A stretch of 64,000 nucleotides of DNA. Source: Giesbergeria anulus (GTDB lineage Bacteria > Pseudomonadota > Gammaproteobacteria > Burkholderiales > Burkholderiaceae_C). The stretch covers positions 186,001-250,000 of the forward strand of contig NZ_FOGD01000001.1 in the NCBI RefSeq assembly GCF_900111115.1, given 5' to 3'. The notes beneath the pieces were generated by a model that did no database searches, was not told the origin of the DNA, and saw only the letters and a program-made list of their open reading frames with translations. The position numbers and the translations under genes were made by a program. Numbering within the stretch: the stretch's first letter is position 1; each line of letters starts with the position of its first letter. Of this stretch, positions 1-64,000 are shown in pieces.

Positions 1-1394
1 TTGCCTGCCTCGGATGCACTGGCGGCCTTGTACAGCACCCGCTTTTGGGCATCCAGCAGCGCCTTGGCACTTGAGATGGGGCGAGTAGTGACTTGGCTGG
101 CCCCGCCGGTCAACTCCTGTTTCACAGCAGCAATGATGGCTGCCACAGCAGTGGCCCGGTTGCTCGAATACAGCGTCAACGCATCGCCCGATTCCACTAG
201 GGCTTTAGCGGGGTCAGCCACCGCCCCCAGAGCAGACTGCATCAAGTCGTACACCGTACCGGCAAATGCCGTGTAGGCCGCATTGATACGATCTGTAGCA
301 GCACTGCTATTCAAGACGGCGGTGATGTTGCTGATCGTCGTTTCTCCAGCCTTGCCATCGAGCAAGTTGGTCAAGACAGCGTAGCGGAAATTAAACCGAG
401 CAACGGCTTGGGCCAAGTCGGTGCTCTTGGCAATGTCGAACTTCTCTGCCACCTTATCCAGCATGGTATTGAGTTCGCGGGCCGATAGCAGCGGCTCATC
501 AAGCAACCCCGGCTTGGTGATTTCCAACAGCGCATCCCATACCGCACCAGTACGAGCAAAGGTGTATGTGGGATAGAACGCTTTGAACACGATGGCCGCA
601 CACTTCGTACTGCCCAAGGTGTGGCCCCACATAGTGGTCGATGGCAGTGCACTGCTGATCCACGGTACATTGACCAGATCAGCCATCAGCGCACGAGCTT
701 GGGGCAAACTCACTGCTAGGAACGGATCAAGCCCGCCATCGGGTGCTGTGCCAAACACCCGCGCCTGATATGCTTTATTTCCTTCGTCGGCCATGCCTAG
801 GCTGTAGCCTGCCGTGCCTGATGTGTGGCAATCGAGATAGCCGGGCCGTGCAGCGCTGGCGTGCTGGCCCTGCCACTGCGCCACCAACAGCTTTTCCATG
901 CCAGCCCACAACTCATAGGCCACGGCATCAAAAGCTGGGCCGATATTGCTGGCGGTCAGTGGGTCTTTTTTAACCACGGTTAGCTTGAGCTTGACCGTGG
1001 GTGGCGGCACACCCAGCAAGCGCCCGTCACCATAGTCGTTTTCACGCCAAAACACCGATGGCTTGGATGTGGCAGTGCCGTCACCCGTGACATAAATGCG
1101 CTGCTTGGGCACGCTGCTGCCGTCGGTATCTGGTGCCAGCGCGCGCGCTACGTTCATCACCGTAGTGGTGCCGAACAGCGTCTTGGTATCGGTCTTGTAG
1201 CGCACCATCGACTTGACCGGCCCAGTGCCAAAAACCTCAATGACCTCTGGCGCACTATCCTCTTGCAGCGGCGTGAAGGTCTGCACCAATGGGGACAGGT
1301 TATCTACCCGCTGACCGGCATCCATCGGCAAATCGCGCTTGGCTACGCCCATCTTCATGCCGCCGAACTGGTTGATATGGATGATGCCCATCAT
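1..1394 (-). CDS. Large phage virion protein, 3' end outside window
   Basis: An open minus-strand frame starts at ATG 1394 and has no stop before the left edge, giving at least 464 residues. The reading is regular throughout (for example NQFGGMKMGVAKRDLPMDAG near the start), with GC and composition like the tail genes to its right. Its start overlaps the stop of the spanin gene (TGATG), so it is translationally coupled to the lysis cassette. No family is recognised. Position downstream of tail fibre and lysis genes suggests a large structural or tail-associated virion protein; that is inference. A late structural gene after the lysis genes is a somewhat unusual order. The plus-strand ORFs over this region are shadows. 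Confidence 0.75.
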   Translation of the reverse strand, partial: MMGIIHINQFGGMKMGVAKRDLPMDAGQRVDNLSPLVQTFTPLQEDSAPEVIEVFGTGPVKSMVRYKTDTKTLFGTTTVMNVARALAPDTDGSSVPKQRIYVTGDGTATSKPSVFWRENDYGDGRLLGVPPPTVKLKLTVVKKDPLTASNIGPAFDAVAYELWAGMEKLLVAQWQGQHASAARPGYLDCHTSGTAGYSLGMADEGNKAYQARVFGTAPDGGLDPFLAVSLPQARALMADLVNVPWISSALPSTTMWGHTLGSTKCAAIVFKAFYPTYTFARTGAVWDALLEITKPGLLDEPLLSARELNTMLDKVAEKFDIAKSTDLAQAVARFNFRYAVLTNLLDGKAGETTISNITAVLNSSAATDRINAAYTAFAGTVYDLMQSALGAVADPAKALVESGDALTLYSSNRATAVAAIIAAVKQELTGGASQVTTRPISSAKALLDAQKRVLYKAASASEAG

Positions 1395-1864
1395 TGCCCC
1401 CGACTTGCTGTTACGGCTGCGTCGTGAGTGCCTTCACACCCCAATCCTCTGGCACGCGCTTCGTCAAACGCTGCCGCCAATTCTCCCGCTGCATCGTCAG
1501 CCCGGCTGAACAGGTCGGAGAGCACCACGATGGCGCTGTCGTCTGGCGCGCACTGTTCGGTAGCGGCGGTAACTCGGGTGCGATGGGCGTCGATAAAGTG
1601 GGCGAGGTCGCGGCGCAACCCGACAGCCACATCACGGGCACGATCAGCATCAGTATGAGCCACTTGGAGAGCGGCCCGCGTTTGGGCATCTTGTTGTTCA
1701 GAATCATGGCGGTATTGGGTTTCGAGGTTCTTTTTTTGTGCCCAGCCCAGCTCCTGCTGTAGTTCCAGTGTGGCAACTTGGTCTTGGGCTTGATGTAGCT
1801 GTGCTGTCTGCAGCCAAAGCAGCAGGGCCAGCGCCAGTGAAACTAGGGGCCAAACGGGGGTCAT
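1391..1864 (-). CDS. Rz-like i-spanin
   Basis: 157 residues from ATG 1864, chosen because the protein then begins with a short N-terminus and one hydrophobic segment (residues about 4-20, WPLVSLALALLLWL) followed by a long Ala/Gln/Glu-rich coiled coil. This is the topology of Rz inner-membrane spanin subunits (DUF2514-like), which connect inner and outer membrane at the last step of lysis. The start overlaps the lysozyme stop (1861). A second gene, the Rz1-like lipoprotein, is wholly contained within it in another frame, the classic nested Rz/Rz1 design. The longer frame up to 1990 is probably not translated. Confidence 0.8.
   Translation of the reverse strand: MTPVWPLVSLALALLLWLQTAQLHQAQDQVATLELQQELGWAQKKNLETQYRHDSEQQDAQTRAALQVAHTDADRARDVAVGLRRDLAHFIDAHRTRVTAATEQCAPDDSAIVVLSDLFSRADDAAGELAAAFDEARARGLGCEGTHDAAVTASRGQ
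1411..1689 (-). CDS. Rz1-like o-spanin lipoprotein, nested in Rz
   Basis: About 92 residues from ATG 1689, in a different minus-strand frame wholly inside the Rz gene. It has a positively charged N-terminus (MPKRGPLSKW), a hydrophobic stretch, a lipobox LSGC at about residues 22-25, and then a proline-rich stretch (IAPELPPLPNS). These are the hallmarks of outer-membrane spanin lipoproteins, which pair with Rz to fuse the membranes. An upstream ATG at 1707 is an alternative start. The rest of the C-terminus looks less ordered, as expected for a frame constrained by the Rz coding sequence. Confidence 0.75.
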   Translation of the reverse strand: MPKRGPLSKWLILMLIVPVMWLSGCAATSPTLSTPIAPELPPLPNSARQTTAPSWCSPTCSAGLTMQRENWRQRLTKRVPEDWGVKALTTQP

Positions 1865-2376
1865 TGGGCCTCCATGCACCGCTGGTAGCGGTCTTGTGCG
1901 CGCAGCCACACGCCACGGCAACGGTTGAGCGAGTCTTTGCAGTCCTTGCCTGTGGCGCGACGCGAGTCGAGGTTCAGGTATGCCTCGCACGAAGCCACAT
2001 AGTCACCACGGTTGATGGACTTGACCACCTCGGAGCGGCAAGCCCCGCCACTACCGCGCCAGTAAGAAAAATCGACCAAAATGTCGTATTCCGCTTGGTT
2101 TAGTGGGCCGGTCACGCAACGCTTGAGCTGCAATTCATCTTTGCCGATATGTGCCAGACTCATGCGGATGGCGCGCTGAGGGGTGGTGGTGTCGGTCATC
2201 TTGACGGGGGAGCCGTCTTCTTTGAAGGTGCTGCCGAAACCCACTGTGGGCCGGTCACCGGGGATTGGAATGGTGGCCTTTTCCGTGTAGCTCTCATGCA
2301 GTGCAATACCCGAAAACCCCATCGCTGATAGCGATAGCATGGCTACAGCCAAACGCTGTTTTATGTGTGTTTCCAT
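1861..2376 (-). CDS. Phage lysozyme (GH24, probable SAR endolysin)
   Basis: 171 residues from ATG 2376, which overlaps the stop of the upstream gene by one base (TGATG). A weakly hydrophobic N-terminus (LAVAMLSLSAMGFSGIAL) leads directly into the catalytic region HESYTEKATIPIPGDRPTVGFGST. That matches the E...D...T active-site pattern of lambda/P22-type GH24 muramidases, and the lack of a clear cleavage site fits a signal-arrest-release endolysin. It would cut peptidoglycan glycan strands during host lysis. Many cysteines lie in the C-terminal half. The first 25 codons of the longer frame, up to 2451, lie inside the preceding gene and are not needed. Confidence 0.88.
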   Translation of the reverse strand: METHIKQRLAVAMLSLSAMGFSGIALHESYTEKATIPIPGDRPTVGFGSTFKEDGSPVKMTDTTTPQRAIRMSLAHIGKDELQLKRCVTGPLNQAEYDILVDFSYWRGSGGACRSEVVKSINRGDYVASCEAYLNLDSRRATGKDCKDSLNRCRGVWLRAQDRYQRCMEAQ

Positions 2377-2750
2377 CAAAGCCACCCCAACTGCTTTGCA
2401 GCAAACATCACTGCTAGCCCAGCCCCCCCATGCACCGCAGTGATGATCCACTGGCTGGTTTGGTTCAGCATGGGCTGCGCGCGCTCTAGTGCATCAATGC
2501 GGGTATCCGTACTGGCGTTGATGGCGTCGATCCGGGTGGAGCATTTTTCAATCTCTTTGAATGCCCGTTCCAGCGATTGGGAGGCTTGGGTCTGACGCTC
2601 CTCGATGAGAGCCAGCCGGGTGACGGCGGAGGCCAAATCTCGCACAGCCGATTTCATATCGCCAATATCAGCGTGCAGGTTATCTAGGCGCGCTACCATC
2701 TTGTGTAGCAGTGCGTCGCTGGTGGGCGGGGGGATTTGATTGGGCGGCAT
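2376..2750 (-). CDS. XhlA-like lysis accessory protein
   Basis: 124 residues. Residues about 15-95 form a predicted coiled coil (regular Leu/Ala/Ile spacing: MVARLDNLHADIGDMKSAV and onward), and the C-terminus carries a single membrane segment (WIITAVHGGAGLAVMFAAKQL). This is the topology of XhlA/haemolysin-XhlA and related holin-associated proteins, which sit next to endolysin genes. The gene lies directly upstream of the lysozyme gene with a one-base overlap. The function is inferred from topology and position; no catalytic motif is expected. Confidence 0.6.
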   Translation of the reverse strand: MPPNQIPPPTSDALLHKMVARLDNLHADIGDMKSAVRDLASAVTRLALIEERQTQASQSLERAFKEIEKCSTRIDAINASTDTRIDALERAQPMLNQTSQWIITAVHGGAGLAVMFAAKQLGWL

Positions 2751-2777
2751 GACAGTGCTCTTTCTATGAATTCGGGG

Positions 2778-3098
2778 TCATACCCCTTTGGATTTGTTGC
2801 AGTGGTTGTGGTCGATGGCGTCGAGCAGGCGGCACAAGATGCAGCCCCAGCGCCTGTTGCTATCGCGTGCCCGTGCGGCGCGGCTGCTGATCGTTTCGTC
2901 TTCGCTGCCGTTGAAGGCAGCGTTTGCCAGTTGGTCGATGGCAATAGCAAGCCGCCATGCGCGGCGTGGACTAAATGCCACCGCCCACGCATAGCGCAGC
3001 CACCAAATAACCCATGCCACCACCGCCAATAGCGCTAGGGCCAGCAGAATCAGCCGGGTCTTGATGCCCCCGGCCACAGTCAAGAGCCGCGCTTTCAT
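2778..3098 (-). CDS. Small membrane protein of the lysis cassette (candidate holin)
   Basis: 106 residues from ATG 3098, which overlaps the upstream stop as ATGA; an ATG at 3107 is also in frame. One long hydrophobic segment (about residues 13-40) is followed by a soluble tail with ETISSRAARARDSNRRWGC and two further cysteines. Similar short proteins with a D..N..GS.DETISSRA motif are, from memory, common beside phage lysis genes, but no function is established. It could be the holin, or another lysis-linked membrane protein; a single membrane segment would make it class III-like. Confidence 0.55.
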   Translation of the reverse strand: MKARLLTVAGGIKTRLILLALALLAVVAWVIWWLRYAWAVAFSPRRAWRLAIAIDQLANAAFNGSEDETISSRAARARDSNRRWGCILCRLLDAIDHNHCNKSKGV

Positions 3099-3622
3099 GT
3101 GGGCCACTTCAGCGTAGGCAATAGCAGCCCAATATCAGAAAACGATGCTGGCATGGGCTTAACACCCGCAGTCACATCGTTAAAAAGCTGATACAGCGTG
3201 GCCCATGTTGCATCCCGTGCATCGACGCAATACTGACCTTCGGCTTGAAACTTAGGTACTGCGCTGGTGGCATAAGTGCAGGCACTTAGGATGCCGTCAT
3301 AGTTCCGGGTTTTTGCGAAGGCGTCTAGGCGTTGCTGGGTTGCCTCAACTACTGATCTTTGCAGTTGCTGCATTAATTCGGATACTGGAATATCTTCCAC
3401 TACATAAACGCGCTGCACAACAGTACCATCAAACCAATACTGCGGCCCAGTAAGTCGATGAGTTGCGCTATCGTAAGCAGGTTCGCTGCCCTCAATAGGG
3501 TAAAGTCCAAACTGCTCTAAATTAGTGGAGCCAGCGGGAATACTGGTATTTCCAATCGTAATCGGCAACTGAATATTTACACGCTCAATAGCGCCATCAG
3601 CAACTAAAGCATAAAGTATCAT
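3095..3622 (-). CDS. Tail fibre assembly/tip-like protein
   Basis: 175 residues, overlapping the LamG tail gene at its start (3619-3622) and the lysis membrane gene at its end. The middle (QLQRSVVEATQQRLDAFAKT) and the following region rich in aromatic residues and alanine resemble the C-terminal part of DUF4376-type and tail-assembly chaperone-like proteins, which are usually the last gene of a tail fibre operon. It probably assists or caps the receptor-binding protein encoded just upstream. Family assignment is from pattern and position only. Confidence 0.5.
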   Translation of the reverse strand: MILYALVADGAIERVNIQLPITIGNTSIPAGSTNLEQFGLYPIEGSEPAYDSATHRLTGPQYWFDGTVVQRVYVVEDIPVSELMQQLQRSVVEATQQRLDAFAKTRNYDGILSACTYATSAVPKFQAEGQYCVDARDATWATLYQLFNDVTAGVKPMPASFSDIGLLLPTLKWPT

Positions 3623-5769
3623 AGCTGTCCTCCATCGGTGATGGTGCCACTGGCGGTAAAGTCTCCGCCAGTGCCGTAGTTTTTTCCAAAATTTGCCGGA
3701 TCGAATCTTAGATAAATAGCCGGATTTGGCAAAGTACCCGCTTTGATCTGCGGAGCGAGATCAACAGGATTGCCAAAAGCATCTCGGAATTTTAAGCGGT
3801 TGGCTTCTTGGCTAAAGTCGATGTAGTCGGTTGTGAAATATAGCTCTGATAACTTTCCATCCAAAAAGTCTACAGGCGAGCCAGAAGAATTAACACCTAT
3901 TCGTTGTGTTGCCCCGCTCAGGGCTATAGCTGAGTTCGTGTAGTAGGCGTAGGTTACTGTAGCTAGAGAGCCATTTACGCATACATGCCTATTAGCACTA
4001 TTAGCAAGATCAAAACAGGCTTGCACAGAGTAAGAGGTTCCTGCTATAAAAGCTGGACTCGTTACTTGTGTCCATAGTACGGTGCCACCAATTACAGATT
4101 TCGCAAAAAACCACAAAGCGCTAGAGCTTACCATTACAGCTACACCTCCACCACTTGCATTTGATATAGCTAAAACATTATCTTGGGCTGCGGATTCTAC
4201 ATCCTGAGTAACATTGAAAGAACAACTAAACATCTTGCCATCACTAACTCCAGCAAGCGCAGAAGCCCTGCTCAAATATCCCGTACTACCATCGAAATCC
4301 GCCTTATTTCCCCAGAACTCATTAGGCCCCCTAGCACCAGCAAATGGCCCAGAATTGACTGTGAAATCTCCGCCGCTACCGTAGTTTTTACCAGCGTTAT
4401 TTCCATACATCGGCAAGTAAATTAGCGGTGGTATACCGAATGGCTTTTCACCGTTAGCGCCTAAATCTACTGGCTTTGCATCAACACCTGTGCCTGCAAC
4501 GAACTTGGCTAAGTTTGCAGGCTGAGATAGGTCGATGTATTTGGTGTCGAAGAAGACGTTGCCTAACTTGCCGTCAATCCAAGACGCTCCATAAGATTTA
4601 CCTAACTTCCACTGTGCCCCAGTTAAAACTACGTTAGTATTCGCAATAGGTGCTAGTAAATTATACGCTACAGATAAACCATTGATAAACACTCTAGTCT
4701 TAGTATTGTCAGACGCATCAACTGATACAGTAAATATGTAATTTCTTCCGGCAACTAAAGATGCACCTTTAGTCTGAATGAATCCATTTGCACCGGCTTT
4801 AAACAAAACAAACAACTGTATTCCGTGTCCTCCTCCTCCTGTATCCCTGTAGCCAAAACTAAATTCACGAGTAGTATCATTTTCGTTAAGAATATAGAAT
4901 TCACCGCTTACAGCGTCAGGATTTACAATAGCACTCACTGTAATATTTTTGCTGTTTGCCACACCACTCAGCGCTGTCGCTCTACTTAAATAATCCGCAG
5001 CCCCATCCAAATCGCTATATGGCGCATTAAACTGACTTGGCCCACGACCACTACACGCTACTGTGCCGGTTAGGTTGAAGTTGCCACCTGTGCCGAGGTT
5101 TAGGCCGGGCTGGGTTGGGTCATTGAGTGGAAGGTACAGAATTGGGTTTAGTGATTGCTGATTTAGAGCTGGCTTACGGTCTGCTGTGATGAACAGGCGG
5201 CGGTTGGCTTCGACGCTTATGTCTCGGTAGGTGCAATCGAGAAAGAGCTGAGATAGGCGTCCTTTTGTTTTTGGGCTACCTACTGTACTACTCATAGCAA
5301 TATACTGAGTAGTGTGAGTGAACTTTAGATTTTGGTTTAAGTATGTAGTCCATGTTACCGCTGCCGGAACATCATTTACATACACAGCACGCTTGCTAGT
5401 GTTTGAAACATCCATGGAAGCTAGTACGTGCAGAAAAGTTTTAGATGCCACTGAACTACCGGGGCCAGATATATAGGCATTTAGAACGTCAGCTCCAGTT
5501 CCGTCTGTGAATTGAATATACAGACCTGAACCGTCTGTATAAATACCAAATCTAGCTGCACCTCCACTATTAGCACCAATAACTCCAGTCACACCAGCGT
5601 TTACCCATACCCAAGCCGAAAAAGTAAACGTCTTCCCATCCGCATTTCCCACTAAATCACTGCCACGGCTCAAATAATCATTCGTACCATCGAAGTCGAC
5701 AGCATCAGCTGCGATATCCGTAACATCAGCCGGTATGCAACTCATAAGCCGCCGCGCAAGCCCACTCAT
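3619..5769 (-). CDS. Receptor-binding tail protein with three LamG-like modules
   Basis: 716 residues made of three similar modules (roughly residues 20-195, 240-430 and 490-675), each opening with an (F/L)DG..(D/G)YLSR motif and containing strands typical of concanavalin A/LamG lectin folds (FTFSAWVWVNAGVTG; VNDVPAAVTW). Modules are joined by repeated linkers of the form ILYLPLND...NxGTGGNF followed by RGP.(Q/E)F. LamG folds bind carbohydrate, so this is a likely host-surface receptor-binding protein. Base composition is clearly more AT-rich than in neighbouring structural genes, which suggests it was acquired or exchanged as a unit. It overlaps both neighbours by four bases. Confidence 0.72.
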   Translation of the reverse strand: MSGLARRLMSCIPADVTDIAADAVDFDGTNDYLSRGSDLVGNADGKTFTFSAWVWVNAGVTGVIGANSGGAARFGIYTDGSGLYIQFTDGTGADVLNAYISGPGSSVASKTFLHVLASMDVSNTSKRAVYVNDVPAAVTWTTYLNQNLKFTHTTQYIAMSSTVGSPKTKGRLSQLFLDCTYRDISVEANRRLFITADRKPALNQQSLNPILYLPLNDPTQPGLNLGTGGNFNLTGTVACSGRGPSQFNAPYSDLDGAADYLSRATALSGVANSKNITVSAIVNPDAVSGEFYILNENDTTREFSFGYRDTGGGGHGIQLFVLFKAGANGFIQTKGASLVAGRNYIFTVSVDASDNTKTRVFINGLSVAYNLLAPIANTNVVLTGAQWKLGKSYGASWIDGKLGNVFFDTKYIDLSQPANLAKFVAGTGVDAKPVDLGANGEKPFGIPPLIYLPMYGNNAGKNYGSGGDFTVNSGPFAGARGPNEFWGNKADFDGSTGYLSRASALAGVSDGKMFSCSFNVTQDVESAAQDNVLAISNASGGGVAVMVSSSALWFFAKSVIGGTVLWTQVTSPAFIAGTSYSVQACFDLANSANRHVCVNGSLATVTYAYYTNSAIALSGATQRIGVNSSGSPVDFLDGKLSELYFTTDYIDFSQEANRLKFRDAFGNPVDLAPQIKAGTLPNPAIYLRFDPANFGKNYGTGGDFTASGTITDGGQL

Positions 5770-6689
5770 GTTGCTGCTCCTTTGCGACCTAGGAACGCTG
5801 TGCCATTGCGAGTGGTGAACACATACTCAACGACCTTGTTTGACGCTGGCGCGGCAGGGGCTACGCCGTTTGTGGTTAGCCAAGTGATGCCAGGGAACCA
5901 TGTGAGCGCGTAAGCGGCTGCGCCTTGGGTGACACGCACCACGAAGCCAAGTGTTTCATCGGAGAGGGATGGAAGGTTGGCAAGGGCCAGCGTAGTGATG
6001 CCCGTCAGCGTTAGATCGAATACATCGCCCTGTGCAAAATTCAGCGCCACAGTGCCGGTAGCTGTGGCATTGGTGACTGTTTTGTCGAGGAAATTAGCTG
6101 CGCTGACCACCGCTCCGCTCAGAGGCCCAGATAAAGAGCCACCAACCTTGGGCAATGCACCATCCAGCGCAGTCTGCAGGCCAGTAATCGTGGCTATTGC
6201 CTGCTCGCCCGTATGGTTGGAGCGACTAAGCAAAACCGAATCAGTTGAGTTGGGTGTAGCGCCCGCTGATATTCCACTGAGCTTGCTAACCTGTTCGGGA
6301 GACATGAAGCCAGGAGCCTCTGTGGAGGCTAGGCTGTGCGTATGGTTACCGTCAGCCTTCACACCAAGATCGGCCTTCTGGGCCATATTCTCAGCGCTGC
6401 CCGCAGTCATGCGAGCCTCTACATGGTCGCCTGCCATAAACATGCTGGCAGTAGCGCCTTCCACCGAACGGATCACCGCGAGTTGGTTCTCAACAATGCT
6501 GGTGACGCGCACAACCTCATGCCCACTTTCCTGCACCCCTGTTTTTCGGAACAGGGTCAGAAGCAGGTATTCGCCGGGGACTAGCAAAGGAAGCGCCGCA
6601 GCGCTATCCACCTGCAAAAACGTATCAGCCGCGCCAAACGTGGCTGCCACGCGCGTGCTGAAGTTGTTGACAAACCGTTGTTTCGTCAT
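5766..6689 (-). CDS. Tail fibre protein
   Basis: 307 residues. An N-terminal domain (FSTRVAATFGAADTFLQVDS) resembles tail-attachment domains. It is followed by a collar-like stretch with typical fibre motifs: NHTHS at about residue 114, then SRSNHTGEQAIATITGLQ, a motif frequent in phage fibres and tail tips. The C-terminal half is beta-rich. The gene overlaps the LamG protein gene by four bases, so the two probably form one appendage: a shaft from this protein and a receptor-binding head from the next. Confidence 0.7.
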   Translation of the reverse strand: MTKQRFVNNFSTRVAATFGAADTFLQVDSAAALPLLVPGEYLLLTLFRKTGVQESGHEVVRVTSIVENQLAVIRSVEGATASMFMAGDHVEARMTAGSAENMAQKADLGVKADGNHTHSLASTEAPGFMSPEQVSKLSGISAGATPNSTDSVLLSRSNHTGEQAIATITGLQTALDGALPKVGGSLSGPLSGAVVSAANFLDKTVTNATATGTVALNFAQGDVFDLTLTGITTLALANLPSLSDETLGFVVRVTQGAAAYALTWFPGITWLTTNGVAPAAPASNKVVEYVFTTRNGTAFLGRKGAAT

Positions 6690-6985
6690 GCGCGCACCTT
6701 GAGTTTGAAGTCAGGCCAGCGCACGCCAGCCGTATTGATGGGGTCAGTTGTGACGATGTGGGCCTTGTGTGAGCCAACATCGTCTTGCGCGAGCAAGTCG
6801 CCAATGGACACCTCAATGACGCCATTGGCCTTCTCGGTAAAGCGGGCCTGATCGTCAAATACCCTGCCGTTGGAGAGATGCAGCGAGTAGCTGGTGATAG
6901 CCAGCAAGTTGACCGGCTCACCTCCACGCACCAGTTGCAAACTGAAGGTGTTATTGCGGCCAGCAAACAGGGTTTCGATAACCAC
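6686..6985 (-). CDS. Phage tail-region protein of unknown function
   Basis: 99 residues, beta-rich, with no recognised family. It opens MVIETLFAGRNNTFSLQL and has alternating hydrophobic residues throughout, as in small tail or baseplate beta-sandwich proteins. Its stop overlaps the start of the tail fibre gene by four bases, and it follows another small tail-region gene closely. It is most likely a connector or baseplate component of the fibre; this is inferred from gene order only. Confidence 0.55.
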   Translation of the reverse strand: MVIETLFAGRNNTFSLQLVRGGEPVNLLAITSYSLHLSNGRVFDDQARFTEKANGVIEVSIGDLLAQDDVGSHKAHIVTTDPINTAGVRWPDFKLKVRA

Positions 6986-6996
6986 GGCAGGCCACC

Positions 6997-7419
6997 TTAG
7001 TCGTTGATTTGGTAGAACAAATCGTCCACCGTCACGTTGGCCCCAACGCCGGTCACGGTTTTTCCGGTGCCGTAGTCGCGGGCCAGCAGGATCTGGCCGG
7101 TGTTATTTGCCGAAGTGCAGATTACGGCCCAGCGCAAAGTATTCCAGTTGTCCGCTGTGGTTGTCCAAGTCTGGTCGGTCAAGCGCACGCGGATGCCGCC
7201 CACACCTTCTTCCACAGTCCAATCGGCGGGAGCCAGCGTTTTGACGGCATAGCCACCGCCAGTTTGCTCGTTGGCAGCGATGTCGGTCAGAACAGTGGCC
7301 TCAACGATGTTGGCCTCGTCCTTGTAGAGGCGAAGGTACAGATTGGTTGGGGCAGCGCCTGCATTGAAGTAGGCGGCCATCATTGCGGTGCGCAATTCTT
7401 TGGAGGTCAGGTTTGCCAT
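6997..7419 (-). CDS. Phage tail-region protein of unknown function
   Basis: 140 residues. It begins MANLTSKELRTAMMAAYFNA and continues with a beta-rich body (TNLYLRLYKDEANIVEATVL; WAVICTSANNTGQILLARDY). The layout recalls small virion proteins that decorate or connect tail parts, but no family can be named with confidence. It sits between the 20-residue repeat protein and the fibre genes. A good ribosome-binding sequence (GAAAGGAAC) precedes ATG 7419. Confidence 0.55.
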   Translation of the reverse strand: MANLTSKELRTAMMAAYFNAGAAPTNLYLRLYKDEANIVEATVLTDIAANEQTGGGYAVKTLAPADWTVEEGVGGIRVRLTDQTWTTTADNWNTLRWAVICTSANNTGQILLARDYGTGKTVTGVGANVTVDDLFYQIND

Positions 7420-7432
7420 GACATAGTTCCTT

Positions 7433-9031
7433 TCAGGTGTCGGTTGGTGGAGTGAAAACTTCGAGAAGGGGCGTCATGGAGAAGATATCCAGCGCCCAGT
7501 TGTTGAGCTGGGGATCTAGGAATCCTTGGTAGGCATCCCCCCCAACCACAGGGTTGGAAAAAATCCCGCCTCTCAATACAGGGATGACGACCAGTTGGCC
7601 GCCAAGTAGTGGTGTTGTGGCATCCCCGCCATGCAGGTGGGCACCAATGGATAAGCGTCCGGTAGCAAAGGTGTTGGAACTAAAGCCATTGGATAGACGG
7701 GCTTCCCGCAAAGCATTGGCGCCGAAAGAATCAACCCCAACTACTCCGCCATGCAACAAGGCATGGACTACCTGAGCAGCGCCATGGAGTTGCCCCGAAG
7801 CCAGACCGCTGGCTAGGACTGCGCTGATCCGACTGTTTGCGCCAAGAAGGCCATCCACAGCCATTCCTGAGCGCAATGCAACTTGTGTTTGTAGTTGGCC
7901 TTGCAATGTTGGGTAGCAAGCAATCCCACCCTGCAATACGGCACTGATCCGCTGCGGCCCACCGTTGACTTGCGTCACTTCCAGCCCGCTTTGCAGCTTG
8001 GCATCTAAGCGCTGGTTGCCAGAGACTGCGTTGGTCACAGGCAGGCCGCCGCTGAATATCCCGGTGACAAAGTAGTGCCCGGCAACAAAACCACTCTGCG
8101 TGATCCCACCAGGCAAGCGTTGTGCGGCCCGCAAAGGAATGCTGCCAGTTGTGCTTTGCGCTGTCATGCCACCAGTCAGTTTGGCGTCATACCGAAGACC
8201 CGCATCCATCACGTCACCGGACAACACGCCGTCATTTGCGCTGGGGGAGATGATGATTTGCGCTACAAAATCTGCATTGCTGGTGATGCCACCGCCCAGT
8301 GCCGGGCTGATACGCATGACGGGGCTACTTGCCTCAACAACATTAATCACCCCGCCGGACAGCATGGCAGATGAATCCAATTCACCACCCAATGCAGAGA
8401 TAGACAGGTGGCCGCCGCTCAGTACATCGTCATGCTTTAGTTCCGCAACTAGCGTATGTGCCCGCTCTATGCCACCACTCAGCAATGTGCCTTTTGCAAT
8501 GGCACCTCCCATCTGCTGACGGTTATAGAGACCATCACCCAGCAGAACGACACCACCGCGTAACAAGCCAGATACCCGCTGGGTAACTGCCGATCCACCC
8601 GTCAAAATTGCGCTGGATTGCAAAAAACCGCTTGCGCTATGCGATTGGCCCAAGTCAAAGCGATACAGAACAGCGTCGCCTATGACTTGACCTCCAAAGC
8701 CCACGCTGGCATCAATGCCTCCTTGCAACCCCGGAGCGCGGCCAAGGCCAGAAGACATTGCTGAGTTGGATGCAATATGCCCCTGCAAGTTGGCTGTCGT
8801 GAAGTAGTCACCGCCAACCGTTTGTTGCGTGCTGTATGTGCCACCCGACAAGAACAGCGATTGACGCCCGCCAGCTTCTGGTACCGTTTCGATACCGCCA
8901 GTCAGCACAACAGACGCCATCAGCGATGCGGCCAGCACGCACGCCGCAACGAGTCCGCCATTCAGGATGGCGTTACTGCCTTGATCTGGGCTGCCACCGA
9001 TGGCAAAGCCGTTGATCTGACCTTGGTTCAT
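7433..9031 (-). CDS. Virion protein made of about 24 tandem 20-residue repeats
   Basis: 532 residues. After a short N-terminus, almost the whole chain is a repeat with an exact 20-residue period in its best part (residues about 370-500). The pattern is A-x-L-x-G-G-(I/V)-x5-L-x-G-x5, with successive units beginning AVLQGGI, VALRSGM, AVLASGL, ALLHGGV, ARLSNGF, AHLHGGD and PVLRGGI. Such short Gly-rich periods suggest a beta-solenoid or stacked-hairpin rod. It lies between the adaptor genes and the fibre genes, so a tail shaft, needle or appendage role is plausible. No named family is recognised. A final stretch of about 35 non-repeat residues probably caps the rod. Confidence 0.7.
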   Translation of the reverse strand: MNQGQINGFAIGGSPDQGSNAILNGGLVAACVLAASLMASVVLTGGIETVPEAGGRQSLFLSGGTYSTQQTVGGDYFTTANLQGHIASNSAMSSGLGRAPGLQGGIDASVGFGGQVIGDAVLYRFDLGQSHSASGFLQSSAILTGGSAVTQRVSGLLRGGVVLLGDGLYNRQQMGGAIAKGTLLSGGIERAHTLVAELKHDDVLSGGHLSISALGGELDSSAMLSGGVINVVEASSPVMRISPALGGGITSNADFVAQIIISPSANDGVLSGDVMDAGLRYDAKLTGGMTAQSTTGSIPLRAAQRLPGGITQSGFVAGHYFVTGIFSGGLPVTNAVSGNQRLDAKLQSGLEVTQVNGGPQRISAVLQGGIACYPTLQGQLQTQVALRSGMAVDGLLGANSRISAVLASGLASGQLHGAAQVVHALLHGGVVGVDSFGANALREARLSNGFSSNTFATGRLSIGAHLHGGDATTPLLGGQLVVIPVLRGGIFSNPVVGGDAYQGFLDPQLNNWALDIFSMTPLLEVFTPPTDT

Positions 9032-9043
9032 GGCTTACTGCAC

Positions 9044-9739
9044 TCAGGCTTGGGGCACCGCGCGGGCTGCGGCCCCTGTAGTGCGGGGGGCCACGGCCAC
9101 CGTGGCTTTGATCTCGATACCCAGCGCATTGGCAAACGCCGCATAGTGGGCTTGGGCGCGCTGGGCATTGCCCGCGTACTCGCTGTCCTTCATGTAGGCC
9201 CGGTACAAGATGTAGTCCTGCAACACATTGCCGTAGATGTCGGGCAGGGAAATCTCCCCGGTCACCGCCTCGAATGTGGAGCCGTCAGCTGGCTCGGGCA
9301 CATCGGTCGGGTAGGCCGAATACACCAGATCGACCTGTGCAGCCGCACTGGCTGGCGGGTACACAAAGAATGCGGTGGGGTCACGGGGGTCGTACGTGTA
9401 GTGCAGGATCTCGGTGGTACCGGGGAAGTTGTGCCAGCCCGGCAGTTGGGCATCCAACACTTCCCGGTTCGTCACCCGGATGGCCGCCCGGCTGCTCGAT
9501 GGGGCCGCATTGCGCACCACCTCAATCAGCTTGGAGCCATTGGCGGGGATAGCCTGACGGGCACCGGCCACGCATTGCAACGTGGTGTGCGTCACCATGG
9601 CGTCGGGCCGATACACCACTACCTCGCGTTGGCCATCATTGAGATAGCGCACCAGCTCAGGCACTGGCCAACGGATGGAGGTGTTGTCTTGCAGCGTGTC
9701 GATGACGCGCCGGATAACGGATTGGGCTGTGATGCTCAT
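9044..9739 (-). CDS. Phage adaptor protein (DUF6682-like)
   Basis: 231 residues. The opening (SVIRRVIDTLQDNTSIRWPVPELVRYLNDGQREVV...RPDA) matches the helical start of DUF6682-type proteins found beside N4-gp56 capsids. The beta-rich middle (STFEAVTGEISLPDIYGNVLQDYILYRAYMKDSE) and the helix AGNAQRAQAHYAAFANAL are also characteristic. These proteins are thought to link head and tail. It follows the capsid and second adaptor genes in the expected order. Confidence 0.65.
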   Translation of the reverse strand: MSITAQSVIRRVIDTLQDNTSIRWPVPELVRYLNDGQREVVVYRPDAMVTHTTLQCVAGARQAIPANGSKLIEVVRNAAPSSSRAAIRVTNREVLDAQLPGWHNFPGTTEILHYTYDPRDPTAFFVYPPASAAAQVDLVYSAYPTDVPEPADGSTFEAVTGEISLPDIYGNVLQDYILYRAYMKDSEYAGNAQRAQAHYAAFANALGIEIKATVAVAPRTTGAAARAVPQA

Positions 9740-9748
9740 GGTCAGTTC

Positions 9749-10360
9749 TCAACAAAAACGGGCGCGAACCCTAGGAACGGAACCCGTGGCACCACGCCAT
9801 GCCACTACCGTTTTGGATGCAATCGCAGCTTCAAAGACCGCCTTCGCAGACATACTCAGATCACCATTCAGGAATGCAGGGATCAGGAATAAGCGGTGCT
9901 TTGCCCCAGCAACGATGTCTTCTGCGTGCTGGGCAAACAGATCGTTGGGGATACCCTTGCTGGAATGGCTGGGCATCAAGGAGACTTCGGTGGCGACGAG
10001 CGACCCCGCAGGCAGTGGCCGGGTCAGGTGAAAGGTCTCACGGTCACGGCTGACAATGCCCGCCACTGGAGCCGCCGCCTCCTGATAGTTGGACTGCAAC
10101 CCGTTGTGGGAGAGCACCGGCATGGGCTGACCATTGACAGTGCATTGCTCAATCCGCACCACCGTCGCGCCTGTCGGCACTTCCAAGTCGTACTCACGCA
10201 CGTTGTTGACAACACGCACGGCGTCCAGCCATTCACGCCACAGCCTGGTGCGCGACAAGAACTCCTGTGCCGCACGGCGCAAAGCAAAATCCGCCGTGGG
10301 CAAAGGACAAGCGGGCAGGTGCACCAGCAAGTCGGGGTAGAAATCTGACCAAGCAGACAT
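9749..10360 (-). CDS. Head-tail adaptor-like phage protein
   Basis: 203 residues. An N-terminal helical part (FALRRAAQEFLSRTRLWREWLDAV) is followed by beta strands (YDLEVPTGATVVRIEQCTVNG). The C-terminal part contains LFAQHAEDIVAGAKHRLFLIP, a pattern seen in head-completion or connector proteins of phages with this capsid type. It sits between a small capsid-region gene and the DUF6682-like gene. The exact role (connector ring or tail nozzle) cannot be told from sequence alone. Confidence 0.55.
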   Translation of the reverse strand: MSAWSDFYPDLLVHLPACPLPTADFALRRAAQEFLSRTRLWREWLDAVRVVNNVREYDLEVPTGATVVRIEQCTVNGQPMPVLSHNGLQSNYQEAAAPVAGIVSRDRETFHLTRPLPAGSLVATEVSLMPSHSSKGIPNDLFAQHAEDIVAGAKHRLFLIPAFLNGDLSMSAKAVFEAAIASKTVVAWRGATGSVPRVRARFC

Positions 10361-10372
10361 AGTGCGATCAGA

Positions 10373-10699
10373 TCAAGCCGTCTTGGCCTTGCGGCCCCCA
10401 CGCGCGGGCACAGGTGGGGTGTTGGCCTCAATCGGCAAACCACCCCCCATATCCTCAAAATAGTCCGCATCGCTGAGTTCGCTGTGAGGAATGGCGATAG
10501 CCAAGGCGTTTTCAAAGTCGGCTTCTTCGCAAGGAAAGAACAGCCCACCTTCAATCAGGTGTTTGACGGTGGGGGCATGATCCACCTCACAAGTCAATTC
10601 CCCATCCATGTCCATCTTGAAAACATATTGGGTGCCATTGAGGCCGCTGACTGTGACCGTGCCGTCATTGCGCGGCTTGATAGAAGTTTGCAGTTTCAT
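10373..10699 (-). CDS. Small phage capsid-region protein
   Basis: 108 residues, acidic, with a basic Pro/Gly/Lys tail (PARGGRKAKTA). The N-terminus is beta-rich (MKLQTSIKPRNDGTVTVSG); the middle has the acidic pattern FFPCEEADFENALAIAI. It is encoded between the putative head-fibre or decoration protein and the adaptor gene. No family is recognised. It could be a small head-tail joining or decoration protein. Confidence 0.5.
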   Translation of the reverse strand: MKLQTSIKPRNDGTVTVSGLNGTQYVFKMDMDGELTCEVDHAPTVKHLIEGGLFFPCEEADFENALAIAIPHSELSDADYFEDMGGGLPIEANTPPVPARGGRKAKTA

Positions 10700-10765
10700 G
10701 GTGCTAATGGGGTGCAGAAGCCGGAGGCGTTGCCCCCAACCTCAGAGAAAACGGGATGCGGCTTC

Positions 10766-11221
10766 TTAGGCCGAGCGATAAATCAGCGTCAGGCCCACTT
10801 CACCGGCCTGCGCAGATGCCGCCCCAGTCGTGAACTTGATGCCGATCTTTCGGTCGCTAGTCAAAGACTGGGCTTCACGCACCATGGCGGTCGAGGTGCC
10901 GCTGAAGGCAGCGCCAGATTGGCAGGCCGTAATCCCAGAGACCCAGACAGTGGCCAGATCAGTGCCCGCGTCATTGAGCAGGCCCACCGAAGCCACCACG
11001 GTGGGGGCAGCATTGGTATCGAGGTCGTCACTGTCAAAAATCAAACTCACCGGCACGGTACCCGGCGGCAAGATGCCGATAGCCCCTGCCCCATTGGTCA
11101 CCAAATCCGTGGTTTTGAGCTTCAACGCAAAGCGCACAGACACCAGCTCACCCCCAGAGGGGGTTTTGACCTGCTTGCGACCGGCCAAGAAATCATTGGT
11201 ATTAGCAAACATCTTCATCAC
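10766..11221 (-). CDS. Phage capsid-associated protein of unknown function
   Basis: 151 residues, beta-rich and low in charge, beginning MMKMFANTNDFLAGRKQVKT. It lies immediately downstream of the major capsid gene (six-base gap), the usual place for a decoration or minor head protein in N4-gp56-type modules. No catalytic motif is seen and no family can be named. Three in-frame ATGs occur within the first four codons, so the exact start is uncertain by three codons. Confidence 0.55.
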   Translation of the reverse strand: MMKMFANTNDFLAGRKQVKTPSGGELVSVRFALKLKTTDLVTNGAGAIGILPPGTVPVSLIFDSDDLDTNAAPTVVASVGLLNDAGTDLATVWVSGITACQSGAAFSGTSTAMVREAQSLTSDRKIGIKFTTGAASAQAGEVGLTLIYRSA

Positions 11222-11227
11222 CCCCGA

Positions 11228-12343
11228 TCAGCGGCTCGCACAAGCGGTATCCAAAGAGAACAGCCCAAAGTCCTGTGGGCCAGCATCGGTATCAAAACGA
11301 ACCTTCTTGGTACCGAAAATGCTCGATGTGGTGATGACAACCTTGTCCCCGTTGTCGCGGGTTTCTTCGTGCCAGTCGAAGCGCAAATTGGTGCCCGGAG
11401 AGCCGTAGGCCACCACACCAGCTTGGGAGCCCATGAACAACGCCCGGGCAGCCTCGACATTGGAGGCCGCACCCGCATCGTTAGAACGGATCACGTTGCG
11501 GTGGCTGTGCAAAATACAGCCGCGATACATACCCAGACTGCCTTTGAACAGCGGGCTATTGCGCCCTTCAGCAGCAGCGGCAGCGCGCTGAATGTCCAGC
11601 CACTGGCCTGCAGCTGTGTCACTGCGCAGGTCATCCTCTTGGAACGTGTGCATCACACAGACAAAGGTTTCTGCGCCATCGATCTTGCAGGGCTGGAGGG
11701 TGGGGATATTGGTGGCCCCGCCCCCTTGGCTATCGGCGCGGGTCTTGGCGCGATCAATCAGGCGCAGATTGAACTTGTCGCTGGCGTCGATGTTGTTGTA
11801 AGCGGTGGCATCACCGGCATACAGGGTGTGGTCGGCATCGGGGTCGGTCAACGGGTTATTGGCCCGGCCCGTATAACCCATGGGCAGCAGGAAGCTGGGG
11901 TTAATGCCGCGCTTGCCAGACAGGTAGATGAACATCAACTCATCCTGCAAACGTGCCCACCAGCCCGATTGCTGCTGCTTGGCCCGCGCACGCAAGTCAT
12001 GCAGCGTGCGCTTACGGGTCATACGACCCCCGGTATTCACACCGCAGCGTGCTTGATCGATATACACCGTGTCGGTATAGAAGCGCTGACGCTCCTCATT
12101 GCCTTCGAGGTTGTCTTCGCCCTCGACCGGGGCCATCGTCAGTTCAGCCAGCAAGTCATACTGGATCTGCTCACCGGCATCGGATTCCAGATCGGTCAGG
12201 ATCTGGATGGGCACTTCGGCATCAGCGCCGCGTGCCATGAAACGGGTGTTGAAATAGGACTTTTGCGAGCTGTCAACGGCCAAAAGACCGGCCCAGCGCT
12301 TGACTGCCTTGGGATCGTTGACCCCAACAATGGTACGAGCCAT
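11228..12343 (-). CDS. Major capsid protein, N4-gp56 family
   Basis: 371 residues. The N-terminal part (VNDPKAVKRWAGLLAVDSSQKSYFNTRFMARGADAEVPIQ) with the following LTDLESDAGEQIQYDLLAEL matches the N4-gp56-type major capsid protein family, an HK97-fold shell protein. DELMFIYLSGKRGINPSF and VCVMHTFQEDDLRSD are further typical stretches. A strong ribosome-binding site (AAGGAG, seven bases before ATG 12343) agrees with high expression. Scaffold lies upstream, decoration and adaptor genes downstream. Confidence 0.85.
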   Translation of the reverse strand: MARTIVGVNDPKAVKRWAGLLAVDSSQKSYFNTRFMARGADAEVPIQILTDLESDAGEQIQYDLLAELTMAPVEGEDNLEGNEERQRFYTDTVYIDQARCGVNTGGRMTRKRTLHDLRARAKQQQSGWWARLQDELMFIYLSGKRGINPSFLLPMGYTGRANNPLTDPDADHTLYAGDATAYNNIDASDKFNLRLIDRAKTRADSQGGGATNIPTLQPCKIDGAETFVCVMHTFQEDDLRSDTAAGQWLDIQRAAAAAEGRNSPLFKGSLGMYRGCILHSHRNVIRSNDAGAASNVEAARALFMGSQAGVVAYGSPGTNLRFDWHEETRDNGDKVVITTSSIFGTKKVRFDTDAGPQDFGLFSLDTACASR

Positions 12344-12404
12344 AGAAATACTCCTTGATGTTTAAGCCAAGGAGCACTCCTGCGCTCACAGCGGACAGTA
12401 TTAA

Positions 12405-12617
12405 TTACTGCAGTTGCAATGACACCATGCTTGGTGGATCTTCGGAAACACCTGTGCTTGAATCGGGCAGATATTTTTTAATCTGGACATCGCGCGGTGC
12501 CAACACCCGTACACGGGAGCGCTGGCCGCTCTTGTGAACAAACTCCACCCGAACGCCCAAAATCTCAAGCGCTTCACCGGGGCGAAGATCAATGGTGGCT
12601 GCGCTCAAATCGCTCAT
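12405..12617 (-). CDS. CsrA-like small protein in the capsid module
   Basis: 70 residues. Residues about 12-47 line up with the carbon storage regulator CsrA with a single one-residue gap: LRPGEALEI against RRVGETLMI, then VEFVHKSGQRSRVRVLAPRDVQI against the [21 protein letters not shown] region. The GE-x-L-x-I turn, the central Arg-x-x-V strand and the AP-basic-acidic-V motif are kept. The RNA-contacting Arg44 of CsrA is Lys here, and the first strand is diverged. CsrA proteins are dimeric RNA-binding translation regulators, so this could tune phage or host mRNA, or use the same fold structurally. The start overlaps the scaffold stop (TGATG). The C-terminal 20 residues are extra. Homology is judged by eye. 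Confidence 0.6.
   Translation of the reverse strand: MSDLSAATIDLRPGEALEILGVRVEFVHKSGQRSRVRVLAPRDVQIKKYLPDSSTGVSEDPPSMVSLQLQ
12425..12437 (-). repeat. Copy A of the CCACCAAGCATGG intergenic motif
   Basis: The 13-mer CCACCAAGCATGG (minus-strand sense) lies inside the last codons of the CsrA-like gene, 82 bases ahead of the major capsid start codon. It recurs at 13621-13633 and 19608-19620 in the same orientation. This copy shares only the 13-mer core plus part of the flank. Confidence 0.55.
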
Positions 12618-13582
12618 CAGCGGCCGCCCCGCAGATACTGTTCACGCTGCGCCTTGGGTAACCGTGCGAGGGCATCTTCCAGCTCTAGGCCACCTAGGCT
12701 ATCGAGCTGAGTGAACTCACCACCATTCAGATCAGTGTTCGCGTCATCAGCGCCGGGCACCTGTGCCAAGGTCTTCGGGGCCGTGTCCAGTGGTGTTTTG
12801 CGTGGCGTTGGTGCAGTAGCAGGCGGGGCAGCAGGTGCTTGGGCTGGAGCAGCAGTAGCCTTACCTAGGCGTTGCAGTACGTTCTTGTGGGCCTCAGCGT
12901 GGATTTGTGCCACCGATTTGCCAGCAAAGTCCGGATCGCCCGCCAGAAAATTGGCATACCGATCAAACATCGCCGCTTGCTTGGGATCGTTGTAGTCGAT
13001 CCCATCTGCCTTGGCTTGGACCATCACGGCAGTCAAAGAGGCGTTGATTTCTTGGTGCCGCGCCTGCTGCTGCATCTCGCGGGCAATCTCGGCCTTGGTC
13101 TGGAGCGAGGTCAGCTCGTTGAGCTGGGCGCTCAGGGCATCGCGCTCGACTTCGTATTGATCCACCTCGATCTCGCCAGTACGAAACTTCTGGCGCAACT
13201 CGGCCAGCTTGGTATTGACATCCTGCTGGCGTTCATTGAAATCGTCAGGCAGCACCACTTGGTACACCGGCGCGGGAGCCTTCGCAACTTCCACCACTTC
13301 AGCCGCTGGTGTGAGGGGAGCTGCCGGTGTATCGGCGGCAGGAGCCTCTGTCGTGGCATCAGGGGCTGGTGCTGGGTCTGTGGTGCCCGGCTCTTCGTTA
13401 CCCGATGGCGTGGGGGGCGTGTCGTCGTTCTCTTCAGCGGGGGCCATCGCCGCCAGCTTGGCCATGGCCGCTTTTTCATCGTCGCTGACATCACCATCCG
13501 TGATGGCTGCCAGCTCTTCGGGTGTCAACAAAGCCTTGTCTTGCTCAGACAGGGCGAATGCGTCAGGTGGGGTCGTGCTCAT
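12617..13582 (-). CDS. Phage scaffold protein
   Basis: 321 residues from ATG 13582 (the frame extends 14 codons further upstream, but GGAAACACACC before 13582 is a reasonable ribosome site). An acidic N-terminal half rich in Pro, Ala, Glu and Asp (residues 45-95) is followed by a coiled-coil region (residues about 105-170: ERQQDVNTKLAELRQKFRTG) and a second Ala/Pro linker. The C-terminus, SLGGLELEDALARLPKAQRE, may bind the capsid protein. This composition and the place just before the capsid gene are typical of internal scaffolds that shape the procapsid and then leave. Confidence 0.7.
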   Translation of the reverse strand: MSTTPPDAFALSEQDKALLTPEELAAITDGDVSDDEKAAMAKLAAMAPAEENDDTPPTPSGNEEPGTTDPAPAPDATTEAPAADTPAAPLTPAAEVVEVAKAPAPVYQVVLPDDFNERQQDVNTKLAELRQKFRTGEIEVDQYEVERDALSAQLNELTSLQTKAEIAREMQQQARHQEINASLTAVMVQAKADGIDYNDPKQAAMFDRYANFLAGDPDFAGKSVAQIHAEAHKNVLQRLGKATAAPAQAPAAPPATAPTPRKTPLDTAPKTLAQVPGADDANTDLNGGEFTQLDSLGGLELEDALARLPKAQREQYLRGGR

Positions 13583-13613
13583 GGTGTGTTTCCTACTTGT
13601 CCTTCCATGGCGA

Positions 13614-13633
13614 GACAATGCCATGCTTGGTGG
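13614..13633 (-). repeat. Copy B of 20-bp motif ahead of the scaffold gene
   Basis: Minus-strand sequence CCACCAAGCATGGCATTGTC, 19 of 20 bases identical to the copy at 19601-19620. It ends 31 bases before the scaffold start codon (13582), in a non-coding stretch. Confidence 0.6.
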
Positions 13634-13863
13634 TAGGCCGGCCCCGATACGGCATCAGAGTGCAGTTTGTGCCAACGCAAAGTGAGGGGGATGGTTATGC
13701 TTACACTGTCTTTGGGACACTGTTGCGGATTTCATCCGAAATTTTTTAAATTATCCTAAGTTGATGATGGCTATTAGAACCGGCTAATTGATGGATTAGG
13801 ATGCTGCTTATAAGATGGCCAATCTTAGTCAGATCACATGGAAATTGAGTGAAGGCAGACAGA

Positions 13864-14304
13864 ATGAAAGACAAAGAATTTAAGTATATGACCCATCCGA
13901 TGGGTGATCTTGTCATTGCCACACGGGGCAGTGAAGTGTCTCAGGGTTACAAGCCAGACGTAACTGTCGAAGATAAACAAGGGAATTTGAAATTCATCTT
14001 GGAGTTTGAACAAAAAACGGATAGAAAAGCATTCTTAGGCAGCTTGCTAAAAGCAGAAGTGCATGCAGAGCAAAAGCAAAAATCCCCGGAGCTCATAATT
14101 GTTATGAAACCATTTCGCAACACCACGACAAGGCAGATTGCCGATCATATTCGCCCATACAAGCAATGGCTGGAAAAGAAAAATTGTGGCAGCCTGAACT
14201 TATCGGCGATTCATGTCTTGTCCGATACCGAGTACCTCGAAGCAGCCGAAGCGAAGGATCAACTTGGAACCCCTGCATTCAAGAAAAGGGGCCACATTGT
14301 GTGA
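13864..14304 (+). CDS. Cargo protein with PD-(D/E)XK-like motif
   Basis: 146 residues from ATG 13864, preceded at eight bases by AAGG; a GTG five codons earlier is possible. It is on the plus strand within the minus-strand late region and has lower GC than its neighbours, typical of an independently expressed prophage cargo gene. KPDVTVEDKQGNLKFILEFE followed by QK gives a P-D...E-x-K arrangement resembling the core of PD-(D/E)XK nucleases, with a following Lys-rich helix (FLGSLLKAEVHAEQKQK). This could be a small nuclease or DNA-binding protein, but the match is only a motif. It converges on the next gene across a hairpin. Confidence 0.6.
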   Translation: MKDKEFKYMTHPMGDLVIATRGSEVSQGYKPDVTVEDKQGNLKFILEFEQKTDRKAFLGSLLKAEVHAEQKQKSPELIIVMKPFRNTTTRQIADHIRPYKQWLEKKNCGSLNLSAIHVLSDTEYLEAAEAKDQLGTPAFKKRGHIV

Positions 14305-14377
14305 GCTGAGACTTAACCCATTCTGTTTCAGGGGAAATATTCTTTCCAGCTACAGCCTGAACTCAGGGATTAAGACT

Positions 14378-14412
14378 GGAGCCAGTCCTAGGTAATCTAA
14401 GGAACTGGCTCC
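14378..14412. terminator. Bidirectional hairpin between convergent cargo genes
   Basis: A perfect 9-bp stem (GGAGCCAGT ... ACTGGCTCC), extended by CCT/AGG after a one-base bulge, lies between the stop codons of two converging genes (14304 and 14421). There is no long T-tract on either side, so termination would be by hairpin structure or factor-assisted. Confidence 0.55.
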
Positions 14413-14420
14413 AATCAGAA

Positions 14421-14972
14421 TCATCTATTACGAATGCTATCCAAAGCAAAATTTAGAGTCTGCGTATGCACTTCAACATATGAGCGAATACTATCAATAA
14501 ACCACGGAAGATTTTCGATAGCCATTACTCTGATTTCTCTAGCGCTATCCGAAACAGGAATTGGATTTTCCACGTCATCCTTAATTTTTCTAGCGCATGG
14601 AAAGTTGTTTGGCCAGTAGTAAACGACATTACCCCACGCATCTCGTTCATAGTCATAATCAGAGACGATCTTCCTGATCATTAATCTACCAGAACAATAA
14701 CCAAGCTGATACGCTACAATAGAGTAGGGCTGGGGTGGTGAATAAAGTGGCATTGCACCACGTTCGACAGGAAACCTCGGCGAAAGAAATTGCGGATGCC
14801 AGTATTCAATATTGAATTTTTGCAGGGATTTTTCCACATCTAAGAAGATGTGGTTTGTTTCGTCGAATTTGTTGTTGTAATTTGTCGTGGCCGCTTCGAG
14901 TTGGGCTATAGCGCCATAAATATCGTAGCGCTGCGCTTCATGAGCGTTATAGCTCAGCATTTCATTTATCAT
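14421..14972 (-). CDS. Cargo protein of unknown function
   Basis: 183 residues, low GC, not recognised. The sequence is rich in Tyr, Asn and Ile (for example QFLSPRFPVERGAMPLYSPP; DYDYERDAWGNVVYYWPNNF), mostly alpha-helical at both ends, and without signal peptide or membrane segment. It is convergent with the plus-strand cargo gene and separated from it by a hairpin terminator. Composition unlike the surrounding phage genes suggests separate acquisition. The promoter should lie in the AT-rich 190-bp gap to the right. A host-interaction or superinfection-exclusion role is possible but not shown. Confidence 0.6.
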   Translation of the reverse strand: MINEMLSYNAHEAQRYDIYGAIAQLEAATTNYNNKFDETNHIFLDVEKSLQKFNIEYWHPQFLSPRFPVERGAMPLYSPPQPYSIVAYQLGYCSGRLMIRKIVSDYDYERDAWGNVVYYWPNNFPCARKIKDDVENPIPVSDSAREIRVMAIENLPWFIDSIRSYVEVHTQTLNFALDSIRNR

Positions 14973-15163
14973 AATAAAAACCGTCCGTCAAGACAAAATT
15001 GCCACCATTCAGATGACATATTAAAAAATAACACTTTTTGCTAGGTTTTTACGTCAATAAAAATTAGCGGTTTTAATGTAACACAGACAATAATATCCAA
15101 CTAATTTTGTTAGGCAAGCTGTCCTTGCCTATGGATGTACTTCGACGTGACTTGCCGCGAACG

Positions 15164-16144
15164 TCACGCCAACATAGACCCCGCCCCACCCCCTAACCGC
15201 CGCGCCAACCGGTTAGTACAGGCTTGAGCCAGTCCCGCCAGTTCGGTGTTGCTTAACAAAAAGCCGGGGTCGTTGATGCAGTCGATGAGCTGGCGGGTGG
15301 AAGTGACAAACTCATCATGGCCCACCCGCTGGATGACGGCAGGGGAGGCCAGCTTGCTATCGGTAATGAATGAGAGCAGCCAGCGGCCAAACTTCCATTC
15401 ATCGTTGCCTGCCAACACCGATTCAAAGACGGCTTGCTGCACTTGGGCACTGGCTTGGGTGGCAGTTTGCATCGCGGCGTGGATGCGTTGCAAGTCCAGC
15501 ACCGGGGGCGTGGGGGCACCGCTATCGAACACCACACTATCGGCATAACCGTTGGGCAGCTTGCCCCGCAGGTAAGCGCACACCTCGTCGTACTTGGTGG
15601 CAGGCAGTTCCAAGTAGCTGTTGACCCGGAATTTGTTGTGCAGCCGGTTCCACGTCTCGCCGAAGGTTTGCACACCGGAATCGACTACCTGATGCACCAG
15701 TTCCTTGATGTCTTGGGCTTGGGCGGGGCTGATGCGGGTGTAGTCAATGGCAGGGTTGTAGGGGCGCTGGGTGGGGGCTTGCGGCTGCTTTTCTTGCCAT
15801 GCCTGCCAAAGCACGTCATCAGCCTCGTTCTGGAAGGCAATCACCTTCTCGCGCAACTCTGGCCGAACCTTGTTGGGACTGATGGTTGCAAGCCAACCGG
15901 GCAACTTACGCAGCGGCAGGCAGGACATACCTTGCTGGCCCCCTGCGGAAGGTATGGCGATTTCCACCATACCCCAGCGGCCTTTGTTTGTGGTCAGCTT
16001 CGCAAACTGACTTTTCCAGTCAAGCCCCATACCAGTCACAACAGGCTTCATCGGAACGTATGGCTGATGGTTGTGTTCGGTAACAACCAAGGTTGCTCCA
16101 TAGAATGCAACCTCGATAGTCTGTGTCTGGGTAGAATCGGTCAC
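15164..16144 (-). CDS. ant: Phage antirepressor, P22 Ant-like
   Basis: 326 residues from GTG 16144, chosen because AAGGA lies eight bases upstream and because the protein then begins just before the domain. Residues about 10-115 match the P22 antirepressor N-terminal domain (TIEVAFYGATLVV; PYVPMKPVVTGMGLDWKSQF; CLPLRKLPGWLATI; KVIAFQNEADDVLWQAW). Residues about 165-215 match its C-terminal domain (RVNSYLELPATKYDEVCAYL). In P22, Ant binds and inactivates the prophage repressor, so it can trigger induction of this or other prophages. Here it is in one operon behind an Arc-like gene and facing an Mnt-like gene, as in P22 immI. Confidence 0.85.
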   Translation of the reverse strand: MTDSTQTQTIEVAFYGATLVVTEHNHQPYVPMKPVVTGMGLDWKSQFAKLTTNKGRWGMVEIAIPSAGGQQGMSCLPLRKLPGWLATISPNKVRPELREKVIAFQNEADDVLWQAWQEKQPQAPTQRPYNPAIDYTRISPAQAQDIKELVHQVVDSGVQTFGETWNRLHNKFRVNSYLELPATKYDEVCAYLRGKLPNGYADSVVFDSGAPTPPVLDLQRIHAAMQTATQASAQVQQAVFESVLAGNDEWKFGRWLLSFITDSKLASPAVIQRVGHDEFVTSTRQLIDCINDPGFLLSNTELAGLAQACTNRLARRLGGGAGSMLA

Positions 16145-16220
16145 GTTAAATCCTTCTTTCGTTTGTTGGTTTTTGACAATCAACGCCTCGGAGCTTCGAC
16201 CTTCCGGGGCGTTTCCTTTT

Positions 16221-16409
16221 TCAGGCTTGCGCTGCATTTCTCTTGCCTTTCTCTGGGTGCGCTTTGATGCACTCGCGCAAAAAGGCGACGATCTGACCGT
16301 TAAAGGTTCGATCCTCAGCCTTAGCCACTTCATGCACCTGTTGATGTAAGTCGCGCGGCAGACGAAGGGCCGTTTTTTGCCAATCTGCTTGGGCGTTGTT
16401 GGTTGCCAT
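16221..16409 (-). CDS. arc: Arc-like ribbon-helix-helix repressor
   Basis: 62 residues. WQKTALRLPRDLHQQVHEVA followed by NGQIVAFLRECI gives the beta-strand/helix/helix of Arc/MetJ-type DNA-binding proteins, and the gene is the first of the arc-ant operon. A strong ribosome site (AAAGGAG) precedes ATG 16409. In P22, Arc represses both ant and mnt promoters early in infection to limit Ant synthesis. The palindromic operators at 16422-16500 are the likely binding sites of this protein and its divergent partner. Confidence 0.85.
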   Translation of the reverse strand: MATNNAQADWQKTALRLPRDLHQQVHEVAKAEDRTFNGQIVAFLRECIKAHPEKGKRNAAQA

Positions 16410-16421
16410 ACACTCCTTTCA

Positions 16422-16438
16422 CAAGTCACCGTGACTTG
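16422..16438. promoter_or_regulatory. Operator 1 of the arc/mnt intergenic region
   Basis: A perfect 17-bp palindrome, CAAGTCAC-C-GTGACTTG, located 13 bases upstream of the arc start codon, just after the predicted transcription start of arc-ant. Confidence 0.75.
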
Positions 16439-16448
16439 CTTGAGTGTA

Positions 16449-16477
16449 AATATAAGTCACAGTGACTCTACTTGCAA
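16449..16477 (-). promoter_or_regulatory. Promoter of arc-ant with operator 2 in its spacer
   Basis: On the minus strand TTGCAA (16477-16472), a spacer of exactly 17 bases and TATATT (16454-16449) form a good sigma70 promoter. The second operator (AGTCAC-A-GTGACT, 16455-16467) fills the spacer. P22 Arc likewise binds between the -35 and -10 boxes of the ant promoter, so regulation is likely the same. Confidence 0.72.
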
Positions 16478-16489
16478 GGTATTTTTTAT

Positions 16490-16508
16490 GTCACAGTGAC
16501 GCTATGCT
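16490..16508 (+). promoter_or_regulatory. Operator 3 and -10 of the mnt-like gene
   Basis: GTCAC-A-GTGAC (16490-16500) is the third copy of the operator core; centres are 31 and 34 bp apart. It is followed at once by TATGCT (16503-16508), a -10-like box six bases ahead of ATG 16515. No good -35 is seen. The mRNA would start at or next to the start codon. Confidence 0.5.
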
Positions 16509-16514
16509 GTAGGG

Positions 16515-16856
16515 ATGGCAACAAAAACCGCTTCCACTGGACGAGAGTCCGACAAGTTCATGCTCCGGTTCCCGGAGGGAATGCGTGCGCAGATCAAAGC
16601 AGCAGCAGAAGAAAACGGACGCACGATGAACGCCGAGATCGTGGCGAGGTTGGAGCAGACATTCCAAACTGGAACTCCAAACGCTATAGATGTTGGCTGG
16701 CTTGCAACGGAACTGGCACAGCGCTTGTCTGGCAACGGGCTGCAACTTGCTGTCATTGATGGGGCTTCATCCTCACCCCTAAGCTCTGACGTGCGCACCA
16801 CAGCGGTGCCGTTGTCAAAAGCAGAGCAGTCGCCGATAGACCCCCACAAGACATAA
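16515..16856 (+). CDS. Mnt-like Arc-family repressor
   Basis: 113 residues. The N-terminal 50 residues form an Arc-type ribbon-helix-helix domain (SDKFMLRFPEGMRAQIKAAA followed by GRTMNAEIVARLEQTF). After it come a Leu/Ala-rich segment (DVGWLATELAQRLSG) that may act in oligomerisation and a disordered tail. It is transcribed away from arc-ant, as mnt is in P22 immI, where Mnt maintains ant repression in the lysogen. Only three GTCAC-N-GTGAC operators separate the two genes. No spacing for a ribosome site exists between the -10 box and ATG, so translation is probably leaderless. Confidence 0.8.
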   Translation: MATKTASTGRESDKFMLRFPEGMRAQIKAAAEENGRTMNAEIVARLEQTFQTGTPNAIDVGWLATELAQRLSGNGLQLAVIDGASSSPLSSDVRTTAVPLSKAEQSPIDPHKT

Positions 16857-16882
16857 ACCCACTGCGGGCACAGGGGCTGCCT

Positions 16883-19183
16883 TTACGCATTCTTGCCCCG
16901 CTCTGATGCGTCCACACTGTCCAACTTGGCCTGCATCTGCGCAATGCGCTCATCACTGGCTGCTTTGATTTCCGCCACACGGGTGCGGCTTTCTGCGTCG
17001 ATGCGTGCCGCCTCGATACGGGTGTCGGCATCGGTACGAACCTTCATGGCTTGGGATTGCAGCTCGGCCTGAGCGCGGCGCAGCTCATCGGTCAGCCGCT
17101 CAATCTCTTGGGCAGCCTGAGCCTGCACTTGGCTGGCCATGCCAGAGGCCGTGCCACCATCGCCCCCGGCTTCTGCCTCCAGCTTCATCGCCCGTGCATT
17201 GATTTCCCGAATCTTGGCACGCTGCTCCTCCAAAGCAGCCATGGCCATCTCCTGCTGCATCTGCATTTGCTGGGCCTGCTGCGCTTGCATCTGCTGAAAC
17301 TGGGCTTGCTCCTCTGGCGTCATGGGCTTGCTTTCATCGCGCTCCCCGGTCAGTTTGCGGATCTGTGCGGCCACCTCGTCTTTGTTGGGCAAGTCCGAGT
17401 ACTCAAACGCCATCGTCAGCAGACGCAGGGCCACTTCAGGGGGCAGCCGCTGGGCGACATTGCTCAGGCTCTCAAACATCGCGGCCCGTAGGGTGCCCGA
17501 GTAGTCCTGCTCAGACACCACAAAATCCGAGGCGCTGGCCGTGATGTCGTTGAGATAGCGCACCGAACCATCGGGCTGGCGCTCCGGCTGGTTGACGCGC
17601 AGCCACTCAATCGCCCCTTTCTGGCCCGTCAGGCGAATCACCTTCTCTTCGCTGTAGAACTGCTCGACCAGACTGTTTTGTTTCTCACCCTGTACCTGCA
17701 CTGCCAGGCGCAGATTGTCGAAAGGCTCAGTGGTCACCACGCTGCCCTGCAACTGTCGGGCCTTGATGGCCTCGCCCGATACCGCATTGGTCTGGCGGCC
17801 CATGTTCTCTTGGCTCACCCCGGCAGACTTTTGGATACTCTGGGCATCCAGCGTCATCATCTGGATCTGGCCCGTGGCACCATCGGTATCGCGCCGGATG
17901 GCGAACTCCTTGTTCGGTCGCTTGATGATGACGCCATCGGGGCGGCTGGCCTCATCTGCTGCCACATCCCAATCCGCCACGGCCCCTTCTTCGGCAATGA
18001 TCTGGTTGGTGTTGAGCATGAACAGCGCCTTGCTGGCCCGCTTGTTCAGGTCGCGCTGCAAATCCCGCACCCGGCGCACGACACCATAGGGCATCCGGTC
18101 ACGGTTGCGCCGGTAGCACCAGATGGGGGTCAATGTGAATCGGTTGTGCCGAAACACACTCGGCCCCATGGAAAGGACGTCCGACTCGGTAAAGACAGCG
18201 ATATGCACCCGCATCGTTACTTTGTCGATGATGCTCCCGCCCTGCTGATTCAGGGCTTGCACCAAGGCATCATCGCCCTCATTGAAGTAGCTGCCCTTCA
18301 TCGGGCCGCTGGCCACGACCTTGGTTCTGACCGGCTCACGGTATTGGCACTCAAAAAGGCGCACCCGGCGACGCTTCACGTCCACCATCATGCCCGTCCC
18401 TTGGGCATAAACAGCACCAGACGAACTGGCGCTATCGCTCATCGGGAACTCAACCTCGTCTTCCGCAGACCAGTTGGCATGATTGCGGCTCTCGACCGCC
18501 CGCCGGATACAGTTCTCCCGGTCTGGAAACATCATGACCGCGATGTCTTCATCTACCCACCGCCAGCGAAAGATGTAGCGGGCATCGGACAAATCCAGCT
18601 CATAGCTGGCACTGTCGTAGAGGATATTGCGCCAATCCTCATACTTGGAATACAGAACATCCTGTGTCGGGTCATCGCGCACACCATCATCCATCCAGCC
18701 AATGCCGCCTTTCACGGCATCAGCAAACGCACGCGAACGAAGGAACTGCACTCTGTTGATGTCGCTGACGTACTTGAGCACCTGTGTCTTGATATCAGCA
18801 ATCTGCACATCGTCTTCAGTGCGTGGCAGCACCTTCCAATCCACACGGGTTCGGCGCTCAGTACCAATCAACCAGTCCACCATCGGGGCAATTTCGTTGA
18901 ACACCAGCGGCAACTGGCCACGATCGAGCAGCGTCTGCTTGTCGTCTTCATCCCATTGCAGGTTGTCGTAGAAGTCGTGGTCAGTGACCATCTCCAGCCG
19001 GTTGGCCGCCTGCTTCTCCCGCTCGTAGTAGTACCAAGACAGCAGCTTGCGCAAGGTAGTGCGTGCCCCATCACCATCGAGCGGGTGGCCTTGCTGTGTC
19101 ACGAGGGCACCAGCATCCGGCGATGCCGCTTGGTACTCATCGCCAGCAGCACTGTGGTTGGATGAAATCTCAAACTCAGGCAT
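16883..19183 (-). CDS. Portal protein, P22-like
   Basis: 766 residues, the usual size of P22-type portals. Typical stretches are DHDFYDNLQWDEDDKQTLLD at about 65-85, IAPMVDWLIGTERRTRVDW at about 97-116, FADAVKGGIGWMDDGVR, and the long helical middle with VRDLQRDLNKRASKALFMLN. The last 150 residues are a Gln/Ala-rich coiled coil (QFQQMQAQQAQQMQMQQEM), comparable with the barrel of P22 portals. It forms the dodecameric DNA channel at the packaging vertex. It starts just inside the small gene at 19176-19592 and ends next to the mnt-like gene, so the immI unit interrupts the late cluster between portal and scaffold. Confidence 0.85.
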   Translation of the reverse strand: MPEFEISSNHSAAGDEYQAASPDAGALVTQQGHPLDGDGARTTLRKLLSWYYYEREKQAANRLEMVTDHDFYDNLQWDEDDKQTLLDRGQLPLVFNEIAPMVDWLIGTERRTRVDWKVLPRTEDDVQIADIKTQVLKYVSDINRVQFLRSRAFADAVKGGIGWMDDGVRDDPTQDVLYSKYEDWRNILYDSASYELDLSDARYIFRWRWVDEDIAVMMFPDRENCIRRAVESRNHANWSAEDEVEFPMSDSASSSGAVYAQGTGMMVDVKRRRVRLFECQYREPVRTKVVASGPMKGSYFNEGDDALVQALNQQGGSIIDKVTMRVHIAVFTESDVLSMGPSVFRHNRFTLTPIWCYRRNRDRMPYGVVRRVRDLQRDLNKRASKALFMLNTNQIIAEEGAVADWDVAADEASRPDGVIIKRPNKEFAIRRDTDGATGQIQMMTLDAQSIQKSAGVSQENMGRQTNAVSGEAIKARQLQGSVVTTEPFDNLRLAVQVQGEKQNSLVEQFYSEEKVIRLTGQKGAIEWLRVNQPERQPDGSVRYLNDITASASDFVVSEQDYSGTLRAAMFESLSNVAQRLPPEVALRLLTMAFEYSDLPNKDEVAAQIRKLTGERDESKPMTPEEQAQFQQMQAQQAQQMQMQQEMAMAALEEQRAKIREINARAMKLEAEAGGDGGTASGMASQVQAQAAQEIERLTDELRRAQAELQSQAMKVRTDADTRIEAARIDAESRTRVAEIKAASDERIAQMQAKLDSVDASERGKNA

Positions 19184-19592
19184 AGGTCACACCGCCATGC
19201 TCGAGCTTGATGTCCTCTTCGCCAACGGCTTGCCCATCCTCGCGCAGTAAAAGTCGCCCATAAGACGCCTTGCTCAGAATCGTCGGTGGGGCGCTGGGCA
19301 TACGGATCAGGTCTGGCAGCCCATCATGGATGATCGTGGCCACGCGAACCCAATTGGAGCGACTGGCCTCAATACCCAACACATCGCACGCAATGGCGCA
19401 CTGTTTGGCCAGATATGCTGGGCTATCATATTTGTAGGCTGCCGACTCCATGACGATGTACCAAGGTGCACCAGGCCGGTAAGCTGGCATAAGCACCATG
19501 GCACGCTCGTCATTGACCCATGTGTAAACGGCGAACAGATCACCGTGCTGGCGCGTCAGGTGCGCTTTCCGTGTATCGATGGTTGCTGGCAT
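19176..19592 (-). CDS. Small phage protein between terminase and portal
   Basis: 138 residues from ATG 19592; the longer frame up to 19928 lies within the terminase gene and is a shadow there. The sequence is soluble and mixed alpha/beta (KAHLTRQHGDLFAVYTWVND; PGAPWYIVMESAAYKYDSPA; YLAKQCAIACDVLGI). Proteins of this kind lie between terminase and portal in related phages, but their role is not known to me. Its end overlaps the portal start by eight bases. Confidence 0.6.
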   Translation of the reverse strand: MPATIDTRKAHLTRQHGDLFAVYTWVNDERAMVLMPAYRPGAPWYIVMESAAYKYDSPAYLAKQCAIACDVLGIEASRSNWVRVATIIHDGLPDLIRMPSAPPTILSKASYGRLLLREDGQAVGEEDIKLEHGGVTYA

Positions 19593-19600
19593 AGTGCAGT

Positions 19601-19620
19601 GACGATGCCATGCTTGGTGG
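19601..19620 (-). repeat. Copy C of 20-bp motif between terminase and next gene
   Basis: Minus-strand CCACCAAGCATGGCATCGTC, 19 of 20 bases identical with the copy at 13614-13633. It begins directly after the terminase stop codon and ends eight bases before ATG 19592, so it fills the whole 28-bp gap. Confidence 0.6.
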
Positions 19621-21207
19621 CTACGCGGCCATGCCAGACCTGCGCCTGCGCACCGATTGCTCCGTTCTAGCCACAGCCCCAGACTGGAACCGCTCACCAC
19701 CCTCGGCCACCTGCCCAAACTGGCGAAAGGCATCAGCACCGTGTGAGTTGTTGTCGTGCAGCGGCTCACTGCTCCAGCGGCCCATCTTCGTGTTCCACAC
19801 CTTGCGGTAGTTGGCCAGCCGCTTGATCCCGTCACCACAACCTGCCTCATCAAACCAGCATGACGAGAACTGGTTGCGCGTGGACTGGATGCCGCTGATG
19901 GTCGATGTGACGCGAGGGACAATATCAAACCGCTGGCCAGGCATCAGCCCCTCCAGCATCTCTTTGATGTTCTTGTTGGTGTCTGGTGTCTCCCCCATGC
20001 GCTTATACCCAGCATCGTGCGGCAGATAGTGAGTGCCAAATGCCACCCCCAGCTTTTGCAGCCACCCCACAAAGTGGATGAGATCCTCACCACTGGCCTC
20101 GTAATAGCGAATCCAGCGGTTCTCTGGCCCTACGCGCTGGTGGCACCATATGGCCGTCATGTCACCGCGACCAATATCCCAGAATGTATTGACCGGGGCC
20201 GCTTCCATCGGTAGCACAGGAAGAATGCGCCCCTGTTTGCGGGCCATGGACAACTGGGAGGCGTAATAGCACCCTTCAGTGGACACCTGAAAAGCCTCTT
20301 CGGGGGTGCTGGGATACTCTTGCCACATCAACGGGGCATCCCCAGAGAAGTCGGAATTGAGCGTGGTCACGTACCAAGCGCGCTGGCCCTGCGTCAGTTC
20401 CCGGCCAATCTTTGCCTCAACCTCCGAAAAATAGGAATTGTTGGCCTCTGTGAACACCACCCCAATCGGATCAATGCTGTACTCAGGCGCTTGCCACCAT
20501 GCAAAAAAGTGGAAGCGGTAATCCTTGGGCGTCAAATGCGCCCGCTGCTCGGCCAGTGCCTTGGCGCGCTGGGTCATGTCATAAAACTTGCCATCTTGCC
20601 CTTCAGCCGTCGATTCGATGATGCAAATACCAGAAAGCGGCACGGCGGGGATAGACCCAGTGACCACCTCTTGGGCCTTCTCGGGGTACTTTGCACAGAT
20701 CTTCCCAAATTCCGAGATGTGCAAGCGGTGAATAGTCCCAGACCGCATGGACGTGGCCACGCGAATGCTGGAGCCATTGTGGGCGAACTCGATTTCGTTG
20801 GCCGTGCGTTTTGCGAACGGCATCTGGGCCTTGAGTTCTTCGGGCAACTGGTCGTATGCGAACAGCACCTTCCCCCGGAATATTGCCTCTGCGGCCTCAC
20901 GGTCCTGCGCCACGATACCGCATCGGATAGGTGCCTTCGAGAACAGTGCTGTATCGAGCCACAAGATGCACACCAATGTGGTGAACCCCAGCTGCCGGGC
21001 CTTGAGAATGATGTTTCGATGATGCAGCCGTGCGATCAGCCTGCGCTGCGCCCTGTTGGGCTTGAATGTGATGACCAGATCATCGCCGGGGCTACCATCA
21101 TCGCCCTCATCCCCCTTGATGATGATCTTGTAGAGGTTGGACAGCCGCCACATGGGGTCATCCAGCTTCATGGCCAAGTCGTTCACCTCACTCACCGGGC
21201 AGGCCAT
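19621..21207 (-). CDS. terL: Terminase large subunit
   Basis: 528 residues from ATG 21207 (GGGGGTG a few bases upstream; ATG 21171 with GAGGTGA is an alternative). The ATPase part has a divergent Walker A (ILKARQLGFTTL), a Walker B-like strand (LHISEFGKI) and a coupling motif (ESTAEGQDG). The nuclease part has FWDIGRGDMTAIW, HDAGYKRMG and the late acidic HGADAFRQFG. The enzyme pumps DNA into the procapsid through the portal and cuts the concatemer. It overlaps the small subunit gene by 20 bases. Confidence 0.9.
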   Translation of the reverse strand: MACPVSEVNDLAMKLDDPMWRLSNLYKIIIKGDEGDDGSPGDDLVITFKPNRAQRRLIARLHHRNIILKARQLGFTTLVCILWLDTALFSKAPIRCGIVAQDREAAEAIFRGKVLFAYDQLPEELKAQMPFAKRTANEIEFAHNGSSIRVATSMRSGTIHRLHISEFGKICAKYPEKAQEVVTGSIPAVPLSGICIIESTAEGQDGKFYDMTQRAKALAEQRAHLTPKDYRFHFFAWWQAPEYSIDPIGVVFTEANNSYFSEVEAKIGRELTQGQRAWYVTTLNSDFSGDAPLMWQEYPSTPEEAFQVSTEGCYYASQLSMARKQGRILPVLPMEAAPVNTFWDIGRGDMTAIWCHQRVGPENRWIRYYEASGEDLIHFVGWLQKLGVAFGTHYLPHDAGYKRMGETPDTNKNIKEMLEGLMPGQRFDIVPRVTSTISGIQSTRNQFSSCWFDEAGCGDGIKRLANYRKVWNTKMGRWSSEPLHDNNSHGADAFRQFGQVAEGGERFQSGAVARTEQSVRRRRSGMAA

Positions 21208-21742
21208 CGGCACCCCCATCTTTGACCACGCCAACCACATTGCCGCGCAGACCTTCTATCAGCGCAGCCAGAGGGTCAGCCTTTTGTTTGTTGTCTTCCC
21301 TAAAAAGGCCCTTGATCTTTGCCGCCTTCTCTAGGGCCGAATTCTTGTCCCAGAACTTGTACTCGATGCGCCCGTACTCATCAATCTTGAAGCTGGCTAC
21401 CGCAGCACGGGTGGCCGGATCTAACTCATGCGGCAACTTGACCTTGCCATCGGGGTACATGATCCCGCCAATGTCGGATACAGCCACACGGCGGATCTCG
21501 CGGATGATCTCGGCGGCATCCAACTCGGCGCGGTCAGCAGCGGCTGACTGAAGTTGGCGCACCCTATGGGTAATCTCTGGGTTGGCCATCAGCTTTGAGG
21601 CCGCGTCGTTGACGGTCTCAGGCTTCATCTTCGAAGCCTTGTAGGCGGCGCGGTAGGCCTCTGACAGGCTCTTACCGCGGGCCACCCCTTGAGCAAACAC
21701 CTCCTGCTGTGGCGTCAGGCCATGCTCATTTTTTGCGCTCAA
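21188..21742 (-). CDS. terS: Terminase small subunit
   Basis: 184 residues. LTPQQEVFAQGVARGKSLSE, AYRAAYKASKMKPETVNDAA and ASKLMANPEITHRVRQLQSA form the Terminase_2-type helix-turn-helix at the N-terminus. A middle helix (LDAAEIIREIRRVA) for ring formation follows. It recognises the packaging site and delivers it to TerL. It overlaps the DUF1064 gene upstream by four bases, so packaging genes are at the end of the early operon reading from cro. Confidence 0.85.
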   Translation of the reverse strand: MSAKNEHGLTPQQEVFAQGVARGKSLSEAYRAAYKASKMKPETVNDAASKLMANPEITHRVRQLQSAAADRAELDAAEIIREIRRVAVSDIGGIMYPDGKVKLPHELDPATRAAVASFKIDEYGRIEYKFWDKNSALEKAAKIKGLFREDNKQKADPLAALIEGLRGNVVGVVKDGGADGLPGE

Positions 21743-22188
21743 GATCGAATCTCCTTAATTTCAATCCCATGCACATACAGCATCAGCTTGCGCTTGAGCC
21801 GAAACTCAGGTGTTACCGCACCTTTCACATCTTCAACCACACACGATCCACACGGAAGCCTGTAAACAAAATCGGCCAAATACACAGTTGGGCGGTGCTT
21901 CTTGCCACTGGGTGCCACCTGAGCAGCAATCAGCTCAAATGGCACCTGCATCCGTAAATCCAAAATTTCCCCGGCACGTTCCAGCACAGCAAGGTACTGC
22001 CAGCGCTTGTGTTCGGCCTTACTGTCAAATTTGAGGCCAGCATCGAGCACCTTCGTGTTTCCGTATTTCTGGCCAGCCTTGGCCCGCTGCGCTGGCTGGT
22101 CACGCATTTCCGCCATGCTGCGGCGGTTATAGGTACGCACCCGCAGGTTGGTTAGCTCATCGGCCAACATCTTTGCAGCGCAGCTCAT
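21739..22188 (-). CDS. DUF1064 nuclease-like protein
   Basis: 149 residues. FDSKAEHKRWQYLAVLERAG, IDL-type strand (ILDLRMQVPFELIA), YLADFVYRLPCGSCVVEDVKG and the tail FRLKRKLMLYVHGIEIKEI match the DUF1064 family. Its E...D...(E/D)xK residues place it with PD-(D/E)XK phage endonucleases. These genes usually sit next to replication genes where other phages carry a RusA or HNH resolvase. A role in resolving or trimming replicating phage DNA is likely but inferred. ATG 22188 overlaps the preceding stop as ATGA. Confidence 0.78.
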   Translation of the reverse strand: MSCAAKMLADELTNLRVRTYNRRSMAEMRDQPAQRAKAGQKYGNTKVLDAGLKFDSKAEHKRWQYLAVLERAGEILDLRMQVPFELIAAQVAPSGKKHRPTVYLADFVYRLPCGSCVVEDVKGAVTPEFRLKRKLMLYVHGIEIKEIRS

Positions 22189-22847
22189 GCTGCTTCCAGC
22201 CGTCGCACCGGCGAGGCCAACAGGCCGTTGCCCAAGACTTGCAAAGAGACAAAATGGATGTTGGATTTACCCGTGCCGCCTCCACCTTGGTACACCAGCG
22301 CAGCGCGTTTTTGGTCACCCACCACAGCAGGCGCGGGCAAGGGCAGGCCTCGGCGCTCATAGTCGTGGTCGGGGCTGCGGTCACCTGCCAAGCGGCGCGG
22401 GTAGTCAAACTGGCCGCGTCCGGTGTAGGCGCGGTGCGCTTCCTGAAAGCGGTGTTGCAGGAAAGATAGCTCCTTGAGCTCGGTGCGGCACACCTTGGGC
22501 CAGCCACCCAAGTCTTCCACGGCAGCGTGGATGGCCGGATCGTCAAATACCACATCGGTGTAAGCGCCCACGCGGCTCATGACGTCGAGCACCTTGCCCC
22601 ATGCCAGTGCAGCGCGGTCGGTGGTGGTGCCATCGAGCACGCGGATGATGTCGGCCACCTTGGGGGCAAACTGGCCCCGATCTGGGTCGGTGGCGTGGTG
22701 CTGCATGGCCTTGGCCACCTGCTCGTAATCAAACTTTTGGCACGCGCCCCACCACACGTCAATCATGAAGCTGGAGGTGTGCTTGCCGTAGTAGGCCATC
22801 ACGTCGGTGAGCAGGGCGATGAAGTCGTCGAGTTGGTCAGTTTGCAT
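22185..22847 (-). CDS. Phage replication-region protein (DUF6475-like)
   Basis: 220 residues. The first 80 residues (LDDFIALLTDVMAYYGKHTS; VDVWWGAC.KFDYEQVAKAMQHH; DRGQFAPKVADIIRVLDG) resemble proteins that accompany phage DnaC/helicase-loader or replication initiation genes. The middle (YTDVVFDDPAIHAAVEDLGG, WPKVCRTELKELSFLQHRFQ, EAHRAYTGRG) is also typical of this group, called DUF6475 in some databases. A GGGGTGKS-like string near residue 190 is not in a Walker context and is probably incidental. It overlaps its neighbours at both ends. Confidence 0.6.
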   Translation of the reverse strand: MQTDQLDDFIALLTDVMAYYGKHTSSFMIDVWWGACQKFDYEQVAKAMQHHATDPDRGQFAPKVADIIRVLDGTTTDRAALAWGKVLDVMSRVGAYTDVVFDDPAIHAAVEDLGGWPKVCRTELKELSFLQHRFQEAHRAYTGRGQFDYPRRLAGDRSPDHDYERRGLPLPAPAVVGDQKRAALVYQGGGGTGKSNIHFVSLQVLGNGLLASPVRRLEAA

Positions 22848-24117
22848 AGCTGGCTCCTTGGGCTTGGGGCTGGGGTTGTGCGGCGGCCTCGGCGGCCATG
22901 CGGGCGCGGATACGGTCGGCGGCTTGGCGGCCTATTTCTCGGTTGCTGGCCTCTAGCGCCTCTTGGCGGTTGAGTGGGCGTGCGGGCAAAACACCCGGCT
23001 GTCCAGCAAAGGCACCAGCTACGGCAGCGGCAGCCATGTCGGCGGCTTGCTGCATCTGCCCCTTCACGGTGCCGATCACGTAGGCAAACTGGCGGCTGGG
23101 GTTGATGCTCTTGTCGCGCATGACACGGGCTGCTTGGACAAAGCTGTCCACAGTAGCCCCAGCATCGAGCAGGGTGCGCAGGTCGGGGTGCGAGGGGTTG
23201 GTGCTGGCCATGCCCTCGGCCTTCAGGGCCAAGCACACCGCGCTGGCCATCTGGGACTTGGGGCTGGTGGGGTAAGCGGGCAGCTTGTCATCCAAAGCGC
23301 CATCGTCTTCCAAAGGCGGGAAGGTGTTGGCAATGCGGGTGGGTGCTGGCGTGGGGGCTGGCGCGGCTACCGTGGCTGGTGCTGGAGGGTTTCCGCCGGA
23401 AGGCGCATCACACACACCGCCGCTAGGCGCATTCGCTGGCAGAGGCTGGCGCGCTGGTTGATCAATAACTGCGGCTGGCAGTGTGTGGGTATTGGTATTT
23501 AAATATCCCTCTCCTTCTCTCTCTCCCTTTCCCTCTCCCTCTCCCTCTCCCTTGGATGCCATGTCGCTAGGGACAGCATCGGGACAATCTTGGTTGTCGC
23601 TAGGGACATCTGTTTTTAGTTCTGGGCTGTCGCTGGCGATTGGATAGCCCATTGGTCGGCCTGCTGCCAGCCATTCTTCATATTGGGGTAGGGGGTAAGC
23701 GGTCTTGTTGCGCTCGTTGTGCTTTTTGATGCGGGCGCATTCGGTCTTCCAGCGCTGTTGCAGCTTGGACTCCCAAGCCGCATTAGCCTTCTCGGCCACC
23801 GTCTTGTGGTACAGACGACCATCGCTGCATTTCACCCAGCCATGCAGGGCACCTGCCTTGTGCTTGCGCCACTCTTTGACCACACGACCATAGCCAGCCA
23901 AGTTGGCCAGCACCCGGTCATCGTCTGACAGGCTGCCAGCGGGCACTTGGTGCCAACTGGCACACCACAGCAGCAATGCTGCCCAGCAGGCTTCTGGGGT
24001 TTCGGTCAGCGCCATGTCTGAGTCGCGTAGGCGCTTTACATCCAACAGCATGAATGGGAAGTCCCGCAAGTCGCAGTCTGCGGGGGTCAGTGGGGTGGGG
24101 AGGGTGGTGTTGCTCAT
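22837..24117 (-). CDS. DUF1376-like phage replication protein
   Basis: 426 residues from ATG 24117 (ATGA overlap with the upstream stop). The first 150 residues match DUF1376-type proteins: FPFMLLDVKRLRDSDMALTE, ACWAALLLWCASWHQVPAGS, LANLAGYGRVVKEW. These are winged-helix proteins taken as replication initiators in many phages. A low-complexity Gly/Glu/Lys tract at about residues 190-205 comes from a pyrimidine-rich repeat in the plus strand. A Pro/Ala linker then leads to a helical C-terminal domain (LLDAGATVDSFVQAARVMRD) ending in an Ala/Gln-rich coiled coil. Confidence 0.65.
   Translation of the reverse strand: MSNTTLPTPLTPADCDLRDFPFMLLDVKRLRDSDMALTETPEACWAALLLWCASWHQVPAGSLSDDDRVLANLAGYGRVVKEWRKHKAGALHGWVKCSDGRLYHKTVAEKANAAWESKLQQRWKTECARIKKHNERNKTAYPLPQYEEWLAAGRPMGYPIASDSPELKTDVPSDNQDCPDAVPSDMASKGEGEGEGKGEREGEGYLNTNTHTLPAAVIDQPARQPLPANAPSGGVCDAPSGGNPPAPATVAAPAPTPAPTRIANTFPPLEDDGALDDKLPAYPTSPKSQMASAVCLALKAEGMASTNPSHPDLRTLLDAGATVDSFVQAARVMRDKSINPSRQFAYVIGTVKGQMQQAADMAAAAVAGAFAGQPGVLPARPLNRQEALEASNREIGRQAADRIRARMAAEAAAQPQPQAQGASYAN
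23507..23553. repeat. Polypyrimidine/polypurine tract with CCCTCT units
   Basis: 47 bases of uninterrupted C and T on the plus strand, including four tandem CCCTCT-like units. It encodes the GEGEGEGKGEREGEG stretch of the replication protein. Copy-number change in units of six would stay in frame. Confidence 0.8.
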
Positions 24118-24485
24118 ATGCTCTCCAGCTTCTTGGCCCGGTAGCGCTTGTACCGGCTGTTGCGGGTATCGGTACCGGATTCGATCAGTCCCAGTGCTTG
24201 CAAATAAAGCAAGGCCCAGCACACCGACTTAGTGCCGCGCTTGGTGGCTAGCAGGATCTGTGCGTGGGTCATCCATGCGCCTGTCTTGCGCAGTACAGCC
24301 AGCACCGCCCACGATGCCGACCCCACTTTGATCGTGCCCGGCTTGGAGCCTGTGGGGCTGTACCGGGGCACCTCCAGCGGCATGGCGTTTCTGGCTCCAT
24401 TGCGCCCAGACTGATGGGTGCCCATGCGCTGCAATTGCGCTGTCGTCCATGACGACGGTGTTGGCGTTGGGGGTGGGGTGCTCAC
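24114..24485 (-). CDS. Small phage protein with probable winged-helix domain
   Basis: 123 residues. The C-terminal 70 residues have a winged-helix look: SASWAVLAVLRKTGAWMTHA, QILLATKRGTKSVCWALLYL, QALGLIESGTDTRNSRYKRY. The N-terminus is disordered and Pro/Thr-rich. It lies between an unknown early gene and the DUF1376-like gene, both with four-base overlaps, so it may be a replication accessory or regulator. No named family. Confidence 0.55.
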   Translation of the reverse strand: MSTPPPTPTPSSWTTAQLQRMGTHQSGRNGARNAMPLEVPRYSPTGSKPGTIKVGSASWAVLAVLRKTGAWMTHAQILLATKRGTKSVCWALLYLQALGLIESGTDTRNSRYKRYRAKKLESI

Positions 24486-24907
24486 AAAATCCCCCGGCTA
24501 TTCGTCGGATGGCTTTTGGTAGCGCCGCGTGTCATCCTCACGGCCATGACCAAACGACCGAAGGCGTGGCGCTCCAGTACGGCATCTTTGTATTCCTGTA
24601 CCGAGATGCCGTGCAGTGTGGCCAAGGCCGTCAGGGCTTCTTCCATACCAATATGGCAGTCGCTGTGGTCTGCGGCAACATGGTTGCCCATCCTGCGCTG
24701 TGCAATAGCCAGTGCCCCCCAAGCATCTTGCTCTAGGGATTCGCGGATGCACTCGGCCTTGGGGCGGCTTCTCAAAGTGGAAATGGTGATGAACGCATCA
24801 TTGAGTTCGTCAGAACATGGAACGTCCAGCCGAGAGGTCATCTTCCCGCCGGGGTCGGTGTGGCCACTGCGGGCCAACATGGTGGTGGAGTTCATGGGGT
24901 CAGGCAT
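24482..24907 (-). CDS. Early phage protein of unknown function
   Basis: 141 residues. CSDELNDAFITISTLRSRPK followed by AECIRESLEQDAWGAL resembles a ribbon-helix-helix segment (strand then two helices) at about residues 30-65. The second half (GMEEALTALATLHGISVQEY) is helical. It could be a DNA-binding regulator. It is the fourth gene of the minus-strand early operon, ending in a four-base overlap with the next gene. Confidence 0.5.
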   Translation of the reverse strand: MPDPMNSTTMLARSGHTDPGGKMTSRLDVPCSDELNDAFITISTLRSRPKAECIRESLEQDAWGALAIAQRRMGNHVAADHSDCHIGMEEALTALATLHGISVQEYKDAVLERHAFGRLVMAVRMTRGATKSHPTNSRGIL

Positions 24908-24940
24908 GGGCTGGCTCCTGGGACAAGCTGCATCGGTTGC

Positions 24941-25156
24941 TCAAAGACGATCTCCCGAATCTTTGGGAGAACACTGTTGGAAAACAGGAGGGGTAAAGCG
25001 CTGCTCTTTCTGCAAGCGCTCAACCGCGTCTTCCATCGTTCGCTGGGCCACCTCAAGCGCATACAACGCATCTGCATACGAAAGCCCGTTCAACTGGCGA
25101 AGAAGCTCCAGTGCTTTGGCTTTGATGGGTTCGGGGGTAAGCAGGGGCTTAGGCAT
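24941..25156 (-). CDS. Small early phage protein
   Basis: 71 residues from ATG 25156. It consists of two helices (PEPIKAKALELLRQLNGLSY; ADALYALEVAQRTMEDAVER) and a flexible tail. No family is recognised. It belongs to the minus-strand early operon, between the gene at 25322-25798 and that at 24482-24907. Thirteen more codons extend upstream in frame to 25195, but the predicted fold begins at the second Met. Confidence 0.5.
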   Translation of the reverse strand: MPKPLLTPEPIKAKALELLRQLNGLSYADALYALEVAQRTMEDAVERLQKEQRFTPPVFQQCSPKDSGDRL

Positions 25157-25233
25157 GGATGACCTCCTGAATGGTGGCCGGGGTTGCTTTGCCACAATGG
25201 GAGTTCCTCAACAACCCAGCAAAGGCCCCGGCC

Positions 25234-25581
25234 ATGAAAGAAAAAGATGTCACCGCATCATTGGTGAAAGCAATAGAACAGCTGTACCAACGATCCGATG
25301 CTATGACCGATCTAATTGCACTCATTTGTCTGCACCTTCGGGCAATCGACTCCACCACCGCCGAATCCATTGCAAAACTGTTGGAGGGCCTGCCAAAAGT
25401 CGAGTCAGCCACGATGACCGAGGAGTTGAAATGGCTGGCTCAGCACTTAACACCGATCTTGCGAGGCGATCCGGATGCGCCACTGCTCCTGAGCGTGCAA
25501 AAACCCCCGCCTGTTCGAGATCGCGAAGCGTTACGCAATCTGATACAGGTCGTTCCTGGGGGAAAGCAAGAATCGCCTTAA
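25234..25581 (+). CDS. Possible small plus-strand gene antisense to the early operon
   Basis: 115 residues from ATG 25234, with AAAGG eight bases upstream. The N-terminal half looks like a real helical protein (MKEKDVTASLVKAIEQLYQR, SDAMTDLIALICLHLRAIDS, TTAESIAKLLEGLP). No family is recognised. The second 260 bases lie opposite the 3' half of the minus-strand gene 25322-25798, so one of the two may be only partly real, or they form a convergent overlapping pair. It would be transcribed toward cro, against the early operon. Confidence 0.4.
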   Translation: MKEKDVTASLVKAIEQLYQRSDAMTDLIALICLHLRAIDSTTAESIAKLLEGLPKVESATMTEELKWLAQHLTPILRGDPDAPLLLSVQKPPPVRDREALRNLIQVVPGGKQESP

Positions 25582-25798
25582 GTTCTTGCCCATCCTGTGC
25601 AGAGGTGGTATCAATGGCAGGAACTGATAGTGCAGCCAGAGCAGCAGCCGTAGCCTGCTCATTCCCACTGTGGTGCCGGGTGGCCTGGGCAGCCAAATAC
25701 ACCTGCGCCACCTTATGCCCAAAAGCCACAGGGTCACGCTCTGTGGTGGAGTTGCTGCGCGCCCACTCGGTGGCGGCCATCAGGGGAAGATCAGGCAT
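25322..25798 (-). CDS. Early phage protein of unknown function
   Basis: 158 residues from ATG 25798, which lies inside the end of the cro-like gene (eight-base overlap). The first half (MPDLPLMAATEWARSNSTTE; DPVAFGHKVAQVYLAAQATR) has an early-phage-gene look and normal composition. The last 60 residues look less regular and lie opposite a plus-strand ORF with equally plausible composition. Second gene of the cro operon. Unknown function. Confidence 0.5.
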   Translation of the reverse strand: MPDLPLMAATEWARSNSTTERDPVAFGHKVAQVYLAAQATRHHSGNEQATAAALAALSVPAIDTTSAQDGQELKAILAFPQERPVSDCVTLRDLEQAGVFARSGAVAHPDRLARSVLSAEPAISTPRSSWLTRLLAGPPTVLQWIRRWWSRLPEGADK

Positions 25799-26030
25799 GG
25801 CCCGCCCCCTGTTCTGTGGTGGTGGCCTTGGCCGTGCCGCGCAGGTAGGCCCAGTCAATGTCGGGGCGCAGGTCTTCGCAGGTGATGGCGCGCTGACTCT
25901 CTCGCTCCAGGTTGATGCACAGCTCCAAGCTGGCCGGTTTGCGCCGGGTCAGCACCTGATAGAGGTAGTCGTCACCAATGCCGCTCTTTTTGGCAAGCTC
26001 GCGGCGGGCTTCTATGGGGATGGGGTTCAT
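25791..26030 (-). CDS. Cro/YdaS-like DNA-binding protein
   Basis: 79 residues. RRELAKKSGIGDDYLYQVLT followed by RRKPASLELCINLERESQRA is a helix-turn-helix of the YdaS/Cro type, with the recognition helix at DDYLYQVLTRRK, and IDWAYLRG at the end. It is the first gene of the minus-strand early operon and is divergent from the S24 repressor across two CTAG operators, so it takes the Cro position. A -10 box (TAGAAT) ends seven bases before ATG 26030 and no ribosome site fits in between, so translation is probably leaderless. Confidence 0.75.
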   Translation of the reverse strand: MNPIPIEARRELAKKSGIGDDYLYQVLTRRKPASLELCINLERESQRAITCEDLRPDIDWAYLRGTAKATTTEQGAGHA

Positions 26031-26055
26031 GCCGCATATTCTAGTTCAAAACTAG
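26031..26055 (-). promoter_or_regulatory. Early minus-strand promoter and operator 1 (OR-like)
   Basis: A perfect palindrome CTAGTT-CAA-AACTAG (26041-26055) overlaps TAGAAT (minus strand 26043-26038), a -10 box seven bases ahead of the cro-like ATG. The same 18 bases (CTAGTTTTGAACTAGAAT in promoter sense) recur at 29517-29534 on the plus strand in front of the other early operon. Confidence 0.72.
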
Positions 26056-26062
26056 CTTTTCC

Positions 26063-26090
26063 CTAGTCTAAATCTAGCTCATGTGTCTAG
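26063..26090. promoter_or_regulatory. Operators 2 and 3 of the repressor/cro region
   Basis: CTAGTCTAAATCTAG (26063-26077) is an imperfect copy of operator 1, beginning 22 bp from it. A half-site CTAGTT begins at 26087, 24 bp further on. Spacing of about two helical turns suits side-by-side dimers of the S24 repressor and the Cro-like protein. Confidence 0.65.
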
Positions 26091-26110
26091 TTTTTTGCTT
26101 GAATACGACT

Positions 26111-26890
26111 ATGACAATTGAAGACGTATGGATGAAAAACCTGGTAAGACTCGTTGAGTCACTGGGGCACGGCGACAAAAGGCGCGGATACCGCGAGGTC
26201 GCAGAAACAGCAGGACTATCTGAGGAGTACGTCTATCAGTTGGTAGAAGGAAAACCAAACAAAGATGGAGAGAGGCGCGTTGTCGGGAAAAGAGCTGCAA
26301 AAAAAATTGCCGCAGCATTTTCCGGTGGCCGCCCTCTTGAGTGGTTTGATATAGACCAGTTTTCTGTACCTGTTGATGCCAACAACAGCCTAGCCACCAG
26401 CAAAGGAGAAGTGGTCCCGCTGACCGCAGGGCCTAGGCTGATGCCCACGCCGATTGCGCTAGAAAACAACCCAGACTACCCAGCCGTGCGCCGGGTTCAG
26501 TTCAAGCTTTCAGCAGGTGCCACAGGCTTCGGCGTGGAGTACCGCGAAGAAGATGGTGCCCCCATCGTGTTTCAGCGCCAGTGGTATGAAGGCCGTGGCC
26601 TGCGCCCCGAAAAGCTGTTTGCCATCAAGGTAGCCAACCACAGCATGGAGCCGGGCTTGTTTGATGGCGACACGGTAGTCGTCAACACAGACAGCGTAGT
26701 GCCCAAAGATGGCGTAGTGTTTGCCGTCAATTACGAAGGCGAGATGGTCATTAAACGGCTGGCGCGTGACGGCGGCCAATGGTGGCTGTGCTCAGACAAC
26801 CCCGACCAGCGCCGCTACCCACGCAAAATTTGCGATGAGCACAGCATCATCATTGGTGAGATTGTGCATAAGCAAAGTGAGCGCATCTAA
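26111..26890 (+). CDS. S24/LexA-type phage repressor
   Basis: 259 residues from ATG 26111. The N-terminal domain (residues about 10-75) is an HTH region (YREVAETAGLSEEYVYQLVE). The C-terminal S24 peptidase domain carries the catalytic Ser in NHSMEPGLFDGDTVVV, the catalytic Lys in GEMVIKRLAR, and an Ala-Gly pair in KLSAGATGFG that could be the self-cleavage site. RecA-stimulated cleavage would induce the prophage. It faces the Cro-like gene over CTAG operators that also occur at 29495-29531. A -10-like TTGAAT ends six bases ahead of ATG, with no ribosome site, as for leaderless lambda cI mRNA. Confidence 0.85.
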   Translation: MTIEDVWMKNLVRLVESLGHGDKRRGYREVAETAGLSEEYVYQLVEGKPNKDGERRVVGKRAAKKIAAAFSGGRPLEWFDIDQFSVPVDANNSLATSKGEVVPLTAGPRLMPTPIALENNPDYPAVRRVQFKLSAGATGFGVEYREEDGAPIVFQRQWYEGRGLRPEKLFAIKVANHSMEPGLFDGDTVVVNTDSVVPKDGVVFAVNYEGEMVIKRLARDGGQWWLCSDNPDQRRYPRKICDEHSIIIGEIVHKQSERI

Positions 26891-26937
26891 TAATCATCAA
26901 ATATTGATTTAAATAAATATTTAATTAGGATTTGGTC

Positions 26938-27303
26938 TTGCGGTTAAAATTATTTTTTATATTTCTTATCGCACCCGAGTTAGCATTTGCTAGAGATAGT
27001 AGCGGTGCCTTCTGGGCACTTCTATCATTTCCATTAGCTATTATTTTTTCTGGCCTGATCTCGACTATGCTTGATCACAACGGAAGACATAGTCTAGGTT
27101 CATTCTTAATAGGTTTATTTCTGGCCTATCCAATAATTCTATGGATTGGAAATTGGGTATTCAAATTAATTTCTTATCAATTTAAAGAAATTACAAAATC
27201 TATTCCAGAGTGGATGGTTTGGGTTATTTTAATTTCTCTTATTAAGGTATTAAGCATAATCATTGATTATTGCAAAAGAAAAAAGGATAAAAAATGGGGT
27301 TAA
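26938..27303 (+). CDS. Small membrane protein beside the repressor
   Basis: 121 residues, low GC, from a TTG at 26938 (AGGA seven bases upstream; an in-frame TTG at 26932 is too near it). An N-terminal signal-like segment (LKLFFIFLIAPELAFA, cleavage possible before RD) is followed by three hydrophobic segments (SFPLAIIFSGLISTML; SFLIGLFLAYPIILWIGNWV; WMVWVILISLIKVLSIII) and a Lys-rich tail. No family is recognised. It overlaps the next gene by ten bases and follows the repressor closely, so it is probably expressed in the lysogen. A superinfection-exclusion or membrane-effector role is an inference from that position. Confidence 0.65.
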   Translation: MRLKLFFIFLIAPELAFARDSSGAFWALLSFPLAIIFSGLISTMLDHNGRHSLGSFLIGLFLAYPIILWIGNWVFKLISYQFKEITKSIPEWMVWVILISLIKVLSIIIDYCKRKKDKKWG

Positions 27304-28130
27304 TAAAAAGAGAAAAAGTGCTGATCTTGGCGAAGACACATCCATCACCAAGTGCTCAATATATGGAAACATCCTGCATAGCAGGTATCAATGAAGACGG
27401 GCTAATGCGCCGATTGTATCCTGTGCCATTCCGAATGCTCGGAAATAATCAACAGTTTAAAAAGTGGCAATGGATTGAAGTACAAGTGGAAAAGGCTATC
27501 GGAGACCACCGAGCTGAAAGCCACAAAATTTACATTGATTCGATTTCTTGCGGCGATATTATATCGCCCAAGAATGAATGGAAATTACGTCAAATTTGGA
27601 TTGAAAAAATCCCAATTCTTAAAAATTTTGACATTCTAAATATGAAGGTATTTAATGATGGGCCTTCAATTGGTTTATTAAAGCCGAAAGAAATTATTAA
27701 ACTGGAAATTACGAAGTCCAGAAATCAAGACTGGACAAAAGAAGAAAAAGAAAAACTTGTGCGCTCGCAAATGCAGGGGAATTTCTTTTCCGAATTTGAC
27801 GCAACGAAGCAAGTACGAGAACTACAGAAGATTCCTTTTGATTTCTACTATCACTACACTTATGATTCGCCAGAAGGTGAAAAATCTTATAAAAATAAAA
27901 TTGTTGATTGGGAAGCTGGCGCTTTATTTTGGAACTGTCGTGCCAGTCACGGAATCAATTGGGAAACTCCATTTAGAGATAAATTAGAGAGCCATTTCTC
28001 AGAAAAAAGAGACTTGATGTTTCTTATGGGAAATCAGCATAGATTCCAAGATCAGTGGCTCATCATTAGTCTGATCTATCCACCTAAGCAAATGCCATCT
28101 GAGACAGAAAATCAGTGCCTACTTTTTTGA
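27294..28130 (+). CDS. Unknown lysogeny-region protein, possibly dual-OB fold
   Basis: 278 residues, low GC. The first 45 residues (KVLILAKTHPSPSAQYMETS, then CIAGINEDGLMRRLYPVPFR) recall the start of 'dual OB-containing' proteins, which have an ILAK...C.AGI...G...R layout. The middle is beta-rich with charged helices (WTKEEKEKLVRSQMQGNFFS). The C-terminus has DFYYHYTYDSPEGEKSYKNK, DWEAGALFWNCRAS and MFLMGNQHRFQDQWLIISLIYPP. Proteins of this type are, to my knowledge, found with DUF488 proteins, which is exactly the neighbour here: the two genes converge and overlap by 47 bp. The function is unknown; a nucleic-acid-binding role is inferred. Confidence 0.65.
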   Translation: MGLIKREKVLILAKTHPSPSAQYMETSCIAGINEDGLMRRLYPVPFRMLGNNQQFKKWQWIEVQVEKAIGDHRAESHKIYIDSISCGDIISPKNEWKLRQIWIEKIPILKNFDILNMKVFNDGPSIGLLKPKEIIKLEITKSRNQDWTKEEKEKLVRSQMQGNFFSEFDATKQVRELQKIPFDFYYHYTYDSPEGEKSYKNKIVDWEAGALFWNCRASHGINWETPFRDKLESHFSEKRDLMFLMGNQHRFQDQWLIISLIYPPKQMPSETENQCLLF

Positions 28131-28572
28131 TGGTGGCAGTAGCTTTAATATGCTTTATTTCTGCACCACAAAAGTCCCGAACTGCATTTGCTACCATCGA
28201 ACGATGGCAAAAATTGGAATCGGCTTCGTAACACAGTAGAGCACAGTTCATTCCATGTACTAAGCCAGATAGGTTGGCTATTGCAGACTTTTGTAGCTTC
28301 AAGTGCTCCATAAAACCAATGGTGTAGCGTTTCCAGTCACCGTCTACTCGGTACTGATCCCGAACTAATTTGGGACACCCCAAAGTCACCATGTGAATGT
28401 ACTCACGACCAGAAATATTCAACACGTTAGCCAACGCCCTTTTCGAAAATCCCGGCTTGCGCGATAAAGGCAATTCTCGGACGTCTACAATAGCCTCGAT
28501 CTCATACGCAGCGAGCAAGGACATAAACGTATCAATGTCCAGTCCTTCATAGCCTATAGTAAAAATAGTCAT
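28084..28572 (-). CDS. DUF488 family protein
   Basis: 162 residues. The family pattern is clear: TIGYEG at the start, IEAIVDVRELPLSRKPGFSK, a LGCPKLVRDQY segment, and ALLCYEADSNFCHRSMVANAV with the conserved C...E...CHR. DUF488 proteins are suspected nucleic-acid-modifying or binding enzymes but have no established activity that I know of. A good ribosome site (AAGGGGTG) precedes ATG 28572. A near-palindrome (28605-28626) containing TATAAA-like boxes in the upstream AT-rich DNA may control it. It converges with and overlaps the unknown gene to the left, which suggests a functional pair. Confidence 0.85.
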   Translation of the reverse strand: MTIFTIGYEGLDIDTFMSLLAAYEIEAIVDVRELPLSRKPGFSKRALANVLNISGREYIHMVTLGCPKLVRDQYRVDGDWKRYTIGFMEHLKLQKSAIANLSGLVHGMNCALLCYEADSNFCHRSMVANAVRDFCGAEIKHIKATATIKKVGTDFLSQMAFA

Positions 28573-28604
28573 TTTTTCACCCCTTATTGGCTGATTCTAC
28601 TGGA

Positions 28605-28626
28605 TGCAGAATTTATAATTCCTGCA
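28605..28626. promoter_or_regulatory. Near-palindrome upstream of the DUF488 gene
   Basis: TGCAG ... CTGCA arms enclose an AATT-rich core over 22 bp, including TATAAT on the plus strand and TATAAA on the minus strand. It sits 33-54 bases before the DUF488 start, where an operator or the -10 region is expected. Confidence 0.4.
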
Positions 28627-28782
28627 TAAATTTAAGGTTTATTTTTACAAAAAAATTGGCTTTTCTGCTCCAACTTCAGCCGTGCACCACGGGCGCGGCA
28701 TTGAGCTTCAGACTGCACCTCCCAGCCTTTGCAGGCCAGTGCGATGTAGCGCGGCTCCTTCCGTTAAGGCGACTTTTTGCGT

Positions 28783-29082
28783 TCAAGTTGTCACCAGCTC
28801 ACGCAGTATTTCGGGGTGCGCTTGGGCAACGCGCATTAGGGACTGAGCCGCCCCAGAGGGCTGTCTGCGCCCCTGCTCCCATTCTTGCAGCGTGCGTACA
28901 CTTACCCCCAGCAGCTTGGCAAATGCGGACTGCGAAACCCCCACCTTGGCCCGCGCCTGTGCTGCAACTGTCAGGGTGACGCGATGCACACGCCCCTCTC
29001 CACGTTTGGCCTGCTGAATCGACTCCAGCACATCATTGGCAAACGCCTGCATTTCAGCGTCCATCTTCACGGTTTTAGGCAT
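28783..29082 (-). CDS. higA: HigA-like antitoxin
   Basis: 99 residues from ATG 29082 (three codons later than the longest frame). KVGVSQSAFAKLLGVSVRTL followed by QEWEQGRRQPSGAAQSLMRV is an Xre-type helix-turn-helix close to the C-terminus; an acidic N-terminal part (MDAEMQAFANDVLESIQQAK) probably wraps the toxin. It follows the RelE-like toxin gene with an eight-base overlap, the toxin-first order of higBA. It would neutralise HigB and repress the operon. It helps retain the prophage or may serve in anti-phage response. Confidence 0.85.
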   Translation of the reverse strand: MPKTVKMDAEMQAFANDVLESIQQAKRGEGRVHRVTLTVAAQARAKVGVSQSAFAKLLGVSVRTLQEWEQGRRQPSGAAQSLMRVAQAHPEILRELVTT

Positions 29083-29386
29083 CGTAAGCATCCTTCCACA
29101 TCTTCAGAACAGCGGCGGGCATATTGTCGAATTTGGCTTTGGCATAAATAGCCACCAACACCACCTCACCATGAGCCAGTCGCGTGAAGTAAATCACGCG
29201 CCCCCCACCACGCTTGCCCATGCCAGCGCGGCCCCAGCGCACCTTGCGTAGGCCATCTGCACCGGGAATGACATCGCCCGCCAACGGGTTGCCAGCAATC
29301 CACTGAATCAGCAACTGGCGATCAGCATCGTTAAGCACATCTGCCACCATGCGCTGAAAAATGGGGGTTTCTATCACGGTAAGCAT
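29075..29386 (-). CDS. higB: HigB/RelE-like toxin
   Basis: 103 residues from ATG 29386. Typical RelE-superfamily features are QRMVADVLNDADRQLLIQWI, NPLAGDVIPGADGLRKVRW and GKRGGGRVIYFTRL, followed by VVLVAIYAKAKFDNMPA. Such toxins cut mRNA on the ribosome. A perfect TATAAT (minus strand 29399-29394) ends seven bases before ATG, with no room for a ribosome site, so leaderless translation is predicted. The pair lies between the repressor-side cargo genes and the second operator cluster. Confidence 0.85.
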   Translation of the reverse strand: MLTVIETPIFQRMVADVLNDADRQLLIQWIAGNPLAGDVIPGADGLRKVRWGRAGMGKRGGGRVIYFTRLAHGEVVLVAIYAKAKFDNMPAAVLKMWKDAYDA

Positions 29387-29393
29387 AGGCAAC

Positions 29394-29399
29394 ATTATA
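29394..29399 (-). promoter_or_regulatory. -10 box of higBA
   Basis: Consensus TATAAT on the minus strand, seven bases ahead of the higB start codon. No clear -35 box is seen 16-18 bp upstream, so an activator or weak basal activity is possible. Confidence 0.55.
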
Positions 29400-29494
29400 C
29401 GTCATTGCCGGATGTATGGGGGTTTTACGCCCCACTTTCCGCTCACTCATCCTTCTGCCAAAAACTAGGGGTTTACCCTATGTTTTGGGTATTT

Positions 29495-29534
29495 CTAGTT
29501 TTAATCTAGCTTTTTTCTAGTTTTGAACTAGAAT
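29495..29534 (+). promoter_or_regulatory. Second operator cluster and early plus-strand promoter (OL-like)
   Basis: CTAGTTTTAATCTAG (29495-29509) and CTAGTTTTGAACTAG (29517-29531) are 22 bp apart, the same spacing as in the repressor/cro region; the second is the exact reverse complement of operator 1 there. TAGAAT (29529-29534) is the -10 box in the same relative place as before cro. A further CTAG at 29465 may be a third half-site. The two clusters should bind the same repressor, as lambda OR and OL do. Confidence 0.72.
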
Positions 29535-29540
29535 CATACC

Positions 29541-29600
29541 ATGCCGCAAAAAACGCGGCGCGGGCACCGAGTCATCGAACAGGCGCGCCCTGCCCTCTAA
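29541..29600 (+). CDS. Tiny basic leader peptide (possible N-like ARM peptide)
   Basis: A 19-codon ORF, MPQKTRRGHRVIEQARPAL, begins six bases after the TAGAAT box of the early plus-strand promoter. The KTRRGHR start resembles the arginine-rich RNA-binding start of lambdoid N proteins (for example QTRRRERR in lambda N), and a short GAAA-loop hairpin follows 19 bases after its stop. It may be a leader peptide, an antitermination peptide or not translated at all. There is no ribosome site; translation would have to be leaderless. Confidence 0.35.
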   Translation: MPQKTRRGHRVIEQARPAL

Positions 29601-29618
29601 CAACTCAACACAGAAAGA

Positions 29619-29634
29619 GCAGCCGAAAGGTTGC
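29619..29634 (+). other. Hairpin with GAAA loop (boxB-like)
   Basis: GCAGCC-GAAA-GGTTGC folds into a six-base-pair stem (one G-U pair) with a GNRA tetraloop in the early plus-strand leader RNA. Lambda boxB hairpins have five-base-pair stems with GNRA-folded loops. No convincing boxA is seen just upstream. Confidence 0.35.
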
Positions 29635-29831
29635 GCTGCCAAAAGCTAGGCAGTCCCAGTCCGCCAAAGCGCGGTACACGGGTAGGGAAGGGCCTGCGCA
29701 GAGAGGGCAGGAGGATGTCACCAGCGAAGGTGCCGAATGTTGATTCGGTCAAACGGATACCAGAGTCCGCACGCCTTTGACAACAAGGGCGGAAACCTGA
29801 GCAGCCTTGCGAGAGGCGGTTCAGGCTTCCA

Positions 29832-29861
29832 TTCACAAGGTTTAGTTTTAAACCATACAAT
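29832..29861 (+). promoter_or_regulatory. Promoter with palindromic spacer ahead of 29869
   Basis: TTCACA (29832-29837), an 18-base spacer and TACAAT (29856-29861) form a good sigma70 promoter ending seven bases before ATG 29869. The spacer contains the palindrome GGTTTA-GTTT-TAAACC (29839-29854), a likely operator. The 230 bases between 29601 and 29831 otherwise hold no gene that I can support. Confidence 0.62.
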
Positions 29862-29868
29862 CATCGCC

Positions 29869-30156
29869 ATGCCCGTTTTTCTTGTCATCCCTCTGGCCAA
29901 AGACACCGCGCCGCTTAATCAAGCGGTGCAGTCGATGCTGGAAGAGCACAACCGCCACCCACTGGCCAATAACCGTGGCTGGTTGGTTACATACAACGGA
30001 ACAAGTAAGGAGCTAACCAACCACTTGGGCGTAACAGGGCAACCGGATGGTGAAAAGTCGCCGATTGGGGCTGCGATCGTTGCTCCGATCAGCTCTTATC
30101 ACGGTCGTGGCCCTAACGACATGTGGGAATGGCTGTCTTTGAAGTTTAGTCAATGA
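29869..30156 (+). CDS. Small prophage protein of unknown function (pair with 30153)
   Basis: 95 residues. PVFLVIPLAKDTAPLNQAVQ, then GWLVTYNGTSKELTNHLGVT and the C-terminus SSYHGRGPNDMWEWLSLKF look like a conserved compact domain; similar small proteins occur in prophages of other proteobacteria as far as I recall, but no function is known to me. The gene has its own promoter with an operator-like palindrome, and ATG lies seven bases after the -10 box (leaderless). It overlaps the next gene (coiled coil plus membrane segment) as ATGA, so the two should act together. A host-takeover or exclusion module is a reasonable guess only. Confidence 0.6.
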   Translation: MPVFLVIPLAKDTAPLNQAVQSMLEEHNRHPLANNRGWLVTYNGTSKELTNHLGVTGQPDGEKSPIGAAIVAPISSYHGRGPNDMWEWLSLKFSQ

Positions 30157-30572
30157 GTGCCGCCCGTAACCCCCTTCAAGATGAAGGTGAACCGCTGCGT
30201 TCACCCCTGACGGAGCCTATCCAAAACATAGGCAGGGGTCATCCTGAGTACCACTTCGTCCAAGCCGTTATGGAACTACGTTCTGCCATTCACCAGATGG
30301 ATGTGGAACATAAGGTAGGTATGGCCCGGTTAGAGGGCAAGGTCGATGCTATTCAAGACACGACAGGTGGTACCAAGAAAAAAGTAGATGGTTTGGTGCG
30401 CTGGCAAACGCTGATTATTGGCGGCACGGCGGTAGCTGGCATTGTGGCATCAGCACTTTTTGGCCTGTACATCAAGTTTGGCGACCGAATAACGATTGCG
30501 CCTGCACCAGCCGCTACGCCCATAACTGCGCCAGTTCCTGCAACGCCTCCATTGCCAGTCGCTAAGCCATAG
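30153..30572 (+). CDS. Coiled-coil membrane-anchored protein (pair with 29869)
   Basis: 139 residues. A disordered start is followed by a coiled coil at about residues 30-75 (FVQAVMELRSAIHQMDVEHK; ARLEGKVDAIQDTTGGTKKK), one membrane segment at about 85-108 (LIIGGTAVAGIVASALFGLY) and a Pro/Ala-rich tail. This is an XhlA-like topology, but here the gene is far from lysis genes and coupled to the small protein upstream. It probably anchors that protein to the inner membrane or acts with it. Two terminators follow. Confidence 0.6.
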   Translation: MSAARNPLQDEGEPLRSPLTEPIQNIGRGHPEYHFVQAVMELRSAIHQMDVEHKVGMARLEGKVDAIQDTTGGTKKKVDGLVRWQTLIIGGTAVAGIVASALFGLYIKFGDRITIAPAPAATPITAPVPATPPLPVAKP

Positions 30573-30609
30573 CCCAGCGCGATCGCCGTTTGCCCGTCTC
30601 CCCCACCAG

Positions 30610-30632
30610 CCGCCCATTGAGGCGGTTTTTTT
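30610..30632 (+). terminator. Rho-independent terminator
   Basis: CCGCC-CATTGA-GGCGG followed by seven T residues, 38 bases after the stop of the coiled-coil gene. Confidence 0.85.
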
Positions 30633-30639
30633 ATGCCCA

Positions 30640-30664
30640 AGCCCGCCCCCAGCGGGCTTTTTTA
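30640..30664 (+). terminator. Second terminator in tandem
   Basis: AGCCCGC-CCCCA-GCGGGCT followed by six T residues, directly ahead of the ribosome site (AAGGAG) of the next gene. Read-through past this tandem pair would need antitermination if the recombination genes downstream are transcribed from the promoters at 29534 or 29861. Confidence 0.85.
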
Positions 30665-30682
30665 CGTCCCAAGGAGAAGTCC

Positions 30683-31060
30683 ATGTTCTACACAGCAAAC
30701 CCTGAAATTGACGCAGCGCGTCACGACGACTATCTGGAGCGGCAACAGAACGCATCCGCCTACGCATACGAGCAGGTGGCAGCACAAATCCGCTCGACCT
30801 TCACCGAAGGCGTGACCGTGCAGCCCCTACACACCCTGAAGGTGCCCACATTGCGCTGGGACGGCGAGGTCATGCAAATGTCTGCTATCGAGGCCATTGA
30901 CGACTCCCTGACCTACACCGGCCCCCATGACGCCCTGATGGAAGTGATGGCCAAGAGTGCCTGCCCCTTGGTAGCCACGCTGCGGGCCATGCTGGCTAAG
31001 CACTGGATCGAGATGTACGCCGAAAAGATCGTAGGAGCTGGCTATGAAACTGCCCATTAA
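30683..31060 (+). CDS. Early phage protein of unknown function
   Basis: 125 residues from ATG 30683, with AAGGAG at eight bases. Helical, soluble; DDYLERQQNASAYAYEQVAA, then VPTLRWDGEVMQMSAIEAID and LMEVMAKSACPLVATLRAML. No family is recognised. It is the first gene after two tandem terminators and starts a run of overlapping small genes ending in YqaJ and RecT, so it likely belongs to the recombination/replication early group. Confidence 0.6.
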   Translation: MFYTANPEIDAARHDDYLERQQNASAYAYEQVAAQIRSTFTEGVTVQPLHTLKVPTLRWDGEVMQMSAIEAIDDSLTYTGPHDALMEVMAKSACPLVATLRAMLAKHWIEMYAEKIVGAGYETAH

Positions 31061-31235
31061 GGTCGAATCGGCCCAGCTCCTGCCCTGCTATGAGCCGGGG
31101 ATCGTTGGCCTGACGCTGGAAATGTCGAAAGACCAAGTTCTGCGGATGCTCGATGAGATGGCCAAGCAAGTCACCCCGGAAGTGCTGGTGGAGATGCTCG
31201 ACTCGGTGCTGGAGTGCGCGGGGGTGGAGCGATGA
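31044..31235 (+). CDS. Small early phage protein
   Basis: 63 residues, overlapping the previous gene by 17 bases and the next by four. The helical second half (SKDQVLRMLDEMAKQVTPEV; LVEMLDSVLE) suggests a small binding protein. No family recognised. Confidence 0.6.
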   Translation: MKLPIKVESAQLLPCYEPGIVGLTLEMSKDQVLRMLDEMAKQVTPEVLVEMLDSVLECAGVER

Positions 31236-31366
31236 GCCGATACATCGTCAAGATTGGACGCCATCATTTTGACGTCATCGGCTCCAGCACCAAGGCCGTC
31301 TATAACCAAGCCGCCTTGGATTACCCGGAGGCGCGCAGCATCATTGTGCTGTGCGTGCGGCAATGA
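31232..31366 (+). CDS. Very small early phage protein
   Basis: 44 residues (MSRYIVKIGRHHFDVIGSST onward). The order strand, loop, helix (TKAVYNQAALDYPEARSIIV) resembles the common short phage proteins with an 'SS..A...A...P.A..I.V' pattern. ATGA overlaps join it to both neighbours, which supports translation in spite of its size. Confidence 0.55.
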   Translation: MSRYIVKIGRHHFDVIGSSTKAVYNQAALDYPEARSIIVLCVRQ

Positions 31367-31506
31367 GCCGCATCACCCTCTGGATCATCACAGCCGCGCT
31401 TGTCGCGGCTTTTTTCTGCCTGTGCGCAGCGCTGGACAGCAACGACCAGCGCCATGGGTACCCAACAACGCTGGCAGCCGGAGCGATTGCATGGGCCATC
31501 AGTTGA
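31363..31506 (+). CDS. Very small membrane protein
   Basis: 47 residues with an N-terminal membrane segment (LWIITAALVAAFFCLCAAL) and a short tail. Its ATG overlaps the previous stop (ATGA) and its end overlaps the zinc-ribbon gene by 16 bases. A CGCG-rich hairpin followed by six T residues at about 31394-31415 lies inside it and could be an attenuator. No family recognised. Confidence 0.5.
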   Translation: MSRITLWIITAALVAAFFCLCAALDSNDQRHGYPTTLAAGAIAWAIS

Positions 31507-31718
31507 ACACCTGCCCCAGCGGTAAAGCACCGCTGACACACAAGCTGGCCCAGAAAAGGGCACGCAAAGCCAGCGCCGCCCACAACCGGCCAATGGCTGC
31601 CTACCAATGCCAAGAGTGCGGCGCTTGGCATATCGGCAATCGGTTCTCGGGCAAGCGCCATCCGGGGCCGCTGCCAATTTTGAACACCACCCACCAATTT
31701 TCAGGAGTCAGACCATGA
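31491..31718 (+). CDS. Small zinc-ribbon-like phage protein
   Basis: 75 residues. CPSGK near residue 8 and the later YQCQECGAWHIG (CxxC followed by His) form a zinc-ribbon pattern; the middle is basic and helical (LTHKLAQKRARKASAAHNRP). Such proteins are frequent next to phage recombination genes and probably bind nucleic acid. It ends in an ATGA overlap with the YqaJ gene, so the two are coupled. Confidence 0.6.
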   Translation: MGHQLNTCPSGKAPLTHKLAQKRARKASAAHNRPMAAYQCQECGAWHIGNRFSGKRHPGPLPILNTTHQFSGVRP

Positions 31719-32701
31719 ATGCTCCAATGAGTAACGCTGAACGACAAGCCTTCTTGGATGCCCGCCGCCAAGGTATCGGCGGCAGCGATGTGGCTGCCAT
31801 CTTGGGTTTTTCACCTTGGAAAACACCGCTAGATGTTTACCTGACCAAGACTGCACCACCCCAACCCGATGAGATGAGTGAACCCGCCTATTGGGGCACG
31901 GTACTGGAAGACGTGGTAGCGCAAGAGTACGCCAAGCGCAGCGGCTGCAAAGTGCAGCGCGTGCGCCAGTTGTTGCGCCACCCCCACCACCCCTGGGCAC
32001 TGGCCAATATTGACCGTGCCATCGTCACCCCTAGCAGCCGGGCACGGTTGGACAGCGATGGTCACTTGTTGGGGGTTGAAGGCATCCTCGAATGCAAAAC
32101 AGCCAGCGCTTACAAGGCTAGCGACTGGGGCCGCGATGGTGATGATGAGGCCATCCCCGTGCATTACGCGGCCCAAGGGATGTGGTATCTGGCCGTGACG
32201 GGGCAACCATGGTGTGATTTTGCCTGCCTGATTGGTGGTCAGAAATTCGTCATCAAGCGCATCGAGCGCGATGAAGAAACCATCGCCAGCATGGTGGAGC
32301 AATGCCGAATCTTCTGGTTTGACCATGTGCTCAAAGGGGTTCCACCAGCCATCAGCAATGGCGCAGATGCCGCCAAGCTGTTCCCACTGGACAACGGCCA
32401 AGCCATTGAGGCCAACACTGAAATGCTGGCCGCCTACAGCGATGCCGTGGCCTTGCGGGCGCAGATTGAGGCCGCAGAACAGACCCTAGAGCAATGTCTG
32501 GACACCCTCAAGGCATCCCTAGGCGAAGCCTCAAGCGTCACCCTACACGGGCGCAAGCTGGTCAGTTGGAAATGCCCCAAAGACAGCCGCAAAACCGACT
32601 GGCAAGCCGTGGCTATCGCCTGCGGAGCCAGCAAAGAACTCATTGCTGCCCACACCCATACCCAACCCGGCAGCCGCCGATTCCTCTTTGCCAAGCAATA
32701 A
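31715..32701 (+). CDS. YqaJ-type viral recombinase exonuclease
   Basis: 328 residues from ATG 31715. GIGGSDVAAILGFSPWKTPL (with the typical IGGSD start), EPAYWGTVLEDVVAQEYAKR, IDRAIV, GVEGILECKTASAYKASDWG (E...D...E-x-K of the lambda-exonuclease/YqaJ nuclease core) and PVHYAAQGMWYLAVTGQPWC are all characteristic. The C-terminal part is a helical extension (IEAAEQTLEQCLDTLKASLG). It produces 3' single-stranded DNA for the RecT annealing protein encoded next, and so drives homologous recombination of the phage. Confidence 0.9.
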   Translation: MNAPMSNAERQAFLDARRQGIGGSDVAAILGFSPWKTPLDVYLTKTAPPQPDEMSEPAYWGTVLEDVVAQEYAKRSGCKVQRVRQLLRHPHHPWALANIDRAIVTPSSRARLDSDGHLLGVEGILECKTASAYKASDWGRDGDDEAIPVHYAAQGMWYLAVTGQPWCDFACLIGGQKFVIKRIERDEETIASMVEQCRIFWFDHVLKGVPPAISNGADAAKLFPLDNGQAIEANTEMLAAYSDAVALRAQIEAAEQTLEQCLDTLKASLGEASSVTLHGRKLVSWKCPKDSRKTDWQAVAIACGASKELIAAHTHTQPGSRRFLFAKQ

Positions 32702-32724
32702 CGATCCCACAGGAAAACCCCATC

Positions 32725-33711
32725 ATGACTACCGCACTCAAATCTGCCGTTGCCAAAACTACCTCTGCTGCTGTCAGCTATAAAGAACTGCCACCCAAAC
32801 AGCAAATTGCCTATCTGCTGACAAGCAAACGGGCAGAAATCGAGAAGATGCTGCCCAAGCATCTCAATGCCGAGCGTCTGCTCAAGGTGGCTCAAATTGC
32901 CGCTACCACCACCCCAGCCCTAGCCAAGTGCGATGTCGCCAGCTTGGTGGGGGCCATTGGGCAGTGCGCCCAAATGGGACTGGAACCTAATACCGTGTTG
33001 GGTCATGCCTACCTGCTGCCTTTCAATACCAAGCGCAAAGATGCCAGTGGCCAAGAGCGATGGGTGAACAGCGTTCAAGTCATCATCGGCTACAAAGGCT
33101 TGATAGATTTGGCCCGGCGCAGCGGCCAGATCATCAGCATTGCAGCACATGAGGTCTGTGAAAACGACCACTTTGATTTGGTCTATGGCTTGGATGAGAA
33201 GCTAGAGCACAAGCCTTGCTTGGGTGAGCGCGGCCAAGTCATTGGTTTTTATGCGGTCGCCAAGCTCAAGGATGGGGGGCACTGCTTTGAGTTCATGAGC
33301 CGCTTGCAAGTGGAGCAAATCCGGGCTGCGGCAGAAGCCAAAAACAAACGCCCGAGCAGCGTCTGGAAAGAGCATTTTGTGGAAATGGGCCGCAAAACTG
33401 TTATCCGCCGCTTGGCCAAGTATCTGCCGCTGTCCATAGAGTTTCAGACGGCTGCTGCACTGGATGGAATGGCTGAGGCAGGAAAAGATCAGCACCTCGA
33501 CACTATTGACGGGGAATTCAGCATCCTGCCTGACGATGCACCGACCGTGGTTGACCCTGAAACTGGGGAAGTGCAAGAAATGCTGGCATCCAGCGCCCCG
33601 CCTGCACCAGAAATGATGGTGCCGATGCCCGCACCTCGAATGGAAACGGCACAAGCCGTGCAAGCACCCCAAACGCAAGACGAGTTTTTGCGCGAGTTTG
33701 GTAGCGACTGA
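32725..33711 (+). CDS. recT: RecT single-strand annealing protein
   Basis: 328 residues from ATG 32725. LPPKQQIAYLLTSKRAEIEK, MLPKHLNAERLLKVAQIAAT, SLVGAIGQCAQMGLEPNTVLGHAYLLPFN-type stretches, VIIGYKGLIDLARRSGQI and HFVEMGRKTVIRRLAKYLPL are hallmarks of RecT/Bet-group proteins of the RecT branch. The last 70 residues are a disordered Pro/Ala/Met-rich tail ending in EFLREFGSD, which may contact host SSB. Works with the YqaJ exonuclease upstream. A terminator follows 20 bases after the stop. Confidence 0.92.
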   Translation: MTTALKSAVAKTTSAAVSYKELPPKQQIAYLLTSKRAEIEKMLPKHLNAERLLKVAQIAATTTPALAKCDVASLVGAIGQCAQMGLEPNTVLGHAYLLPFNTKRKDASGQERWVNSVQVIIGYKGLIDLARRSGQIISIAAHEVCENDHFDLVYGLDEKLEHKPCLGERGQVIGFYAVAKLKDGGHCFEFMSRLQVEQIRAAAEAKNKRPSSVWKEHFVEMGRKTVIRRLAKYLPLSIEFQTAAALDGMAEAGKDQHLDTIDGEFSILPDDAPTVVDPETGEVQEMLASSAPPAPEMMVPMPAPRMETAQAVQAPQTQDEFLREFGSD

Positions 33712-33731
33712 TCTAGCTACTGGTAATCCCC

Positions 33732-33754
33732 AGCCCGCCCAGTGCGGGCTTTTT
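33732..33754 (+). terminator. Rho-independent terminator after recT
   Basis: AGCCCGC-CCAGT-GCGGGCT followed by TTTTT-rich sequence. Confidence 0.85.
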
Positions 33755-33773
33755 AAATTTCCACATCCATAAA

Positions 33774-34847
33774 ATGCCACCGCATCTATCCCCCCAGATT
33801 TACAAAGCCTTGGCCGCCGTTTCTGCCTGCATTGGCCTATCTTTCAGCGCAGTCACCGGGCATTTCTTTGTTCTGGGTTTGCAGCGGATGGAGCCTAATG
33901 AAACTGCCCGTGATGCACTGGCGATTGCAGGGTTGCTGATGATTGCCGCAGAGGTTGCAGCATTTTTCATTGCAGCCCTACTACCCATCAAAATTATGCG
34001 GTCTTTGCGCTGGCTTCTACTGGGTATGGGCCTGCTACTGGTGATTTTTGAAGCCGTCACGGTATTTGCCACCCAACAGGTATTAGTGCAATCGAGTGAA
34101 GCCAGTCGGGCCGGTACGCAAGCCCGCATTGATTATCTGCACAGCAGTATTTCTAAAGCCCAGCAAAGCGCGATTGCCATGCGCCAAACGGCCCAAGAGC
34201 AGGTGGGCAGCCGCTTTATCAACCAACGCCAAGACGGTGCCCAGCTTTTGCAGTCGGCCCAAGCTCTGGAAGCACAAGCCGACGCCCAAGCGCTAGAGCT
34301 GGCACGGTTGCTGGCACAGCAGCAGCACACTTTGGCGCAGGCACTTGGGCACCACGGGGTGTTGGCCTACAGCACAGCCCGAGCAGTGCTCATGAGCATT
34401 ACAGGTCTGGTGATGATGAGTACAGCGGGTGTGCTTCTGCGTGCCAACTGTGCCAACCGTGCTGTGCCAGATACCGTGCCAACCGTGCCAGCACAGTCAA
34501 AAACCACCGTGCTCTCCTCTGTAGAAACCGTGCCAACTGTGCCTGCCAGTACCGTGCTCCCAGAAGCACAGCAGCACAGTCCTGTACTTGAGCCAGTTGC
34601 GGTACCGGCCACCGAAATCCCCAGCACGCCCACCGCCACCGACCAGCGGTATGCCAAGGTGCGGGCCGCCGTGTTGGGTGGCATGAGTCCGAGCGTGCGG
34701 GCTATTCAGGAGTTAGTAGGAGGCAGCACGGGGACGGCGCGGGAATTGCAGGCAAAACTACTCGCTATAGGATTAATTGAAAAATCTGGAAAAAGTTATA
34801 AATCAGCACATACTCCTTTAAGTCAAAGATTCCAAGAAAGAATCTAG
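33774..34847 (+). CDS. Membrane protein with C-terminal DNA-binding-like domain
   Basis: 357 residues. Three or four membrane segments (about 10-35, 48-70, 78-100 and, after a coiled coil, 200-222) surround a helical region (IDYLHSSISKAQQSAIAMRQ; QALEAQADAQALELARLLAQ). The last 70 residues (YAKVRAAVLGGMSPSVRAIQ; ELVGGSTGTARELQAKLLAI) have a winged-helix/HTH look. The linker between them carries TVPTVP repeats, whose DNA contains three 15-bp direct repeats partly in different reading frames. It may tie DNA to the membrane. No named family. The 3' end becomes AT-rich, like the neighbouring cargo gene. Confidence 0.6.
   Translation: MPPHLSPQIYKALAAVSACIGLSFSAVTGHFFVLGLQRMEPNETARDALAIAGLLMIAAEVAAFFIAALLPIKIMRSLRWLLLGMGLLLVIFEAVTVFATQQVLVQSSEASRAGTQARIDYLHSSISKAQQSAIAMRQTAQEQVGSRFINQRQDGAQLLQSAQALEAQADAQALELARLLAQQQHTLAQALGHHGVLAYSTARAVLMSITGLVMMSTAGVLLRANCANRAVPDTVPTVPAQSKTTVLSSVETVPTVPASTVLPEAQQHSPVLEPVAVPATEIPSTPTATDQRYAKVRAAVLGGMSPSVRAIQELVGGSTGTARELQAKLLAIGLIEKSGKSYKSAHTPLSQRFQERI
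34440..34543 (+). repeat. Three iteron-like 15-bp direct repeats inside a CDS
   Basis: CGTGCCAAC(T/C)GTGCC occurs at 34440-34454, 34475-34489 and 34529-34543, with extra CCGTGC half-copies between and after. The first copy is read in a different frame (RANCAN) from the other two (TVPTVP), so the conservation is at DNA level rather than only protein level. Confidence 0.6.
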
Positions 34848-34974
34848 TTTTTAAATTCATTAATGGCATATGAAATTTATTTCGAAAAAATCACCGCTAC
34901 GAAACAATGTTACTGCAATTTCGTATTTATTTACTTATTATTCAATACATTTAAATGGTGGCAAATTATTTATA

Positions 34975-36057
34975 TCACATATGCTTTTTCAACGCCCTAA
35001 TCAAGGCAGATTCTTCAACACCAATTCGCATATCACCTAATTGGCTCTCACCTATACGGCGCATCTCTTCTCTTGCAATTTTTACAGACGTTGGCTCTAA
35101 GCCTTTTACAAGATCAGCGATCGCTGCTCCTCTAGTATTAGTCGATACGGTTGGCATACCAACCGTGTTAAGCTGTCGAAGCTTATCAATCTCCGCATAC
35201 AGAGATCTAACTTTTTCTTTGCTACTAGCATCCTGCTTCTTGAATTCATCAAGATCAGAAACCATATTCTTTATCTTCTCCAGAGCTTCTTCCTTTTCTC
35301 TATTGGCGCATGTGATCGCTGCCTCAGATTCTTGCAAAGCACCAGTAAGCTCCCGCACGAACGTACCCATCTCATCTGCACTACCCGCAAGACGATTGAA
35401 GATAGCAAGAAAATATGAAACAAGCTGATTGTCTGAAAAATTAGGATACCTTACACGGTGATCAATTTCACTCCAGGCTTCTTCAAAGATTGTTCTAACC
35501 TGAATCTCAGCGTACACCATTCTCTGCATCGGTTGGGTCACACATACGTAATGGACTGATCGATATCCGGCGGGATGTTCCTTGACTTCAAAACCTAGCT
35601 CGGAGAACCTCTGCCCTAGGTCAGCCGGATCCCCTTTCCTTACGTAGGCAATCGGATCTTCCGCAGTAGCCCAAGTGTTGCGGAGATGCCTGTCGATTGA
35701 AAAGCAGTCCTCCTTAAAGAGGTGCAGTGCCCTTAGACCCACTAAATCAGTAACCACTTTAAAGTAGTTCGATGGATCTATAGACGCATACTTTTCCTCT
35801 CCTGCCGCTCGCTTCCGAACAATTTTTTCCATCAAATGTTCGGTGTCCTTGATTCGCCAACGGACAGAGTGAACTCCGATGAAGCGTTGTATGACTCGAG
35901 CAAACAGTTCTGCAGAGTCACGTAGGTAATCGGACTGCCTATCGTGATCCTCGGCTATGGCCTGAAGTTGCTCCCATGACAAACCGCTCTTTTTCCAATC
36001 ATCTGTATCAATGCTGTTACGAATCAGGAATTCATCTAGTGTGGTTGATTTGTCCAT
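34975..36057 (-). CDS. RelA/SpoT-type alarmone synthetase domain protein
   Basis: 360 residues, low GC. Residues about 70-235 match RelA/SpoT synthetase folds: VRWRIKDTEHLMEKIVRKRA (G-loop region with basic residues), FKVVTDLVGLRALHLF (the D-L-x-G-x-R metal-binding strand), HPAGYRSVHYVCV (GYxSxH) and MVYAEIQVRTIFEEAWSEID (catalytic Glu in EIQVRT). These key residues are intact, so (p)ppGpp/(p)ppApp-type pyrophosphate transfer is plausible. No HD hydrolase domain is present. The last 120 residues are a coiled coil plus a small helical tail. It lies as a lone minus-strand gene between phage recombination and excision genes, like prophage-borne CapRel/FaRel-type defence or toxin synthetases. Confidence 0.8.
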   Translation of the reverse strand: MDKSTTLDEFLIRNSIDTDDWKKSGLSWEQLQAIAEDHDRQSDYLRDSAELFARVIQRFIGVHSVRWRIKDTEHLMEKIVRKRAAGEEKYASIDPSNYFKVVTDLVGLRALHLFKEDCFSIDRHLRNTWATAEDPIAYVRKGDPADLGQRFSELGFEVKEHPAGYRSVHYVCVTQPMQRMVYAEIQVRTIFEEAWSEIDHRVRYPNFSDNQLVSYFLAIFNRLAGSADEMGTFVRELTGALQESEAAITCANREKEEALEKIKNMVSDLDEFKKQDASSKEKVRSLYAEIDKLRQLNTVGMPTVSTNTRGAAIADLVKGLEPTSVKIAREEMRRIGESQLGDMRIGVEESALIRALKKHM

Positions 36058-36155
36058 AGCTTTTTTGTCATTTAATTAAGAGACGCTACCTGCTGTTTAT
36101 AGCGCCATGGCGCCCACAGCAGACCTCAACGTACAAACCCGCTCTCTTAGGCCAT

Positions 36156-36296
36156 CTATGGGTCGATCAACCAGACCCTGGCATCGTGGGTGACGATGAC
36201 TTCAAATTTGCGAAATGCAGGACGCATGACGTTGTTCATGCGGCCATTGTGCGTCTTTTTGAATAGAGCAGCACATGGTTTCTTACCGCCAGCCAC
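36156..36296 (-). CDS. Possible 46-residue basic protein
   Basis: Small ORF from GTG 36296 to TAG 36156. The sequence (GGKKPCAALFKKTHNGRMNN; MRPAFRKFEVIVTHDARVWL; IDP at the end) looks like a genuine short protein or the tail of a larger, degraded one, in contrast to the plus-strand reading over the same DNA. It sits between the alarmone synthetase and xis. Ribosome site weak (GGGG). Not recognised. The other DNA between 36058 and 36372 holds only a terminator. Confidence 0.35.
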   Translation of the reverse strand: MAGGKKPCAALFKKTHNGRMNNVMRPAFRKFEVIVTHDARVWLIDP

Positions 36297-36331
36297 TACC
36301 CCAGCAGCTTTTTTCCGCCCTCACCCACCAC

Positions 36332-36353
36332 GCCCCGCCAGTCGGGGCTTTTT
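36332..36353 (+). terminator. Rho-independent terminator ahead of xis
   Basis: GCCCCG-CCAGT-CGGGGC followed by TTTTTCTTTT. It lies 20 bases before the xis start, so it would end upstream plus-strand transcripts and insulate or attenuate xis. Confidence 0.75.
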
Positions 36354-36372
36354 CTTTTGGAGCACCACCAAC

Positions 36373-36693
36373 ATGGCAGAGACCATCAACGCCGAGCAAT
36401 GTGCAGAACTGCTGCAATGCAATTCCGAAACCGTAGAGGAACTCACCCGCAAAGGCGAGCTGCCCGCCGTCAAGTTCGGGCGTGGCTGGATCTACGTCAA
36501 ATCAGACCTGCTGGCCTATCTGGCAGAAAAAGCCCGTAACGAGGCGCAGGAGCGCCGTATCGAGGTTCAAAAGAAATTGAGCCAACCGGCAGCCGCCACC
36601 GCCCTTCGGCCCATCAAGTCCCGCCGGAGGGTGCCTCCGGCTTTGCCCCAAGTGGCAATGCCCACAGCCGTTGGGCAAGGTCTACACCCCTGA
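36373..36693 (+). CDS. xis: Excisionase-like protein
   Basis: 106 residues from ATG 36373 (TTTTGGAG upstream). Residues 1-60 are a MerR/excisionase-type winged helix: TINAEQCAELLQCNSETVEE, LTRKGELPAVKFGRGWIYVK, SDLLAYLAEKA. The basic tail (RPIKSRRRVPPALPQ) may bend or bind DNA. It converges with the integrase gene and the last 80 bases overlap it on opposite strands. A strong hairpin in the overlap (36623-36641, GCCGGAGG/CCTCCGGC) may terminate both transcripts. Confidence 0.75.
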   Translation: MAETINAEQCAELLQCNSETVEELTRKGELPAVKFGRGWIYVKSDLLAYLAEKARNEAQERRIEVQKKLSQPAAATALRPIKSRRRVPPALPQVAMPTAVGQGLHP

Positions 36694-37834
36694 AGCTGGC
36701 GTACCGCTGGGCCATCAGCGAACCCGGTGTCCAGCCCATGATCCGGTTCAACTCTTCCAGACGGAAAAGGTCGCGTCCGTCTGCGTCTTTCAGCTCCAGC
36801 CAGCGGCAGGTTGCTTCATGTCTCAGGTCATGTTCGTGCAGGTCTTTGATGTCCATGTACTCGAACGCGATCTTGAACCGGAACGACAGCCGCTGGCTGA
36901 CTGTCTTCATCCCCTTGACCCCCTCCTCTTCCATGAATGGGAAAAACCAAGCACTGGGCACCATAGGTCTGGTGGCCAGATACTCGGTTAGCGCCTGATG
37001 CACTTCTTGACGCATAGGCACATCCCGAAAACTAACCTTCCCCCGCCACTGCTTGGAGTTCTGCACCCGCAGCACCTTGTTGTCCATATCGACCTGCTGG
37101 CGCTTGAGGGTGTACGCCTCCTTGAGGCGCAAACCTGAATTGACGATCAACAGGTAGAGCGTCAGCAGGGCATTGCCACCCTTGAGCTGCAAGCCACGGG
37201 GCCGGTCTGGGCGCTCATAACCAGACAGCACCTGAACGATCTTCTCGTGTTCACCGGGTTGTAGCCGTCGATCCCGCGTTACGGACTGCTTAACCTCTCC
37301 GCCTTTTGCCTGAACCAGCTTGGCATCCATATCGGTGTAGGTCGAATAGCCCTTGGGCAGCAGCTTGATGGGGTTGGCGATAGTCGTCAGGCTTGGATGG
37401 TGGCGCAGATATTCATCAATGGCCCGGCTCAGGGCTTGGATACGGTGCTTGATAGATCCGGGGGACAGGTTTTTTTCCACCTTCAACTGGCGAACGTACC
37501 CCGACAACCATGAGTAATTGGCCTCCAGCAGCTTGACAGCACCAATCTCATGCGTGAGCGTCTTCAAGGTCAGGAGTTGTGTCGGGGCAGCAAATCCGCT
37601 ATCGGCCCACTCGCCCAGCACGCGGGAGAGGCGCACATCGCCTGCCGAAGAAGCTGGAGCCACCAACTCTTGGGGCAATGGCAGGTCGGTCTGCCTCATT
37701 AATTTCCATTGTTGCGCATACCTTACAGCCTCTTCTTCCGAATCGAAGGTAAAGTATTTGCGTCCACCTGGGAGCAGGGGATGGCGTAAGCCAATTTCCC
37801 ACTTGCCTGATGGTTTTTGTCTCGGTTTAGCCAT
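36614..37834 (-). CDS. int: Phage integrase, tyrosine recombinase
   Basis: 406 residues. A short N-terminal arm-binding part (KWEIGLRHPLLPGGRKYFTF) and a SAM-like core-binding domain (WLSGYVRQLKVEKNLSPGSI) precede the catalytic domain. In it are the first Arg (VNSGLRLKEAYTLKRQQVDM), the HxxR pair (LHEHDLRHEATCRWLEL) and the Tyr (GWTPGSLMAQRYASF), so the enzyme appears intact. It is the last phage gene before host DNA, so one attachment site should lie just to the right. It ends overlapping xis on the opposite strand. Confidence 0.88.
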   Translation of the reverse strand: MAKPRQKPSGKWEIGLRHPLLPGGRKYFTFDSEEEAVRYAQQWKLMRQTDLPLPQELVAPASSAGDVRLSRVLGEWADSGFAAPTQLLTLKTLTHEIGAVKLLEANYSWLSGYVRQLKVEKNLSPGSIKHRIQALSRAIDEYLRHHPSLTTIANPIKLLPKGYSTYTDMDAKLVQAKGGEVKQSVTRDRRLQPGEHEKIVQVLSGYERPDRPRGLQLKGGNALLTLYLLIVNSGLRLKEAYTLKRQQVDMDNKVLRVQNSKQWRGKVSFRDVPMRQEVHQALTEYLATRPMVPSAWFFPFMEEEGVKGMKTVSQRLSFRFKIAFEYMDIKDLHEHDLRHEATCRWLELKDADGRDLFRLEELNRIMGWTPGSLMAQRYASFRGVDLAQRLWALPLGAKPEAPSGGT

Positions 37835-37892
37835 CTTTGCGACGTCTCGTTTTGATAAGTCGTATCATCGCACGGACTGATTGAGTCTTAGC

Positions 37893-37911
37893 CGCCATTT
37901 CGTGGCGTTTT
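37893..37911 (+). terminator. Hairpin between int and the attachment region
   Basis: CGCCA-TTTCG-TGGCG followed by TTTT, in the 150-bp gap between int and pdxH. It may insulate int from transcription reading from either side. Confidence 0.55.
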
Positions 37912-37977
37912 GAGGGCTATTCGAGGTTGTTTTTAGCGGAAATTTAGTTGTGTTTGCATATAAGTATTTGATTTTAA

Positions 37978-38070
37978 ATGATCTGTAAAATGAACAAATT
38001 TAATACAGTCGGCTACAAAATCGAACTGATCCAGCGCGCAGAAGATGCCGCTGGTGTTGGCTTGCGCTGA
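37978..38070 (+). other. Probable prophage-host junction with 3' fragment of a host gene
   Basis: A 30-codon frame changes abruptly from AT-rich, phage-like DNA to GC-rich codons with normal host usage (GYKIELIQRAEDAAGVGLR, then TGA). It has no ribosome site. This fits the 3' end of a host gene left behind when the prophage integrated inside that gene, with the attachment core near 37,990-38,030. No tRNA is seen here. Confidence 0.4.
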
Positions 38071-38091
38071 TCTTTTTTTGGGGCTATTGCT

Positions 38092-38742
38092 ATGACCACT
38101 CCTTCTGCCTCCCTTGCCAGCCTGCGCAAAAGCTACGAGCGGGCCGAACTGAACGAAGAAGCCTCCCACGCCAATCCTCTGGATCAGTTTGCCCACTGGC
38201 TGCAAGAGGCCATTCAGGCCCAATTGCCCGAACCTAATGCCATGACGGTAGCCACCGTGGGCAGCGATTTACGCCCCAGCACCCGTGTGGTGCTCATCAA
38301 GGGTTACGACGAGGGCGGCATCGTCTGGTATACCAACTACGACAGCCGCAAAGGCTGCGAATTGGCCGGCAATCCCTATGCCGCCTTGCAGTTCCACTGG
38401 GTAGAGTTGGAGCGGGTAGTGCGTATTGAGGGGATCGTAGAAAAGGTCAGTGCAAAAGAAAGCGACGAATATTTCCAAAGCCGGCCACTCGATTCGCGCA
38501 TTGGTGCTTGGGCCAGCCCACAAAGCCAAGTCATTGCTGGACGCGGTGTTTTGGTAGCCAATGCTGCTCGGTATGGTGCCCAGTTTTTCTTGCAGCCGCC
38601 ACGGCCAGAGCACTGGGGTGGCTACCGACTTCGGCCCGAACAATGGGAATTTTGGCAAGGCCGCAAAAGTCGGCTGCATGATCGTTTACGCTATCGGCAA
38701 AACCACGCTAGCGTCTGGGTACGCGAGCGCTTAGCGCCCTGA
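38092..38742 (+). CDS. pdxH: Pyridoxamine/pyridoxine 5'-phosphate oxidase
   Basis: 216 residues, the usual size. Characteristic segments are [20 protein letters not shown] (FMN site), [60 protein letters not shown], and the C-terminal [20 protein letters not shown] followed by RLHDRLRY. It oxidises pyridoxamine or pyridoxine phosphate to pyridoxal 5'-phosphate with FMN and oxygen. First host gene right of the prophage. The chemosensory cluster follows but is probably a separate function. Confidence 0.95.
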
Positions 38743-38769
38743 AATCATCCTTCTTTTAAGGTGTGCCGT

Positions 38770-39102
38770 ATGGAAATCATTCAGGAAAGATTGGGGGACA
38801 AATGTTGCCTGCATCTGCGCGGCGATTGCAACATTTACCACGCTGGCGCACTCAAAGCGGCCCTGTTCGACACGTTGCGCACCCCGGCTCCCTTCGATAT
38901 CGACCTATCAGGCATCACCGAAATCGACACCGCTGGCATCCAAGTGCTGATGGCAGCCAAAAATCATGCACGGGCCCATGGTGTTGAGTTGCGGCTTTTG
39001 GGCCACAGCTCACCAGTGTTAGAGCTGATCGAGATTTATGACTTGGCCGCCTGGCTGGGCGATCCGCTGATTGTGGCGGCGGCACCAGCCCACCACGGAT
39101 AG
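38770..39102 (+). CDS. STAS-domain protein of the chemosensory cluster
   Basis: 110 residues from ATG 38770 (AAGGTG upstream). FDIDLSGITEIDTAGIQVLM is the STAS phosphorylation-site strand with Thr in the D-T-A-G position, and AAKNHARAHGVELRLLGHSS follows as in SpoIIAA-like anti-sigma antagonists. Here it sits nine bases ahead of cheA, so it probably works as a phosphorylatable switch or scaffold within the chemosensory system rather than in sigma control. Clusters beginning with STAS-cheA are known in Burkholderiales. Confidence 0.85.
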   Translation: MEIIQERLGDKCCLHLRGDCNIYHAGALKAALFDTLRTPAPFDIDLSGITEIDTAGIQVLMAAKNHARAHGVELRLLGHSSPVLELIEIYDLAAWLGDPLIVAAAPAHHG

Positions 39103-39111
39103 GGGCATGCC

Positions 39112-41262
39112 ATGGACTTGAATGACGCATTGCACACCTTTTTTGATGAGAGCCGGGGCCTGTTGGTGGACATGGAGGCGGCACTGATCCACCTAGAGCA
39201 GACGCCCAATGATCCCGAAGCCATCAATGCCGTGTTTCGTGCTGCCCACACCATCAAGGGGGCAGCGGGTATGTTCGGCCTTGATGATATTGTGTTGTTC
39301 ACGCACCATTTAGAAACCCTACTGGTGCTGGTACGCGAAGGCACCGTACCCCTGAGCAGTGACCTGATTGGCCTGCTGCTGCAAAGTGGCGACCATGTCG
39401 GCCACCTGCTCGATGCCATGGCAGCTGGTGGTTTGCGCAGCGACACCCTACTGCACACCGAGCACCAATTGCTGGCGCAACTGCAACGCGCCTGTGGCAG
39501 TACCAACGGCGCCATAGAGGTAGCTTCGCTGCCCAAAATAGATTTCAATACCCCTGAGAGCCTCAACAGTGACGAGCTTTGGCACCTGTCTCTGCGTTTT
39601 TCTCCGACGGTAATGCAGCAAGGTTTTGAGCCGGCCTCCTTCATCCACCATCTGCGCACGCTGGGACGCATCGTCCAAATCAGCACCCTGACGCATGCGC
39701 TGCCCGCCTTGAGTGAGATGGACCCAGAATGCTGCTATCTGGGCTTTGAGATTCGCTTTGCCAGCCATGCCAGTAAGAGTGAGATCGAGGGCATTTTTGA
39801 GTTTGTCAGTGACGATTGCCAGTTGCGTATTCTGCCCCCCGATAGCCGGGTGGAAGATTATTTGCGCCTGATTGATGAACTGCCCGCCGACCGAATGCGC
39901 TTAGGAGAAATTCTGCGGGCCTGTGGTGCCCTGACCGAGCAGGAATTGCAACGCGCCCTACAAGAGCAGGCCGAGACCCCCCAAGAGCACCAGCCCTTGG
40001 GGGCCATCCTGATCGAAGAGCAGGCCGTTCAACCCGAACTGGTGCAGGGCGCTATTGGCCGCCAAAACGAACTGCGCCAACGCCAAGCCCAAGAAGCCAA
40101 GCTGATCCGCGTGCATTCGGACAAGCTCGATACCCTGATTAACCGGGTGGCCGAACTCGTCATTGCCAGTTCTGCCGTGGGCGTGCTGGCGCGGCACAAC
40201 AAAGATCGCTCTATGCGCGAGGCCGCCTCGATCGTCTCGCGCCTGACCGAACAGGTGCGCGATGGTGCCATGATGCTGCGCATGGTGGAGATTGGTGAGA
40301 TCTTTAACCGCTTTAAGCGCGTGGTACGTGATGTGTCTAAAGAAACGGGCAAAGAGATTGAACTGCACATTGGTGGTGCCGAGACCGAGCTGGACAAAAT
40401 CTTGGTCGATAAAATTGCCGACCCTTTGACGCATCTGGTGCGCAATGCCATTGACCACGGGATTGAGCTACCAGCTGTGCGCTTGCAGCGCGGCAAAACC
40501 GCCGTGGGGCGCTTGGATTTGCGTGCCTCCCATGAGGCTGGGGTAATTGTGATTGAGATGTCCGACGATGGCGCGGGTCTCAACCGTGAGCGCATTTTAG
40601 CCAAGGCAGTGCAAAAGGGCCTGATTGCTGCTGATGCCGAACCCAGTGATGCCCAAATCTGGGAGCTGATTTTTGAGCCGGGGTTTTCTACCGCAGAACA
40701 GGTTAGCAACCTGTCTGGGCGTGGTGTGGGCATGGATGTCGTCAAGCGCAACATCGAGGCACTGCGCGGCAGTATTGACATTGAAAACCGCCCCGGTCAT
40801 GGCGCTACTTTTCGCATCCGTCTGCCCTTGACGTTGGCTATTATTGATGGATTCTTGATGTCGGTCAGTGACTCCAATTATGTTGTGCCTTTGGATGTAG
40901 TAATTGAGTGTATCCATTTGGCACCTGATGCCAAAAATTATGTCAATCTTCGGGGTGAAGTGCTGCCGTTGCTACGCCTACGACAGCATTTCCAATTAGA
41001 AAAACGTGATTTACGCCGTGAAAACGTGGTGGTAGTACAGGTGGGTGGGCGCAAGATGGGTCTGGTGGTAGACCAACTCAAAGGAGAACTGCAAGCGGTG
41101 ATTAAGCCGCTGGGGCCTTTGATTGACGGTTTACCCGGTATTTCTGGTTCTGCCGTGCTGGGAACCGGAGAAATAGCGTTGATGCTAGACATACAAGAAT
41201 TGATTCATCAAGCATCTCACACGGCGGTAGATTATGCCAAAATGGCAATCACAATCAAATAA
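39112..41262 (+). CDS. cheA: CheA histidine kinase
   Basis: 716 residues. P1/HPt with His46 in FRAAHTIKGAAGMFG; a region at about 265-325 (RLGEILRACGALTEQELQRA and LGAILIEEQAVQPELVQGAI) that looks like a GspE-N/MshEN-type helical repeat, unusual inside CheA; dimerisation helices (KLDTLINRVAELVIASSAVG); HATPase with N-box HLVRNAIDHGIEL, G1 DDGAGLNRERI and G2 GRGVGMDVVKRNIEALRGSI; and a C-terminal CheW-like domain. No receiver domain. It autophosphorylates under control of the MCP and CheW encoded downstream. No cheY or cheB lies in the window, so its partner must be elsewhere. Confidence 0.93.
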   Translation: MDLNDALHTFFDESRGLLVDMEAALIHLEQTPNDPEAINAVFRAAHTIKGAAGMFGLDDIVLFTHHLETLLVLVREGTVPLSSDLIGLLLQSGDHVGHLLDAMAAGGLRSDTLLHTEHQLLAQLQRACGSTNGAIEVASLPKIDFNTPESLNSDELWHLSLRFSPTVMQQGFEPASFIHHLRTLGRIVQISTLTHALPALSEMDPECCYLGFEIRFASHASKSEIEGIFEFVSDDCQLRILPPDSRVEDYLRLIDELPADRMRLGEILRACGALTEQELQRALQEQAETPQEHQPLGAILIEEQAVQPELVQGAIGRQNELRQRQAQEAKLIRVHSDKLDTLINRVAELVIASSAVGVLARHNKDRSMREAASIVSRLTEQVRDGAMMLRMVEIGEIFNRFKRVVRDVSKETGKEIELHIGGAETELDKILVDKIADPLTHLVRNAIDHGIELPAVRLQRGKTAVGRLDLRASHEAGVIVIEMSDDGAGLNRERILAKAVQKGLIAADAEPSDAQIWELIFEPGFSTAEQVSNLSGRGVGMDVVKRNIEALRGSIDIENRPGHGATFRIRLPLTLAIIDGFLMSVSDSNYVVPLDVVIECIHLAPDAKNYVNLRGEVLPLLRLRQHFQLEKRDLRRENVVVVQVGGRKMGLVVDQLKGELQAVIKPLGPLIDGLPGISGSAVLGTGEIALMLDIQELIHQASHTAVDYAKMAITIK

Positions 41263-41274
41263 GAGAGGTGTTGC

Positions 41275-42927
41275 ATGTTGAATAATATTCGCATTGGCCT
41301 GCGCATGGGTCTGGGTTTTTTGCTAGTAATTTGTGCCACTATGACTATGGTGGTCGTGTTGCTGCTCGAATTAGAAAAATTTAATGATGAAATGCAAACA
41401 CTGGTGGATGGTCGCTTTCCCAATGTAGTTTATTCTAACGCGCTCATTGACAATCTAAACAGTGCAAATTTGTCTATGCGTGACATCTTGCTCACGCAAG
41501 ACCCTGCTGTAATCAAAAATGAAATAGAAAAAATTTCTGTTATCCGGAAAAATTTTACTGAAGCTTTGGTGAAGTTAGATAAAAACACTCAATCGGAAGA
41601 AGGAAATAAATTCCTTTCCCGCATCAAAGAGAATCGCGTTCATTATGGAAATGGCTTAGAAAAATACTTAAAATTAGTTGGAGATAATAAAAGAGAAGAA
41701 GCCTTGGTGGTTTTGCAGGGAGAACTGTACTCTGCCCAAGTTCCTTACCAAAAAAGCATTGAAGAGATGATTGATTTTCAGAGTAAGTTGGTGGAAAAGG
41801 CCGGAGGTGATGCCAATACCAGTTTTCATGCCGCTGAAAAACTGATGCTAGGGTTGTCTATAGGTACTACGCTGCTGGCGCTGCTAATTGCCTTTGTGGT
41901 TACCCGTAGCGTGATACGCCCGCTTGCACAAGCCACCAATGTAGCCAGTTTACTTGCTGAAGGCGATATCAGCGTAAAAATGGATGTACAGGGCCGCGAT
42001 GAGGTAGCGCAATTGCAAGAGGCTATGAGCAACATGGTCGATAAGCTCTCGCATATCATTACTAATGTTCGTGCCACCTCTGATAGCCTTTCCAGTGCTT
42101 CAGAAGAAATATCAGCCACTGCCCAATCGCTATCACAGGGTGCTACAGAACAAGCTGCTAGTGTGGAGGAAATTTCTTCTACCCTTGATGAGACCAGTGC
42201 CTCGGTGCAACAGAACTCCGAAAATGCTGTCATTACCGACAATATGGCTACCCAAGCCGCTGCCGATGCCAGCCAAGGCGGCGATGCCGTCAACCAAACG
42301 GTTCAGGCCATGAAAAGCATTGCCAACAAGATTGGCATTATTGACGATATCGCCTACCAGACCAACCTGTTGGCACTCAACGCAGCCATTGAGGCTGCAC
42401 GGGCGGGTGAGCACGGCAAGGGGTTTGCTGTGGTGGCCGAAGAGGTGCGCAAACTGGCCGAACGCAGCCAAGAAGCTGCCCAAGAGATTGGCGAGCTGGC
42501 AGGCAGCTCTGTAGCACAAGCTGAACGGGCTGGTAAGCTGCTGCAAGACATGGTGCCCACCATTCGTAAAACCTCTGATTTGGTGAAAGAAATAGCCGCA
42601 GCAAGTCAAGAGCAAAGTAGTGGTGTGGGGCAAATCAACGCCGCTGTGGGACAACTGAACCAAACCACGCAACAAAGCGCCTCCGCTAGCGAGGAGCTCG
42701 CCGCTACGGCCGAAGAAATGAGTTCGCAAGCAGAACAGCTGCAACAGTTGATGTCGTTCTTCAAAATCAACGCGACTGAAATGAGCACAGCCAGCAAGCC
42801 GCCAAGCAACCACCACTATCAGAGCAAACAGCCTACTAAGTTTGCCAATAAACCACTGCAGACTATACCTGCACGGCGTAACTTGGCTGTTAAGGGATCA
42901 CCAGGGGCGGACTTTGTCCGTTTCTGA
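41275..42927 (+). CDS. Methyl-accepting chemotaxis protein
   Basis: 550 residues. TM1 at about 8-30 ([20 protein letters not shown]), a periplasmic four-helix-bundle sensor domain (about 31-190), TM2 at about 193-215, HAMP, then the signalling domain with the conserved tip [20 protein letters not shown] followed by [20 protein letters not shown]. The C-terminus has no NWETF-type pentapeptide. Base composition in the sensor part is more AT-rich than in the signalling part, common for receptors that exchange sensor modules. Ligand unknown; signals to the adjacent CheA. Confidence 0.93.
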
Positions 42928-42934
42928 AAGGCCG

Positions 42935-43480
42935 ATGGTGATACCAAGCACTGCACTGGCGCAGCAAGGCCAAGGGGCTGCATTGATGTTAGGACACAGC
43001 GGCCCGAAAAAACACTTAATTTTTACCCTTAATGGCGAGGTTTATGCGATTGCCATTGATCAGATCCGAGAAATCATTGGATTCCGTTCACCTACTATTG
43101 TGCCGATGATGCCTAGTTATTTGCGTGGCATCATCAATTTACGCGGTATGGTGGTGCCGGTACTGGATTTGGCTTACCGTTTTGGCCTAGCACCCAATCC
43201 GGTAGGAAAGCGAACTTGCATTATAATATTGGAGCTTCCTTTGCATCCGGATATGCCAGAACAGCATTATATGGTTGGCTTAGTAGTGGATATGGTTAAT
43301 GCAGTTCTGGATATTTCTCCTAGTATGATAGAGCTTGCGCCCAGCTTTGGTGTCAGTATACGACCCGAATTTTTGCACGGCATGGCAAGAATCAAGGAAA
43401 AATTTATTTTGCTATTAAATTTGCAACGGGTAGTTGCACTTGATGAGTTAAATGCACTACGTTCAATTTCTGATAAATAA
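42935..43480 (+). CDS. cheW: CheW adaptor
   Basis: 181 residues from ATG 42935 (AAAGG just upstream). FTLNGEVYAIAIDQIREIIG, YLRGIINLRGMVVPVLDLAY and RTCIIILELPLHP.MPEQHYMVGLVVDMVNAVLDIS are typical CheW strands. It couples the MCP to CheA. It starts seven bases after the MCP stop. Longer in-frame versions would overlap the MCP gene and are unlikely. Confidence 0.92.
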   Translation: MVIPSTALAQQGQGAALMLGHSGPKKHLIFTLNGEVYAIAIDQIREIIGFRSPTIVPMMPSYLRGIINLRGMVVPVLDLAYRFGLAPNPVGKRTCIIILELPLHPDMPEQHYMVGLVVDMVNAVLDISPSMIELAPSFGVSIRPEFLHGMARIKEKFILLLNLQRVVALDELNALRSISDK

Positions 43481-43504
43481 GTCTGATTCTGTATTAATTT
43501 TGGC

Positions 43505-44368
43505 ATGGCAATAAAATATACAAAATGGGACAACAGAAATAAATCTGCCAATTTGTTGTTGTCTGACCATGATTTCAATAATTTTCGGCACTGGATCTTT
43601 GAGATATCTGGTATATCGATGGGGCCAAGCAAAAAAGCTTTAGTGGCCGGGCGCTTGGCACGCCGTGTTCAACATCATGGCTTGCGTAGTTTCCATGCTT
43701 ATTTTGATTATTTGCACCATGACACAGCAGAACATCAGATAGCGATTGACTTACTAACCACCAACGAAACCCATTTTTTTCGCGAGCCACGGCATTTTGA
43801 ATTGTTGCGTGATGTGGTATTGCCAGAATACAGCCAAACGCAAAAGATGCGCATTTGGAGTGCAGCCTCTTCTACGGGGCAAGAGGTGTATAGCATTGCG
43901 ATGGTTTTGGCCCATGTTTTAGGCCAAGAGCCTTGGGAAATTCTAGGTTCTGATCTTTCCACCAAGGTGCTAGACCAAGCCTGCTCTGCACTGTATGACA
44001 TCTCTATGGCACGAGAAATACCAGACCTGTTTTTGCGCAGTTTTTGCCTGAAGGGCGTAGGTGCTCAGAACGGGCGGTTTTTGATTGCCCCTGAAGTGAC
44101 TTCACGGGTTCGATTTGCGCAAGTTAATTTGAACCAAGATTTACCCAATGTGGGGGAATTTGATGTCATTTTTTTGCGCAATGTGCTGATCTATTTTAAT
44201 GAAGATACCAAACGCGGCGTGATAGACCGGCTACAAAAAAAACTCAGGCCGGGAGGCTGGTTTTTTGTCGGTCATTCTGAAAGCCTTCATGGCATCCATC
44301 CGGCACTCGAATCCTATGGTTATTCGGTGTATCGCAAACGCATGGCATCTGCCACCCCTAAGGTCTGA
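43505..44368 (+). CDS. cheR: CheR methyltransferase
   Basis: 287 residues. The N-terminal helical domain (NNFRHWIFEISGISMGPSKK; ALVAGRLARRVQHHGL) is followed by TTNETHFFREPRHFELLRDV, the SAM-binding IWSAASSTGQEVYSIAMVLA, and FDVIFLRNVLIYFNEDTKRG with LRPGGWFFVGHSESL. It methylates glutamates on the MCP. No cheB methylesterase follows, so demethylation must come from another locus or be absent. Confidence 0.93.
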   Translation: MAIKYTKWDNRNKSANLLLSDHDFNNFRHWIFEISGISMGPSKKALVAGRLARRVQHHGLRSFHAYFDYLHHDTAEHQIAIDLLTTNETHFFREPRHFELLRDVVLPEYSQTQKMRIWSAASSTGQEVYSIAMVLAHVLGQEPWEILGSDLSTKVLDQACSALYDISMAREIPDLFLRSFCLKGVGAQNGRFLIAPEVTSRVRFAQVNLNQDLPNVGEFDVIFLRNVLIYFNEDTKRGVIDRLQKKLRPGGWFFVGHSESLHGIHPALESYGYSVYRKRMASATPKV

Positions 44369-44380
44369 GAGGTCTACATC

Positions 44381-45415
44381 ATGCAGCACCAGCCCCCCAC
44401 AGGTTTGGCCGTGTTTCAGCAATGGCGACAGGCACAAAGCAGTACCCCTTCGCGGCGGCTGGGAGCCAACCCCCTAGAGGTGTACCAAGATATCTGGAAC
44501 GCTTGGCTTGAGAGCTTGCAGCCCCCAGTGCCAGCATACCCCAGTGATAAACCACTCCCGCCAGCCTGTGAATGGCATCAAGCTCAGGCCGAAGACGTGG
44601 CGCATTTTTTGCGTATCCGGGCTGGCCAGCGTGCCCACCACCAACCCCAGCGCCAGCTCAGTGAAGTGACGCGCCGACGGTACTGGCGGGTGCTCGATCG
44701 AGTTTATGCCTACGCGGTGCAACAGGGCTGGATGACCACCAGCCCGGTGATGGAGTTGCCCAAGACTGAACGCCCTAAGGTGGTCGATCAACTGGGCCAT
44801 TGCTTGCCACCGTTTCTGTGGGCGCAGCTACCCGCCCATTTTCCGGCCAGCGACTGTTTGCAAGGCGCACGGGATCGGGCTATTTTGCTGCTGCTCTACG
44901 AGCTGGCACTGGCCCCAGAGGAGGTGCGCACCTTGCGCGATGATGGCCTGCTCGATGACAACCGGATGCTGGTGTCTGTGACGTCGGAGGCCGTGCCGAC
45001 TGCCTTGCGTGTCGAGGGCGCACGCAAGGCACAACAGCGCATTTTAAGTGTGCCCCCGCCATTGGGGATCGCCCTGATGGATTGGCTGCGTTATCGCCAC
45101 GCCCATGACCCCACATTGGCCGGCGGCTTGTTATTCCATTCCCGCAAAGGCGGACGGCCTCTGTCTATTCGGGCGCTGTTCCATGTGGCCTCCAAGGTCA
45201 TCCATGAGGCCCACGCTGCCCAGCCCGCCACCGCGCAAACCTATCCACTGCAACGGGTGGGGCCGCAGGTGATGCGCAATACGGCAGTAGTCACTTGGTT
45301 GCGCGCAGGAATGAGCGAAGCCGAAGTGGTCCGGCGCATTGGCGTCGATGGCGTGCGTGCGTTAGATCATTTACGCCACCAAGTGGCTCTACGAGAGCCT
45401 GTATCCGACACCTGA
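44381..45415 (+). CDS. Degenerate tyrosine-recombinase-like protein
   Basis: 344 residues. Fold features of phage integrase/Xer proteins are present: a SAM-like domain (VTRRRYWRVLDRVYAYAVQQ) and a catalytic-type domain (ARDRAILLLLYELALAPEEV; GGLLFHSRKGGRPLSIRALF; VGPQVMRNTAVVTWLRAGMS). The active site looks broken: the first Arg of the G-L-R motif is Ala in LALAPEE, the HxxR motif reads Q-V-M-R, and no Tyr lies in the expected final place (VDGVRALDHLR). It follows cheR by 12 bases. It may be a DNA-binding regulator derived from a recombinase. Confidence 0.7.
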   Translation: MQHQPPTGLAVFQQWRQAQSSTPSRRLGANPLEVYQDIWNAWLESLQPPVPAYPSDKPLPPACEWHQAQAEDVAHFLRIRAGQRAHHQPQRQLSEVTRRRYWRVLDRVYAYAVQQGWMTTSPVMELPKTERPKVVDQLGHCLPPFLWAQLPAHFPASDCLQGARDRAILLLLYELALAPEEVRTLRDDGLLDDNRMLVSVTSEAVPTALRVEGARKAQQRILSVPPPLGIALMDWLRYRHAHDPTLAGGLLFHSRKGGRPLSIRALFHVASKVIHEAHAAQPATAQTYPLQRVGPQVMRNTAVVTWLRAGMSEAEVVRRIGVDGVRALDHLRHQVALREPVSDT

Positions 45416-45459
45416 ACGCCATTGGGGGGCACAATCGGCTCCCCCACCGTTGATTGCCT

Positions 45460-46761
45460 ATGAAAAGCGCCCTCTTTATTGATTTTGACAACGTCTACAG
45501 CGCCCTGCGCCGTTTGGATATCCACTATGCCGAGCGTTTTGCTCGCCAACCGATAGACTGGCTGCACTGGCTGACCGATAGCCTGCCCCTGCCTGCCCAT
45601 GCGCCCCCCGGTGCCAAAGGCCGGCGTTTGCTGGTGCGTCGTTGCTATTTCAACCCGCATGTTTATCAGCGTTTTCGGCCCCATTTCAACCGGGCCGGAT
45701 TTGAAACCATTGATTGCCCGCCCATGACCACTGAGGGCAAGACCAGCACCGACATCCACATGGTGCTGGACATGGTTGATCTGCTGCAGCACGAAACGCG
45801 CTTTGACGAGTTCATCGTTTTTTCTGCGGATGCCGACTTTACCCCGGTGCTGCGTAAGCTGCGCCGCAGCGACCGACGCACCACCGTGCTGGCTGTAGGG
45901 TTTCCGTCGGCGGCCTACCAGGCTTCGGCAGACTTATTGATCGATACCGATGTCTTTGTGCGCGATGCCTTAGGCGAAGCCGAAGAGCACAGCGAAGCCC
46001 CGCCCTTCGCCCCCGCTGCGCGATCTGGTGGCTATCAGCCAATGGGCCACTGGACACCGGTAGAAACGACACCCCTGCCGGCCAGCGCGGTAGACCCGGT
46101 AGAGTGGAACGATATCCGCACTTTGGCTACACAAATCATTCGCCATGAAGTGGCTGCTTCCGATTTGGCAGTACCCTTGGCGCGCATGGCCAGCCGTCTG
46201 CCCGCACAGGTACCGGGGCTGGATGGCAGCAGCTGGGCTGGATTGGGCAGTTTCCGGCGTTTTATCGAAACGCTAGTGCTGTCACCGTTGTTGCTCGATT
46301 GGTCGCATTCTGGCGGCTATCTCTACGATCCCCAGCGCCATGACCGCCCGGTATCCCCTGCTGGCAGGGATGGCACCCTAGATAGTGCCGATCCGCCTTT
46401 GCTGCGCCAAGTCTGCGATGCCACCGAGGCCCCGCGCTTAGGCCGCTTAGAGTTTCGACGCCTTTGGCAAGCTATTGCCACCGACTTGGCCGAGCAGCCC
46501 TTCCATTTGCGCGACACCGGCAAACGGGTACGCGATCTGTGCCGTCTAGCGCAGTGCGATATCAGCCGCGAAGATGTGAACTGGGTACTGCGTGGGTTGT
46601 TGATGGGGGGGCACCAGTTTGGTCAGGGCCAAGATACCCCGCAAGATTTAGCTTGGCAAATGGCGCACAACCTAGAAAAGCTCTGCGCCCGCGAGGAACT
46701 CTGGCTCGATGAGAGCCAGCGGGCTGCCTTGCGCGATTGGGTGGGTGCCGATCTCGGTTAA
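45460..46761 (+). CDS. NYN-domain protein with LOTUS/OST-HTH-like part
   Basis: 433 residues from ATG 45460. The NYN (PIN-like) nuclease domain spans about 1-170 with the acidic positions in ALFIDFDNVYSALRR, STDIHMVLDMVDLL and VFSADADFTPVLRKLRR. Two later regions (DGSSWAGLGSFRRFIETLVL near 260, and EDVNWVLRGLLMGGHQFGQG near 380) look like OST-HTH/LOTUS-type RNA-binding winged helices. Such proteins are predicted RNases. It follows the recombinase-like gene by 44 bases and may share a transcript with it. Confidence 0.8.
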   Translation: MKSALFIDFDNVYSALRRLDIHYAERFARQPIDWLHWLTDSLPLPAHAPPGAKGRRLLVRRCYFNPHVYQRFRPHFNRAGFETIDCPPMTTEGKTSTDIHMVLDMVDLLQHETRFDEFIVFSADADFTPVLRKLRRSDRRTTVLAVGFPSAAYQASADLLIDTDVFVRDALGEAEEHSEAPPFAPAARSGGYQPMGHWTPVETTPLPASAVDPVEWNDIRTLATQIIRHEVAASDLAVPLARMASRLPAQVPGLDGSSWAGLGSFRRFIETLVLSPLLLDWSHSGGYLYDPQRHDRPVSPAGRDGTLDSADPPLLRQVCDATEAPRLGRLEFRRLWQAIATDLAEQPFHLRDTGKRVRDLCRLAQCDISREDVNWVLRGLLMGGHQFGQGQDTPQDLAWQMAHNLEKLCAREELWLDESQRAALRDWVGADLG

Positions 46762-47206
46762 GTTAAGTCGGCCACCAATACGAAACCGAAGCTGCTTCCA
46801 GAGCAAACCCATGCCATGCTCCAGCGGGTGTGAAATTTTGAACACTGCGTGTTTTGTGGCTATTTAAAAATATTGAATGGTAATCGTTATCATTTGATTA
46901 GAATGCTGGTTTCAGCCAGTAGTGCAGCCCACTGAGACCGGGCACCGGACCACCCGGCTCGCCCGCACTCCCCTCCTGCCAGCCAGCCAACGTTCAAGCC
47001 AGGGTGCCATGCACCCTGCGCCACGCCAGTGCGTGGCATTCTTCGTGGGGCTGCGAGCCATAGGTTTGCCGCCTTCGTTTTTTGGGCCTGGGAGTGATTG
47101 ACATGCACCATCACCGAGACCGTCTGGCATCGCTTATCGCACCAGTGCGGGATGCTGGTACACCACACTGCAACGGTATGCGCCCTGATGTGGGATACGA
47201 CCGATC
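46762..47206. other. 445-bp intergenic region ahead of the first iron operon
   Basis: No gene is supported here. The first part is AT-rich and contains a Fur box at 46876-46894. The following 300 bases are GC-rich and contain short inverted repeats but no clear terminator or riboswitch. They would form a long 5' leader of the DUF3649/PepSY operon if transcription starts near the Fur box. Confidence 0.6.
46876..46894. promoter_or_regulatory. Fur box
   Basis: AATGGTAATCGTTATCATT is close to the Fur consensus and nearly palindromic (one mismatch in the inner 17 bases). It lies upstream of the DUF3649-PepSY-DUF3325 genes, so these are likely repressed by Fur with iron. Confidence 0.75.
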
Positions 47207-47515
47207 ATGAAAGCGACACACCCTATTTGGCGCTATCGTTTGGTCGTTGTTTCCCGCACTCTGGCCGCTATTGCTGGTGGCTATGCACTAGCGGCTGGAG
47301 TTTCCGCCGCGTTATCACTGGGGTTGGTACAGTTTATGCCTCGCGTCGAAGCTGTGTTGACTGCCACCATGTTGGCGTGGCTGGTCTATGCTGTGGCTGT
47401 GGGCTGGGCGTTTTATGCGCGCACGGCCTGGGGTGCATGGGGAGGAACGCTGCTGCCCGCCTTAGTGCTGGGTGCAGGTGCCATGATGCCCCAATGGATG
47501 AAGGCTGCTTCATGA
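47207..47515 (+). CDS. DUF3649 inner-membrane iron-uptake protein
   Basis: 102 residues with three membrane segments (ALAAGVSAALSLGLVQFM; VLTATMLAWLVYAVAVGWAF; GAWGGTLLPALVLGAGAMMP). The start, RYRLVVVSRTLAAIAGGYAL, fits DUF3649 proteins, which accompany PepSY-TM and DUF3325 proteins in Fur-regulated operons. Thought to help siderophore-iron handling at the inner membrane; exact role unknown. Its stop overlaps the PepSY start (ATGA). Confidence 0.8.
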   Translation: MKATHPIWRYRLVVVSRTLAAIAGGYALAAGVSAALSLGLVQFMPRVEAVLTATMLAWLVYAVAVGWAFYARTAWGAWGGTLLPALVLGAGAMMPQWMKAAS

Positions 47516-49266
47516 CAGCGACCCTAATCCCCAACATATCGGCACGGCCTGACAGCCACCAAGCACCACCTTCCAGAACACCCAATGACCGCGAGGGGTT
47601 TCGTCAGGCCATGTCATGGTTGCACACTTGGGCGGGTCTGGTTTTGGGCTGGCTGTTGTTTGCCATATTTTTTACTGGGACGTTATCGTTCTTCAAGAAC
47701 GAGTTCAATCTGTGGATGCGTCCAGAGATGTATGGCCTGCCTACCGCTGGTGCAGGGGTGGCACAGAAGTCTTTGGATGCGCTCACACGCCAATCCCCCG
47801 GGCTTACGCAGTGGATCATGCACTTGCCCGATGAGCGCAACCCCGCAGTGAATATTCTGTGGCGCGATACGGGCAATGGCCGCTTCGAAACCCTGCACAT
47901 GAATCCACAGACCGGCGAGGCCATCCAAATGCGCCAGACGATGGCGGGTGATTTCTTCTACCGTTTCCACTTTGAACTACGCACTGCCCAGAAAGGCCGC
48001 TGGGCCCTTGAGGGCCGCTGGGTGGTGGGGGTAGCGACGATGTTGATGTTGGTAGCGTTGATCACGGGTGTGATCACGCACCGGCGAATTTTTAAAGAAT
48101 TTTTTACCTTCCGCCCAGCTAAGGGCGGGCAACGTGCTTGGCTAGATGCACACAATGTCAGTGGTGTACTGGTACTGCCGTTTTATTTGATGATTACGTT
48201 GAGTGGGCTGATGATCTTCCACTCCATGTACATGCCAGCAGGCATTGCCACGGCTTACAAGAATGAAAAAGGGGTGGACTCAAACGCCTACTTTGCCGAG
48301 TTGCAGGGGGAAAAATCTTCCAGTCGACCACGCCAAGGTGTTAACGACAAGGTAGAGCCACTGCCCAGTATTGCATTGCAACCCATCCTTGATGCGGCCA
48401 TTGCTCATTGGGAAGGTGGGCGTATTGGTAGCGTGCAAGCACGCCGTGATGCCCAGGGCCATGCCGTGGTGGAGGTAACACGTCATGAAGGAGACCGCCT
48501 GCAATACCGCCCGCTGCGCCTGTTGTTTGATGCCACCACGGGCCAACAGCTAGACCATGTAAATCCCACCGGCCCAGCAGCCAAGACCTATGGTGTGCTG
48601 TATGGCCTGCACTTGGCCCGCTTTGCCGACACGGGCATGCGCTGGGTGCTTTTTGGCTTTGGGATGCTGGGCAGTTTGATGATTGCCACTGGTATGGTGC
48701 TGTGGTCTGTAAAACGCAGTACCAGAAACCAGACTTCAGTCCACCGTAAGGTAGCTACAGGGGGCGTTGCTGCCAAAGCCCCAGTGGGAGAGCGCCTAGT
48801 GGCAGGCATGAACATCACGGCTTTGGCTGGGTTGCCTTTGGCCTGTGGTGTGTACCTAGCCTCCAACCGATTGTTACCAGTGGACATTGAGGGCCGCGCC
48901 GACACCGAGTTAGCTTGGTTTTTCTGTACTTGGGGTATGACGCTGTTGTGGGCCTTGGTATGCACAGTGCTGCGTCCAAACCGCATGGGCTGGTTTGTGC
49001 CGCTGGGTGCTGCTGCTCTGGTCTGGGCTTTGCTGCCCGTGCTCAACGCCCTAACCACCCAAACTCATCTGGGAGTGACTTTACCTGCCAGAGCATGGGT
49101 GTGGGTCAGCATGGATCTATCGTTTCTGGTTACTGGCATTGTGTGCGGCTGGTTGTCGTGGCGCTTGCGACCTGGCCGTGGGCTTGAAGGCAAGGCCAGA
49201 GCGAAAAAACCAGCGCGTGCAGTAGCTGTGCAGCCATCGGCGCAAGCATCCACTTCGGGGGCTTGA
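47512..49266 (+). CDS. PepSY-associated TM protein (siderophore-iron reductase-like)
   Basis: 584 residues from ATG 47512. Four main membrane segments: WAGLVLGWLLFAIFFTGTLS near 42, the one after RRIFKEFFTFRPAKGGQRAW with conserved His in WLDAHNVSGVLVLPFYLMIT, and several near the C-terminus (from about 435 on). The periplasmic part contains PepSY-like segments (EGGRIGSVQARRDAQGHAVV). Conserved His in HTWAG, HRR and DAHN could hold haem, and the family includes FpvG-like ferric-siderophore reductases. It overlaps DUF3649 and is followed by DUF3325 three bases later. Confidence 0.88.
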   Translation: MTATLIPNISARPDSHQAPPSRTPNDREGFRQAMSWLHTWAGLVLGWLLFAIFFTGTLSFFKNEFNLWMRPEMYGLPTAGAGVAQKSLDALTRQSPGLTQWIMHLPDERNPAVNILWRDTGNGRFETLHMNPQTGEAIQMRQTMAGDFFYRFHFELRTAQKGRWALEGRWVVGVATMLMLVALITGVITHRRIFKEFFTFRPAKGGQRAWLDAHNVSGVLVLPFYLMITLSGLMIFHSMYMPAGIATAYKNEKGVDSNAYFAELQGEKSSSRPRQGVNDKVEPLPSIALQPILDAAIAHWEGGRIGSVQARRDAQGHAVVEVTRHEGDRLQYRPLRLLFDATTGQQLDHVNPTGPAAKTYGVLYGLHLARFADTGMRWVLFGFGMLGSLMIATGMVLWSVKRSTRNQTSVHRKVATGGVAAKAPVGERLVAGMNITALAGLPLACGVYLASNRLLPVDIEGRADTELAWFFCTWGMTLLWALVCTVLRPNRMGWFVPLGAAALVWALLPVLNALTTQTHLGVTLPARAWVWVSMDLSFLVTGIVCGWLSWRLRPGRGLEGKARAKKPARAVAVQPSAQASTSGA

Positions 49267-49269
49267 AAT

Positions 49270-49602
49270 ATGTTTGCGTTTCTTCTGTGTTTTGCCGCTT
49301 GGTCTGCGATTGCATTGGGCATGGATCGCCACCATGAGGATGCCCTAGGCCATGAGGGGACAGCCCAACGCCTAACACGCCTGCGCCAGATAGGCTGGCT
49401 GTTGCTGCTGTTGTCGTTATGGCTGGCGGTAGCCTACCCCGTGGGAGGGGTATCTGCTGCACTGAGCCTGACGGCTTGGATGGTGGCACTGTCTGTTGCT
49501 GCTGTGGCGGTGACGGCCACCATTACTTGGCAGCCACAGCACATCCCCAAAATGGCGGCTGCTGCATTGTTGGCGTGTTTGCTGGTACGGGCCATCGACT
49601 AG
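49270..49602 (+). CDS. DUF3325 membrane protein
   Basis: 110 residues, four membrane segments. FLLCFAAWSAIALGMDRHHE is the usual start of DUF3325 proteins with the conserved His pair, and LRQIGWLLLLLSLWLAVAYP follows. Third gene of the Fur-boxed operon. Function unknown, but the family co-occurs with PepSY reductases and TonB receptors. Confidence 0.82.
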   Translation: MFAFLLCFAAWSAIALGMDRHHEDALGHEGTAQRLTRLRQIGWLLLLLSLWLAVAYPVGGVSAALSLTAWMVALSVAAVAVTATITWQPQHIPKMAAAALLACLLVRAID

Positions 49603-49618
49603 CAATTACATATATAAA

Positions 49619-49637
49619 AAAGAATCATTCTCATTTG
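49619..49637. promoter_or_regulatory. Fur box in the gap before DUF4198
   Basis: AAAGAATCATTCTCATTTG, in reverse CAAATGAGAATGATTCTTT, is a textbook Fur site. It lies in a 314-bp gap (49603-49916) that otherwise holds no gene, upstream of the DUF4198/TonB-receptor pair. Confidence 0.8.
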
Positions 49638-49916
49638 TATTGTAAAATAAAGTTTCCGCAAGCCAGTGCCGACGTATCGACCAAAGGCCATCTAGCGATA
49701 TGGCGTGTTAGCACCGATCACTGCGTGCCTATTTGCGAGTTGTCCCAAGCGGTGCTGCCCATATCGGCCACGCCCAATCTGTGGAACGAAAGCCACTTAA
49801 CGCTTACTTCTAAAGCGTAAGAAGCCATCAAAAAATGAGTTCGCCACCCCGGCACTGCTAGGGGGAATCGTGCGTGCTTTTGTTTTTTTGTTGAAACTCC
49901 TGAAAGGAAGACTTCT

Positions 49917-50642
49917 ATGCCATCGACTCCATTCCTCAAGGCCCGGCTGCTTGGCACTTTGCTTGCCTGTGCCTGCATTACCACTGTTCATGCCCACCAA
50001 GTTTGGCTAGAGAACACCGCAGGCCAAGCCCGGCTGCACTTTGGTGAGTTCAACGACAACCTGCGCGAGACTTCACCTGGGGGGCTGGACAAGTTCAAGG
50101 GCGTGCCTGCACTGGAGCAGCGTGCTGGCGCTGCAACCCAACGGGTGGAGGGGCGGTTAGGTAAGGACTCCTTCAATTACACCTTGACCATGGTTGCAGA
50201 AACTCTGTTTGCAGCCCCCACCTACCCGCTGATCGACCGCAGCAAGCGTAACCTGCCTGCCATGTACTGGCAGCCCTCGGCCCGCTGGGTAGCCAGCCTA
50301 GCGCAGCCGGTGGCACCCACCGCACCATTAGACCTTGTGCCCACGGGCAAACCGGGGCAGTTGAAAGTTTTCTTTAAGGGCTCCCCTTTGGTCAAAGCCA
50401 AGGTGCAACTGGCCGCACCTTCTGGCTGGATGCGTGAGGCTGAATCGGGTGAAGATGGCACGGTAACCTTTCTCACCCCTTGGAAAGGTCAGTATGTGGC
50501 CGAGGTCAAGTACAGCGATAAGGCTCCCGGCGAAGCCCAGGGAGATAAATACGGCGAAGCCAGCTATGTGACTACGTTGACCTTCGTGCTGGCCGATGGC
50601 CTCGGATCTCCCCCACTGCCGCCTGCACCAGCCGCGCACTAA
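49917..50642 (+). CDS. DUF4198 periplasmic protein
   Basis: 241 residues with a signal peptide (LLGTLLACACITTVHA, cleaved before HQVW). AHQVWLENTAGQARLHFGEF is the typical start of DUF4198-type proteins; a beta-rich second half (GQLKVFFKGSPLVKAKVQLA; DGTVTFLTPWKGQYVAEVKY) resembles Ig-like carboxypeptidase-regulatory folds. The N-terminal His suggests metal binding. It precedes a TonB receptor and probably delivers or senses the metal or its chelate in the periplasm. Confidence 0.78.
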   Translation: MPSTPFLKARLLGTLLACACITTVHAHQVWLENTAGQARLHFGEFNDNLRETSPGGLDKFKGVPALEQRAGAATQRVEGRLGKDSFNYTLTMVAETLFAAPTYPLIDRSKRNLPAMYWQPSARWVASLAQPVAPTAPLDLVPTGKPGQLKVFFKGSPLVKAKVQLAAPSGWMREAESGEDGTVTFLTPWKGQYVAEVKYSDKAPGEAQGDKYGEASYVTTLTFVLADGLGSPPLPPAPAAH

Positions 50643-50669
50643 GCCGTTTTGACCAATCCACAGCACATC

Positions 50670-52844
50670 ATGCAATCTTCTATCTCCCTGCCTCGGCCTA
50701 TTCCGCGCACAGCGTTGGCGCAAGCTGTTTTGCTGCTACTGTATGGCGCCTCGGCCCACGCGCAAACCCCACCTACTGCCGAAACCATGCTCACGCCTGT
50801 GACTATCAGATCTGGTGCCGAACAGGAAAACGCCATTACCCCCGTGACTGGCTTTGTTGCCAAGCGCGCGCTCAGTGCCACCAAAACCGACACACCACTC
50901 CTCGAAACTCCACAGGCCATCAGCGTGGTTACACGCGACCAGATGGAAGCGCAAGGTGTGCAAACGCTGCGCCAAGCCACGGCCTACACCGCTGGGGCGG
51001 TGTCCAACTACTTCGACAGTCGGGTTGACAGTTTTAGCGCTCGTGGTGGCACCGTGACGCAGTACCAAGACGGCCTGCTGCGTATTTACGGCACCTACAA
51101 CACGAGCCGCCCCGATCCTTACACACTGGAACGCGTAGAGTTTTTACGCGGGCCTACCTCGGTGCTGTATGGCCAAGGCAGCGTAGGAGGCGTGCTCAAC
51201 CTCACCAGCAAACGCCCGCAGGCCGACACCTTGCGTGAAGTGCAGGTACAGGTCGGCAACAATGCCCGCAAGCAAATCGCCGCAGACCTGACCGGCGCGC
51301 TTGACCAAGAGGGCCAGTGGCTCTATCGCTTAGTGGCCGTAGGCCGCGACAGCGGCAGCCAGCTTGACCATGTGGACGATGACCGCCTAGTGCTCATGCC
51401 GTCGCTTACTTGGAAGCCCAACGCCGCCACCTCGCTCACCCTGCAAGCACTGCATCAAAAAGACAAGAGTGGCTCGCTCATTGGCTTTTTCCCGTGGCAA
51501 GGCACACAGTTGCCTAGCCAATACGGACAGATACCCCGCAACACCTTCATCAGCGAACCCGGTTGGGATGCGTATGACACCACCAACAACTCTTGGGGCT
51601 ACCTGTTCAGCCACCAGTTCAACAGTGACTGGACGGTGCGCCAAAACCTGCGCCGCACCGTGAGCGAGGTTGACTATCGCACCATCTATACCAGCTTCAC
51701 TGCCAATGCTGCCACGGGCCGCCCGGCCCGACCCGTGTTCAACAGCGACAACCGCACTGTCTATCGCGATGCAAGCTGGCAAATCAACGGTGGCCGTATG
51801 CTGTTGGTGGATACACAGATTGAAGGCAAGCTCCACACTAGCAGTGGCACCGAACACACCGTGCTGGCCGGGTTGGATGTACAGCGCAATCAAACCAGCC
51901 AATCGAGTTGGCGCAGCGTCACCGCAGCATTTGATGTGTACAACCCCGTGTACGGTAACTTCAGGCCGCCCACTGCATCGCAATTGATGCGCCAGCCCAA
52001 TGTGGAGCAACGCCAATGGGGCCTTTATGCCCAAGACCAGATCAAGTGGGAGCGCTGGACTGCTACTTTGGGTCTGCGCCACGATAGCGCCCAGACCGAT
52101 ACCGAAGGCCGCCCCGCCGCTGCCATTGACGACAAAGCGTGGAGCAAGCGCGCAGGCGTCACCTATCAGATGGATGGTGGGTGGGCACCCTACGTAGGCT
52201 ACTCTGAATCCTTCCAGCCCTTGGGTGGTGTGGACGTATATGGCACCCCCTACAAACCCCAACGCGGCCAGCAGTGGGAAGCTGGTGTGAAGTGGCAGCC
52301 ACCCGGTCAGGGCATCAGCGCCTATGCAGCCTTGTACCAGTTGCGCGAGAAAAACCGCAAAACCACCGACCCCAGTAACCCGCTCAATAGCCTGCAACTG
52401 GGAGAGGTGAAAGTAAATGGCTTTGAAGCCGAGATGCAAGCGAGCCTAGCCAGCCGCTGGGACATGACCCTAGCTTATGCACTCACTGACGCCAAGATCA
52501 GCCGCAGCAATGCAGGCGATCAGGGGCAATCTGTGGCCAGTGTGCCCAAACACACAGCATCGGCTTGGTTATCCCACCGGTTTGCCAGTGAAGGGCGTGG
52601 CGGCTGGGTAGTGGGTGCAGGCTTGCGCTACACGGGGTCACAATGGAGCGGCACATCTGCGATCAGCACGCCTTCCGCTACTTTGGCCGACGCTATGGCG
52701 GCCTACGATGCGGGCGACTGGCGCGTGGCGTTCAATGTTATCAACCTGACAGATAAGGTACACATCACGCAATGCTTGGCGCGGGGAGACTGCTTTTATG
52801 GACAGGCCCGAACTTATACCCTGACATCGACATATCGGTTCTGA
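50670..52844 (+). CDS. TonB-dependent siderophore receptor
   Basis: 724 residues from ATG 50670. Signal peptide to about residue 31 (ALAQAVLLLLYGASAHA), TonB-box-like LTPVTIRS, then the plug: ETPQAISVVTRDQMEAQGVQ, FSARGG, YTLERVEFLRGPTSVLYGQG and VGGVLNLTSKRPQ. The rest is a 22-strand barrel type ending in TYTLTSTYRF with the terminal Phe. No N-terminal signalling domain, so regulation is by Fur alone. Similar to FhuE/FpvA-group receptors; substrate cannot be told. Follows the Fur-boxed DUF4198 gene. Confidence 0.92.
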   Translation: MQSSISLPRPIPRTALAQAVLLLLYGASAHAQTPPTAETMLTPVTIRSGAEQENAITPVTGFVAKRALSATKTDTPLLETPQAISVVTRDQMEAQGVQTLRQATAYTAGAVSNYFDSRVDSFSARGGTVTQYQDGLLRIYGTYNTSRPDPYTLERVEFLRGPTSVLYGQGSVGGVLNLTSKRPQADTLREVQVQVGNNARKQIAADLTGALDQEGQWLYRLVAVGRDSGSQLDHVDDDRLVLMPSLTWKPNAATSLTLQALHQKDKSGSLIGFFPWQGTQLPSQYGQIPRNTFISEPGWDAYDTTNNSWGYLFSHQFNSDWTVRQNLRRTVSEVDYRTIYTSFTANAATGRPARPVFNSDNRTVYRDASWQINGGRMLLVDTQIEGKLHTSSGTEHTVLAGLDVQRNQTSQSSWRSVTAAFDVYNPVYGNFRPPTASQLMRQPNVEQRQWGLYAQDQIKWERWTATLGLRHDSAQTDTEGRPAAAIDDKAWSKRAGVTYQMDGGWAPYVGYSESFQPLGGVDVYGTPYKPQRGQQWEAGVKWQPPGQGISAYAALYQLREKNRKTTDPSNPLNSLQLGEVKVNGFEAEMQASLASRWDMTLAYALTDAKISRSNAGDQGQSVASVPKHTASAWLSHRFASEGRGGWVVGAGLRYTGSQWSGTSAISTPSATLADAMAAYDAGDWRVAFNVINLTDKVHITQCLARGDCFYGQARTYTLTSTYRF

Positions 52845-52865
52845 AAGCCATCTCTGCTTCATGGA

Positions 52866-53954
52866 TCAGATAGACTGCCAGTGGTTATCCCACTGGTGGT
52901 GGGTGGCAGACACATGTGCATCAGCCTGAAGAAGCATTGTGTCTTGCAAAATTCCTGATTGCCCAGCGGCCAGCCATTGAGCACCGCTCTGGGCCAGTGC
53001 TCCGGCTCCAGGATGAACAATGTTTTTTATCCAGCAACCATCAACGCTGTAGACCGCCACCACACCCGCTTTGGTGCAACTGACGGCAAACCCTGCTCCG
53101 GCTAATGCAATGATGTCGCCGCCATAACCCATAACCGGTGGTTGGTTTCTGGCTGTGCGCAATGCCACACCATCCCATACCGCTAAAACCGGTGCCGTGT
53201 GACGATTGTCCACACCCGGATGTTCTGCTTGGAGGGCAATGCCCAAGCGTTGCGAGGAGGGGTTCCAAGCCAGATGGCGAATGCTCAGCCATCGATCACT
53301 TAAGCGCCACTGACCAAGAATCTCACCATCCAGCGGTGAGAGCGCCACCAGTGAAGCATCTACAGGAAACTGCGTCTGCTTGGTTCTGCCTGACTCGGCC
53401 AAGGTACGAATGCCCCCGTTAGCAACCATCAAAGTACCGGCTCGATAGCGCCCGACCGTGACGGGCAGCGCAAGCAACTGATGGGGGTCTAGCCCTTGGG
53501 TGTCAAACTCATTGATCTTTTCCAATGTCTTGGCATTTCGTACCCCTAATAGTCCGCGCTGCGATTCTTGGTCTGTTTCTGTGCTCCAGAGACATTGCCC
53601 ATCCTGTGATGCTAGGATATGACCGTTGAATCGACAGTCGTCTTCTATCCAGTGCCATTGGGTGGCATGGGTGGTGCTGTTCCAACGCACAATCCAGTCT
53701 CCCGGTCGGCGGGCAACTGCAACTATGCTCCCCGAGGACTCGATCAACAAGCCGTGTGGACGTGTCGGGGTCTCCAGAGACTGCGTAACCGACCATCCAC
53801 GGGTATCAAACTCCAAAATACCGATACGGTATTCGGCCTGTGCTTGCCAAGCCGCCAGCAATCTAGCCGATGGTGTTGACTCTACGGCACCCACCTTGGT
53901 TGCCAACCCCCAAGTTGCCAATATCTGAAGTGCCTGTCTGCGCGATAAGTCCAT
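52866..53954 (-). CDS. DUF1513 periplasmic beta-propeller-like protein
   Basis: 362 residues from ATG 53954, which places an SRRQALQ twin-arginine-like motif at residues 4-10 followed by a hydrophobic stretch, so export may be by Tat. The body has repeated beta-strand blocks (YRIGILEFDTRGWSVTQSLE; PTRPHGLLIESSGSIVAVAR; GTLMVANGGIRTLAESGRTK), as in DUF1513 proteins, which always accompany imelysins and di-haem oxidoreductases. Last gene of a four-gene minus-strand operon; its start overlaps the imelysin stop region (53959) closely. Confidence 0.82.
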   Translation of the reverse strand: MDLSRRQALQILATWGLATKVGAVESTPSARLLAAWQAQAEYRIGILEFDTRGWSVTQSLETPTRPHGLLIESSGSIVAVARRPGDWIVRWNSTTHATQWHWIEDDCRFNGHILASQDGQCLWSTETDQESQRGLLGVRNAKTLEKINEFDTQGLDPHQLLALPVTVGRYRAGTLMVANGGIRTLAESGRTKQTQFPVDASLVALSPLDGEILGQWRLSDRWLSIRHLAWNPSSQRLGIALQAEHPGVDNRHTAPVLAVWDGVALRTARNQPPVMGYGGDIIALAGAGFAVSCTKAGVVAVYSVDGCWIKNIVHPGAGALAQSGAQWLAAGQSGILQDTMLLQADAHVSATHHQWDNHWQSI

Positions 53955-53958
53955 GCTT

Positions 53959-55032
53959 TCAATCGCCGTCGGCATCCGAGAACCCCAAGGGTATATCAAG
54001 CGCCTGTGCCACCTCGTTTTGATACCACAAGGTCACGACTTTCATTTTCTTGGCTATCGCCAAGCATTCGGTCGGGCTAGGCTGTGCTGTCAAATGCTCG
54101 ACGGCCTTGCCTACCTCGCCCAACAGGGCGCTCCAGCGATTGGCGATTGCAAGATGTCCCTTTCCTCGCAGAAGGGCTTCTATTGGGATCAGTTGATTGT
54201 CATGCCGGGGAGGGGCTATTTGTTCTGGTTTGAGCAAAGCTTGTGTACGAAGTGCGTGCCATTGCACTTGCCATTCAAGCACATTGGTGGCCATCTCATG
54301 GCGCGCAAATGAGGCTGTTGCAGCAGCACGGGTACGGGCTTTTTGCAGCGGTTGTTCTATGTGGAGCCAGCGCAGACGCTCCCAACCCCCCAGCCATTGG
54401 TTAATCCATTCGGCCATACTGGTTTGTGTGGTGTCTTCAGAGCTTGTCCAGTCGAAGCTGGCCCATCGGGCAAACTCCTCGCGCAAGATCACCGCCTCGG
54501 CCTCGATGCCCTGCGCCAGCAAAACGATGTAGGAACATAGGTCTGGAGTTAGATTCTGGTAGCGCAAGAGAGCTTCGAGCGCAGGCAAGCCCTTGGCAGG
54601 CGAGCCGATGGACGCCAGCTCTGCCAACGTTTGGGGCTGGCGTGCCAACGCCTTATGCAATAAGGCTGGGCGAGTGGGCCAGAAATCGATCTGGCGTTGA
54701 GATCGGCGCTTCAATATTGGCCCCAGTGCAGGGGTTGCCAGCGCTTGCCATGACATCAAAGTCTTGGCCCATTGCCAACGCAATAATTCCAGTGTCTTTG
54801 GGTTGGCACAATAGCCTGAGGCCACCTCTACCAATATATGGGCCTGTTCTGTAAAAGCTTGGGCCAAGCTGGGCAGATGGATGCGGTAAAGGCCTTGCAG
54901 CGCCTGTGCAGCACTGTAGTAAGGGAAGACAATGGGGGCTGTTGGCTGGGCAAACACTGCGCCCCAAGGTAGCCCTAGGCCGAGCAGCGAGACCTTCAGC
55001 GCTTGACGACGCACCACAGATGCCGGTTTCAT
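53959..55032 (-). CDS. Second imelysin-family protein
   Basis: 357 residues with a signal peptide (LKVSLLGLGLPWGAVFA). The imelysin fold is suggested by helical pairs such as LRWQWAKTLMSWQALATPAL and by AKGLPALEALLRYQ, in which the GxHxxE motif of the family reads G-L-P-A-L-E (His replaced by Pro). FARHEMATNVLEWQVQWHAL belongs to the second half. It overlaps the di-haem protein by four bases. In related clusters such His-less imelysins pair with the canonical one; they probably bind or pass on iron or haem in the periplasm. Confidence 0.8.
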   Translation of the reverse strand: MKPASVVRRQALKVSLLGLGLPWGAVFAQPTAPIVFPYYSAAQALQGLYRIHLPSLAQAFTEQAHILVEVASGYCANPKTLELLRWQWAKTLMSWQALATPALGPILKRRSQRQIDFWPTRPALLHKALARQPQTLAELASIGSPAKGLPALEALLRYQNLTPDLCSYIVLLAQGIEAEAVILREEFARWASFDWTSSEDTTQTSMAEWINQWLGGWERLRWLHIEQPLQKARTRAAATASFARHEMATNVLEWQVQWHALRTQALLKPEQIAPPRHDNQLIPIEALLRGKGHLAIANRWSALLGEVGKAVEHLTAQPSPTECLAIAKKMKVVTLWYQNEVAQALDIPLGFSDADGD

Positions 55033-56510
55033 AGAGACTCCACAAATTTCACGAGGGCATCACGCTCTGGTTTGTTCATTTTTAGCACCTGTTGCTTGCT
55101 GTGCTCGGCCTCTCCACCATGCCAAAGCAGGGCCTCCAGTACATTGCGGGCACGTCCATCGTGCATCAGGCGTTGATGGCCGTTGACATCTTTGAATAGG
55201 CCAATTCCCCACAGTGGTGGGGTCTTCCACTGGCGTCCGTTGGCCAGAAAGTCAGGGCGTCCATCTGCCAATAGTGGCCCCATGTCGTGCAATAACAAAT
55301 CTGTGTAGGGCCAGATGGTTTGCCCCTTCAGGTGGGGGCTAGTCAACAAGGGGAATGGCCCTTCTTTGGTCACATATTGGGGGCGATGGCATTGCGCACA
55401 CTGGGCTTTTTGGAACAGCACTTGCCCACGCAAAACTTGAACATCCGTAGGCTGGCGTCGAGCGGCTGGGGCTAGTGTGGCTTGGTAAAACACGGTGTGG
55501 GCCAGGGTCTCATCGTCAATCTCTGGTTGGCTCGCAGTGGCGCTTTGGGCGGGTGTCAGCCCATCCCGGCCACTTCTCTTGCCACCGCCGTGAGGGGCGG
55601 ACAGGCAATCTGTCTGAGCTGCCATGCAGGCTTCATTAGGGAACAAGGTGGAAGTGATGCCAATGTCTCCCAGAAACGCACCTGCTGTCTGGTGTGCCAG
55701 ACTGGCTACATTGGCCTTCCAGCCAAACCGACCAATGCGCTCTGCACGGGCGTAGGCATCCCACACCCGATTGGGCTGGCCTTTGATAGGCCCAGACGTG
55801 TGGCTCTGGGTTTTGGCGTTTTCCAGAATGTCAGCCTCGTCAATGGCCTCTAGCAAACCAACACCTGCCAAGTGTGGAGCAATGCGCGGACTCATCAGCG
55901 TATTTGGTGATAACGGGCCATAACCCAAATCGCTCAATTCATACCGAGGTTGCAGCAAGGCATAGGGCGTGCCATCGGCAAACCGGCCTCGGAGGGCCGT
56001 GGAGTAGATACGTACCGTGCCCTCGGGCTTCACACCTTGAATAGCTGCATTGTTGAATTGATCTCCATATACAGGCTCTGGCACTACCCCAGAGCCTGCC
56101 ATAGGCTTGCCAGCAACAGATAACCTGATTAGCAATGCCACGGTAGAGTCAGGCTCTGGCCCCAAGGTTTTTTGATAGGCTGGTGGTGCCCCTCGTCCAT
56201 CCATCACATGGCAGCCTGCACAAGAGCGAGCAATAAAATGCGGCCCCAATCCATCGCGGGCTGTGGTGGAGGCCGGTGCTTCCACCCAGTTGCGCTTGAA
56301 GAAAGAATTGCCAATTGCAAACCGGGTGCGTTCAGCATCGTCTAGATTTGCCAACGGAAACGAAAATGCATTGCGTCCGGTGGCATAGACCGTGGTTTCT
56401 CCGCCGGTTTTCTCGCCCAGCGGGTCTGCGTTTTCGCTGGCCGATGGCCACACCGCATAGCCTAAGCATCCTAGCCCTACGAGGGTTGAAGCCATAGTTT
56501 TCGCAAGCAT
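55029..56510 (-). CDS. Di-haem oxidoreductase (DUF1111)
   Basis: 493 residues with a membrane signal (TMASTLVGLGCLGYAVW). Two CxxCH haem sites: CAGCHVMDGRGAPPAYQKTL near 115 and CAQCHRPQYVTKEGPFPLLT near 370. Typical DUF1111 segments are RFGWKANVASLAHQTAGAFL, GDIGITSTLFPNEACMA and LLHDMGPLLADGRPDFLANG. It may change the redox state of iron or another metal for the neighbouring imelysins. Overlaps the second imelysin gene downstream. Confidence 0.9.
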   Translation of the reverse strand: MLAKTMASTLVGLGCLGYAVWPSASENADPLGEKTGGETTVYATGRNAFSFPLANLDDAERTRFAIGNSFFKRNWVEAPASTTARDGLGPHFIARSCAGCHVMDGRGAPPAYQKTLGPEPDSTVALLIRLSVAGKPMAGSGVVPEPVYGDQFNNAAIQGVKPEGTVRIYSTALRGRFADGTPYALLQPRYELSDLGYGPLSPNTLMSPRIAPHLAGVGLLEAIDEADILENAKTQSHTSGPIKGQPNRVWDAYARAERIGRFGWKANVASLAHQTAGAFLGDIGITSTLFPNEACMAAQTDCLSAPHGGGKRSGRDGLTPAQSATASQPEIDDETLAHTVFYQATLAPAARRQPTDVQVLRGQVLFQKAQCAQCHRPQYVTKEGPFPLLTSPHLKGQTIWPYTDLLLHDMGPLLADGRPDFLANGRQWKTPPLWGIGLFKDVNGHQRLMHDGRARNVLEALLWHGGEAEHSKQQVLKMNKPERDALVKFVESL

Positions 56511-56530
56511 CGTTTTTCAACTCCTAGCGT

Positions 56531-57691
56531 TTATGGCTGAACCAGCGTCAGCTTGGAAATACCCACGGCATTGGCTGTGGTGACGAGCAACTTGGATTGC
56601 TCTACCAAGCTGTTGATGGTGGCTTGCACCCGTTGGCGGCCCGCTGCATTGTCATCGCCGATGATTTCTCGATCAAAAGGGGCTTGAATGGCTTGCGCTG
56701 CCTTCACAGATTGATCAATTTGTTGCTGGGTCTTGTCTGCCAGTGCAGGGTTTTTGGCAGCTACCAATGCGTGCAGGCCGGGGCCTTGCAGATGTGTGCC
56801 ATCACGACGTTGGTACTGACCCTGCCAGACATTACGGATACCAATCGCATTGGTGACAATATCGCGGTGGGTATTGTCAGAGAAGCAAGAATGCTCGTCT
56901 TCTTGGTCTTGCGAGTTCAATGCCACTTCCATGCGCTCTCCGGCCAGCTCGCCACGCGAGAGCGAGCCTAAACCGACAATGATTTTTCGCACCGACTCCT
57001 TGCCACCTTTCTCAAATTGGGCACGGTAGTTTTGTTGATTTGGTTGCCAAGACTTGACCAAAAAAGACAAGTCATCCACCAGCAACTGCGTAGCTACGGT
57101 CAGAAATTGGCGGCGGCGGTCGGCATGGGCTTTTTTTCCATCGACAAAGTCTTCGAAGGAGCGCTCCCCAGGGCCAGTATCGCTGCGGTCTTGGCCCCAT
57201 AGCAAAAATTCGATGGCATGCCATCCGGCACTGATGTTTTCCTCACCCCCGCGCTCATTGAATTTGCGCAGATTGGCTTTGCTGATCTTGAACTTTGGGT
57301 TGTTGACCAGCCCGCTGCTGGCCTTGCCCTCCACATAGTCCACATACGCTTCGTCTAGTGGCCAAGCATTGATCCGTCCTTCGGGGCCACGATCATTATC
57401 AATGGGGCCTGCATAAAAGCGAAATGCCTCCGTCTGACCATAGAACTCGCGTGCTGCAAGCCATGCCTTGCGCGCTTTGTCCAGATGCTCTGCCGACGGT
57501 GTGGCTACCAGCGCCGTGATGTTCGCTTGCAGGTCTTTAGCTGCCGCCAAGGTGTCACTGTAGTTGGCATGGACAAGCGTTGCATAGTGTTTTGCCACAT
57601 CGGCGTGGCTCACTACATCAGCAGACGCTGCAACGGGCATGGCAATGGCAAATGTCAGGATGGCAGAAGAAATGGCAGATTGAACGCGCAT
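56531..57691 (-). CDS. Imelysin-type iron-regulated protein (IrpA-like)
   Basis: 386 residues from ATG 57691, with a signal peptide (AISSAILTFAIAMPVAASA). It has the full imelysin pattern: ARKAWLAAREFYGQTEAFRF, YAGPIDND.GPEGRINAWPLDE, NISAGWHAIEFLLWGQD with GxHxxE, and CFSDNTHRDIVTNAIGIRNV. Family members are Fur-controlled periplasmic or surface iron-associated proteins. First gene of the operon with di-haem protein, second imelysin and DUF1513. A Fur box lies 60 bases upstream and a divergent TonB receptor beyond it. Confidence 0.9.
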   Translation of the reverse strand: MRVQSAISSAILTFAIAMPVAASADVVSHADVAKHYATLVHANYSDTLAAAKDLQANITALVATPSAEHLDKARKAWLAAREFYGQTEAFRFYAGPIDNDRGPEGRINAWPLDEAYVDYVEGKASSGLVNNPKFKISKANLRKFNERGGEENISAGWHAIEFLLWGQDRSDTGPGERSFEDFVDGKKAHADRRRQFLTVATQLLVDDLSFLVKSWQPNQQNYRAQFEKGGKESVRKIIVGLGSLSRGELAGERMEVALNSQDQEDEHSCFSDNTHRDIVTNAIGIRNVWQGQYQRRDGTHLQGPGLHALVAAKNPALADKTQQQIDQSVKAAQAIQAPFDREIIGDDNAAGRQRVQATINSLVEQSKLLVTTANAVGISKLTLVQP

Positions 57692-57750
57692 GGGCAGGTG
57701 CTCCAAGTGGATGGTTGGCCGGTTTTTTTCGGTGCGGCTTGCATGTAAAT

Positions 57751-57769
57751 GCAAATCATTATCGATACT
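57751..57769 (-). promoter_or_regulatory. Fur box of the imelysin operon
   Basis: GCAAATCATTATCGATACT, close to the Fur consensus, 60 bases before the IrpA-like start codon on the minus strand, followed by the TATACAAT-like box at about 57768-57776. Confidence 0.72.
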
Positions 57770-57812
57770 ATACAATGACGCCGCTTGTTGATGAGCTTTC
57801 TCGTCAATTATT

Positions 57813-57831
57813 GCGAATGATTATTATTTAC
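57813..57831 (+). promoter_or_regulatory. Fur box of the divergent TonB receptor
   Basis: GCGAATGATTATTATTTAC is a typical Fur site, about 80 bases before ATG 57911. Two boxes in the same 220-bp divergent region suggest separate control of both operons by Fur. Confidence 0.72.
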
Positions 57832-57910
57832 AATCACATCCAAAACATGCGGATGCTCCCCCCCCACAAGCCAGCCTGTGCCAGCCAGTGTGAATCTGAA
57901 AGGAAAAAAC

Positions 57911-60070
57911 ATGATGCTGCGAATGACGCCCATAGCGCTGGCTTTGAGTACCACGGTGCTGCCACTGTGGGCAGGGGCCGAAATCACTTCTATTGAAGAA
58001 TCTCGCAGTGAGTTGACTTTGCCGACCGTCAAGGTCATGGCTAACACAGAGTCACCATTGGATGTACCTCTTCGGCATGCCGGCGGCCAAGTGGCCAAAG
58101 GTGCCCGCCTTGGTGCGCTTGGCAACCAGTCGGTGATGGAGACACCATTCAGCGTGACCAGCTATACCGCTGAGTTGATCCAAGATCAGCAGGCCCGGAC
58201 ACTGGCCGATGTACTGGTCAACGACCCTTCGGTGCGCTTTACCACCTCTAACGGGCATGCCTACGAAAATTTCCGTGTACGGGGCTTTGATGTCCATTCC
58301 TCAGATCTGGCGATTGATGGGATGTTTGGGTTGGCACCTCTAGGACATACGCCAATCGAATTTGTGGAACGGGCTGAAGTGCTCAAGGGGCCGAGTGCGG
58401 TGTTTGGTGGCATGGCCCCCAGTGGTGGGGTGGGCGGCGTGATCAACTTGGTGCCCAAGCGGGCAGGCAAGGAGCCATTGACGCAAGTATCGGTTGGGTA
58501 TCAGTCAGAGTCGCAATTGGGTGCCAGCCTCGATATTGGTCGCCGCTTTGGTGAGCATCAGGAGTGGGGCTTGCGCGTGAATGGTGCCTACAGTGATGGG
58601 GATACCGAATTAAATGGACAGTCTAAAAAGCGCCAATTCATCTCTACTGCACTGGACTATCGCACCAGCGCCTTGACGGCCTCGTTGGATGCTTACCACA
58701 GCAAGGAATCCTTCAACGGTGGCACACCAGCGATGTTTTGGTTTGCCAGCGCCAGCATTCCCAAAGCCCCTGACCCGCGTATCAATCAATTTAGCACCGC
58801 GTATGGTGAGTTGCAGAGCAATGCGGCAATAGCGCGGGCCGAATACGCGTTCAATCAGCATTGGTCGGCCTTCGCTGGTGTGGGTGTCTTAAACCATGAG
58901 TATTCTGGCTTTCTCAGTGGTACACATGCGCGCCAAATCCAGGCCAACGGTAACTACTCAGCGTTCACAGTGGGTCAGCGGGGCTATACCGACAGTGTGG
59001 CCGCCGAGGCAGGTTTGCGGGCGCGCTTTAACACCGGCAGCGTGGCCCACGAACTGGTACTGCATGCATCCAATTTGGAGCAGGAGAATGGTTCGGCCTC
59101 CAATACCAAGCCGTTCTCTTCGAACATTTACAGCCCGGTGGCCCCAGTAATGGCTGTGCTGCCCATTCTGGCACCGCAAACCAGCCGATCAACACTGTCT
59201 AGCCTCGCCTTGATGGACACACTATCGTTCATGGACGACAACGTGCGCCTGACATGGGGGTTGCGCCAACAAAGTATCGAAACCAGCAATTACAACAGCA
59301 CTGGGGCTGTGACAGCGGTATACGACAAGAGCGTGGTTACGCCTGCCGCTGCGGTGGTTATCAAACCTTGGGGGGCTGCGCTTTCTTTGTACGCCAACTA
59401 TGTGCAGGGTTTGAGCAAGGGGGACAGCGTCACTGATGTTAAGGCCACTAACTACCAGCAGGTGTTTGCGCCCTACAAAACAGAGCAGAAGGAGCTGGGC
59501 GTCAAGTGGGAGGTTGGCACTTTTACCAACACAGCCAGTCTGTTTGAGATCAGTAAGCCGACCTTGGTTCTCATAGGCAGCAATACCAACCCCACCTATA
59601 GCGATGAGGGCGAAAAGCGCATCCGTGGCCTAGAGTGGAATACCTTTGGCGAAGTGACACGCCATGTTCGTTTGCTTGGTGGTGCTACCTATACCCAAGG
59701 TGTACAGACAAAGACCGCCTATAACCAAAATAATGGCAAGGTGGCTATTGGAGCGCCACGTTGGCAGGGCAACATCGGTGCAGAGTGGGATGCCCCTGGG
59801 ACATCTGGCCTGACGCTCAGTGGCCGCGTCATTGCCACCAGCAGCCAGTATTTGGATTCAGCTAATACCCAGCCTATTGCCGGTTGGGGGCAGTTGGACA
59901 TTGGTGCGCGCTACACCACCCGTTTAGACGGTCATAAGCTGGTGTGGCGTCTGAGTGTGACTAACTTGTTGAATCGACACTACTACGCGGGCAGTTTCAG
60001 CGACAGCACACCCATTGCCACGCTAGGCCCGGCACGTACAGCCATGCTTTCTGCCACCGTAGACTTCTGA
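57911..60070 (+). CDS. TonB-dependent siderophore receptor
   Basis: 719 residues from ATG 57911 (AAAGGA seven bases before). Signal peptide to about residue 23 (LALSTTVLPLWAGA), TonB-box-like LPTVKVMA, plug with ETPFSVTSYTAELIQDQQAR, TLADVLVNDPSVRFTTSNGH, FRVRGFDV and FVERAEVLKGPSAVFGGMAP. Barrel ends ARTAMLSATVDF. The plug sequence resembles ferrichrome/catecholate-type receptors (FhuA-FcuA-like), substrate unproven. Followed closely by DUF3325-like, a small membrane protein and a PepSY reductase, which likely form one operon. Confidence 0.92.
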   Translation: MMLRMTPIALALSTTVLPLWAGAEITSIEESRSELTLPTVKVMANTESPLDVPLRHAGGQVAKGARLGALGNQSVMETPFSVTSYTAELIQDQQARTLADVLVNDPSVRFTTSNGHAYENFRVRGFDVHSSDLAIDGMFGLAPLGHTPIEFVERAEVLKGPSAVFGGMAPSGGVGGVINLVPKRAGKEPLTQVSVGYQSESQLGASLDIGRRFGEHQEWGLRVNGAYSDGDTELNGQSKKRQFISTALDYRTSALTASLDAYHSKESFNGGTPAMFWFASASIPKAPDPRINQFSTAYGELQSNAAIARAEYAFNQHWSAFAGVGVLNHEYSGFLSGTHARQIQANGNYSAFTVGQRGYTDSVAAEAGLRARFNTGSVAHELVLHASNLEQENGSASNTKPFSSNIYSPVAPVMAVLPILAPQTSRSTLSSLALMDTLSFMDDNVRLTWGLRQQSIETSNYNSTGAVTAVYDKSVVTPAAAVVIKPWGAALSLYANYVQGLSKGDSVTDVKATNYQQVFAPYKTEQKELGVKWEVGTFTNTASLFEISKPTLVLIGSNTNPTYSDEGEKRIRGLEWNTFGEVTRHVRLLGGATYTQGVQTKTAYNQNNGKVAIGAPRWQGNIGAEWDAPGTSGLTLSGRVIATSSQYLDSANTQPIAGWGQLDIGARYTTRLDGHKLVWRLSVTNLLNRHYYAGSFSDSTPIATLGPARTAMLSATVDF

Positions 60071-60077
60071 CACGCGC

Positions 60078-60347
60078 ATGAATATGTTTGTCTTGTGCGG
60101 TCTGCTCGCCTTGCTGGCAGGCAGCGTCTGCATTTATCTCGCATCGGCCCACCAACGCTGGCTTAACAAAGCCTTGCCAACAGGGCCAGCTTGCATATCG
60201 GGTGGTGTACTGCTGTTACTGGGTTGGCTAGCCTTGGGCCAAAGTATGCAGACGGTGGCTGCGAGTTTCGTTTTTGTCACTGCACTGATGCTGTTGTGGG
60301 TCGTTTTTCCTTATGTGGGCGCATTGGTCGTCCTCTGGCAGAGGTAG
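60078..60347 (+). CDS. DUF3325-like small membrane protein
   Basis: 89 residues, three membrane segments (LCGLLALLAGSVCIYLASAH; CISGGVLLLLGWLALGQSMQ; FVFVTALMLLWVVFPYVGAL). YLASAHQRW fits the short N-terminal motif of DUF3325 proteins. It starts seven bases after the receptor stop and takes part in the second iron operon, where the order is DUF3325-like, small membrane protein, PepSY. Confidence 0.7.
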   Translation: MNMFVLCGLLALLAGSVCIYLASAHQRWLNKALPTGPACISGGVLLLLGWLALGQSMQTVAASFVFVTALMLLWVVFPYVGALVVLWQR

Positions 60348-60351
60348 TGAC

Positions 60352-60645
60352 ATGGCAACTGGCAAAAAACCCCCACTAATTCAGCGTGACTGGGCCTCCA
60401 AGACGCTGGCTGGAGTCTTGCTGGGATTTACCTTGGCTATCGCGTGTAGTGGCCTATTTTCTCATCTCAATGCAGATATGGCGCTTGCGGTAAGGGCACA
60501 ACTGGCAATGTGGATGGTGGCCCCAATTTGGCTTGGCACATTAAGTGTCTGCTATTTTTTCCGTAGTGGTTGGCTAGCTTGGCTTTGGCTTGGTGGGGTC
60601 AACCTGCTAGCTCTTGCTGCACTGACCATGTTGCGCCTGTTCTGA
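60352..60645 (+). CDS. DUF3649-like small membrane protein
   Basis: 97 residues, three membrane segments. DWASKTLAGVLLGFTLAIAC and MALAVRAQLAMWMVAPIWLG followed by CYFFRSGWLAWLWLGGVNLL correspond in size and topology to DUF3649-type iron-uptake proteins, but similarity is modest. It lies four bases after the DUF3325-like stop and its end touches the first possible PepSY start (TGATG). Confidence 0.65.
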   Translation: MATGKKPPLIQRDWASKTLAGVLLGFTLAIACSGLFSHLNADMALAVRAQLAMWMVAPIWLGTLSVCYFFRSGWLAWLWLGGVNLLALAALTMLRLF

Positions 60646-60662
60646 TGGCAAAGGTACTAATC

Positions 60663-62327
60663 ATGCGAGCTGACATCATCCGTATTTACAAGTCGGTCCA
60701 CACTTGGACAGGCATCCTGACGGGGATGGCTTTGTTCATTGCTTTTTATGCAGGCGCATTGACCATTTTTAAGGAGCCATTAGAACGTTGGGCGTCAGCC
60801 CCTGTGGCCCCTATCACTGTCCCTGTAGGCAACGCACAGGCGTTGATTTTGCAAACCCTGCGCTCAAACCCCGAAGCTGCCAAAGATTTCACGATTTACC
60901 TGCGAGATGCTGAACACATACCTGCCCGGATGGGTTGGCACGTGCGCAGTTCTGATGCTGATGACCACGATGAATCCGCAGTCAGGCACTATGTGGCAAC
61001 GTGGGATGCACAAGGCGTGGCCCAAGTACAGCAGTCACAGCCCTCACCACTGGCAGCGTTCATTGATGTGCTTCACCGTGTGGTGGGCTTACCAGTGGAC
61101 AACGATCCAAACCGCTGGATCATGGGAGTCATTGCCTCACTCTACACGCTGGCGCTGGTCTCTGGAGTTATCGTGCTTCTCCCATCGCTGGTGAAAGACT
61201 TTTTTGCTTTGCGGGTGGGGAAGAACCTCAAGCGCATGTGGCTGGATGCACACAACGTGGTTGGCATCATCAGCCTGCCGTTCCATGTGGTCATGGCTTT
61301 GACCGCAGCAGTATTTGCCTTTCACGATGGTATTTACTTTTTGCAGGACAAAATGCTGCACGAAGATAAGCTGACCAGCGCCTTTCGGATGCCTACTTCT
61401 GCCCCAGAGACAGCGCCTGTACGCGACCCGGCTAGTTTATTGACACCCCTAGAGCTGGTGGCCCGTGTGCATGCGCTTTCACCTGGCTTTGTACCCAGTA
61501 TGCTGCAATACCAGCAGGTGATGGGGCCGCGTGCGGTTGTACGGGTGTGGGGCAAGAACACGGCGGCAGTGTCACCTCGGGCGCGAGGCGGCTTTGTTGC
61601 GGTCGATCCTTACAGTGGCAAGCTAATAAGCAGCGACTTTCTGCCTGGACACCAGAGTACCCCTAATTTGTGGGTCAGCAGCTTTTTTGCACTGCATATG
61701 GCCGCCTTTGGTGACACCATAGTGCAATGGATGTACTTTCTGCTTGGTTTGGCAGGGGCTTGGTTGTTCTACAGCGGCAACCTGCTTTGGATAGAGAGTC
61801 GCCGTCGCAGGGCACCCAAACAGGGCCATGAACGGCCTGTGCAACGCTTGGACGTCCGGCTCATGGCTGCCGCCACGGTTGGTGTCTGTCTGGGATGTGT
61901 GTGTGGTGTTTCTTTGACGATAGTGGGTGGTAAGTGGCTGCACGGCTACGTGGGCCATTTGCACGCTTGGCATCAGGCGCTTTATTACACAGCATTCTTT
62001 GCCAGTATTGCCTGGGCTTTTCTGCGTGGTGGCGCGCAGGCGGCAGTGCATTTGCTGTGGGTGGCTGCTGCCTTGACCTTGGCAATTCCGGTAACCACGC
62101 TATTGGCTTGGAGCATCCCTTCTCTGGGTTGGTGGGCACACACTTCAGTGGCTGCTTTGGGTGTTGACGTTACAGCCTTTGTGGGTGCTTTGGTTTTTGC
62201 AGGGTTAGCATGGGTGACGTCGCGCCGTGTGCAGCACGGCGCCTCTGACAGTGTCTGGTCAGCACATGGGGCCACGGCCCCATGTGCCCTGTCTTCCCTT
62301 AAAAATCCATGCGTACCCCTATCGTGA
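60663..62327 (+). CDS. PepSY-associated TM protein, second copy
   Basis: 554 residues from ATG 60663 (AAGG eight bases upstream; ATG 60645, coupled to the previous stop, is the alternative). YKSVHTWTGILTGMALFIAF, YAGALTIFKEPLERWA, the conserved WLDAHNVVGIISLPFHVVMA, and LWVSSFFALHMAAFGDTIVQ are diagnostic. It has several further membrane segments at the C-terminus, which also carries His-rich loops (HGYVGHLHAWHQ). A ferric-siderophore reductase-type role with the receptor upstream is likely. Its end overlaps the ZnuD-like gene by 29 bases on the opposite strand. Confidence 0.88.
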   Translation: MRADIIRIYKSVHTWTGILTGMALFIAFYAGALTIFKEPLERWASAPVAPITVPVGNAQALILQTLRSNPEAAKDFTIYLRDAEHIPARMGWHVRSSDADDHDESAVRHYVATWDAQGVAQVQQSQPSPLAAFIDVLHRVVGLPVDNDPNRWIMGVIASLYTLALVSGVIVLLPSLVKDFFALRVGKNLKRMWLDAHNVVGIISLPFHVVMALTAAVFAFHDGIYFLQDKMLHEDKLTSAFRMPTSAPETAPVRDPASLLTPLELVARVHALSPGFVPSMLQYQQVMGPRAVVRVWGKNTAAVSPRARGGFVAVDPYSGKLISSDFLPGHQSTPNLWVSSFFALHMAAFGDTIVQWMYFLLGLAGAWLFYSGNLLWIESRRRRAPKQGHERPVQRLDVRLMAAATVGVCLGCVCGVSLTIVGGKWLHGYVGHLHAWHQALYYTAFFASIAWAFLRGGAQAAVHLLWVAAALTLAIPVTTLLAWSIPSLGWWAHTSVAALGVDVTAFVGALVFAGLAWVTSRRVQHGASDSVWSAHGATAPCALSSLKNPCVPLS

Positions 62328-64000
62328 TGTTGCGCCCTGTCAAGGGCGCAGCATCCTTGATGAAAGAGGTATGGGCATAGGCCAAACGATTATTGAGGTT
62401 GTTGGCGCGCAGATAAATCTGCCAAGGCTGGCCGCTGCCGGTACGGGCATGGTAAGAAACCCCCATGTGCAACATGCCATAGCCCGGCGTTTCGGTTTCA
62501 AACGCCGCAATGCGCGTTTGCCGCGCCACTTGCACCCATTCGGCGTAGCTTTGCCAAGCCTGCCATTGGCCGTTGAGCCGCAGTCCCAGACGTGCAGCCG
62601 GGGTGCGTGGCAGTTTTTCACCACCATCAAGCAGTGCCCGCACGATGTCACCAAACACCGTCAAGCCCCAGTGCTGGTTAAAACGCTGTTGTAGGCGTCC
62701 TTCCAGCCCAGTAAAGGTGGCATCTTGTTGGCTGTATTGCAGCAATTGCAGGCCATCGAGCGCATCTACCGTGCGACCGTGAATGTAGTTATGCACCCGG
62801 TTATGAAAAACGCTGACCTCAAACGTGGTGTCACCCGCCGTTTTACGCAGACCCAAGTCGATGTTTTGGGCAGTTTCCTTGCGCAAGGCAGCATTGCCCA
62901 GCTCATAGGTACTGGTAGCCAAGTGCAGGCCACGTGCATACAGTTCTTCTGCGGTGGGCAGCCGATTGGCGTGTGTCCATGAAGCCGTCAGTTGGTAACC
63001 GGGTACCACCTTCCAAACGGCACCCAACGAGGCGGAGGTGCCGTTGTGTGATGCTTTGGTGCTGCTGTCGCTGGCCAATATCGTCTGCTGTTCGTGGCGC
63101 AGTGCGGCTTCAAAGCGCCAGTCGTTCCAGCGGTAGCTCTCTAGCAAGAACAGGCCCTGATTGCGGGTGTCGGTAGGCTCGATATAGGCGTCTGCGCCCA
63201 CCGCCTCAAAGCGCCGTTGTGACATCTGTAGCCCCAACACCCCCTGCCAGCCTGCCACAGGCAGGTGTTGTAACTCGATGCGCGCGTCATGGGCTTTATT
63301 ACGGAAGGTGGTGGCAATCGTGCCGTCTTCTATCTCATGGTGGCGGTAATCGGTTTTGCCAGCGCGCAGCCGCAATACGCTAAAGCCCGGCAGAGGGTTG
63401 CGCAATTCACCGCGCAAATCGACCCGTTCGCTGCGTAAATCGACGACTGGCACGCCCTCTGCCTCATCGTGTCCGTGATCGTCATGATGGGCATCATCTT
63501 CTATGGCTGGGCTGTGGCTGCCGCAGTGCAGATGCAGGCCATGGGTATGGCAACCCTCATAACTGTGGTTGTGGCCTGGCAAGCCATAGTTTGCATTTTG
63601 GCGTGTGTAGGCCAGCCCTAAATAACCACGCTCTCCTACCCAAGACAAGCCTAGGCTGGCGCTGTTGGTGTCGTTAAAGCTGCCTTGCACCTTGCTTCCA
63701 GACGGCCAGCCCCGCCCGACACGGTAGTCATCGGCTTGCCCTTTGCTGCCTTCGACATGGATGGCGATGTTGCCAGCACCACCGGTTAAGGCAAAAGCAC
63801 CGGCCTGTTCATGGGCCGCGCTATTAGCGCGCAATTCGGCGCTGCCCTCGTAGCCTTTGCTGGGTATGGCTGTGGGCACCTTGCCATCAAGCACATTGAC
63901 CACGCCCCCCATCGCCCCACCGCCGTGGATCAAGGCCGATGGCCCGCGCAACACTTCGATTTGTGTCGCCAGCAAGGGATCGGCCACGACGGCATGGTCT
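62299..64000 (-). CDS. ZnuD-like TonB-dependent receptor, 5' end outside window
   Basis: About 567 residues are visible and the frame continues beyond the right edge. The end of the plug is seen (DPLLATQIEVLRGPSALIHG followed by GGAMGGVVNVLDGKV), then a barrel ending NITIGVRMDF. The striking feature is a His-rich loop about 145-185 residues into the visible part (HTHGLHLHCGSHSPAIEDDA, then HHDDHGHDEAEG), as in the zinc receptor ZnuD of Neisseria and relatives. It probably imports zinc (or haem, reported for some relatives) with TonB. Zur control would be expected, but the promoter is outside the window. Confidence 0.85.
   Translation of the reverse strand, partial: DHAVVADPLLATQIEVLRGPSALIHGGGAMGGVVNVLDGKVPTAIPSKGYEGSAELRANSAAHEQAGAFALTGGAGNIAIHVEGSKGQADDYRVGRGWPSGSKVQGSFNDTNSASLGLSWVGERGYLGLAYTRQNANYGLPGHNHSYEGCHTHGLHLHCGSHSPAIEDDAHHDDHGHDEAEGVPVVDLRSERVDLRGELRNPLPGFSVLRLRAGKTDYRHHEIEDGTIATTFRNKAHDARIELQHLPVAGWQGVLGLQMSQRRFEAVGADAYIEPTDTRNQGLFLLESYRWNDWRFEAALRHEQQTILASDSSTKASHNGTSASLGAVWKVVPGYQLTASWTHANRLPTAEELYARGLHLATSTYELGNAALRKETAQNIDLGLRKTAGDTTFEVSVFHNRVHNYIHGRTVDALDGLQLLQYSQQDATFTGLEGRLQQRFNQHWGLTVFGDIVRALLDGGEKLPRTPAARLGLRLNGQWQAWQSYAEWVQVARQTRIAAFETETPGYGMLHMGVSYHARTGSGQPWQIYLRANNLNNRLAYAHTSFIKDAAPLTGRNITIGVRMDF

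Follow-up and report, generated by a model that had tools for sequence, protein, structure and literature searches.

A DUF488 protein and a predicted tandem OB-type partner form a near-obligate pair, the candidate phage-defense system PDC-M19, beside a prophage repressor of Giesbergeria anulus

The stretch of DNA analyzed here (the window) comprises 64,000 nucleotides of Giesbergeria anulus contig NZ_FOGD01000001.1. It contains an island of three reading frames, at 26932-27303 (+), 27294-28130 (+), and 28084-28572 (−), all of which are open. The gene directly upstream (26081-26890, +) encodes an S24 CI-like repressor (PF00717, E = 6.5e-20; phrog_4, E = 6e-29), so that the island does adjoin a prophage repressor, as an earlier note on this DNA had stated. 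The first island gene encodes a small membrane protein and overlaps the second by 10 bp. The second, which begins at an ATG with AAAGGA ahead of the start codon, encodes a 278-residue protein that we call B, and the third, on the opposite strand, encodes a 162-residue DUF488 protein that we call A. The 3′ ends of B and A converge, and their coordinates confirm the antisense overlap of 47 bp (28084-28130) that had been described. The protein B is also found, at 100% identity, in the 56.9 kb IMG/VR viral record IMGVR_UViG_2597490351_000002.

The island has a GC content of 38.1%, compared with 55.1% for the window, which places it in the lowest 0.4% of equal-sized window stretches sampled at a step of 50 bp. 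It overlaps the window minimum (37.4%, for the stretch starting at 26851), and the low GC content noted earlier holds gene by gene, with 32.0% for the membrane gene, 37.5% for B, and 44.0% for A against 53.8% for the repressor gene. Further low-GC stretches, mostly between 0.43 and 0.49, occur at about 3000-5500, 13500-15500, 34500-36000, and 41000-44500 and may be additional cargo islands. On its 3′ side, the island is followed by two genes (28783-29395, −), one Xre-like and the other with a RelE match below the cut-off, neither of which was matched in a PADLOC search at 1e-5. We rejected both as parts of the module; no relative of the RelE-like protein turned up next to another B, and the Xre-like protein has a single match (E = 1.2e-7), 2 kb from B, at one locus (L119).

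Both A and B belong to families that are already catalogued. B, which had been called unrecognized, matches PADLOC PDC-M19B (PDLC04508, E = 7.9e-58) and PHROG 25907 (phrog_25907, E = 2.6e-47); it falls in no Pfam or NCBIfam family, its one Pfam hit being at chance level. A is a secure DUF488 protein, as first thought (PF04343, E = 1.4e-23, 84.2 bits against a gathering score of 22.2), is also above the cut-off for PF22751 ("Active DUF488-N3", 33.2 bits), and matches PADLOC PDC-M19A (PDLC04505, E = 2.8e-32). Because both proteins match PDC-M19, and do so side by side with overlapping ends, the window pair is an already-catalogued candidate phage-defense system of a 2023 database and not the undescribed system that the earlier note had proposed. 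Matches to M19A and M19B were likewise obtained for the Sulfolobus and Gordonia members discussed below. The only difference found between the window pair and PDC-M19 is that window A (matching positions 150-292 of 294) has no counterpart to the first ∼150 residues of the longest M19A profile. PDC is short for phage defense candidate (PMC12429752), and such candidates are described as mostly unvalidated and found by guilt-by-embedding (PMC12988326). The string PDC-M19 appears to be absent from the literature text searched, and no titles or abstract openings retrieved for DUF488 with defense and phage, with rhodanese, or with operon and DNA repair dealt with the pair; nor did the literature searched, as far as its text was accessible, contain experimental work on it.

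The earlier note had named co-occurrence of the 278-residue family with DUF488 elsewhere as one test of its proposal. Relatives of B were always gathered with B as the query, giving 208 loci in total. B is present in 15 of 399 host-family genomes and 10 of 398 host-phylum genomes, with its own genome counted in both; viral contigs gave 14 loci with the window protein as the query and 90 places in a profile search, 80 of which were kept; the best 80 of 482 B places in GTDB genomes were kept; 7 phage records, all of the Nymphadora group, contain B (one fetched), as do 23 plasmid records (nine fetched). At 203 of the 208 loci, an A frame overlaps B or lies ≤66 nt from it, with frames taken from stop to stop, and therefore start-codon distances can be larger in the co-directional pairs. 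The two genes are convergent at 137 of these loci, co-directional with A upstream at 65, and co-directional with B upstream at 1. The remaining loci are L111, where A lies 1.5 kb upstream, and four that end 0-62 nt past B at a contig edge. Some of the 208 loci are one place counted twice, and when only distinct B genes are counted (n = 182), A is adjacent to 178, 1.5 kb from 1, and cut off by the contig end in 3; the two families thus co-occur with hardly an exception, and the proposal passes this test. An antisense overlap of 44 or 47 bp (stops included) is present at 86 of the 137 convergent loci and cannot be essential because the co-directional group has no such overlap.

The pairing also holds when A is the starting point. 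With A as the query, matches are found in 57 of the 399 host-family genomes, and the 14 best places (E = 2e-108 to 1.5e-27) all adjoin B and cover all but one of the 15 genomes that have B; the exception (G268) retains only residues 8-86 of B and a fragment of A. DUF488 hits below these places start at E = 8.8e-16, and no B was found at 16 of them that were fetched with ∼1.5 kb on each side (roughly 3.4 kb in total). The B-linked DUF488 proteins are therefore a distinct, top-scoring group within the family in these 399 genomes, and they differ at the site as well, with a majority form C[FY]EADxxxCHR compared with CAEAVWWRCHR-like sequences in most of 17 unlinked DUF488 ORFs. Co-inheritance was assessed on 168 sequence-distinct pairs out of 192 of sufficient length. 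In the 109 convergent pairs, the tree distances of the two proteins have a correlation of 0.80, where the largest value from 200 permutations is 0.20; the correlation is 0.67 within the 59 co-directional pairs and 0.59 over all pairs. Parsimony requires at least four changes between the convergent and co-directional orders, and adjacency is kept throughout. Away from contig ends, B is broken beside an intact A at five distinct loci, the reverse is seen at one, and both are fragmentary at one, counts that are to be read with the greater length of B in mind and with several loci coming from metagenome assemblies, so that some breaks may be assembly errors. Because relatives of both proteins reach archaea, the two frames are more than chance ORFs. 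The pairing of A and B is near-obligate, the two are inherited together, and each has invariant polar residues; we regard it as almost certain that they are a functional two-protein unit.

The membrane gene does not share this history. A 19-residue hydropathy scan shows about four hydrophobic stretches in its product, in agreement with the four segments seen earlier, and the product is probably 121 residues long (start at TTG 26938) rather than 123, because of the spacing from AGG to this second TTG. Apart from the window's own copies, no relative was found beside B at any of the B loci, and viral contigs, phages, and plasmids yielded none except in its own prophage record; the 399 family genomes gave, besides its own, one marginal 27% match containing a stop. 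The membrane protein (26938-27303, +) is thus a near-orphan. As a third component it was rejected, as it is absent beside other B genes and the A/B pair persists without it, and the three-gene unit of the earlier note gives way to a conserved unit that, judged from these comparisons, consists of two genes, with the membrane gene (26932-27303, +) outside it.

In a 69-row alignment of A, residues D30, R32, C114, E116, C122, H123, and R124 are invariant. The conserved C...CHR picked out earlier is thus part of an invariant CxE-x5-CHR, which we take to be the DUF488 active-site motif and which is also present in 16 of the 17 unlinked ORFs. DUF488 is a widespread family for which we know of no established reaction. 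The AlphaFold2 model of A (pLDDT 94.1) places C114 at the end of a predicted core strand, and we read its alternating strands and helices as a Rossmann-like order. Structure hits are weak (E ≥ 6.6e-3), with GPN-loop GTPase in the first four positions followed by tetrapyrrole-methylase-type enzymes and diphthine synthase; a tyrosine phosphatase appears at rank 50 (E = 0.14). The arrangement of C114 with R124 ten residues on would bear some resemblance to the nucleophile-arginine loop found in cysteine phosphatases. In their work on the rhodanese-phosphatase superfamily, Burroughs and Aravind reportedly proposed that DUF488-type enzymes process DNA ends in conflict systems.

Some relatives of A carry additional domains. 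On the Sulfolobus islandicus plasmid pSOG1, A is a ParB_N-HTH_ParB-DUF488 protein encoded directly upstream of B (L034:3936-5861), and in Streptomyces canus, it is an HTH-DUF488 protein with an Xre-type HTH. An archaeal ParB-fold fusion described as DUF488-HTH is reported to bind CTP (PMC12704722) and, if it is a B-linked A, may link the module to CTP clamps. Twelve long A proteins (11 from viral contigs and 1 from a genome; L157, L160, L167, and similar) share an alignable N-terminal region of ∼160 residues. The SocA_Panacea antitoxin domain matches 5 of these 12 at E ≤ 0.1, all below the Pfam cut-off (best 4.4e-4), and we treat this as a lead only because one of the 12 matches an implausible family at 2.9e-4. 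Fewer than 40 residues precede the DUF488 domain in 147 of the 204 A proteins counted.

The AlphaFold2 model of B (73-row alignment, pLDDT 91.2) suggests a tandem OB-type protein with two OB-like barrels, in keeping with the dual-OB protein that the earlier note had thought possible. The top Foldseek hits are RPA filaments, human CST, Pyrococcus RPA, and the p205/p204 HIN domains, with 11 chains at E = 3.8e-5 to 8.6e-4. The TM-scores are low (query-normalized 0.21-0.36 at E ≤ 0.001, with a maximum of 0.39 among the 50 hits listed), and the assignment of two OB barrels therefore draws on the strand order together with the Foldseek hits. The family DuOB (PF22557, dual OB-containing domain), which shares the OB-type fold prediction, is matched at E ≤ 0.1 by 8 of 73 relatives in the B alignment, with a best value of 3.4e-5; window B itself gave no hit to it, the Pfam gathering score was not reached, and window B is a divergent relative of DuOB at best. 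Residues P17, E25, C28, A30, R40, P43, D71, R73, E75, D205, W206, E207, and G246 are invariant in B, and this polar set would suit binding or catalysis. Searches by sequence for solved relatives of B or A returned chance-level hits only.

Carriers of the pair include viral contigs, plasmids, and chromosomes, in bacteria, archaea, and phages. Its distribution is patchy, with 15 of 399 host-family genomes and one of five same-genus genomes having it (the window's own counted in both), and the pair from a Pseudomonas plasmid, used as a DNA query that reaches only about 65-70% identity, had no match in E. coli. Among 130 neighboring genes at genomic loci, Pfam families recur at most 4 times and the listed PADLOC families at most twice. 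Scattered defense-type hits (GajB-like, RT-helicase, pAgo, methyltransferase) do occur among them, part of which may be ordinary UvrD helicases, and they do not by themselves establish an enrichment beside known defense genes. On a conjugative plasmid of Pseudomonas sp. CIP-10, a HEPN/Toprim-associated protein is encoded directly beyond A (L032:7452-8747), and a copper-resistance cluster lies on the other side of the pair.

A position beside a repressor recurs in Gordonia phages. In Nymphadora, repressor gp44 is followed by B gp43, convergent A gp42, metalloprotease gp41, gp40, and integrase; gp44 and gp43 share 1 bp, and gp42 (L036:4822-5274) matches PF04343 at E = 1.2e-29, though the records annotate it as "HipA toxin". 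The related phage WelcomeAyanna (92.6% identity over 92% of the integrase-region query) has the same metalloprotease and integrase and the same layout of repressor (gp43), same-strand gene (gp42), and convergent partner (gp41) (L214:1848-3715), but the pair there is a different one: gp42 is a GMT-wHTH protein annotated as a methyltransferase, with PDC-M30A as its best match, and gp41 is a DUF5131 protein that matches PDC-M41B and M30B about equally well. The slot of Sahara holds two other small genes without a family, and that of Agueybana holds different genes again; neither A nor B was found in the stretch examined of any of these three phages. Altogether, 116 records have a match to some part of the integrase-region query, 36 of them covering at least 80% of it, and the pair is present in 7 of the 116, which represent 5 phages. 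The Gordonia slot resembles a cargo site at which one candidate system is exchanged for another. The three relatives of the window repressor besides its own record also have different genes alongside the repressor, with no A or B in the 10.4-10.6 kb around them.

This location is not a general rule. That the pair always lies beside a repressor was not supported: a repressor or integrase (from a small set of eight queries) lies within 3 kb at 4 of 76 distinct viral loci, 2 of which are the window's own prophage and, apparently, Nymphadora, whose proteins were among the queries, and genomic neighbors are mixed. A repressor-adjacent slot of the kind the earlier note described, with its content swapped, is seen in the Gordonia phages, as one of many placements of the pair. 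Its comparison with rexAB holds for the position beside the repressor and for nothing beyond that position. CarolAnn gp43/gp44, Sbash, and lambda RexAB are among the nearest known parallels. In CarolAnn and lambda, defense cargo lies next to the prophage repressor or is expressed together with it (PMC6426606); the window membrane protein, for its part, falls outside the conserved unit. We rejected CarolAnn gp43/gp44 as a homologue, as CarolAnn is absent from the seven phage records with B or A.

We lean toward immunity against other elements as the function of the pair. The fuller proposal, to which we give an even chance, is that PDC-M19 would be a two-gene anti-phage or anti-mobile-element cassette carried as prophage cargo, in which B delivers A to nucleic acid; it is favored because of the near-obligate pairing, the mutual dependence, the mobility, the cargo-slot position, and the database status of the two genes. 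We infer every step past the pairing itself. B, as a tandem OB-type protein, would bind the nucleic acid of an incoming or replicating element where it is single-stranded or has exposed ends, and would bring A there. A, as a Rossmann-like cysteine enzyme, would then act on this nucleic acid, most likely at DNA ends, through a Cys-dependent reaction of the phosphate or sulfur type, so that the invader could no longer be replicated, repaired, or packaged. Elsewhere, A could reach its target by way of a module fused to it (in Sulfolobus, ParB plus HTH; in Streptomyces, an Xre-type HTH; and in further lineages possibly a Panacea-like module). Nucleic acid is favored as the target because of the fold of B and the fusions of A, and chemistry by A because of its conserved Cys, His, and Arg; chemistry on nucleic acid (DNA ends) by A with B as its guide is plausible, at somewhat less than an even chance. 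A promoter scan was at chance level (5 found versus 5.1 expected). B lies on the same strand downstream of the repressor gene, which is a possible source of lysogenic transcription, and B could be expressed in the lysogen, while A reads from its own start on the opposite strand.

The pair could instead serve the maintenance or repair of its own mobile element, through end protection, recombination, anti-restriction, or partition. The ParB-type fusion directly upstream of B on the Sulfolobus plasmid, the presence of the pair on plasmids and phages, and an OB-type fold typical of replication and repair proteins all agree with such a role. We nevertheless consider it unlikely, as the annotated Gordonia phages have the pair in a variable slot rather than in the replication module, most relatives of the carriers lack it (see the integrase-region records above), and it is also present on chromosomal contigs, which may include prophages.

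An addiction pair of the toxin-antitoxin kind, with one partner harmful and the other neutralizing it, and with the N-terminal HTH or Panacea-like modules of A elsewhere acting as regulator or neutralizer, would account for two small genes carried by mobile elements, for the HTH on A in Streptomyces, and for the "HipA toxin" annotation of Nymphadora gp42; the SocA_Panacea matches, near noise level, point the same way. Antitoxins often survive alone. Here, no orphan B was seen where the locus left space for A, and the 399 genomes showed no unpaired A of the B-linked type. Because either gene can be found broken (assembly errors may account for some cases), neither surviving partner looks lethal, and the absence of orphans together with these breaks weakens this explanation. 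A also retains enzyme-type residues, and most A proteins have little N-terminal room for such a module. We regard it as improbable.

A three-gene RexAB-like exclusion unit with the membrane protein as effector, which would draw on the adjacency to the repressor, the gene overlap, and the precedent of CarolAnn gp43/gp44 (a membrane protein with four predicted segments and a partner, co-expressed with a repressor; PMC6426606), is very improbable, as a conserved membrane effector partner of B was found nowhere outside the window's own copies, viral contigs, phages, and plasmids included, with one marginal match in 399 genomes, and the A/B pair persists without it.

New here, beyond the database entry, are the evidence that the pairing is near-obligate from either side, the exclusion of the membrane gene, the ParB and HTH domains fused to A next to B, and the natural experiment that the Gordonia phages provide. 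A more tentative extension, which we would not call likely, is a new biochemical class of immunity shared by bacteria and archaea. In such a class, an OB-type sensor with a HIN-200/RPA-like fold would recognize foreign or replicating DNA ends, a DUF488 cysteine enzyme would add or remove an unusual end group, and interchangeable DNA-loading modules (a ParB-type clamp, an Xre HTH, or a Panacea-like module) would be borne by the enzyme across lineages. Nymphadora and its kin, which are fully sequenced, infect the laboratory host Gordonia terrae 3612, and are related to phages without the pair, offer a direct test ground. For the DUF488 family, the analysis ties one subgroup to a single partner across bacterial and archaeal elements and removes a misleading third gene from the candidate module.
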